33,051 nucleotides of DNA from Burkholderiales bacterium (GTDB taxonomy: Bacteria > Pseudomonadota > Gammaproteobacteria > Burkholderiales > Burkholderiaceae_C): positions 1-33,051 of the forward strand of contig JAGWVB010000015.1 in the NCBI GenBank assembly GCA_018971105.1. The letters are read 5' to 3'. A model generated the notes under the pieces. That model saw nothing but the letters and a program-made list of their open reading frames with translations, had not been told where the DNA came from and made no database searches. A program made the translations under genes and the position numbers. Below are positions 1 to 33,051 of this stretch, one piece after another (position 1 is the stretch's first letter; each line of letters opens with the position of its first letter).

Positions 1-1392
1 GGCTGGATCGTGCTCGGCCTGCTCGACGACGACCCGGCCAAGCGCGGCGCGCGCATCGGCGGCGTGCCGGTGCTGGGGCCGCTGGCGCTGCTGGCCGAGC
101 CGGTGGCGCCGGCGGCGGCCTATGCGGCCGCGACCCACCTCGTCGTCGCGATGCCCTCGGCGACGCCGGCGCAGCGCCGGCGCGCCTTCGAGCTTGCGGC
201 CGGCACCGGGCTGCCGGTGCTCACCGTGCCCAGCGCCGACGAGCTGCGCACCGGCAAGACGCGCGTCGAGCGGCTGCGCGACATCGAGGCCGAGGACCTG
301 CTCGGGCGCGCGCCCGTGGTGCTCGACGAGGCCGGCATCGCGCAGACGCTGAACGGCAAGGTCGTGCTCGTCACCGGTGCCGGCGGCAGCATCGGCAGCG
401 AGCTGTGCCGGCAGCTGGCGCGCTTCGGGCCGGCGCGGCTCGTGCTGTACGAGCTGAGCGAATTCAATCTCTACACGATCGAGCAGGAGCTCGGCGAGGC
501 CTTCCCGGCGCTGCCGCTGGTGCGGCTGATCGGCGATGTCAGGGACCTGGCGCACCTGCGCCGCACGCTGGCGCGCTGGCGGCCGCAGGTCGTCTTCCAC
601 GCCGCGGCCTACAAGCATGTGCCGCTGATGGAGGACGACAACGCGGCGGCCGCGCTGCGCAACAACACGCTGGGCACCTACCACGCGGCGCTCGCGGCGG
701 CCGAGGCCGGCGCCGAGCGCTTCGTGCTCATCAGCACCGACAAGGCGGTCAATCCGACCAACGTGATGGGCGCGACCAAGCGCGCGGCCGAGATGGTCGT
801 GAGCCAGCTCGCGGCCGAGCACCGGGCGACGCGCTTCATGGCGGTGCGCTTCGGCAACGTGCTGGGCAGCAGCGGCAGCGTGATCCCGAAGTTCAAGGAA
901 CAGATCGCGCGCGGCGGCCCGGTGACGGTGACCCACCCCGAGATCATTCGCTACTTCATGACCATCCCCGAGGCGGCGCGGCTGGTGCTGCAGGCGGCGG
1001 CGATCGGCGAGAGCGGCCAGGTGCTGGTGCTGGACATGGGCGAGCCGGTGAAGATCGTCGACCTGGCGCGCGACCTGATCCGCCTGGCGGGGCACACGGC
1101 GGCCGAGATCCCGATCGTCTACACCGGGCTGCGGCCGGGCGAGAAGCTGTACGAGGAACTGCTGGCCGACGCCGACGACACGTTGCCGACGGCGGTGGCG
1201 AGCCTGCGCGTGGCGCGGCTCAAGGAATGGGCGTTCGGTCCGATGATCGAACTGCTCGAGAAGGCGCGCACCGAGCATGCGCTGGACGACGGTCCGGTGC
1301 GCGAGCTGTTGACCCAGGTGGTCACCGAGTACCGGCCCGCTGCCGTGCGGCGTTCAGACCGGGCTGTCGGCGACCATCTCGGCGGTGGGTAG
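1..1392 (+). CDS. Nucleotide-sugar 4,6-dehydratase, WbpM/CapD/PglF family (5' end missing)
   Basis: The reading frame is open from base 1 to the TAG at 1390-1392, so the start and the usual N-terminal membrane helices lie outside the window. The visible 463 codons begin in a CoA-binding-like Rossmann domain and continue into the SDR dehydratase domain. The NAD-binding motif GAGGSIGSEL is at nt 376-405 and the active-site block STDKAVNPTNVMGATKR begins near nt 733. In this block Met replaces the SDR Tyr (MxxxK), which is normal for the long membrane-bound branch of the family. Known members convert UDP-GlcNAc to a 4-keto-6-deoxy sugar for O-antigen, capsule or glycoprotein glycans. The 3' end overlaps the convergent gspE by 39 nt. 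Family is certain; exact substrate is not. Confidence 0.93.
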   Translation, partial: GWIVLGLLDDDPAKRGARIGGVPVLGPLALLAEPVAPAAAYAAATHLVVAMPSATPAQRRRAFELAAGTGLPVLTVPSADELRTGKTRVERLRDIEAEDLLGRAPVVLDEAGIAQTLNGKVVLVTGAGGSIGSELCRQLARFGPARLVLYELSEFNLYTIEQELGEAFPALPLVRLIGDVRDLAHLRRTLARWRPQVVFHAAAYKHVPLMEDDNAAAALRNNTLGTYHAALAAAEAGAERFVLISTDKAVNPTNVMGATKRAAEMVVSQLAAEHRATRFMAVRFGNVLGSSGSVIPKFKEQIARGGPVTVTHPEIIRYFMTIPEAARLVLQAAAIGESGQVLVLDMGEPVKIVDLARDLIRLAGHTAAEIPIVYTGLRPGEKLYEELLADADDTLPTAVASLRVARLKEWAFGPMIELLEKARTEHALDDGPVRELLTQVVTEYRPAAVRRSDRAVGDHLGGG

Positions 1393-3057
1393 GCTCAGCA
1401 CTTCGGGAAGACTGGTTTCGCCGCGCCAGAACTTGAGCAGCGCATCGTGTTGCAGGGAGCGGAAGCCCTCGGGTTCGCAGGCGCGAAGGTCATGCGGTGA
1501 AAAGTCACCGCGCGACAGTTTCTGCCGCAGAGCATCGGTCGTCGGCAGGAATTCATGCACCCCGACACGCCCGCGGTAACCCGATCCGGTGCATTGCGCG
1601 CAACCGGTCGCCGCCCGCCCCAGATAGTTCGACCGGGTGAGACCGGTGCGCGTGGCGGCGTCGGACAACAGCGGCGGGATCTCTTCCAGAGCCAGAGGCA
1701 CTGCGCAGTGACGGCACAGGCGCCGGATCAATCGTTGCGCGACGACGCCGCGCACGCTGGCAGCCAGCAGGAACGGCTCCACCCCCATGTCGGCCAGACG
1801 GACGAACGCGGACGCTGCATCGTTGGTATGCAGCGTCGACAGCACCTTGTGGCCGGTCAGCGAGGCCTGGATCGCGATCCGTGCCGTTTCGGTGTCGCGT
1901 ATTTCACCGATCATGATCGTGTCGGGATCATGCCGAAGAATGGCCCTTAATGCGGCCGGAAAACTGAATCCGATATCCGATTGAACCTGAAACTGGGTGA
2001 TACCCGGTAATTGATATTCCACCGGATCTTCGACCGTCAGCACCCGCGTATGTTCGATGTCAGTGGCCGCCAGCGCGGCATACAAGGTCGTGCTCTTGCC
2101 CGAGCCCGTCGGTCCGGTGACGAGAATAATGCCGTCGGGCTGTTCGAGCCATCGATTCAGCAGCAGCAGGTGGTCGTCCTCGAGGCCCAGTGCGTCGAGG
2201 CGAAAACGCCGCTGGGCGGTCTTGGGCAACAGGCGCAGCACGGCTGATTCTCCATGCACGCCTGGGATGACCGATACGCGGACTTCGGTCTCGATGCCCG
2301 CGGCGCGGGTCGAGAATCGCCCATCCTGCGGCAATCGCCGTTCGGCGATGTCGAGCCCGGCAATGAGCTTGATGCGGCTCGAAACGGCGTCGAATTTCTG
2401 GCGCGGGTGGAGTTCGGTCTGGCGCAAGCCACCGTCGACCCGGTAGCGGACGGCGAATTCACCCTCGCCGGGTTCGATATGGATGTCCGAGGCGCCGAGA
2501 TCGGTGCCCCGGGCCAGCATCGATGCGACGAACTCGACGATCGGCGCATCCTGCGCCAGCTGTCGCAGGTCGCGGTGGCCGCCGAGTGCCGCGTCGGTAC
2601 GGGAAGCGTCGCTGTACAGGCTGGACAGGGCAGCGGCCAGGTCCTGCCCGGTGGCGAGCATCGACTCCAGCCGGCGTCCACCGGATCGATGCTGGAGATA
2701 TTCGGCCAGTTCGGTCAGCAGCGGATCGCGCGCGACCAGGAGCAGGCCGTCATTCGCGGACGGACTGACGAAGGCTTCCCACCGGCGGGCGAGGGATTCG
2801 GGAAGCGCGTAGCTCTCGTTGAGCGAATTCAGCGCGCGCTCGAGTATTTCGGATTGGTTTGTACGATTCCAAACCGGAAGTTCGAGTTGCGCGGCCAGGC
2901 ATTCGTAAAGAGTCGCTTCCGATATCAATCCGTGGCGAATCAATATCGCACCGATCCGGAGCCGGGTCGATCCGTTGTCTTCCTGTTCTTGCAGCGCCAA
3001 CTGGAGGTCGGCATCGACCACATGGCCACGGCTGATCAACAGTTGTCCTAACAGCAT
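1354..3057 (-). CDS. gspE: Type II secretion ATPase GspE
   Basis: 567 residues. This is the cytoplasmic hexameric ATPase that drives pseudopilus assembly in type II secretion. An N-terminal GspE/PilB domain (about residues 1-150) precedes the ATPase domain. Walker A GPTGSGKST is at 315-323 (Lys321), the Asp-box/Walker B stretch DTIMIGEIRD is at 379-388, and the His-box STLHTND follows. A four-cysteine zinc site (C448, C451, C486, C489) marks the GspE branch. The ATG at 3057 is the only sensible in-frame start; its ribosome site is weak (GGAA about 15 nt upstream). It is separated from the other gsp genes by the surface-protein gene and sits 26 nt after a strong terminator, so it depends on readthrough or on a promoter I could not identify. 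The 3' end overlaps the convergent dehydratase gene by 39 nt. Confidence 0.96.
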   Translation of the reverse strand: MLLGQLLISRGHVVDADLQLALQEQEDNGSTRLRIGAILIRHGLISEATLYECLAAQLELPVWNRTNQSEILERALNSLNESYALPESLARRWEAFVSPSANDGLLLVARDPLLTELAEYLQHRSGGRRLESMLATGQDLAAALSSLYSDASRTDAALGGHRDLRQLAQDAPIVEFVASMLARGTDLGASDIHIEPGEGEFAVRYRVDGGLRQTELHPRQKFDAVSSRIKLIAGLDIAERRLPQDGRFSTRAAGIETEVRVSVIPGVHGESAVLRLLPKTAQRRFRLDALGLEDDHLLLLNRWLEQPDGIILVTGPTGSGKSTTLYAALAATDIEHTRVLTVEDPVEYQLPGITQFQVQSDIGFSFPAALRAILRHDPDTIMIGEIRDTETARIAIQASLTGHKVLSTLHTNDAASAFVRLADMGVEPFLLAASVRGVVAQRLIRRLCRHCAVPLALEEIPPLLSDAATRTGLTRSNYLGRAATGCAQCTGSGYRGRVGVHEFLPTTDALRQKLSRGDFSPHDLRACEPEGFRSLQHDALLKFWRGETSLPEVLSLPTAEMVADSPV

Positions 3058-3082
3058 CGTGCGTAATGTCGTTCCGAAAATG

Positions 3083-3110
3083 AAAAAGGCGGGGGCCGAA
3101 ACCCCCGCCT
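3083..3110 (-). terminator. Intrinsic terminator of the surface-protein gene
   Basis: On the - strand a perfect 9-bp stem (AGGCGGGGG / CCCCCGCCT, 3110-3102 and 3095-3087) with a 6-nt loop is followed by a T run (TTTTTC, then ATTTTC). It begins 30 nt past the surface-protein stop codon and ends 25 nt before the gspE ATG. It has every feature of a Rho-independent terminator. Confidence 0.93.
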
Positions 3111-3140
3111 GAACTGGCCTGAAATCCTTGTAAGTCGAGC

Positions 3141-4844
3141 TTACTTGGCGTTCTGGGTGTTCTGCTGGTTGCCCGACGGGCCTTCGGCGCTCTGCGCACC
3201 CGAGGCTTCGAAGAACTGGCCCGTGCTGTTCATCACGTAGTTCTGGACGCGGATCGACGAGGTCGGCGCGAAGATGCGCAGGCGGGCATTGCCGTTCACG
3301 TCGTTCGGCGCCGTGTAGGTCACGCCACCACCGGCAGCCGAGGCCGCGTTGAGCGCGGCATCGATCGTCGGCGACAGGTAGTAACGCACTTCCAGCGGGG
3401 CGAACGGACCGGTCTTGCCACCGACGGCCGCAACCATCGCCAGGTTCACCGAGGCACCCAGAGCGCCACCGGCGGTCAGGACCTGCGCGGTCGGCGAGGC
3501 CGACTGCGACGGGTCGGTGTTGATCACGCGGATCACGCTTTCCCAGCCGTTGGCGGCGGTCACGATGCCCGGGACATAGTTCCGGACGTCGATCTGCACG
3601 CCGTTGGCGGTCAGGTTGTACAGGTTGCCCGGGCACATCGGGGTCGCCAGTTCACCGGAGTTCGTGGTGCGCAGCAGCGTACCGGAAGCGAGCGAGAACA
3701 TCGCCGGCGGCACCACGTTCGTGCCGTTCGTCGTGTAGCAGACGTAGGCCGTGCGCGAACCACCGACCGCGGGCAGACCGGCATTGTTCATGCTCGCCGC
3801 CGGGACCGTGATCGTCGCCGAGGTGCTGTTGGCGTTCAGGAGCTGGGTGACGCCAGCCAGCGGCGTGTTGCAATCGGGGGTCGACGACACGCTGAACAGG
3901 CCGCCCGTGACGATGGTGCCGCCCGTGGCATTGACGGTGATGGTCGCGCCGTTCTCGGAAACGCCACCGTCGCCGGCTGCGTCGACGCCCCAGTTCGCGT
4001 TCGCGACCGTGTACAGCGTGGCGCCATCGGTGTCATACAGCGACTGATGCGGACCGAAGGTCACCGAGCCCAGGTTGATCCGGGTGGTGCCGAGGACGCC
4101 GTCCGTGATGTCGGCGGGAACGTTCGTCGTGAAGAACTTGCCCAGCGAAGGCTGCTGGACGTTGATCTGCGACTCTTCGTTGAGCGCCGGAACGGTCGAG
4201 CTGAACGCCGAGCTCGAGGCCACGGTGACCGTCGTGGCGGTATTCGACTGCAGGATCGGCGTCGAATTGATCGCGCTCGCCAGGTTCGAATCGAACGGCG
4301 AGCCGGCGGCGTTCGTCAGGGCGATGGTGACGCCGATCGAGGCGGGCGTCGGGTTGCAATAGTTGGCCGCCAGGGCCGGCGTCTGCAGCGTCGTATAGAC
4401 GTTGCTGATGGTGCCGTTGGCGCCCAGGTTGGCGCCGTAGGTGCCGAGAACGATGGTCGAATTCGACGGGAACGTGATACCGCTGTTGAGCGTGAAGGCG
4501 TAGCTGACCTGGCTGGGATTCGACGCGCTGATGACACCGGGGGCGCCCGCGAGGATGTCGGTGCCGTTGACGCCGATCAGGGTCGCCGTCGGCAGCGCCG
4601 CGGCATTCCAGGTCGCACCGTTGGTCAGCGTGTAGGTGACCGTGAACGAGTTCGGGTTGCCCGCCGTGCCGGTCAAGGGCAGGGCCAGCGAATAACCGAT
4701 CGTCGGCGCGGTCAGCGAGACGTTGCTACCGAAGACTTCGGCGGCGAAATTCTTGTACGACGCTTGGATCACACCGGCACTGGCGTTGGTGGCGATACCG
4801 ACGAAAGCGCTGGCCAACAGGGCAGAGAGTACTTTACGCTTCAT
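3141..4844 (-). CDS. Exported S-layer-like surface protein, candidate T2SS substrate
   Basis: 567 residues. I do not recognise a named family. A clear Sec signal peptide is present: MKRK, a hydrophobic core, then an ASA|G cleavage site after residue 23. The mature protein is rich in Thr, Ser, Ala, Asn, Gly and Val. It has only four lysines and four cysteines, and looks all-beta, as expected of an S-layer or other abundant extracellular protein. I see no C-terminal sorting motif, transmembrane anchor, lipobox or T1SS GGxGxD repeats. The start at 4844 is chosen because GAGGAA (4854-4849) lies just upstream; an in-frame ATG at 4856 would place that site inside the gene. It has its own promoter and terminator and lies between gspD and gspE, which suggests type II export. 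It could instead be an adhesin or sheath protein. Export is well supported; S-layer identity is inference. Confidence 0.85.
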   Translation of the reverse strand: MKRKVLSALLASAFVGIATNASAGVIQASYKNFAAEVFGSNVSLTAPTIGYSLALPLTGTAGNPNSFTVTYTLTNGATWNAAALPTATLIGVNGTDILAGAPGVISASNPSQVSYAFTLNSGITFPSNSTIVLGTYGANLGANGTISNVYTTLQTPALAANYCNPTPASIGVTIALTNAAGSPFDSNLASAINSTPILQSNTATTVTVASSSAFSSTVPALNEESQINVQQPSLGKFFTTNVPADITDGVLGTTRINLGSVTFGPHQSLYDTDGATLYTVANANWGVDAAGDGGVSENGATITVNATGGTIVTGGLFSVSSTPDCNTPLAGVTQLLNANSTSATITVPAASMNNAGLPAVGGSRTAYVCYTTNGTNVVPPAMFSLASGTLLRTTNSGELATPMCPGNLYNLTANGVQIDVRNYVPGIVTAANGWESVIRVINTDPSQSASPTAQVLTAGGALGASVNLAMVAAVGGKTGPFAPLEVRYYLSPTIDAALNAASAAGGGVTYTAPNDVNGNARLRIFAPTSSIRVQNYVMNSTGQFFEASGAQSAEGPSGNQQNTQNAK

Positions 4845-4848
4845 GAAA

Positions 4849-4854
4849 TTCCTC
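4849..4854 (-). promoter_or_regulatory. Ribosome binding site of the surface-protein gene
   Basis: GAGGAA on the - strand, followed by TTTC and then the ATG at 4844. It decides between that start and the in-frame ATG at 4856. It is one of the few strong Shine-Dalgarno sites in this window. Confidence 0.8.
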
Positions 4855-4909
4855 ATTTGTTTCAAGATATGACATCTCAACAAGCACGCCGATTCCCGAT
4901 TGTTCTCGT

Positions 4910-4921
4910 CAGCGGCCGCTG
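4910..4921. repeat. 12-bp perfect palindrome in the surface-protein 5' leader
   Basis: CAGCGGCCGCTG reads the same on both strands. It lies about 20 nt downstream of the predicted transcription start and could be an operator or a short leader hairpin. GC-rich palindromes of this size also arise by chance in such a genome, so function is not established. Confidence 0.35.
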
Positions 4922-4948
4922 CACCTGTTCGATGTGACAGCTCGGGCG

Positions 4949-4976
4949 AGTATACATACAGCAAGGGGTCGCGCAA
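4949..4976 (-). promoter_or_regulatory. Sigma70-type promoter of the surface-protein gene
   Basis: On the - strand TTGCGC (4976-4971) is followed after 16 nt by TATACT (4954-4949). This is the best -35/-10 pair I found in the window. Transcription would begin near 4942, giving a leader of almost 100 nt before the ATG at 4844. The site lies in the 257-nt gap after gspD, so the surface-protein gene can be expressed independently of the upstream gsp genes. Confidence 0.72.
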
Positions 4977-5019
4977 CGGTGGAAGTCTTGGGTTTCTGGG
5001 TGGGATGTTGCTATGGAAC

Positions 5020-5038
5020 CACTGGCCGCGGGCCAGTG
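5020..5038. repeat. Inverted repeat 64-82 nt past the gspD stop
   Basis: CACTGGCC-GCG-GGCCAGTG is a perfect 8-bp stem with a 3-nt loop, between the gspD stop codon (5102) and the surface-protein promoter. No T run follows on the - strand, so it is not a standard intrinsic terminator. It could be an mRNA 3' stabilising hairpin, part of a Rho-dependent end, or a protein-binding site. Confidence 0.45.
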
Positions 5039-5101
5039 AAGGAAGGAGCAGCGGCGACGGCGTACAGAACCCTGGGGGTCTGCGCTGGTCCGGGGGTGCG
5101 G

Positions 5102-7546
5102 TCACGGGCGTCTTATCGCGTCTTGCAGCTCCTTCAAAATTTTCGGGTCCGTCACCGGCGTGCCTGCCGCGGCGCGCGGCGCATCCGGTCCCGTTGCGCC
5201 TGTCTTCGGTAATGGGGAGGTGGTCTTCGTCGTAGTATTACCGAAATCAGGGCGTGTTCCAAGGCCGGACGGAGAAGATTTCGGGGTCGTGGTGGAGGGT
5301 GCCGAGGCGGCCTCTCCCGAAGTCGGTGCCGATGGGGGGGGCGGCGGCAGGATGTACGGTTTCGGTGCGGGGATGGCGTCTTCGAGTCCGTTGCGCGGCG
5401 CGGTGGGCGCCGGCTCGACCTGGGGCGGGCGCAGGTGTTGTTCGGTCGTGTCCGAGTCCCAGGTGAACTGGTTGCGGAAGGCGGCTGTGATCGAGTGGGC
5501 TTCGAACTCGTCGTTGATGACGTAGGGCGTGATCAAAACGATCAGCTCGGTGCGATCGCGCGTCTTGTGGTGGCTCTTGAACAGGTTGCCAGCCCAGGGG
5601 ATGTCCTTGAGCCAGGGCACGCCGGTGTCGGTGTTCGAAGCCGTCTCCTGCATCAGGCCACCGAGCAGCACGGTCGCGCCATCGGTCACCGACAGCTTGG
5701 TCGTGAGATGTCGCGTCGCAATCGTCGGCGACGAGGTGACACCGGACTGCGTGGCGCTGGCTGAACTGACTTCCTGGTCGACGTCGAGGTCGATGCGGCC
5801 TCCGGCATGGATCACCGGCTTGACCTTGAGGATGACCCCGGTCGAGCGATATTGAATCGTCTGCAGCAGGCCGTTCTGCAGCGTCGTGCCGCCGTTGGAA
5901 CTCGTGCTGGCCGCGGTCCCCGTGGTCTGCTGCGAACTGATGACGGGCACTTCGGAGCCGACCTGGATCGATGCCATCTCGCCGTTGCGGGCCATGATGC
6001 TCGGATTGGCCAGCACACGCACCCGGGACGTCGATGCGAGCGCGTTGAACAGCGCCCGCGGCGTGGTGCCGTTGCCGGCGGTGACCACCGCGGCGAGCCC
6101 GCCGATGGCTGAAGTTCCGAACGAGCCCAGCGTGCTGACGTTGACGTTGTTGCCTGCGCTCTGGAACTGGTTGAGCATCCACTCGAAGCCGAGCTGCTCG
6201 CTGGCGTTCAGCGTGACCTCGGCGATCGTGACCGAAATCAGCGCGCTGCGCGGCGGGCGGTCGAGTTCCTGAAGCAGCCCGAACCACTGCTGGTACTCGG
6301 TCGGATTGCCCTGGATGATGAGCGTGTTGCTGGCCGCATTGACGACCACGCGCGAGCGCGTCGCGCCGGCGCCGGCGCCGCTGGTCCCTGCCGGATTCAT
6401 GACGTCCTGCAGCGTCTTGGCGAGCTCGGATGCGTCCAGATTCCGCACCGCATAGGTGAAATAGCCGGCGCTGCCGCGACCGCTGGCCGGTTGATCCAGA
6501 TCGGTCGCCCAGCGCAGCACGTAATTCAAGATCGCTTCACTGCGCGCGAAGACGAGCACGGAATTCAGGGGTGGGATCGGCAATAGGATGATCGGAGCCT
6601 GGGCATTGGCCATGGTGCCCACCGAGTAACCCTGGGCTTGCAGGACTTCGGCCAGCCGCTTGGCCATTTCGTCCGCGGACCAGAACAGCGGTGCGATGCG
6701 CGCGCTGGCGCGCCCTCGCATCAAGGGCCGGTCCAGCGACTTGATCGCATCGACGGCCGCGGCCACGTCGTCGCTCTGGCCGCTGAGCAGGATGGCCTGG
6801 CCGCCGAGGTCTTCCTGGACCTGCAGGCGCTGGCCGAAAAGCGTACGCAGCCAGCCCGCGACGGTGGCCGGATTGACGGCCTCGAGGTCGACGATCTGGA
6901 AGATCGGGCGCAGCGCAGACGGTACCTCGGGCAGCGAGCGGCCCATTCTCAACTCGGGCACGAATCCGGTCGGTCCGGTGCCCGGCGTGATGCGCAGCAG
7001 TCCGTTATATTCGGTAACGGCGATATTGAAGGATTTCAAGACGGATACCGCTGCCTCGTAAAGGCCCTGGGCAGTTTGCGGTTTGCCGCTTTTCAGGCTC
7101 ACCAGTTCCTTGCGTTGGGCAATCGATGGATCGACCGAAATGTTGCGCTTCAATATCGTCGCGAACACGGTGTCGATGAATGCCGGCAGGGGCAACTGCT
7201 CGATCGAGACGGCGGTTTCGAGCGTCGGGTCCGCCGGCGGCATGGTGCCCGCGGACGAGGGCAGGGGCTCGACCTTGCCGGGGGCCGGCGGCGTCGGCAC
7301 CTGGAACAGCCGGTTCTTGGCCGCCACGGGCTGCCCGGTGGCCGCCTCGGCGCCGCCGGCCGACGCCGCGGCTTCGGGCTCCATCGCGGTCGATCCACGG
7401 CGGACCATCTCCATCGCACTGATGTCGCGTGGCGGCAGGATCGGGGGCGGCATCGTGGCGCAACCGCCCAGGCCGAGCGCAAACGCGGCGGACAGGCGCG
7501 CGCGCAGGCGGGCGCGGGTCGGGGCGTACGGGGATTTGGATGTCAT
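5102..7546 (-). CDS. gspD: Type II secretin GspD, predicted lipoprotein
   Basis: 814 residues, forming the outer-membrane channel of the T2SS. The N-terminus is basic, then hydrophobic, ending in the lipobox LGGC (Cys29), so it should be lipidated like the lipo-secretins XpsD and HxcQ. After a Pro/Ala-rich linker come N0 (from about residue 100), N1 to N3 domains, and a secretin core with the VPVISSQQ region, the GVILKVKPVI strand and a C-terminal LIVLITPYVI. About 120 residues of proline-rich, low-complexity tail follow, making it longer than most secretins. The ATG at 7546 overlaps the gspC stop by 4 nt (ATGA). No pilotin (GspS) gene is visible, which fits a self-targeting lipoprotein secretin. 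Confidence 0.96.
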   Translation of the reverse strand: MTSKSPYAPTRARLRARLSAAFALGLGGCATMPPPILPPRDISAMEMVRRGSTAMEPEAAASAGGAEAATGQPVAAKNRLFQVPTPPAPGKVEPLPSSAGTMPPADPTLETAVSIEQLPLPAFIDTVFATILKRNISVDPSIAQRKELVSLKSGKPQTAQGLYEAAVSVLKSFNIAVTEYNGLLRITPGTGPTGFVPELRMGRSLPEVPSALRPIFQIVDLEAVNPATVAGWLRTLFGQRLQVQEDLGGQAILLSGQSDDVAAAVDAIKSLDRPLMRGRASARIAPLFWSADEMAKRLAEVLQAQGYSVGTMANAQAPIILLPIPPLNSVLVFARSEAILNYVLRWATDLDQPASGRGSAGYFTYAVRNLDASELAKTLQDVMNPAGTSGAGAGATRSRVVVNAASNTLIIQGNPTEYQQWFGLLQELDRPPRSALISVTIAEVTLNASEQLGFEWMLNQFQSAGNNVNVSTLGSFGTSAIGGLAAVVTAGNGTTPRALFNALASTSRVRVLANPSIMARNGEMASIQVGSEVPVISSQQTTGTAASTSSNGGTTLQNGLLQTIQYRSTGVILKVKPVIHAGGRIDLDVDQEVSSASATQSGVTSSPTIATRHLTTKLSVTDGATVLLGGLMQETASNTDTGVPWLKDIPWAGNLFKSHHKTRDRTELIVLITPYVINDEFEAHSITAAFRNQFTWDSDTTEQHLRPPQVEPAPTAPRNGLEDAIPAPKPYILPPPPPSAPTSGEAASAPSTTTPKSSPSGLGTRPDFGNTTTKTTSPLPKTGATGPDAPRAAAGTPVTDPKILKELQDAIRRP

Positions 7547-8007
7547 GGCTCTAACAGGTAAAGGGTGCGTTTGCGGCCGCGCCGGTTCACGACGTCCGCA
7601 TGGTCGACCTCGATCGACGTGATCTTGTCGCCGTCGGGCAGGCGTTCGCCGACGCCCAGGGTCAGCGGCACCTGTCCCGGGCTGGCAAGCACCGCGTACC
7701 GGGCCTTGCCGCGCACCACCAGCGCGGCGAATTGCCAGGGCTGGGCCTCGGCAGCGGAGGCCGCAGTCTGCGGCGCGGCCAGGATGGCTGCGGTGGCCTG
7801 CACCAGGCCCATCGGGTCGACGGCCGAGATCTCGGCTGCCAGCTCCTTGGGCGTGGGCTCCGATGCCTGAGCGCTCGATGCGGCCCGCGGCAGGTCGGAT
7901 CGGGTGGCACTCCCGGCCAGTGCGGGCGGGTGGTGTATCCACCAGGCGGCGGCCCCGGCCCCGAACCAGAGCAGGCATGCCCATGCGATGCGCGCTCCGA
8001 TCCTCAT
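7543..8007 (-). CDS. gspC: Short GspC/XpsN-type inner-membrane protein without PDZ domain
   Basis: 154 residues: a short cytoplasmic N-terminus, one transmembrane helix (about residues 8-25), an Ala-rich linker, and a C-terminal beta domain beginning WQFAALVVRGKARYAVL and ending VNRRGRKRTLYLLEP. That domain resembles the homology region (HR) that contacts the secretin N0 domain. Classical GspC proteins are nearer 270-300 residues and carry a PDZ or coiled-coil domain; none is present here. Position between gspM and gspD matches xpsN in Xanthomonas, whose product plays the GspC role. It overlaps gspM and gspD by 4 nt each. Role as the secretin connector is inferred from position and fold-like pattern. 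Confidence 0.8.
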   Translation of the reverse strand: MRIGARIAWACLLWFGAGAAAWWIHHPPALAGSATRSDLPRAASSAQASEPTPKELAAEISAVDPMGLVQATAAILAAPQTAASAAEAQPWQFAALVVRGKARYAVLASPGQVPLTLGVGERLPDGDKITSIEVDHADVVNRRGRKRTLYLLEP

Positions 8008-8582
8008 CGAGGTTCCTGACTCGTCAGCAACACGGGTACGGACACGACCATCTCCACATGCCGTGTCCGGGCCTGGACCGACAGGCTGTCGATGCGCGCG
8101 AGCTGGCCGCCGCCCTCGATCTGGACCAGGGCGTTCTCGAGCGCCTTGGGCATGAGATCGAAGCCGACGGTTGCCCGCACGCGCAGCGTCGACAGCGCGG
8201 CCGCCGATGCGGCCGGTGCGGGCAGCAGCGGCAGCAGGCTCACCGAAGGCCGCGGGACCTCGGCGGTGCGCAGGGCGACCGTGAGCCAGTCGCGCAAGCG
8301 GGCCTGGGCCTGGGCCTGGGTCGGGGCTTGCCAGAGCCGCTTCTGCAGCGTCAGTCGACGGGCGTCGACACTGCGGGTCCGGGCCTGCCAATCCTGCGCA
8401 TCGTTGCTGGCGGCCAGCAGCGCGGCCTGGCCGCGCAGGCGCGCGATCTCGGCATCGAGCTTCTGGTGGCTATCCCAGACGCGCATGCCGAGTTCGGTCG
8501 CGATGATCAGCGCCCCGATGCCGACCAGCGGCAGCAGCCGACGGTCGAATTTGAAGTGGCGCGCAAGGTCACGCTTGTCCAT
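8004..8582 (-). CDS. gspM: Type II secretion protein GspM
   Basis: 192 residues. A short basic cytoplasmic end, one transmembrane helix (about residues 16-34), a coiled-coil-prone stretch (LDAEIARLRGQAALLAAS onward) and a small C-terminal ferredoxin-like periplasmic domain match the GspM layout. GspM pairs with GspL in the inner-membrane platform. The stretch RLWQAPTQAQAQARLRDWL is the typical region before the final domain. It starts 3 nt after the gspL stop and overlaps gspC by 4 nt. The GspM family is poorly conserved, so the call rests on architecture and gene order. Confidence 0.88.
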   Translation of the reverse strand: MDKRDLARHFKFDRRLLPLVGIGALIIATELGMRVWDSHQKLDAEIARLRGQAALLAASNDAQDWQARTRSVDARRLTLQKRLWQAPTQAQAQARLRDWLTVALRTAEVPRPSVSLLPLLPAPAASAAALSTLRVRATVGFDLMPKALENALVQIEGGGQLARIDSLSVQARTRHVEMVVSVPVLLTSQEPR

Positions 8583-8585
8583 CTC

Positions 8586-9683
8586 TCAGCGCCCTTCCTG
8601 CGCCGCCGGCCTGTGCAGCGTGGCGGTGACCGTCAGGGTATCGCCGCCGCTGTCCTGCCCGACCTTCAGGGCTCCGAGCTCAGGGACCGCCTCGAGGCGT
8701 CGGGTGATGCCGAGCAGGGTCACATCGCGATTCGGCAGCGACAACGTGATCTTGAGCGAGTCGTTGCGGTAATCCCACTCCAGCAACTGCGCTGCCTTGG
8801 GCACTGGCGCGGCCCCGCCGACGGGCAACCCCGGCATCGGTGTCGTGGACGCTGCGGCCGCCGGCGCCACAGGCGTCGTCGGCTTCGGCGCGTCGAACAC
8901 GCCGCTGCGGGTCACCCGCGCGAGCAGTTCGAGCTGCGAGACGCGCGGCACCAGGGCCTGCAGGGCGTCGAGCTGCTGCTCCGCTTGTTCGTACTGCGCG
9001 CGCGCGGCCAAGGCGGACTCGCGCTCCTTGCGCAGTTCGGCCACGCGCAGGGTGTCGCGCGAGACCTGGTCCAAGGCCTGCAACTGGGCACCCAGCCCGG
9101 CGCTGGCCACGGCGCCGAGGCCCAGGGCCACGGCCTGCCAGCGCCAGCCTTGCCAAGGGTCCCGGGCCGGCAGACTGTCGCCGTAAAGCCAATCGGCCTC
9201 GGGTTGCTTGAGCGCCGGCGCGGCTTGGACCGCGGGCAGCGGATGAGCTGCGGGATCGAGTCCGCAGCCGCGTGCGAACGCCTGCCATGCCGACGCGCTC
9301 GGCGCGGTTGCGAACCAGCGGCTGTGGCGCAATTCGCCCTCGAGCCAATGTTGCGCTTCGCAACCTGGATCACGAGAGATCAATCGCAGGCCGGCACCGC
9401 TTGCGTCGAGCAGCGGCTCGGGCCAGGACGGACCGCGGCCCGCGCCGGTGGATCGCGCCGCGATCGGCCAGGCCCACGCGGCGACCGCGCCTGCACTCTG
9501 GGGCCTGCAGGCGTAGGCGAAAGGGCCCAGCGGCAGGTACTGCGTCAGCTGGAGCCGGACCGCATCGAGCAGCTTGCCACGGCTCAGTGCCGGCAGCTGC
9601 AGGCGCACGAAGGTGAGATCCTTGCGCGCGATCGTGGCAGGCGGCGGGCGCCGCAGGGCTGCCAAAGTCTGCTGAAGGGTCAC
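8586..9683 (-). CDS. gspL: Type II secretion protein GspL
   Basis: 365 residues. A cytoplasmic actin-like (PilM-type) domain about 175 residues long, shorter than in many GspL proteins, is followed by one transmembrane helix (about residues 182-201), a coiled coil (about 203-245, RKERESALAARAQYEQAEQQ) and a periplasmic ferredoxin-like domain. GspL links the GspE ATPase to the GspM/GspC/GspF platform. The start is GTG at 9683, within a GTGA overlap with the gspK stop; no better start was seen. An Ala/Pro/Thr-rich insert interrupts the periplasmic part. Confidence 0.9.
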   Translation of the reverse strand: MTLQQTLAALRRPPPATIARKDLTFVRLQLPALSRGKLLDAVRLQLTQYLPLGPFAYACRPQSAGAVAAWAWPIAARSTGAGRGPSWPEPLLDASGAGLRLISRDPGCEAQHWLEGELRHSRWFATAPSASAWQAFARGCGLDPAAHPLPAVQAAPALKQPEADWLYGDSLPARDPWQGWRWQAVALGLGAVASAGLGAQLQALDQVSRDTLRVAELRKERESALAARAQYEQAEQQLDALQALVPRVSQLELLARVTRSGVFDAPKPTTPVAPAAAASTTPMPGLPVGGAAPVPKAAQLLEWDYRNDSLKITLSLPNRDVTLLGITRRLEAVPELGALKVGQDSGGDTLTVTATLHRPAAQEGR

Positions 9684-10696
9684 TGCAGGATGCCGAAGGG
9701 CGTCATGATCACGGGGGCCTGTTGGACGGGTGACTGGTCTGGCAATTCCGTCACCTGAGACCGGGGCGGCAGCGGATCGGTGCGCGGCCGCCGCAGGCTG
9801 TAGTCCACATGCCAGGGAGCTTCACCATCGGCCGAGGTTGTCAGGCTCACCCGCTGGCACCAAGCCACCGATGTCGGGCAAAGCGTCAACAGCAATGTGG
9901 CCGATGGTTGCGCCAAGTAGCGACTGGCACCGAAGAAACTGCCGCGGGCGATGTTCGGCAGCGATTCTATAGCCAGTGGCCGACCGCTATCGCGCAGCGC
10001 GATCAGTGCCTGCGCGGCAGCCAGGTCGGCGCCGCCGGCGGCCGCGAGGACAGGGGCCTTGACGGTGTTCCGGTTGAGCGCGTTATCGGTGCTGACATAG
10101 ACGTTGTCGAGGATCTTGCGCAGCGTCGCGGGGTCGAGATCCTTCCACGCCATGATGCGCTGCAGTTCGGTCGGCATGAGCAGAGCGCCGTTGCGCGGTG
10201 GTGGCATCCCTGCGGCTGCGTAATCGGGTGCTTCGGCGCCGTTCAGGCGGACCAGGCTGTCGGCGTCCTGGTAATCCAGCAGCGTGTCGGTCAGCGTGTC
10301 GATCGAGGCCTCGGGCACGCCGAGGGCACGCAAGAGGCCGCTGATCTCGAGCCCGCTGGCATGGCGCAGGTCGATCAATGCACCGCCATCCAGGACCGAG
10401 ACATAGACGCCGCTGCTGGTGTCGTAGTAGCGGCCGTCGAGCTGGATCGTTCCCATCTGCCCACCGGTGCGAGGCAACAGGCTGCTGATGTACATCATTC
10501 GAGCCAGCGTGTCCTGTACGGCGGCTTCGGCATCGGCTTCCTGCTTCGAAGCCACGACCAGTTCGCGCAGCTGGTCGCTGCGATGCGACATCAAGGCGAC
10601 GCCGACCGAGATCAGCGCGAGCAGGATCACGGTGGCCGGCAGCACGAAGCCGCGTATCGATAGGGCGGTGCCTGGACGGCGCTGGTCGCGTCTCAC
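9680..10696 (-). CDS. gspK: Minor pseudopilin GspK
   Basis: 338 residues, the large tip pseudopilin. A 16-residue basic leader ends in RG before FVLPATVILLALISVGVAL. Position +5 of the mature protein is Ala rather than Glu, the known signature of GspK. The alpha domain with the helix-hairpin-like segment (VPEASIDTLTDTLLDYQDAD) is recognisable. The GTG start at 10696 overlaps the gspJ stop (GTGA). It should cap the pseudopilus together with GspI and GspJ after cleavage by a GspO/PilD peptidase, which is not in this window. Confidence 0.93.
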   Translation of the reverse strand: MRRDQRRPGTALSIRGFVLPATVILLALISVGVALMSHRSDQLRELVVASKQEADAEAAVQDTLARMMYISSLLPRTGGQMGTIQLDGRYYDTSSGVYVSVLDGGALIDLRHASGLEISGLLRALGVPEASIDTLTDTLLDYQDADSLVRLNGAEAPDYAAAGMPPPRNGALLMPTELQRIMAWKDLDPATLRKILDNVYVSTDNALNRNTVKAPVLAAAGGADLAAAQALIALRDSGRPLAIESLPNIARGSFFGASRYLAQPSATLLLTLCPTSVAWCQRVSLTTSADGEAPWHVDYSLRRPRTDPLPPRSQVTELPDQSPVQQAPVIMTPFGILQ

Positions 10697-11337
10697 GGTT
10701 CAGCGGCCATCGGGCCCATCGGCGATCGCGGTTGCGGCAGTTGCCAAGGGCTCGCCCGCGGCGCGACCAGCAGCGTCATCGGTCGTGCCTGGCCGGCGAA
10801 CTCGATCGTGAACTGGATCAGCGCCGGAAGCGCTGGCGGGCTCGTTGCACCGGTACCGGACACGGAGTCCTCGGGCGGCCACTGGTCATGGCTGGCGCCG
10901 GTCGCATCGAGATATTTCAGCTCGGCGGTTTCGAGCTTCCAGGGGTAGGTGACGCCCTGGAGGCCCGGATAGTCGATGTGCAAGGCCAGCGCCGGGCTAC
11001 TGCCTTGAATCTGCAGCGTCAACGGCAGTGGCGCGGCGCCCATGCTGGGCGCCAGCGAGGCCGCGCTCTCGCCCGTGAATCCCTGCCGATCGCCCTGGAA
11101 CGTGACCCCGGCGCCGACGCGCGGGCTCACCAGCCCGGCGATCAGCTGGCGCAGTGCAAACGTCAGCTGTTGCTGCTGCTGCATTTGCCGGCTCGCAGCC
11201 GCCAGCCGCTCCTGCGCCTGCAGCGCCTGGAACCAGCCTGCCATCAACACCGCGAAAAGCAGCGCGAAAATGGTCACCGTGATCAGCACCTCGAGCAGCG
11301 AAAAGCCGCGTGCCACGGGTCGGGCCGGTCGATTCAT
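10693..11337 (-). CDS. gspJ: Minor pseudopilin GspJ
   Basis: 214 residues. An 11-residue leader (MNRPARPVARG) is followed by the class III prepilin motif FSLLEVLITVTIFALLF with Glu at +5. The remainder fits the GspJ beta domain. The ATG at 11337 overlaps the gspI stop by 4 nt and the stop overlaps gspK by 4 nt, so the three tip pseudopilins are tightly coupled. Confidence 0.93.
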   Translation of the reverse strand: MNRPARPVARGFSLLEVLITVTIFALLFAVLMAGWFQALQAQERLAAASRQMQQQQQLTFALRQLIAGLVSPRVGAGVTFQGDRQGFTGESAASLAPSMGAAPLPLTLQIQGSSPALALHIDYPGLQGVTYPWKLETAELKYLDATGASHDQWPPEDSVSGTGATSPPALPALIQFTIEFAGQARPMTLLVAPRASPWQLPQPRSPMGPMAAEP

Positions 11338-11801
11338 GGCGGCGCAATGTTGATGCCGATGCCGGGGGGGCCGGTATTGCGCGGCCGCACCTGGGCATAA
11401 CCGGCGCTGATGCGTTCGATGACCTCGGGATCGGCCTTCGAGTCGAGATCGGAAACGGTCACCCGCACTTTGTAGAGACCGACCTGGTACGGACTGATGC
11501 CGGCCGGGTAACGGAGCTGGTCGAGCGGGCCCTGGATCGGAGTCGCCTGCCATGCATAGCGATGGTTGGCGGTCTGCAACTCGCCGCTCGGGTGCTGACC
11601 CGGATTGATCGCGTAGACCAGTTCGGTCACATTGCGCTCGATCTCCGCCTGCTGTTGTACCACCGCCGCGCGCGTCGCGGTCTGCAGCGTCTGGCCGGCC
11701 CAGACGAAGAGCGAGGCGCCGAAGCCCGAGATCACGACCAGGGCGACGATGACTTCGAGCAGCGAGAACCCCGCCGCGCGGGCTGCGGTGCGCCGTTTCA
11801 A
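11334..11801 (-). CDS. gspI: Minor pseudopilin GspI
   Basis: 155 residues from the chosen start. The motif AAG|FSLLEVIVALVVISGFGAS is a class III prepilin signal with Glu at +5. I choose the TTG at 11801 because it sits in a TTGA overlap with the gspH stop, like most junctions in this run, and has an AGG 7 nt upstream. A second TTG at 11840 would add 13 residues to the leader but lacks a visible ribosome site; no ATG or GTG lies in between. The tip complex of GspI, J and K is the inferred role. Confidence 0.88.
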   Translation of the reverse strand: MKRRTAARAAGFSLLEVIVALVVISGFGASLFVWAGQTLQTATRAAVVQQQAEIERNVTELVYAINPGQHPSGELQTANHRYAWQATPIQGPLDQLRYPAGISPYQVGLYKVRVTVSDLDSKADPEVIERISAGYAQVRPRNTGPPGIGINIAPP

Positions 11802-12283
11802 GGGCTGGCCTGCGCGAGTTCGCTCGAGGTGACCGCGCAAGTCTGGCGCGCGATCGAGATGCGCCAGCGCCGGGTTCCGCTGGCCGGCTGCAACAACACC
11901 GAGGCCGCATCGCAGGTGCCGGAAGACCAGAGCGTGCCGACGTGGTCAGCCTGGACCGTCCACCCCGGCGGCAGGTCCAGCGGCGGCCTGCCGTCCGGCA
12001 GCGGACGTGCCAATGCGCCGGCGTCGAGCCTGAGGTCTATGCCCAGCGTCGCGGCTCGAGCCGGAAGCAGGCGCGCGCTCGCCAGCACCTGCTCCAGATC
12101 GGCGTCACTGAATGCCGAATCGAGTCTCTGTGCCAGCCCGGGCAATACGACCGCAGCCGCCATCGCGATGATGCTCAAGGCGATCAGGACCTCAAGCAGC
12201 GTGAACCCGGTCCGACCCGTCGACGGGCCGCGACGCTCACTGCGGGGCAGGTACGGCACCCATGTCGTGGCCGATGTCGGCAT
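11798..12283 (-). CDS. gspH: Minor pseudopilin GspH
   Basis: 161 residues from the ATG at 12283, which lies 47 nt inside gspG and has GAGGG 5 nt upstream (12293-12289). This gives a long 26-residue leader before TG|FTLLEVLIALSIIAMAAAV. A GTG at 12259 would shorten the leader to 18 residues. The GTG overlapping the gspG stop is out of frame and cannot be used. Glu is at +5. Two cysteines in the C-terminal half (SGTCDAA, RQTCAVT) may pair. Family assignment rests on the prepilin motif and its position between gspG and gspI. Confidence 0.86.
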   Translation of the reverse strand: MPTSATTWVPYLPRSERRGPSTGRTGFTLLEVLIALSIIAMAAAVVLPGLAQRLDSAFSDADLEQVLASARLLPARAATLGIDLRLDAGALARPLPDGRPPLDLPPGWTVQADHVGTLWSSGTCDAASVLLQPASGTRRWRISIARQTCAVTSSELAQASP

Positions 12284-12704
12284 CGATGCCCTCGCCGCCG
12301 GGTTTGCCGTCGGCACCCAGCGAGATGATCGAAAACGGGCGGCCACCGTCTCCGGGCACCTGGTATTGGTAGGGGTTGTTCCACGGATCGAGCGGAACCG
12401 CTTCGTCCAGGTACGGTCCCTTCCAGCGCGCGCGCAGCGCCGGGTCGGTGGGCGGCGTGACGAGCATCGACAAACCGACGTCGGCTGGCGGATAGATGCC
12501 AATGTCCATGCGCATGGTCTCGATCGCGCCGCGCAGCAGCTTGATCTGGACTCCCGCAGTCTGGACCTTCGAGGTGTCGACCTTGGAGAACAGGCGCGGA
12601 CCGACGAGACCGGCGACGAGGCCGATGATGACGAGTACGACCAGCATTTCGAGCAGCGTGAAGCCGGCTGCGGGTCGGGCACGGGAGGATGGGCGTGCTG
12701 TCAT
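12237..12704 (-). CDS. gspG: Major pseudopilin GspG
   Basis: 155 residues. A 14-residue leader ends AAG before FTLLEMLVVLVIIGLVAGLV, with Glu at +5. The GspG core is clear: the helix IKLLRGAIETMRMDIGIYP, the block LDPWNNPYQYQVPG, and the calcium-loop-like C-terminus SLGADGKPGGEGIDADIG. It forms the pseudopilus shaft. Translation starts 2 nt after the gspF stop. Confidence 0.96.
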   Translation of the reverse strand: MTARPSSRARPAAGFTLLEMLVVLVIIGLVAGLVGPRLFSKVDTSKVQTAGVQIKLLRGAIETMRMDIGIYPPADVGLSMLVTPPTDPALRARWKGPYLDEAVPLDPWNNPYQYQVPGDGGRPFSIISLGADGKPGGEGIDADIGHDMGAVPAPQ

Positions 12705-12706
12705 GT

Positions 12707-13933
12707 TCAGAATTTGACGTCGGACAGAGAGGTGAGGGCGAGCATGACTCCCACGATGATCATGGCGATGATACCGCCGAGGACGATGATGGCAGCCGGT
12801 TCGATCAGTGCCACGAGACGCTTGCGCAGGCGCCGGTTCTGTTCGAGCGCATGGGTCGCGACATGCCCCATCATCACGCCGACATTGCCGGTGCGCTCAC
12901 CCACGCGGACCATGCTCAATGCGGTCGCCGGCAGCAGTCCGTATTCGTCGAGCGAGCGCGAGAGCGATTCACCGCGACCGATGTCGCCCATCGTGCGGCG
13001 CAGCCTGTTCGAGACCTCGGCCAGCGTCATGGCCTGCGCGGTGAGGTCGAGCGCAGTGAGTATCGGTACCCGGCTCTGCAGCATCAGGGCCAGCATGCCG
13101 GTCCAGCGCGAGAGTTCCTGCTGGCGGATCCAGGTTCCCAGCACCGGCAGGCGCGAGAGCGCCCCGCGGATGCGCACCGGACCGATCGCCTTCCAGGCCG
13201 ACGCGCCCAGCACCGCCGCCGTCGCCAGCGCGATGCCGATCAACGCGCCGTGGCGGTCGAAATAGTCGCCGATGCCGAGCACGGCAGCCGACAGCCAGGG
13301 CAGGTCGACCTGACGGCCGGCGAGCAGCTTCGAGAAGCGCGGCACGACAAAGGAGAATACGAACAGCACCGCACCGGCTCCGGCCAGCACGAGGATGATC
13401 GGGTAGACGAGCGCTTCGGAGGTCTCGGCCCGCACCTGTTCGTCGAACTCGAGCTGTTCGGCCGCCCGCCCCAGTGCGGCAGCCAGGTCACCCGTCGATT
13501 CGCCCGCCGAGATCAAGGCCACGACATAGCTGGGCAGTGCCAGATCGCCGGACTCCGACTGCTTGCGTACCGCGGAAGAGAAACGCTCACCCGCCAGCAC
13601 GAGGGTGAGTACTCCGGTCAGCGGCGCCTCGAGCGCGAGGCCGCGCCGGCTCTCGATCAAGGTGCGCAGCGATTCCTCGAGCGTCACGCCGGCGCCTAGC
13701 AGCGACGCCAGTTCGCGCACCATCAGCACCAATGCGACGCGACCGCCGCCTTCGCGGCGCTTCCAGCTGCCGAGCACGTTCGCGCCGCCGGCATCCGGAC
13801 GGGCGGGCCGCAGCGTCAAGGCCGTCAGGCCGCGGCGCGCCAGTTGCGCCACCGCGCCGGCTTCGCTCTCGGCTTCCTCCGCGCCGCGTTGCGGGGCGCC
13901 GCTGCCGTCGATCGCTTCGTAGTTGAACAGCAT
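12707..13933 (-). CDS. gspF: Type II secretion inner-membrane protein GspF
   Basis: 408 residues, the polytopic platform protein. Two repeated cytoplasmic T2SSF domains (about residues 70-195 and 275-395) are each followed by hydrophobic segments, giving three predicted membrane helices. Typical stretches include LASLLGAGVTLEESL in the first domain and RVGERTGNVGVMM in the second. The ATG at 13933 lies 3 nt after the TAG of the upstream glycosyltransferase gene. gspF is the first gene of the secretion block, and gspE is absent from its usual place immediately before it. Confidence 0.96.
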   Translation of the reverse strand: MLFNYEAIDGSGAPQRGAEEAESEAGAVAQLARRGLTALTLRPARPDAGGANVLGSWKRREGGGRVALVLMVRELASLLGAGVTLEESLRTLIESRRGLALEAPLTGVLTLVLAGERFSSAVRKQSESGDLALPSYVVALISAGESTGDLAAALGRAAEQLEFDEQVRAETSEALVYPIILVLAGAGAVLFVFSFVVPRFSKLLAGRQVDLPWLSAAVLGIGDYFDRHGALIGIALATAAVLGASAWKAIGPVRIRGALSRLPVLGTWIRQQELSRWTGMLALMLQSRVPILTALDLTAQAMTLAEVSNRLRRTMGDIGRGESLSRSLDEYGLLPATALSMVRVGERTGNVGVMMGHVATHALEQNRRLRKRLVALIEPAAIIVLGGIIAMIIVGVMLALTSLSDVKF

Positions 13934-13936
13934 GAT

Positions 13937-15148
13937 CTAGTTCGCCTGGCCGCCGGCCCGATCGGAAGCCAGAGTCTGACGCAGTCGCTGCGCCAGCGCA
14001 GCGCCGATGCGGTTCCAGTCATGGTGCTGCTCGACATAGTGGCGCGCGCGCTCGGTCATCGGCAGGGCGCCGTGGCGATCCGTCGCGAGGCGATTCAAGG
14101 CCGCGACCCATTCCTCGGCCTTGTCCGCGAGCTCATACGTGCCGGCCGATTCCGCCAGCAATCCGCCCGCCACGGAGGGCGACAGCACCGCGGGCAAGCC
14201 CATGGCGAAGTACTCCAGCACCTTGTTCTGTATGCCCGTGGCCACGTTCAGCGGCGCCACGGCGGCGTAGCAATCGGCACAGGCCGCTGCGATGTCGGGC
14301 ACCCGTCCCGTGACCTCGACGCCCGGCTCGCGCTCGAATTCACGGCGCAACGCGGGCGGGCAATCGCCGATCAGCTTCAGGCGCGTGCCGGCGGGCAGCG
14401 AAGGGAGCACGTGACGGGCGAACCAGAGCGCGCCTGAGCGATTGGGGTAGGTGTCCATCTTGCCTACCAGGGCCAGCGCCGAGCCGGACCGGCGATCAGG
14501 ACCGACGAAATCAAAGAGATCCAGATCGACGCCCTGCGTCACGAGCAGCGTCCGTTCGGGCGGCGCACCGAGCTTGCGCGCATCCGCCGCACTGACGAGC
14601 GTGAGCAGATCGAATCGGCCGATCTCCCGCTGCTCGAAGCGGCTCACCCGGGGACCCTCGATGCGGCTGATCCATGTCCAGGGCTTGAACAGGCTGGCGG
14701 TTCGAACGACCTGGTGATAGTTGCTGGATATCGCGTCGCAGAGGTCGAGCACGGCCGGAATGCGCCTTTGACCGCGCCACACCTGCGAGCAGCGAATCAG
14801 GTGACACACGATGACGTCGCTGCGACCGAGACTGCCTGCGACTTCGGCGTCGAGTTTCGCGTTGTCGAAGTAGCCGACTTGCAACGGCAGTCCTCGCACC
14901 AGCGCCCGTGCGGCGCCGCGCAGCGAGAGCCAGCGGCTGTGGGCGATGGCGCGGGCCTGCGCCACGCCGGTCTCGCGGCAGAAGGATCGGATCTCGTCCT
15001 CGTCGCTCGAACCCAGGCCCAGCAATTCGACGTCGAAATCGCGCGCGAGCAGCCGCGCGAGGTGAAAAACGCGCAGCCGATCACCGCCGATGGGCGGATA
15101 CGGAAAGCGGCTGGTGATGAAGAGCAGGCGTTGGCGAGGTGATGTCAT
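13937..15148 (-). CDS. Glycosyltransferase family 4 (EpsH1/PEP-CTERM-associated type)
   Basis: 403 residues. The N-terminus RLLFITSRFPYPPIGGDRLR resembles the sugar transferases found with EpsH1-type exopolysaccharide loci. The C-terminal GT-B domain holds the nucleotide-sugar binding region with VLEYFAMGLPAVLSP. It probably transfers one sugar of the repeat unit in the cytoplasm. Linkage and donor cannot be read from sequence. It is the last polysaccharide gene before the T2SS block, with only 3 nt separating its stop from the gspF start, while 61 nt separate it from the GT2 gene upstream. Confidence 0.88.
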   Translation of the reverse strand: MTSPRQRLLFITSRFPYPPIGGDRLRVFHLARLLARDFDVELLGLGSSDEDEIRSFCRETGVAQARAIAHSRWLSLRGAARALVRGLPLQVGYFDNAKLDAEVAGSLGRSDVIVCHLIRCSQVWRGQRRIPAVLDLCDAISSNYHQVVRTASLFKPWTWISRIEGPRVSRFEQREIGRFDLLTLVSAADARKLGAPPERTLLVTQGVDLDLFDFVGPDRRSGSALALVGKMDTYPNRSGALWFARHVLPSLPAGTRLKLIGDCPPALRREFEREPGVEVTGRVPDIAAACADCYAAVAPLNVATGIQNKVLEYFAMGLPAVLSPSVAGGLLAESAGTYELADKAEEWVAALNRLATDRHGALPMTERARHYVEQHHDWNRIGAALAQRLRQTLASDRAGGQAN

Positions 15149-15209
15149 GCGATGGCCGGGGCCGTGAGGCGCGACCGCGCTCGCGCGAAGAATGCAGCGG
15201 TTCGACCGG

Positions 15210-16136
15210 TCAGTCGCCGCTCGGCAATGGCGGCACGAGCGGTGACATTTTAGTGAACGCCATGCTGCCCTCCAGACTGGCCCGGAAATTGGCCGGGCTC
15301 CAGTCCCGCAGCAGGTAGCGCCCGGCGTAGTAGAGGAGAAAGACCAGGAGCCACAGCCAGGGTGACCAGTAGCCGAAATGCTTGCGCAGATAGTAGAGCC
15401 GATTGCGCGCGGTGATCCTGACGGTGAACGGCGATGTCACGCCGCCGGTCGACCCGCCTACCTTGTGGACCAGCTGCGCGGCGGGCCAGTAGCCCAGGGA
15501 CTGGTGCTGCTGGCGCATGCGCCAGCAGAAGTCGGTGTCGTCGTAGTACACGAAATACGTCTCGTCCATCAGGCCGATCGCATGGAAGACCGAGCGATGG
15601 ACCAGCATGCAGCAGGTGGGCGCGTAGTCCATCGGGCCGGGCGCGTCGTATTGGCCTCGATCCGGCTCGCCCATGCCGAGGTGGTGGCCCGTGTGTCCGC
15701 GCCAGGAATTGAAGTGGCCGCCGCCATACCAGATCACGCCGCGCGGCGTGTCGAAGAGCATCTTCGGGACGACGGCCTTCCAGTCCCTCTCCGTGCAGGC
15801 GTCCACGAGTTGCTGAAACAATGTCGGAGGGAACAGCGTGTCGTTGTTGAGCAGCAGTACCCACTCACAGCCGTCGGCCAGCGCGCGCAGGATGCCCTGG
15901 TTATTGCCTGCGGCCACCCCGAGGTTGCGTGCATTGGCGATCACGGTCAGCCTCGGATCGGATTCCCGATGCAAGGCCCCCAGGCTGTCGTCGCTCGACG
16001 CATTGTCGATTGCATAGACATGATGGCTCACCAGGGTCTGGGACCAGCAGGAATCGAAGAAATCCGGCAGCAGTCGCTCGGAGTTGTAGGTGACCGTCAC
16101 GACGCCGACCAGCGGTGCCGAATGTGCATCTTTCAT
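15210..16136 (-). CDS. Glycosyltransferase family 2 (rhamnosyltransferase-like)
   Basis: 308 residues with a GT-A fold. The motifs are VVTVTYNSERLL at the N-terminus, the acidic cluster LLNNDTLFP, and the metal/acceptor region FVYYDDTDFCWRMRQQ. A hydrophobic C-terminal segment (about residues 258-280) may tether it to the inner membrane. The pattern is that of rhamnosyltransferase-like GT2 enzymes of O-antigen loci. Its ATG overlaps the stop of the upstream methyltransferase by 4 nt. Confidence 0.9.
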   Translation of the reverse strand: MKDAHSAPLVGVVTVTYNSERLLPDFFDSCWSQTLVSHHVYAIDNASSDDSLGALHRESDPRLTVIANARNLGVAAGNNQGILRALADGCEWVLLLNNDTLFPPTLFQQLVDACTERDWKAVVPKMLFDTPRGVIWYGGGHFNSWRGHTGHHLGMGEPDRGQYDAPGPMDYAPTCCMLVHRSVFHAIGLMDETYFVYYDDTDFCWRMRQQHQSLGYWPAAQLVHKVGGSTGGVTSPFTVRITARNRLYYLRKHFGYWSPWLWLLVFLLYYAGRYLLRDWSPANFRASLEGSMAFTKMSPLVPPLPSGD

Positions 16137-17065
16137 GGCGCCTGATCCCCGCTGCCGATCGGGCGCGCGACGACTTCGATCGCGTCACCCTGGCGAGCCA
16201 TGTTCAGCGCCCCGGAAATGAACTGCGAAAGCACGCGCAACGTCATCGAATTGATCAACCATCCATCGGTCGAAACCCGCTGCGGTCGGTTCCTGTTGAT
16301 CCAAATCTGCAGGCTGCCGAGGATGCCGCCGTAATTCCCCGCATAGCGCACCGACAGAACCTCGAAACCATGCTTGGCGAGCAGGGCGGAAAGATGATGC
16401 AGCGAGAAGTTGTATGTGTGCACCGGCGCGCCGAGGTACCACCAGTAGCGGCCGAACCATCGCGCTGCAGCGCTGTCGATATTCGGGACTCCGATCAGGA
16501 GACGTCCGTCGGCCCGGATCAGGCGTCGGAACTCCGCGATGGTGGCGTCGCAATCCGGATCGTGTTCGAGGGAATGATTGGACCGTATGTAATCGAATTG
16601 GCCCGCCGGCAACTTCTCGCTGAGGACCGTGCCAGTCCTTATGTCGAGCCCGTACTGCTCGCGCCCGAACCTTGCCGCGGCGCCGCTCGGTTCGACACCG
16701 ATGCACTGCCATCCCGCATCGCGGAACTTCAGCAGCGACCAGCCGGAACCGCAGCCCGAGTCCAGGACGTGCCCGGCATGTTCGAACCCGGGATCGACGA
16801 CGATCAACGACGGAAACAGTCGCTCCTTCAGCCATCGCATCCAGCCTGGGCGCCGCGCAGCGAGGTCATGGTAGGCATAGAAGTCGGACGGGTACAACGC
16901 AATCAGCTGTTCCGCGCTCGGCATCGGGTCGAGTTGCACCAGTCCGCAATCCGTGCATCGGGCGACGTTCCAGGTGCCGGCGATGCGGTAATGCCGATCG
17001 CGGGTCACATAGATGGTTCGGCGACCGACGCCACCGCAGACAGGGCAAGGGTGGGGGCCGTTCAT
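16133..17065 (-). CDS. Zinc-ribbon class I SAM methyltransferase
   Basis: 310 residues. An N-terminal zinc ribbon (CPVCGG at residues 7-12 and CTDCG near 37) precedes a Rossmann methyltransferase domain with HVLDSGCGSGWSLLKF as motif I and a SNHSLEHDPD post-motif. This CxxC plus methyltransferase layout is common in polysaccharide loci, where such enzymes methylate sugars or glycan ends. It overlaps the genes on both sides by 4 nt. The methylation target is unknown. Confidence 0.87.
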   Translation of the reverse strand: MNGPHPCPVCGGVGRRTIYVTRDRHYRIAGTWNVARCTDCGLVQLDPMPSAEQLIALYPSDFYAYHDLAARRPGWMRWLKERLFPSLIVVDPGFEHAGHVLDSGCGSGWSLLKFRDAGWQCIGVEPSGAAARFGREQYGLDIRTGTVLSEKLPAGQFDYIRSNHSLEHDPDCDATIAEFRRLIRADGRLLIGVPNIDSAAARWFGRYWWYLGAPVHTYNFSLHHLSALLAKHGFEVLSVRYAGNYGGILGSLQIWINRNRPQRVSTDGWLINSMTLRVLSQFISGALNMARQGDAIEVVARPIGSGDQAP

Positions 17066-17655
17066 GCGGGATTCCAGATGCGCGTCCTGGGGTCGAATAT
17101 CTTGACGATGCGGGCAGGCGACCCGACGACCAGCGCGTAGTCGGGCACATCGTGTGCGACCACTGATCCGGCGCCGATCACGCAGCCCCGCCCTATCGTC
17201 ACATCGGGCAGGATGATGCTGTGCGCGCCGACGAAGGTGCCCGCGCCGATTTCGACGTGGCTGGCTCGGTCCGGCAGTCGGGCGCCGATCTTCGGCAGCG
17301 TGTCGGGCGGATCGTAGGGGTGCGCCGTGTCGACGATGACGCAATACGGCGTGATCGACACATTGTCGCCGATGACGACACGGCATTGGGAGACTATGTG
17401 CACACCCTGCTCGATGTTGACGCCGTTGCCGATCTCGAGCGTGGCGATCCACCCGACTTCGGGCCGCGCGATGACTTCGAGCCGTGCCGCTTCGCGTACC
17501 GTGCAGCGGTCGCCGATCCGGATGCGACCGGCGCCGGCCACGAGCAATGGGCGGTAGAGGATGCTGCGCCTTCCGAGCGCGCGCAGTCGCAGCCGCCACC
17601 AGGTCTGGGTCAGCATCCAGCGCCACAGCGTGCGCATCGGCGGCAACGGCTTCAT
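17062..17655 (-). CDS. Hexapeptide-repeat acyltransferase (WbbJ-like)
   Basis: 197 residues. After a basic N-terminus come left-handed beta-helix hexapeptide repeats (IEIGNG-like turns, VVIGDNVSITPYCVI, VEIGAGTFVGAHSIILPDVTIGRG in two parts) and the terminal GSPARIVK motif. The active-site His is probably in VDTAHPYD. Such enzymes acetylate sugars of O-antigen or exopolysaccharide from acetyl-CoA. It overlaps the flippase and methyltransferase genes by 4 nt each. Acyl donor and acceptor are unproven. Confidence 0.9.
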   Translation of the reverse strand: MKPLPPMRTLWRWMLTQTWWRLRLRALGRRSILYRPLLVAGAGRIRIGDRCTVREAARLEVIARPEVGWIATLEIGNGVNIEQGVHIVSQCRVVIGDNVSITPYCVIVDTAHPYDPPDTLPKIGARLPDRASHVEIGAGTFVGAHSIILPDVTIGRGCVIGAGSVVAHDVPDYALVVGSPARIVKIFDPRTRIWNPA

Positions 17656-19034
17656 CGCATCGTTCCCCACCAGGCCGCGCCGGCCCAGCCCAGCGCCGTC
17701 ACCGTCGCCAGTGCGGCGACCAGCCTCGGCAGGCTGGCCACTGCGCTGCGCGAGGGCCGGTCGAGAACGTGGTGCGAGCTGATCCAGCCCACGGCGATGC
17801 TGCCCGTCGCGGCCGCTGCGACCAGACCCGCGAGCAGTCCGATGGGTCCGTAGTGCAGCCCCAAGGGCAGGCCGACCAGCACGGCGACCAGGGCTTCGGG
17901 CAAGGCCGACCGCAGCATCGTTGCCGGTTCGGCGCCAGTCGCGAGCACGATCGACGGCACGATGGCCGTGCTGCGGATGCCATGCTGCAGCGCGAGCCAG
18001 GCCAGATAGGGTCGCACCTGGGTCGCGTCGACATGCGCGGCGCCGGTCCAGGCATGCAGCAGCGGCGCCAACAGCAGGTACAGCATCACCATCGTGAAAT
18101 TGAATCCGGACCAGGTGATCACGCAGGCGCGAATCGCGACGCGGTTGGCACCGCCGCGGTCGCCGCGAGCCAGCAGGCCGGCGATCGGAGCCACGAGCGC
18201 GTTGGCGGCAGCCATCACGGCGCCGACGACCACGGTGACGAGCGTGAAGGCGAGGAAGAAGGGAGCCGCCTGATGTGGGGCCAGCCAAGCGACCAGCGGC
18301 ACCGTGGCGCCTTGGATGGCGGCGGAGACCGCGGCCCAGATGGCGAAGCCGAGCGCGATCCCGAACAGCGCCCGACCTTCGGCTGCGAGCGCTGCGGGCT
18401 CGACGTGCCGGGTCGGCATGGGCACGGCGCGACGCAGCATCGGCATCGCCAGCCAGAGCGCGGCGCTGGCCGCGAACACCATGGCCCAGGCCGGCAGGCC
18501 CGCGAGGAGCGCCACCAAAGCCAGCACCAGGGCCAGCGTGCGGCCGGCGAGCCCGGCGCCGGCGTAGGGCCAGTTCCGGTGCCGGTCGAGCAACCAGCCC
18601 TGCGCCGCCTGCGCGCTCACGACCCAGGACGAACCGACGAAGAAGAACAGCACGGTCGCGGCGGCGGCAATCGGGTGGGGCTCGACGATGCGCGGATAGA
18701 CAAAGGGCACGGCCACTGCCATCGAAAGGCCGACGCCACCACCGATCAGCGCCAGGCGGCGCGAAAGCGAGCTGGCGGCGGCCATCACCGCATCGGGCCT
18801 GCGCTCGATGCCGCCGACCCCGGCGAGTCGCCGCGCCACCGCCGTGCTCAGATTGCAACCCAGCAGCGGGGCCAGGCTCGCCAGCGACGCCGCGAGCGAC
18901 CAAACGGCGAGATCGCGCGCCTGGCCGGTACGTGCCATCAAACCGGTCATGCAGAGCTGGAACCCCGCGCTGGCGGCGCCGTTGGCGACATTGGCCGCCG
19001 CATTCGATGCGAGGCGGCGCAGTCCGATGGTCAC
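17652..19034 (-). CDS. Wzx-like polysaccharide flippase (first of two)
   Basis: 460 residues, highly hydrophobic with roughly 12 predicted membrane segments, in the MOP/PST transporter pattern. Expected role: flipping an undecaprenyl-linked glycan across the inner membrane. The GTG start at 19034 overlaps the stop of the epimerase gene (GTGA). A second protein of the same type is encoded at 25408-26691, so one may serve a different glycan or have lost its original role. The family call rests on topology and context rather than on a catalytic motif. Confidence 0.82.
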   Translation of the reverse strand: MTIGLRRLASNAAANVANGAASAGFQLCMTGLMARTGQARDLAVWSLAASLASLAPLLGCNLSTAVARRLAGVGGIERRPDAVMAAASSLSRRLALIGGGVGLSMAVAVPFVYPRIVEPHPIAAAATVLFFFVGSSWVVSAQAAQGWLLDRHRNWPYAGAGLAGRTLALVLALVALLAGLPAWAMVFAASAALWLAMPMLRRAVPMPTRHVEPAALAAEGRALFGIALGFAIWAAVSAAIQGATVPLVAWLAPHQAAPFFLAFTLVTVVVGAVMAAANALVAPIAGLLARGDRGGANRVAIRACVITWSGFNFTMVMLYLLLAPLLHAWTGAAHVDATQVRPYLAWLALQHGIRSTAIVPSIVLATGAEPATMLRSALPEALVAVLVGLPLGLHYGPIGLLAGLVAAAATGSIAVGWISSHHVLDRPSRSAVASLPRLVAALATVTALGWAGAAWWGTMR

Positions 19035-20167
19035 GGTTGCGCCCGGCCCAGTCCCAGGGCACAGAGCTCGCGCTGGGCGGCGACCGACCCGTCGGCGACC
19101 ACCGGCTGCCGGCGCACCCAGTCACAGAACGCGTCGAGCCCGCGCTCCAGCGTCACTTCAGGCGCAAAGCCGAGCCGTTCCGCGGCGCGCCCGAGGTCGG
19201 CATAGCAGTGGCGGATGTCACCGGCCCGGAAATCGCCTGAAACGTCCAGCTGCGAGCGGCTTGCCAGGCGCTGCGCCAGCAACTGCGCGACCCGTTCGAC
19301 GCTCGTTGCCACGCCGCTGCCGATGTTGATGATCTGCATACCCGGCCGTGCACGCTCCAGCGCGAGGTCGATCGCCCGCACGACATCGCTGACATGCACG
19401 AAGTCCCGGCTTTCCTGACCATCCTCGAACAGGTTGATCGGCAGGTTCTGGCGCATCCGGTTCGAGAAGATCGACAGGATGCCGGTATAGGGGTTGGACA
19501 GCGACTGACGCTCGCCGTAGACGTTCTGAAAGCGCAGCGCGACGACGCTGACGCCGTAGGTATCGGCAAAAACCTGTGCCAATTGTTCCCCCGCGAGCTT
19601 GGTCAGGGCGTAGATCGAGGAAGGACGAGCGGGCGCGTCTTCGGGCGTCGCGATCAGTTCGAGCGCCTCGCCCGCCGGCCCCACGGGTTCCCACAAACCG
19701 GCCGCCATGCGCTGCACACTGCGACCCGCGGGGACGAGAATCCGGTTGCCGAGCCGGTAGGCACCTTCACCGTATACCGATCGGCTCGATGCGAGCACGA
19801 TGCGCCGGATCTGCTTGTGCCGTGTGCCGACGAGCTCGAACAGTCGCGCCGTGGCTTGCAGGTTGACGTCGTAATAGTGGTCGATTCGGTACATCGACTG
19901 GCCGGTACCGGTCTCGGCCGCGAGGTGGACGACCTCGTCGCAGGTTGCCAGCAGGCGATCCAGGAGTTCGCGGTCGCGCACGTCGCCGCGCTCGAACCGC
20001 AAACCGTCGCGGTCCAGCGGCAGCAGTTGCTGCACCGGCTTCGTGCCGTGGATCTGCGGACTGAGATTGTCGAGCACGGTCACCTGACGCCCCGCATCGA
20101 GCAGGCGCTCGACCAGCCATGATCCGATGAATCCGGCGCCGCCCGTCACGAGCACATGGGACTTCAT
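19031..20167 (-). CDS. NAD-dependent sugar epimerase, dTDP-L-rhamnose 4-epimerase-like
   Basis: 378 residues, extended SDR. The cofactor motif is GGAGFIG at residues 9-15 and the catalytic YxxxK lies in SIYALTKLAGEQ, with the active-site Ser in SSRSVYGEGAY. An insert of about 50 residues between these, ending LWEPVGPAGE...TPEDAPARPSS, is like that of dTDP-L-rhamnose 4-epimerases, although the CPxCG cluster often seen there is absent. It would supply a nucleotide sugar for the glycan. UDP-glucose-type 4-epimerase activity is an alternative. It overlaps neighbours by 4 nt on both sides. Confidence 0.82.
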   Translation of the reverse strand: MKSHVLVTGGAGFIGSWLVERLLDAGRQVTVLDNLSPQIHGTKPVQQLLPLDRDGLRFERGDVRDRELLDRLLATCDEVVHLAAETGTGQSMYRIDHYYDVNLQATARLFELVGTRHKQIRRIVLASSRSVYGEGAYRLGNRILVPAGRSVQRMAAGLWEPVGPAGEALELIATPEDAPARPSSIYALTKLAGEQLAQVFADTYGVSVVALRFQNVYGERQSLSNPYTGILSIFSNRMRQNLPINLFEDGQESRDFVHVSDVVRAIDLALERARPGMQIINIGSGVATSVERVAQLLAQRLASRSQLDVSGDFRAGDIRHCYADLGRAAERLGFAPEVTLERGLDAFCDWVRRQPVVADGSVAAQRELCALGLGRAQP

Positions 20168-21000
20168 CGGCCGACCTCGGAGGGCACGCCGGCACGGGGC
20201 CGCAACAGGTATCCACGCTCCTCGAGCAGGCTGCGTCTGACGAAATGGGCGTCGAAGTCGATCATGTCGGGGAATTGGGTGTAGTTGTGAGCTGGCACGA
20301 ACGAAAGCTGGTAGCCCAGGCGCTCGATCTCACGCAACTGGTCGTGGTAGGCCGGCACGCCGACGTAAAGCGGAATGACGCTGAATTCGGCCTGCAATGC
20401 CGTGACCCGGGGCAGCGAATTGCCGCCGCCGCGGAGCACCTCGAGCTCGGCGCCCTGGACATCGAGCTTGAGGTAGATGGAACGCTTGCCGCGCGCGAGT
20501 TCGTGCGTATCGAGCAGGTCGTCGAGCGTGCGGCCTTCGGCCTCGATCCGCCGTTCGACCTGATTGTGGAGGAGCAGGCTGTCGGTGCGTTCGTTGCTCG
20601 GGGCCAGCAGCGAGCTCAGTTCGTTGCTGCGCGTGACATGGAGTTGCACGGGCCCCGGCTGCGCGAGCAAGGCGGCTTCGACGACGCCCCAATCGCGGTC
20701 GGCCGCCGCTTTGCGGCGCAGCGTCGCTGCCGCGTCGGGTATGGGCTCGACCGAGATCAGGGCGCCGCGATATCCCACGCGCGTGCGCAGCAAGTGCGCG
20801 AACTGCCCCCGGTTGGCGCCGACATCGACGACCAGATCGACATCGAGAAGGCGCAAGAGCCGGCGCAGGTACCAAGTCTGCTGCGCTTCGCCGAGTGCCA
20901 TCCAGCGCACGACGCGCCAGGGCCAGCCGCGTTCCAGGCGTTCGGCGACTCGACCGGCGAAGCCGCGGCGGCGCGCCGGGTGCATGGGCTGGGCGGTCAC
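20164..21000 (-). CDS. FkbM family methyltransferase
   Basis: 278 residues from the GTG at 21000, chosen because it forms a GTGA overlap with the stop of the upstream membrane-protein gene. An ATG at 20985 would give 273 residues. SAM-binding motif I is VVDVGANRG (57-65), followed by LISVEPIPDA, and the FkbM block YLKLDVQGAELEVLRGG lies in the C-terminal half. FkbM enzymes O-methylate sugars or polyketides; in this locus a glycan is the likely acceptor. Confidence 0.9.
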   Translation of the reverse strand: MTAQPMHPARRRGFAGRVAERLERGWPWRVVRWMALGEAQQTWYLRRLLRLLDVDLVVDVGANRGQFAHLLRTRVGYRGALISVEPIPDAAATLRRKAAADRDWGVVEAALLAQPGPVQLHVTRSNELSSLLAPSNERTDSLLLHNQVERRIEAEGRTLDDLLDTHELARGKRSIYLKLDVQGAELEVLRGGGNSLPRVTALQAEFSVIPLYVGVPAYHDQLREIERLGYQLSFVPAHNYTQFPDMIDFDAHFVRRSLLEERGYLLRPRAGVPSEVGR

Positions 21001-22277
21001 GCGCTCGCTCCGACCGTACCGAGAGGCACGGCTCGGGGGTGAGTGGCCGTGCTGCCCAGCGCCAGCCAAAGCCAGACGTAAGGCATGAAGAAGGGCGCGA
21101 GGCTGAACAGCGATCCAACGAAGACCGCCGGGATCACGTAGCGCGCGATGTGGTTTGCCGGGGCGGCGCGCCGCGCCTGGACCCAGGACGTGATGTAAAG
21201 CGCATAGCCGCCGACACCCGAATACATCAGCATCTTCCCCTGCAGCGATGTGATCGACGGCAGGACCCATTTGACGGCACGGATCGCATCGGCGATCAGC
21301 GGCGGGAACATCTGATAAAAATAGACCGAATCCGCGCCGAATCCCAGCCCGAGCCAGGCGCGCGGCTCGTTGAGCATGCTCAACGGTCCGATCAGGCCCA
21401 TGTAGCGATCGACGAAGGTGATTGTCAGCAGGTCGGCCGAGGTCACCCAGCCGTAGTAGAGGATCGCGAAGGTCTGGTAAACATAATTGTCCGGCCACAA
21501 GCTGAGCAGGCCGATGATGATGACGAGCCCGATGCACAGCAGCACGAAACCTCGCAGCGCGCGACCGGTTCCGACGTAGTAGCAGGCGATGACCAGGCCG
21601 AGCTTCATGATGCCGGTGCTGCTGAAGGTACTGAGTAGCGCGACCGTGCCGAGTGCAGCGAGGCCTCGGCGCCGCCTCGAGCCAAGCAGGGCGCCGAAAC
21701 AGGCCGGCAGGAAGGCGAATACCAGCGCGTCGGCGAGTTGGGACGGTTCGCTGGAGAAACCTTGAACCCGGAACACGCCCGTGAAGGCCTGAAAGGGCAT
21801 CACCAGGAACGAGGGCATGAATCCCAGCACGGTCCAGCGAAACGCGGCCCGATGTCCCACCCGCAACAGCGCGTCCTGGAACATCAGGAAGCTGCTCAGA
21901 CCGAGTACGAAGCTCGCACCCTGGCGCAGCATCGTCGGCACGCGCAGGTTCTCGAGCAGGTGAGTCGAGACCGAGCTTTCGATCGCCAGATGTCCGGCCG
22001 TGAGCGCGACCATGATCGCCAGCACACCGGCCAGACAGAGGAAGACCCTGCGCGATGCGGCGGAGAACCGCAGATCGCCGCCGCGCAGCACCAGATAGAG
22101 GAGCGAGAACGCGGCCGTCGCGGGAAAGGTCTGTGCCCCTGTCTCCTGGCCGACTCCCAGCAGGTGCGTGAGGCTGTCGTACGGCAGGAACAGGAACGGC
22201 CATGCCGCCAGCGGCAGCGCCATCGCACCGCGCGGCCGGACGTAGGATGCGTTGGGGACGGTCCCGCCTGCGGTCAT
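20997..22277 (-). CDS. Wzy/O-antigen-ligase-like polytopic membrane protein
   Basis: 426 residues with about ten hydrophobic segments and a larger loop in the middle. The segment FRVQGFSSEPSQLADALVFA carries the EPS motif common in O-antigen polymerases and ligases. The expected role is glycan polymerisation or ligation at the periplasmic face. Sequence alone does not separate polymerase from ligase; the linked wzz favours a Wzy polymerase. It overlaps neighbours by 4 nt on both sides. Confidence 0.75.
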   Translation of the reverse strand: MTAGGTVPNASYVRPRGAMALPLAAWPFLFLPYDSLTHLLGVGQETGAQTFPATAAFSLLYLVLRGGDLRFSAASRRVFLCLAGVLAIMVALTAGHLAIESSVSTHLLENLRVPTMLRQGASFVLGLSSFLMFQDALLRVGHRAAFRWTVLGFMPSFLVMPFQAFTGVFRVQGFSSEPSQLADALVFAFLPACFGALLGSRRRRGLAALGTVALLSTFSSTGIMKLGLVIACYYVGTGRALRGFVLLCIGLVIIIGLLSLWPDNYVYQTFAILYYGWVTSADLLTITFVDRYMGLIGPLSMLNEPRAWLGLGFGADSVYFYQMFPPLIADAIRAVKWVLPSITSLQGKMLMYSGVGGYALYITSWVQARRAAPANHIARYVIPAVFVGSLFSLAPFFMPYVWLWLALGSTATHPRAVPLGTVGASA

Positions 22278-23134
22278 GAGCGATCCCATCCCAGCATCGT
22301 CGGCAATCGCGTGCGCAGCTTGAGCATGTTGATGGCCATGCGGTCGACGTGACGCAGCGCGGCCAGCCTGAGTCTTTGCGGCGGAGTCAGCAGTTGGCCC
22401 AGGTCGCTGAATTCGAATCCGACCTCGCGCAGCCGCCGGGGCATCGTGTGCTCGAGGTAAATCGCGAGCTGCTTGCGCGAGCGCGTCAGCGGGTCGAGTT
22501 CGCGACCGGGAACGGCATTGTGCCAGCCCATCAGCGGATGGACGGGCTCGAGCCAGGTCCGCACCGTTTCGACATAGTCGGGGGCGAGCCGCGGCAACAC
22601 CCGCTCCGCAAAGCGCGCGGCGACCTCGTCGGGGCCGTAGAAGCGTACGCGCCGCAGGTCCTCGACGGTCCCGATCAGCGCGAAGGCATAGGTCGACGCA
22701 TAGCCCATACCGCCGGTGGCCGACCCCACCGGTCCGCTGAGCCGGGTGCTGAGTCCGACGAGCGCCGGCGTCGCGACACGGGTCATGTCCAGTTGCGACA
22801 GCCGGTCGAGGACGAAACTCGACAGCGGGCGGGCATGGCTGGTTGCTATCGTGTCGTTGACGAAGATGACGACCCGCGATGTCAACGGGTCTTCGGTCCA
22901 CTTCGAATCGGCGAGCAGGCGCATCAGCCCTTCCTGATAGCCTGAGAATTCGTACGCCTCGTTGGGCGTGGCCAGGCAACGACTCGGGGCGATGTCGGTG
23001 CGCACATGCTCGACGCGCCGACCGGGGGACGCCAGCGGGCCGCGCAGCAGGCGCGCCAGTTCGGCGTCGACATGGCCTGAGCCATATTCGACGACGATCA
23101 GCGCGACTTCGCGGTCAGACTTGGATGGCGTCAC
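22274..23134 (-). CDS. Unrecognised protein of polysaccharide locus, possibly glycosyltransferase-like
   Basis: 286 residues, no confident family. It starts like a GT-A or Rossmann protein (REVALIVVEYGSGHVD), then NEAYEFSGYQEGLMRLL, a hydrophobic strand VVIFVNDTIATSH that could hold an acidic metal site, and GGMGYASTYAFALIG. The C-terminus is basic. There is no signal peptide or membrane helix, so it is probably cytoplasmic. The start is GTG at 23134, the most upstream in-frame start (a TGA lies 21 nt earlier), without a visible ribosome site. It is preceded by an 88-nt gap and overlaps the Wzy-like gene by 4 nt. A divergent sugar transferase is my best guess from pattern and context only. 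Confidence 0.65.
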   Translation of the reverse strand: MTPSKSDREVALIVVEYGSGHVDAELARLLRGPLASPGRRVEHVRTDIAPSRCLATPNEAYEFSGYQEGLMRLLADSKWTEDPLTSRVVIFVNDTIATSHARPLSSFVLDRLSQLDMTRVATPALVGLSTRLSGPVGSATGGMGYASTYAFALIGTVEDLRRVRFYGPDEVAARFAERVLPRLAPDYVETVRTWLEPVHPLMGWHNAVPGRELDPLTRSRKQLAIYLEHTMPRRLREVGFEFSDLGQLLTPPQRLRLAALRHVDRMAINMLKLRTRLPTMLGWDRS

Positions 23135-23222
23135 GATCGGGGGCGAATGGCATCAATTCGAGTATTCGGCCGCCGAGCGGCGGGTTCGTGCACGGGGCCG
23201 GAGGCGGACGGTGCTTCATTTT

Positions 23223-24287
23223 CTACGAGCCCAGCAGTGCCGAGATCTGGACCATGCGACGCTGCCAGGTGTTGGCGGCGAGAAAGTCAGATCGGGACGG
23301 TCTCGGCAGAACCGGCTGCATCGTCCCCGGCGCCCATCGCCGCAACAGGGCCAGCGCCTCGTCGCCATCGCGATAGAGATCGACGTGAGGCTCGAATCGC
23401 TCGCTCTCGGCGTAGCGCGGCGCGAGCGCGGGGCGGTCGAAAGCGATGTACTCGTAGAGCTTGACCGGGTCGACGGTGCGGATCAGCGGCGTGACCTTGA
23501 ACGGCATGGCCAGGACCTGGCAGCGGGCGCTGAAATCGGCCAGATCGCGATGGCCGATGACGCCGCGATGGTGGATGCGCGGGTGTCTGGGCAGCGCCGT
23601 CTCGACCGGTCCGGCGAGTTCGAACTCGAGCTCAGGCAGGGCCTCGATCCAGCGCAGGACCAGGGGCCAATCGAACCAATGCGAGATGGTGCCGAAATAG
23701 CCGACCCGGAATCGTCCGTCGGGCGGCGCCACGGCCACCGGCGCGCGCTGGCACAGCGACGAGTCGACGCCGTTGTTGACGACGGCACAGCGTCCCACCG
23801 GTGCGCGGTGGCGCACGCGCTGCATCAGGCTGGCACTGCTGAACAAGGTCAGTTCGGCCGCGGCGAGCAGTTGGATCTCGTCGCGCGCCAACGATAGCGA
23901 GTTCGAGGCGCCGAAGGCGAGATGGTCGTCCATGCAGTCATAGACGATGCGGGGAACCCCGGCTGCGCGCAACGCCGGCTCGAAATCGGGATGGGTGACC
24001 CAGACGAGGTCGGGTTGGAAGCGCCGGATCTCGGCCGCCACCTGGCGTGCAAGCCAGCCCGCATCGATCGCACCCAGAACGGGCAGCGCACGCTTGAACC
24101 GACCCGGCACGCGATGCAGGACGCGCGATCCGGGCGGCGGCGATGTGCCTGCGCTGCGGTGGCCGCGCCGGTAGATCGCATAGTGCATGACGCGCAACTC
24201 GTGCTCCCGCGCCAGCATCTCGGCAAGCACCTGGGGCCGCTGACGGATCCAATGCCAGCCCACATGCATCAGGTACAGGATCTTCAC
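23223..24287 (-). CDS. Glycosyltransferase, GT4-like
   Basis: 354 residues. The GTG at 24287 sits in a GTGA overlap with the wecB stop. The N-terminus ILYLMHVGWHWIRQRPQVLA and the segments RIVYDCMDDH, LFSSASLMQRV and VNNGVD form the pattern of a GT-B glycosyltransferase seen in capsule and O-antigen loci. The C-terminal VKLYEYIAFDRPALAPRY is the donor-site region. It acts in the cytoplasm on the lipid-linked glycan; donor sugar unknown. An 88-nt gap separates it from the next gene downstream. Confidence 0.86.
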   Translation of the reverse strand: MKILYLMHVGWHWIRQRPQVLAEMLAREHELRVMHYAIYRRGHRSAGTSPPPGSRVLHRVPGRFKRALPVLGAIDAGWLARQVAAEIRRFQPDLVWVTHPDFEPALRAAGVPRIVYDCMDDHLAFGASNSLSLARDEIQLLAAAELTLFSSASLMQRVRHRAPVGRCAVVNNGVDSSLCQRAPVAVAPPDGRFRVGYFGTISHWFDWPLVLRWIEALPELEFELAGPVETALPRHPRIHHRGVIGHRDLADFSARCQVLAMPFKVTPLIRTVDPVKLYEYIAFDRPALAPRYAESERFEPHVDLYRDGDEALALLRRWAPGTMQPVLPRPSRSDFLAANTWQRRMVQISALLGS

Positions 24288-25411
24288 GCCCGGGTCCGGC
24301 CGGCGAGCGCGGCGACGATGCGTTGCGCGGCCCGGCCATCGCCGAACGGGTTCGGCGCCTGGGCCATGCGGGCGCGGCGGGCGTCGTCGTCGAGCAGGCC
24401 GTTGCAGGTCTCGAGCAGGCCCCGCTCGTCGGTGCCGCCGAGTACCGCCGTGCCGGCGTCGATCGCTTCCTGCCTCTCGGTTCGATCGCGCGCGACGATC
24501 ACCGGCACATGCAAGGCCGCCCCTTCCTCCTGCAGCCCGCCGCTGTCGGTCACGACGAGGTGGGCGCGCTTCAGAAGCGCGACGAAAGTCGGGTAGTCCA
24601 GCGGAGGCAGCAGATGCACCTGGGCCAGTCCGACCAGGGCCGGCATCACGACCGCCTGCACCTGCGGGTTGAGGTGGACCGGGAACAGGATCTCGACATC
24701 GCCGCGCCGGGCCAGCGCGGCCAGCGCGCGACACAGGCCGGCCAAGGGCGCGCCGAGGCTTTCGCGCCGATGCAGCGTCACGAGCACGAGGCGGCGTGCA
24801 CTCGCGCGCAGGGCCGGAGCCTGTCGGTCCAGCAGCGCCTCGAGGCCCACATCGCCGCGCGGGTCGGCGGCCATCAGCGTCAGCGCGTCGATCCCCGTGT
24901 TGCCCGTGACGAGGATGTCGGCCGCCGGCAATCCTTCGCGCAGCAGGTTGTCTGCCGCGGCCCGAGTCGGTGCGAAATGCAGGGCCGCCATCGGCGCGAT
25001 CAAGCGCCGGTTGATCTCCTCCGGCCAGGGCGACTGCGGATCGTAGGTGCGCAGGCCCGCCTCGACATGGCCGACCGCCACGTGCTCGTAGAAGCCGGCC
25101 AGCGCCGCGGCCATCGCGGTCGTCGTGTCGCCCTGCACCAGCAACCAGTCGGGACGGTCGCGGCGCAGCAGCGCAGAGACCCCGTCGAGCACGGCCTGGG
25201 TCGTATGCGCGAGGGACTGGCCCGGGCGCATCAGCTGCAGGTCGTCGTCCGGCCTGAGGTCGAACGCCGCGAGCATCGGATCGAGCATCTCGCGGTGCTG
25301 GCCGCTCACGCAGAGGCGGCTGTCGATACCGGTCGTCGATCGCAGCGCCAGCAGCACCGGGGCGAGCTTGATCGCCTCGGGGCGCGTTCCCAGGACCGTC
25401 ATCACCTTCAT
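24284..25411 (-). CDS. wecB: UDP-N-acetylglucosamine 2-epimerase (non-hydrolysing)
   Basis: 375 residues, normal for the family. Motifs in order: GTRPEAIKLAPV at the N-terminus, VQGDTTTAMAAALAGFY, the active-site segment GHVEAGLRTYDPQSPWPEE, VTGNTGIDAL, TLHRRESLG, and DSGGLQEEGAAL with TERQEAIDAG near the end. It converts UDP-GlcNAc to UDP-ManNAc. No UDP-ManNAc dehydrogenase (wecC) is in the window, so the glycan may contain ManNAc itself or wecC may lie elsewhere. It overlaps neighbours by 4 nt on both sides. Confidence 0.95.
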   Translation of the reverse strand: MKVMTVLGTRPEAIKLAPVLLALRSTTGIDSRLCVSGQHREMLDPMLAAFDLRPDDDLQLMRPGQSLAHTTQAVLDGVSALLRRDRPDWLLVQGDTTTAMAAALAGFYEHVAVGHVEAGLRTYDPQSPWPEEINRRLIAPMAALHFAPTRAAADNLLREGLPAADILVTGNTGIDALTLMAADPRGDVGLEALLDRQAPALRASARRLVLVTLHRRESLGAPLAGLCRALAALARRGDVEILFPVHLNPQVQAVVMPALVGLAQVHLLPPLDYPTFVALLKRAHLVVTDSGGLQEEGAALHVPVIVARDRTERQEAIDAGTAVLGGTDERGLLETCNGLLDDDARRARMAQAPNPFGDGRAAQRIVAALAGRTRA

Positions 25412-26691
25412 GTGCTCGATCCTCGGGCGGCTGGCTTGCGCAACAACCATGACGTGGCACCGATGAGCACGACGGCGGCGCAGGCGCGCGCACATTGCAG
25501 CCCGGCCGTGCCATGGCTGCCGAGGGCCAGCGTCGTACCGACGAACAGCACCGCCCACATCAGGTTGAGCTGTCCGGCCCTCATGATCTGACCGCGACCG
25601 AGCATCGCCCCGCCGAGCATCGAGAGGCTGAATGCAAGCGAGGCGGCCGCCACCATCCAGCGCAGGGCCCAGGCATCGGCCGGCTGCACGACCGGGTTGT
25701 GCAGCAGGTGCACCAGGGCCCCGGCATCGCTGCCGAGCAGGGCCGCCAGCACGAGACCGATAGCGGCCGCAAGGAGCGCGAGTCGGGTCAGTCGGCGCAT
25801 CAGTCGTCGCTCGGCATCAGCCCGGGCATGCAAGCGGCGCGCGACCATCGGCAATAGGGTCTGGCCCATCACGGCCGGCAGGTAGACCACGACCTGGTAG
25901 ATCTGCTCCAGCGCGAAATACAGCGCCAGCTGGTGCGTGCCGTCGGGGCCGCGAGCCACGAAGGCACTGGCGAAGAAGCCCACCGGCAGCACCGCGGCGG
26001 ATGCAAGCGTGTGCCACAGCACGGGACTGGCCCATATCGACACCGCGGGCGGTGGCGGTGCCTCGGACCTGGCGCCGAGCAAACCGCCTCCCAGCAGCCG
26101 CCGCAAGCGCAGCAGCGCGATCGTTGCGGCCGCGGCGCTGCCTGCGGCGATGGCCCAGGCCGTGACGAGCGGCCGGTCCGAGGCAATCATCGCCACGGTC
26201 ATCGCGCCACCCTGCAGGAGTCCGCACGCCGCCAGCACCCCCGAAGCGGCGCGAGCCCGGTGGCAACCGTTGAGCGCCGCCACCGCTATCGCGACCTGTG
26301 ACCACATCGCGCCCGCGATGGCCGCCGGAACCGCGACCGAACGATCGATCGTCGGACCGAAGATCGAGACCAGGGCGGGGGCGCCGAAGGCGGCGACCAG
26401 CGCCGCCAGCGTCAGCGACGCGGCAAGCGCGCGGACGCCGTAGTAGGAGACCAGCGCGCGCTGCACGCGGCGGTCGTCGATCGCCCCGATGCGCTGCACC
26501 ATCACCGTCGCGAGTCCGGCGCTCGACAGGCTCATGGCCACGCCGGCCCAGCTGTAGCTGGCGCTCACGGTCGCGTATCCCTGCGCATCGAATCGGTGTC
26601 CCGACGACATCAGTGCCAGCAGCGGCAGCAGCCGGCCGACAGCGCTGCCGGCGGCCAGCCAGGCCGAGCGATGCAGGAGTTCGCGCCACAT
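25408..26691 (-). CDS. Wzx-like polysaccharide flippase (second of two)
   Basis: 427 residues, with 11-12 predicted membrane segments and the MOP/PST flippase pattern. The ATG at 26691 follows the upstream methyltransferase stop by 5 nt; the stop overlaps wecB by 4 nt. It lies in the promoter-proximal half of the locus, beside wzz and wza, and so may be the main flippase of this pathway. The N-terminal RSAWLAAGSAVGRLLPLLAL helix is typical. Confidence 0.82.
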   Translation of the reverse strand: MWRELLHRSAWLAAGSAVGRLLPLLALMSSGHRFDAQGYATVSASYSWAGVAMSLSSAGLATVMVQRIGAIDDRRVQRALVSYYGVRALAASLTLAALVAAFGAPALVSIFGPTIDRSVAVPAAIAGAMWSQVAIAVAALNGCHRARAASGVLAACGLLQGGAMTVAMIASDRPLVTAWAIAAGSAAAATIALLRLRRLLGGGLLGARSEAPPPPAVSIWASPVLWHTLASAAVLPVGFFASAFVARGPDGTHQLALYFALEQIYQVVVYLPAVMGQTLLPMVARRLHARADAERRLMRRLTRLALLAAAIGLVLAALLGSDAGALVHLLHNPVVQPADAWALRWMVAAASLAFSLSMLGGAMLGRGQIMRAGQLNLMWAVLFVGTTLALGSHGTAGLQCARACAAVVLIGATSWLLRKPAARGSST

Positions 26692-26696
26692 CGCGC

Positions 26697-27404
26697 TCAG
26701 CGCAGCGCAGCCGATTCGATCGCGTACAGGATCTGCCGCGGGGGGGCGACTCGCGGCCGGCCGCGCAACGCGCGGCCGATGTTCCTCGCGAACTGGGCCG
26801 CGTGTTGGACCGGACTCCAGCCCCACGCACCGGGGCACGCGAAAACCCGCGTCGTGACGCTGCGGGCGAGGCCCTCGCGCACGAGGAAATCGAAGCTGTC
26901 GCGCTCGAAGGTGTGTTGATGATGTTCGGTGCGGTCGGGTCGCAGGCGCCGGCCGTCGCGTCTTTCGTCATGCGGAACCATGACGAACAGGCGGTCGGCA
27001 TGTTGCAGCAGACGCCGCGCGCGCGCGTCGAAATCGGCGAAATGCTCGAGCGTATTCGAGCAGTAGACGGCGTCGTATCGACCCTCGATCGCGTCGAGAT
27101 CACCCCGGTGCAGCGTGACGGTCGGTCCGAGTTCCGCGCCGGCGCGCGCAATCGCGGTGCCTGAAAAGTCGATGCCGTACAGGCGCGCCTTCGGGAAGGC
27201 GCGCGCGAACACCGCGAGTGCGTCGCCGAGCGCGCAGCCGGCATCGAGGAGCGTGAATGCCCGGTCACGGGGCAGCCCGCTGCGACGCACGAAATGCTCG
27301 GCGAAGATGCGTGTCTGCGCGCGCCCGCCGTTCCGCTCCCAGTCGCCGCCGACCGTGAAATAGCGCTCCCACCAGGCCTGGTCCTTGAGCTCGGCAGCCG
27401 TCAT
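26697..27404 (-). CDS. Class I SAM-dependent methyltransferase
   Basis: 235 residues. Motif I is TLLDAGCALGDALAVFAR, then ARLYGIDFSGTAIARA, and motif IV AVYCSNTLEHFADFDAR. The layout is a short N-terminal helix (LKDQAWWERYFTVGG) before the Rossmann core, typical of methyltransferases of O-antigen and capsule loci. It may cap or modify the glycan. It starts 20 nt after the wzz stop. Confidence 0.86.
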   Translation of the reverse strand: MTAAELKDQAWWERYFTVGGDWERNGGRAQTRIFAEHFVRRSGLPRDRAFTLLDAGCALGDALAVFARAFPKARLYGIDFSGTAIARAGAELGPTVTLHRGDLDAIEGRYDAVYCSNTLEHFADFDARARRLLQHADRLFVMVPHDERRDGRRLRPDRTEHHQHTFERDSFDFLVREGLARSVTTRVFACPGAWGWSPVQHAAQFARNIGRALRGRPRVAPPRQILYAIESAALR

Positions 27405-27424
27405 CGCGTGGTACCTGCGGGCCT

Positions 27425-28579
27425 TCAGCCTGCAGCGGCGCGGCGACGGACCGCACGTTCCTCGGACAGCGCCCGGGCGCGGCGCCAGTTGTCGCGGGCA
27501 TACAGGGACAACAGCATGAGCATCAGCGCGCCGATGCCGAAACCAGCCGTGAAGTACAGGCGCCGCGGCTTGCTCCGTCGCTCCGGAACCGTCGCGACGT
27601 CGATGACCTGGATCAGCGGCGCTTCGCGCGCCTCGTCGACCCTGGCCATGTCGTACTGTCGCGTGAGCAGCTCGAGCAGCGATTCCTGGTATTTGAACTC
27701 GCGGTACTTGCCGACGTAGTCCTGGCTCGGACTCGCGGCGGCCATCCCGCTCATTTGCGCCAATTGCGTCTGCAGTGCGCGCAGCCGGGCTTGCTGCTGA
27801 CGGATCTCGGGTGCGCCGTCGGCCAAGGTGCCGCGCAGCGTCTGCAGCCGCACCGTAGCCGCCGTGACGTCGGCCTGGAGCTTGGCGTAGCTGTCGGCCG
27901 CCGCCTTGGGGTCGATCTTGATCACCGAGGCGCCGAATCCGCTGTCCTGCAAGGCTCTCTGCGCCGCGTCGAGGTTCTTCTGCGTTTCCTTGACCTGCTG
28001 TTCGAAATAGAGCCGGCGCTGCTGCGGCTCGGTCACGGCGAGGGTCGAGTTCAGGCGCCGAAGTTCCTCCACATGCTGGTTCGCCATCGCCGCGGCGCGC
28101 TGCGGATCGACATCGTCGACCTCGATCGTCAGGATGCCGTCCTTCTTGTCGACATCGATGCGCACATGCTTCTCGAGTTCGTGCCTCGCATCGTCGCGAT
28201 ATTTCTTCTTGTACACCTTCATGAGGCCGAACTGGTCGATCAGGCGATCCTCGACGTTCGCGCTCCGCAGCATGGCGGCGAACTGATCCGAGGTCGTCTG
28301 CTGCACGCCGCCGATCCCGGCCAGACCGGCGATGGCGCCCAGCGATTGCATCGCCGCGGCAGCCGTGTTCTGCGTCTTCTGCGGCGGCAGCAGCGTCGTG
28401 CGTGCGGTGTAGGTCGGATCGATGACGTAGGTGATCGCCAGACCGATCAGCGCTGCGGCCAGCGACCACCCGAGGAGCCATTTCCAATGGCGGCCCAGGG
28501 GCTCGACCAGATCGACGATCGTGCGTTCGTCACTTGAATTGAGTGCGACGTCCATCGCCGCTTCAGGCCTGCCGTTCAT
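27425..28579 (-). CDS. wzz: Chain-length determinant protein, Wzz/PCP family
   Basis: 384 residues. Two membrane helices (about 33-53 and 349-366) flank a long periplasmic, coiled-coil-rich domain (ERRLYFEQQ-type helices, ARLRALQTQLAQMSG). A short basic C-terminal tail follows, without a Walker-type BY-kinase domain. This is the layout of polysaccharide co-polymerases that set glycan length with Wzy and the export protein. The segment IQVIDVATVPERRSKPRR before helix 2 is the typical Pro-rich end. The ATG overlaps the export-gene stop by 4 nt. Confidence 0.92.
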   Translation of the reverse strand: MNGRPEAAMDVALNSSDERTIVDLVEPLGRHWKWLLGWSLAAALIGLAITYVIDPTYTARTTLLPPQKTQNTAAAAMQSLGAIAGLAGIGGVQQTTSDQFAAMLRSANVEDRLIDQFGLMKVYKKKYRDDARHELEKHVRIDVDKKDGILTIEVDDVDPQRAAAMANQHVEELRRLNSTLAVTEPQQRRLYFEQQVKETQKNLDAAQRALQDSGFGASVIKIDPKAAADSYAKLQADVTAATVRLQTLRGTLADGAPEIRQQQARLRALQTQLAQMSGMAAASPSQDYVGKYREFKYQESLLELLTRQYDMARVDEAREAPLIQVIDVATVPERRSKPRRLYFTAGFGIGALMLMLLSLYARDNWRRARALSEERAVRRRAAAG

Positions 28580-30516
28580 CGGGTGATCGAGCGGATGGCG
28601 GCGATGCCGAGGCCGAACTGCGACAGGATCTGCGCCCAGTCCTTCGCATTCTGGATGAAGGTCGTCCTGTCCATCTCCTCGGGCACGAAGATCGTGTCAC
28701 CGGCCTCGGCCCGCAGGCCCGAGATCGTGCCGGAGCTGAAGAATCCCCCGTCCTGCTGCAGCGCGCTGACGACGCTGCCGTTGGGGCGGATCACGAATGC
28801 GCTCTTGAAGTCGGATCCCTTGGTGGGGCCGCCGGCCAGTCGCAGATAGTCGCCGATCTGTCGGTTCGGGCTGTAGAGGAAGCTGCCGGCGTTGAATACG
28901 CTGCCGAAGACGCCGATCGTGGTCGGCACCGGCGGAATGAAGATCCGATCGCCGTCCTCGAGTGCCAGGTTCGGCAGTTCCCTGGAGTCCGGGTTCAATG
29001 ACAGGATGATGCGCCCCGTCGGCTTGAGCGCGCGCAGGCGCGCTATCAGCTGTGCGGCCATGCTCGAGCGCGCGGTCTGGGCCGCGGCCTCGTCCGCGTT
29101 GGTCACGCGCTGCGCGGAGGTCGTGCGAGCCATCTCGGTCTCCATGTCACGCAGCACGCGGTCGTAATTGTCCTGCTGGGTGACGCGCACGCTCTCGCGC
29201 GAGAACTCGGTCGCGTACAGATAGGCGTTGGGCGTCAGGCCACCGGCGATCTTGATCGCATCGTCGATCGTGCTTTTCTGCGGCATGATGTAGACGCCCG
29301 GGCGCTGCACCTCGCCCTCGATGCGCACGCGTTTGCTCTGGCGCTCGGTCGGAATCTGGAAGTCGACGTCGCTGAAGGCGCGCACGATGTCACCCGCGCC
29401 CAGAGTCTGACTCGCGTCGCGCGGCAGTTCCAGCAGCGCGACGCGCTGGGTCATGCGGTCCTTGAGGCGCTCGACGGCAAGCCGGGTGCGATCGCCGACG
29501 GCAGTGAATCCACCCACCATATTGAGGGCGTCGGCCACCGTCTCGCCGGGCTTGAGTTCGATCACCGCGGGCCGGTTCACGCTGCCGATGAAACCGACCT
29601 GAGGTCCGACGGGGCCGACGAAGACGACGTCGCCGGCCTGCAGCACCTGGTCGTTCGAGCGGTCTCCACGCAGCAACAGGTCATAGAGGTCGAGCGTGGC
29701 CACGAGGTGCGAGCCGCGCCTGAGTGTGATGTCGCGGAAGCTGCCCGCGGCCGAGGGGCCTCCTGCGCGCATCAATGCCGTGACGATCGTCGACAGGCTG
29801 CTGACGGTGTAGACGCCGGGCCTTGCGACGAAGCCGGTCACGAAAACACGGATCCCGCGCAGTTGGCCCAGCGATACGCTGAGCTGGAAATTCTTGAAGA
29901 CCTGAGCCACCCTGTGCTCGACCACGGTTTTGAGATCGGCGTTGCGCACGCCCGAAACCTGGATCGACCCCACCCGCGGCACGAAGATGCGGCCGCTGCG
30001 GTCGACGATGATGCGCAGGTCCGCATTCACCGATCCCCAGAGCGTGATCAGGACCTCATCCCCCGGCGCGACGAGGTAGTCGGCCGGCACCAGCGGGCTG
30101 AGGTCGCCTTGCTGCTCGTTCGGTCCTGCCCTGGTCACCAGGTCGTAGCCCAGGCGCCGCACGGGAACGTCGGCCTGGCCGGTGGCGCGTTGCACGAAGC
30201 GCTCGAATTCGCCCGGTTTGTAGGTCGTGCGGCGGTTCTCTGGCGTCGACTCCTTGGCTGTCGCACGCGGATTCTCGGCATGGGATTCTTCGACGCCGGT
30301 CTGCCGGCGATTGGCCGAGTCCTGTTGTCTGAGGACGACACTGCCGTTGTCGCCGCCATTGCCAGTCGTGCTGACATCGGCGCCCTGATTCCGGCCAGGA
30401 TCCTCGTTCGGGTTCTGGGCCTGAGCGCCCGCGGCGAACGCCGCGACGGCGATGCACAGGCCCAGCATGACTCGAATCCAATTCCTGGGCATCGACAAGT
30501 TTGATTTCTGGCGCAT
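28576..30516 (-). CDS. Polysaccharide export outer-membrane protein, Wza/KpsD type
   Basis: 646 residues. The signal peptide ends FAAGAQA|QNPN near residue 34 and has no lipobox Cys, unlike E. coli Wza (379 residues, lipoprotein). The longer KpsD-type architecture fits better. A low-complexity linker leads to the polysaccharide export domain (VPADYLVAPGDEVLITLWGS) and at least three SLBB segments (GSVNRPAVIELKPG, VQRPGVYIMPQKS, GSVFNAGSFLYSPN). It should form the periplasm-spanning export conduit. I take the ATG at 30516; an ATG at 30492 would give 638 residues and also keep the signal peptide. Neither has a good ribosome site. It is the first gene of the long - strand run. Confidence 0.92.
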   Translation of the reverse strand: MRQKSNLSMPRNWIRVMLGLCIAVAAFAAGAQAQNPNEDPGRNQGADVSTTGNGGDNGSVVLRQQDSANRRQTGVEESHAENPRATAKESTPENRRTTYKPGEFERFVQRATGQADVPVRRLGYDLVTRAGPNEQQGDLSPLVPADYLVAPGDEVLITLWGSVNADLRIIVDRSGRIFVPRVGSIQVSGVRNADLKTVVEHRVAQVFKNFQLSVSLGQLRGIRVFVTGFVARPGVYTVSSLSTIVTALMRAGGPSAAGSFRDITLRRGSHLVATLDLYDLLLRGDRSNDQVLQAGDVVFVGPVGPQVGFIGSVNRPAVIELKPGETVADALNMVGGFTAVGDRTRLAVERLKDRMTQRVALLELPRDASQTLGAGDIVRAFSDVDFQIPTERQSKRVRIEGEVQRPGVYIMPQKSTIDDAIKIAGGLTPNAYLYATEFSRESVRVTQQDNYDRVLRDMETEMARTTSAQRVTNADEAAAQTARSSMAAQLIARLRALKPTGRIILSLNPDSRELPNLALEDGDRIFIPPVPTTIGVFGSVFNAGSFLYSPNRQIGDYLRLAGGPTKGSDFKSAFVIRPNGSVVSALQQDGGFFSSGTISGLRAEAGDTIFVPEEMDRTTFIQNAKDWAQILSQFGLGIAAIRSITR

Positions 30517-30618
30517 GGTCGGGAGACGAGTGACCCCGTCAGCGAGCGGCGCGAAGCGTCGCGACGCGGCGGCGGCATGGCCCTGCCGGGGTCTTGGAAG
30601 GCAGGTGCGAGGCGCGCG

Positions 30619-30624
30619 ATTGTA
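30619..30624 (-). promoter_or_regulatory. Candidate -10 of the polysaccharide/T2SS operon promoter
   Basis: TACAAT on the - strand (30624-30619), with a poor -35 (GAACTT 17 nt upstream). Transcription would start near 30612, with a leader of almost 100 nt before the ATG at 30516. It lies in the 213-nt divergent gap. The same strand then carries a 12-bp palindrome (30556-30567). The call rests on one hexamer and its position. Confidence 0.45.
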
Positions 30625-30717
30625 GCGACTCGATGCCGCGCAAGTTCGAAGCACGTGCCTGTTGCACATCGTCTGGATTGCGCCACGCCGAACCGGTGCG
30701 CAAGCAGGCGGCCCGCC

Positions 30718-30723
30718 TACAAT
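30718..30723 (+). promoter_or_regulatory. Candidate -10 of the wecA-like gene; possible leaderless start
   Basis: TACAAT at 30718-30723 is followed by CCGGCC and then the GTG start at 30730. A transcription start 7 nt past the -10 would fall on the GTG itself, so the mRNA could be leaderless. No convincing -35 and no Shine-Dalgarno site are seen. Confidence 0.5.
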
Positions 30724-30729
30724 CCGGCC

Positions 30730-31863
30730 GTGTCCTCCTTCTTCATCGCCTTCGCGGTTTCGCTGTGCGCGACGCTGTTCGTCATCCGCGCGGCATCGCG
30801 GTTCGGTCAATCGTCGCTCGACCACGATATTTCCGGGCCGCAGAAGTTCCATGCGCGCCCGGTGCCCCGCATCGGCGGCATCGGCATCGTTGCGGGGCTC
30901 GTCGCAGCGGCGCTCGGTACCGCCTGGTCGGACCTCTCGGCACTGCGGCCGTCGCTGTTGCTGCTGATCTGCGGCCTGCCGGCCTTGGCCGCAGGATTGA
31001 TCGAGGACTACACGAAACGGGTGAGCCCCGCCAAGCGCCTGGCGGCGACGGCGGTCTCGGCCGCGCTCGGGATCTGGCTGCTTGATGCCGTGATTACGCG
31101 CGCCGACATCCCCGGCATCGACTGGCTCGTCGCCTTCGGTTTTGGCGCCGCCGTCGTCACGATCGTCGCGGTCGCGGGCATCGCCAATTCGATCAACATC
31201 ATCGACGGCTTCAACGGCCTGGCCTCGATGTGCAGCATCCTGATGCTGATGAGCTTGGCCTATGTCGCCTTCGAAGTCGGCGATCACACGGTGGCGCTGC
31301 TGGCCCTGGCCGGGATCGGCGGCGTGCTCGGCTTCTTCGTCTGGAATTTCCCCGCCGGGCTGATCTTCCTCGGTGACGGGGGTGCCTATTTCCTCGGTTT
31401 CTACATCGCCGAAGTCGCGATCCTGCTGCTCGCGCGCAACCCCTCGGTGTCGCCGCTGTTTCCGCTTCTGGTCGTGATCTATCCGGTGTTCGAGACCCTG
31501 TTCTCGATCTATCGCCGGCGCGTCCTGCGCGCATTGCCGCCCAGCATGCCCGACGGCATACACCTGCATTCCCTGATCTACCGTCGTGTCATCCGCTGGG
31601 CCATCGGCGGTCGCGGCGCGCGTTCGATGACGCGTCGCAATTCGATGACGTCGCCTTACTTGTGGGCGCTGTGCATGATGTCGGTGGTGCCCGCAGTCGT
31701 GTTCTGGAGCAACAGCGGGATGCTGTCCGTAGCTTTGTTGCTGTTTGTGATCGCCTATGTCACGCTGTACTGGCGCATAGTCCGCTTCAAATCGCCGCGC
31801 TGGCTGCGCATCGGCCACGTCGAGGCGGGCTGGACGGTGAAGGCGGATAATCGTCAGATATGA
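30730..31863 (+). CDS. WecA-type undecaprenyl-phosphate sugar-1-phosphate transferase
   Basis: 377 residues, polytopic (about 10-11 membrane segments). Family motifs: GPQKFHARPVPRIGGIGI, GLIEDYTKRVSP (usually DD, here ED), GIANSINIIDGFNGLAS, FLGDGGAYFLGF, and the HxH element GIHLHSLIYRR. It should transfer GlcNAc-1-P or a related sugar-phosphate to undecaprenyl phosphate, beginning glycan synthesis at the inner membrane. The start is GTG at 30730; the conserved N-terminal helix begins immediately after it. It is divergent from the export gene. The stop overlaps the ATG of the RhlE gene by 4 nt. Confidence 0.92.
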   Translation: MSSFFIAFAVSLCATLFVIRAASRFGQSSLDHDISGPQKFHARPVPRIGGIGIVAGLVAAALGTAWSDLSALRPSLLLLICGLPALAAGLIEDYTKRVSPAKRLAATAVSAALGIWLLDAVITRADIPGIDWLVAFGFGAAVVTIVAVAGIANSINIIDGFNGLASMCSILMLMSLAYVAFEVGDHTVALLALAGIGGVLGFFVWNFPAGLIFLGDGGAYFLGFYIAEVAILLLARNPSVSPLFPLLVVIYPVFETLFSIYRRRVLRALPPSMPDGIHLHSLIYRRVIRWAIGGRGARSMTRRNSMTSPYLWALCMMSVVPAVVFWSNSGMLSVALLLFVIAYVTLYWRIVRFKSPRWLRIGHVEAGWTVKADNRQI

Positions 31864-33051
31864 CCGAATCCGAGATATCCGCGGCTGCCGACGACGCGAC
31901 GCCGCCGCCCCTGTTCAACACCCTCCCGCTCGACCCCAAGCTGCTGCGCGCGGTGGCCGATTCCGGCTATACGGCGATGACGCCGATCCAGGCCAAGGCG
32001 ATCCCGATCGTGCTCGCCGGGCGCGACGTGATGGGTGCGGCGCAGACCGGCACCGGCAAGACGGCGGCGTTCACGCTGCCGCTGCTGCAAAAGATGTTGC
32101 GACATGAAAACGCCAGCATGTCGCCGGCGCGCCACCCGGTGCGCGCGCTCGTGCTCGCGCCCACGCGTGAACTCGCCGACCAGGTCGCCGACAACGTCAA
32201 GAAATACGCCCAGCACACCCAGCTGCGCTCGGCCGTCGTCTTCGGCGGCATCGACATGAAGCCGCAGACGCTGCAGCTCAAGGCCGGCGTCGAGGTGCTG
32301 ATCGCGACGCCGGGCCGCCTGCTCGACCATATCGAGGCCAAGAACGCGGTGCTCAATCAGGTCGAGTACGTCGTCCTCGACGAGGCCGACCGCATGCTCG
32401 ACATCGGCTTCCTGCCCGACCTGCAGCGCATCCTCTCCTACCTGCCCAAGGCGCGCCAGACGCTGCTGTTCTCGGCCACCTTCTCGCCCGAGATCAAGCG
32501 CCTGGCCAACAGCTACCTGCAGGACCCGCTGCTGGTCGAGGTGGCGCGCCCGAACGCCACGGCGACGAATGTCGAGCAGCGCTTCTACAGCGTCGGCGAC
32601 GACGACAAGCGCGGCGTCGTGCGCCAGCTGCTGCGCACGCGCGAGCTCTCGCAGGCGATCATCTTCGTCAATTCCAAGCTCGGCGCCGCGCGTCTGGCGC
32701 GCTCGTTCGAGCGCGACGGGCTCAAGACGCAGGCCCTGCACGGCGACAAGAGCCAGGACGAACGCCTGAAGGCGCTGGCCGCGTTCAAGGCCGGCGAGGT
32801 CGACCTGCTGGTGGCCACCGACGTGGCCGCGCGCGGCCTGGACATCGCCGACCTGCCCGCGGTGTTCAACTTCGACGTGCCCTTCAACGCCGAGGACTAC
32901 GTGCACCGCATCGGCCGCACCGGCCGCGCCGGCGCCTCGGGCCTGGCCATCACGCTGTGCAGCGAGCGCGACATGCGCTCGCTGGGCGACATCGAGAAAC
33001 TCATCAAGCGCAAGGTCGAGCTGCGCGAGGTGGAAGTGCAGGCGCCGAGGC
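31860..33051 (+). CDS. rhlE: DEAD-box RNA helicase, RhlE type (3' end missing)
   Basis: 397 codons are visible and the frame is still open at the window end. All core helicase motifs are present: Q motif near residues 40-45 (TPIQAKAIP), AQTGTGKT at 60-67, [16 protein letters not shown] at 173-176, SAT at 204-206, and HRIGRTGR at 349-356. RhlE helicases act in RNA turnover and ribosome assembly, and usually end in a basic tail, which is outside the window. The ATG overlaps the wecA-like stop (ATGA), so the helicase is likely co-transcribed with the glycan-initiating enzyme, an unusual pairing. Confidence 0.95.

Follow-up and report, generated by a model that had tools for sequence, protein, structure and literature searches.

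Gene content of the window

The window analysed here is a stretch of 33,051 nucleotides from a Burkholderiales bacterium (contig JAGWVB010000015.1), and it contains a candidate surface-layer protein gene at positions 3141–4844 of the minus strand, stop codon included, which encodes 567 amino acids. The gene is embedded in a type II secretion system (T2SS) gene set with the order gspF, G, H/I, J, K, L, M, C-like, D, candidate gene, E, all on the same strand. Family profiles identified gspF (12707–13933), the major pseudopilin gene gspG (12237–12704), a gspJ-type minor pseudopilin gene (10693–11337) and a gspE-type ATPase gene (1354–3057), while the divergent secretin gene gspD (5102–7546) was assigned to a cargo-linked lineage by family profile and trees combined. 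The matches to gspK (9680–10696) and gspM (8004–8582) fell below the family cut-offs, and that to a gspC/pilP-like gene (7543–7980, start not fixed) was weak (E 0.01); gspL (8586–9683) had no family match and was assigned by position, homologues being present in the same place elsewhere. Genes for gspH/I-type minor pseudopilins occupy 11340–12236 with approximate limits, one of the two stretches tested giving no family match. The location of the candidate gene inside a T2SS set, between gspD and gspE, as put forward in the preliminary description, was confirmed with NCBIfam, both neighbours scoring beneath the respective cut-offs (gspD 319 against 351 bits; gspE 492 against 630 bits). The window accordingly displays a trait of systems of the VapA, Slr4 and NpdA type, namely a coat-type gene linked to a T2SS gene set.

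Surface-polysaccharide genes flank this set. A CapD/FlaA1-type polysaccharide biosynthesis protein is encoded at 10–1392 (plus strand), genes for glycosyltransferases, an epimerase, wecB, wzz and wza lie at 13937–30420 (minus strand, limits approximate), and a wecA-type (family 4) glycosyltransferase gene follows at 30577–31863 (plus strand), such that a Wza/Wzz/WecA/WecB polysaccharide locus extends over 13937–31863 directly after the gsp set.

The reading frame of the candidate gene can be extended upstream to a GTG at 5105, while a conserved GAGGAA precedes the ATG at 4844. From that ATG, inspection by eye indicated a Sec signal peptide of 23 residues (4776–4844, minus strand) ending in an AxA motif, and revealed neither a lipobox nor a recognisable C-terminal anchor in the 567-residue protein; a Sec signal peptide without a membrane anchor is likewise a trait of T2SS-linked S-layer systems. 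Composition counts on the mature chain gave four lysines (residues 31, 236, 477 and 567), four cysteines, 12.7% Thr, 9.6% Ser, 9.4% Asn and 13.6% Ala. The earlier portrayal of a genuine 567-residue exported-type frame, poor in lysine, rich in Thr, Ser, Asn and Ala and devoid of an anchor, was thereby borne out. So low a lysine count is not typical of the family: the 21 relatives with a usable row (the mis-cut fragment L049 being left out) carry 7–29 lysines. Neither Pfam nor NCBIfam returned a family match to the protein, and a sequence search of the PDB gave chance-level matches only.

Expression signals flanking the gene

Alignment of upstream regions from six genomes, the window included and one of the six being cut short at its 3' end, revealed a candidate −35 hexamer TTGCGC (4971–4976, minus strand), of which TTGC was invariant in all six, and a candidate −10 hexamer TATACT (4949–4954, minus strand), invariant throughout. 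A promoter scan of the region called no promoter, and the attribution of an own promoter consequently depends on the conservation of this TTGC...TATACT pair. The ribosome-binding site GAGGAA (4849–4854, minus strand) was present in 6/6. Invariant positions across the six regions numbered 60, with 47 falling in the 110 bases from TATACT onward and 13 in the 150 bases before.

Downstream of the putative promoter, the untranslated leader (4845–4943, minus strand) contains the invariant blocks AGCTGTCACATC and CGGCGTGCTTGTTGAG. A search of 175 loci located each of these two 12-base blocks in 17, which are without exception copies of the six subfamily genomes; among the loci searched, this highly conserved leader therefore occurs only upstream of this gene subfamily. 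A structured leader RNA was considered and dropped, as folding was not unusually stable (z −1.26), changes on both sides affected only 2 of 21 predicted pairs, and Rfam gave no match to the leader at gathering scores.

On the 3' side of the gene, scanning identified an intrinsic terminator (3087–3110, minus strand; hairpin read from 3110 to 3087) in a region for which 1.9 such sites would be expected by chance, and alignment established that the hairpin and its T run were kept in 5/5 sequences, again counting the window. Of the two signals claimed for the gene in the preliminary description, the terminator was hence upheld, and the promoter stands by conservation, the scan having called none. 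The effective codon number of the candidate gene, 31.5, was the lowest of 12 window genes compared (12 of 13, wza being left out).

A divergent family linked to T2SS genes

When the candidate protein alone served as query, 2 of 61 genomes matched (its own and G029); a two-row profile extended this to 8 of 399 genomes of the order, and a ten-row profile to 17 of 399 genomes of the bacterial family. A pattern scan of genome contigs with the alignment matched 60 stretches, from which 26 loci were confirmed, while a single-sequence scan matched 24 stretches with none confirmed; a search of plasmids gave no match to the family. Members were recovered from Chitinilyticum, Andreprevotia, Undibacterium, Sulfuritalea, Ramlibacter, Comamonas, Variovorax, Pelomonas, Rubrivivax and uncultured bacteria, and on sequence grounds the candidate protein is a member of a divergent betaproteobacterial family. 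Conservation is strongest at the mature N-terminus and in a C-terminal region that bears the motifs DVRNY, RxIN and RxQNY. Pfam gave no match in any of the 26 members scanned, so that the initial statement that the protein belongs to no nameable family still holds, NpdA being excluded by sequence (see below).

Linkage was assessed over 37 distinct loci, comprising the window and those from the survey after removal of duplicates L021 and L154 and omission of L057 (a 3.6 kb contig) and L070; the weak match L153 (G839) yielded no reading frame above threshold. Genes of the gsp type lay near the family gene in 33 of the 37. The order gspD–gene–gspE on one strand was recorded in 14 loci (with a 6.8 kb gap before gspE in L146), and gspD plus the gene, with no gspE in the DNA examined, in three. 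In 11 others the gene was divergent from gspF, gspE then following in ten and being absent from one (L041), and five had other layouts with the gene within about 6.5 kb of gspD. The remaining four had no gsp gene in the DNA examined, two of them (L035, L048) near contig ends and two (L028, L030) being Andreprevotia copies. The survey called for in the preliminary description hence substantiated linkage as such, while the strict gspD–protein–gspE order proved not to be universal, being only one of several layouts.

The two Andreprevotia genes in question (L028, 7998–9746; L030, 7965–9689) are family members, and A. lacus has, in addition to such a copy without gsp genes in the DNA examined, a T2SS-linked one located on a different contig (L040).

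Measured against the window, the candidate protein was less conserved than gspE in 14/14 loci with both, and less conserved than gspD among the 17 loci compared, with the exception of one partial gspD match (L018). However, gspL and gspM were about as diverged as the candidate protein in several loci, and divergence alone consequently does not mark it as cargo.

GspD lineages and their association with the family

Among 60 genomes of the Rubrivivax-like genus to which the window belongs, four contained the family protein, and a window-like GspD (E 1e-40 or better) was detected in six, all four carriers among them; the chance of four carriers out of four falling within these six is 3e-5. The other two were G030 and G017, the GspD of the latter accompanying an NpdA-type gene. 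GspD of the window's own lineage was found in five of the 60 genomes, the four carriers plus G030. By way of comparison, a canonical GspD exceeded the TIGR02517 cut-off in 52 of the 60. The full-length GspDs of G000, G001, G029 and G450 scored 313–327 bits against the same profile, and the window's genome also carries a canonical GspD (566 bits) as well as PilQ. A T2SS separate from the housekeeping one, another trait of VapA-, Slr4- and NpdA-type systems, is thereby present in this genome, and its second, canonical GspD (L163, G000:C273) was positioned far from the window GspD in the tree.

On the 5.1 kb G030 contig (L186, G030:C202), gspK-type genes are accompanied by the initial portion of a GspD whose nearest relatives are those of the cargo-linked lineage. 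This contig ends inside gspD, where the gene would follow, and a search of the G030 assembly detected no member of the family.

A 40-row GspD tree, built by a quick method without bootstrap and with the root not fixed, placed 24/24 cargo-linked rows on one side of a branch (SH-aLRT 99), all 13 NpdA-linked rows used in a separate group (99), and three canonical rows in a third (100). The 24 cargo-linked loci had been chosen as those with most of gspD, loci with partial gspD being left out, and no GspD was obtained from 1 of the 14 NpdA loci and 4 of the 7 other loci supplied. A smaller, more careful tree agreed, with the 24 cargo-linked rows together (99/99) and two NpdA-linked rows apart, while flagging long branches between groups. 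In the loci sampled there is, as far as these trees indicate, one GspD lineage per cargo. The dedicated machine–cargo pair that the preliminary description had deemed plausible is in consequence a prediction well supported by conserved linkage, co-occurrence within the genus and a cargo-specific GspD clade.

Predicted structure and surface-polysaccharide genes

The AlphaFold2 model of the protein (mean pLDDT 79, pTM 0.65) consisted mostly of beta strands. In a Foldseek comparison with the PDB, the first matches were chains of Ig-like domains from adhesins, among them antigen I/II C-terminal domains, and from pilins, at TM values of ~0.2, and no S-layer structure was among the best 50 of 1072 matches; fold matches in BFVD were generic. 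The predicted Ig-like fold is evidence for a surface protein but does not single out an S-layer protein.

Relatives of wecB, wzz, wza and wecA were located within about 20 kb beyond gspF in G450, G029, G517, G601 and G809, thus in 6/6 with the window. A search of 26 further stretches representing the wider family left most of them without such relatives in the DNA examined, the exceptions being a wzz relative at the G001 locus (in two overlapping stretches) and a wecA relative at that of G413; none of the four had a relative alongside 14 NpdA loci. The O-antigen cluster of Aeromonas encloses both the sps T2SS and vapA (PMC4413209, PMC4483657, accessible text), and reassembly of a Delftia S-layer protein is described in the available part of PMC3110197 as having needed LPS. 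From this cluster layout and LPS requirement, it is a reasonable inference that a coat in the present organism might be anchored by the neighbouring glycan.

Comparison with known T2SS-linked coat systems

Compared by description, the window resembles the VapA/Sps system of Aeromonas in combining a T2SS set and one coat-type protein gene beside a surface-polysaccharide cluster. It differs in that vapA follows spsD, and in that Aeromonas O-antigen export uses an ABC-2 pathway whereas the window genes are of Wza/Wzz type (accessible text of PMC4413209 and PMC4483657). The T2SS of VapA is called a dedicated system in the portion of PMC7821379 available, which also describes Slr4 of Pseudoalteromonas: by that description slr4, like the window gene, adjoins its gsp cluster, being directly downstream, and its product has a Sec signal peptide, but the host is a marine gammaproteobacterium.

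A published parallel from the same bacterial family is NpdA, a T2SS-linked S-layer protein reported from Delftia and Paracidovorax; in P. citrulli its signal peptide comprises 25 residues and the mature protein has a mass of 52.4 kDa (PMC10765051, PMC3110197, parts available). The reference used here was the NpdA-like gene of G842, assigned by signal-peptide length, mass and neighbourhood, without an accession: it encodes an exported protein (25-residue signal peptide, mature mass 53.0 kDa) after a set ordered E, F, G ... D. Relatives of this reference occurred in 52 of 399 genomes of the bacterial family. No genome appeared in both sets (17/399 and 52/399), and as zero overlap has a probability of 0.09, mutual exclusion is not claimed.

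Within the window's genus, another species (G017) carries an NpdA-type gene (L152, 7164–8957) beside a different second T2SS, from which it follows that the genus holds at least two unrelated coat-protein cassettes.

Interpretation and alternatives

With the family, its linkage, the GspD lineage, the conserved flanking signals and the polysaccharide neighbours observed computationally, the gene probably encodes a secreted S-layer protein of a new family, distinct in sequence from NpdA and served by a dedicated T2SS. We infer the S-layer role from architecture and composition, from the Ig-like fold and from resemblances to VapA, Slr4 and NpdA, so that of the initial proposal of an S-layer-like protein, the machine–cargo pairing is sustained and the coat function stays conditional. 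Systems of this kind are already known from VapA, Slr4 and NpdA; what is new is the sequence family, most likely one of S-layer proteins. As envisaged, the protein would be made in bulk from its own promoter, cross the inner membrane by Sec and be carried over the outer membrane by the adjacent T2SS, which would act as the cell's second, cargo-dedicated system. It would then assemble into a lattice-forming coat of Ig-like domains, most likely held by a glycan from the neighbouring Wza/Wzz/WecA locus.

That the protein might instead be a very divergent NpdA is suggested by the shared niche, by a T2SS-linked, exported-type protein of some 50–60 kDa (~55 kDa mature) with four cysteines in both, without known (Pfam) domains, and by the presence of NpdA in the window's bacterial family and, through another species, in its genus. 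Sequence comparison makes this highly improbable: blastp with NpdA gave E values no better than 0.92 against the family members tried, with 3.0 against the window protein, while hhalign of the mature chains (36 against 31 rows) returned a probability of 0.2%, with no detectable relation. A 75% hhalign match obtained with signal peptides included begins on those peptides and spans the first 85 columns. The GspDs fall in separate clades, and the linked gsp cluster differs in layout, the npdA-like genes of G842 and G017 following gspD at the end of the set and the window gene lying between gspD and gspE. Filing the candidate as NpdA was accordingly rejected.

More serious, yet still unlikely, is a non-crystalline adhesin or matrix protein that is secreted by the T2SS and covers cells or biofilm with no ordered S-layer; the predicted fold resembles Ig-like adhesin domain chains, such proteins have a like composition and export route, and Slr4 is described as both an S-layer protein and a biofilm matrix component (PMC7821379, available portion). 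The single cargo of each T2SS lineage and the conservation of the expression signals are nevertheless more readily explained by a bulk coat than by a minor adhesin. A structural or accessory T2SS part, such as a secretin partner, would account for a gene of conserved linkage inside the gsp set and for the comparable divergence of gspL and gspM, but the gene has its own promoter-like pair and terminator, and two Andreprevotia copies stand in DNA where no gsp genes were found. Known T2SS parts are also unlike the candidate protein in size and composition, and we hold such a role to be very doubtful.

The S-layer reading bears on a wider proposal, for which the balance is about even: betaproteobacteria may possess at least two separate T2SS lineages, tied one each to two unrelated S-layer families (that of the window and NpdA) and each gained and lost as an envelope cassette, the window's with an anchoring glycan locus. 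A T2SS lineage would in that case pass on its choice of cargo by inheritance. The basis of cargo recognition by T2SSs has long been debated, most machines carrying many unlike cargoes. Two lineages with one linked cargo family each provide dozens of natural machine–cargo pairs, in which co-variation could point to recognition surfaces and part swaps could test them, and the gene thereby offers a route to testing how export machines become tied to a single cargo.

A survey of the literature, mostly outside subscription journals, found no description of the family, its machine lineage or the cargo-wise partition of GspD, and the accessible part of the Andreprevotia proteome paper (PMC8802321) contained nothing on the family protein. 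The present assignment predicts an S-layer in Pelomonas, Undibacterium, Chitinilyticum, Andreprevotia and Sulfuritalea, genera absent from the NpdA tables in the available part of PMC10765051.
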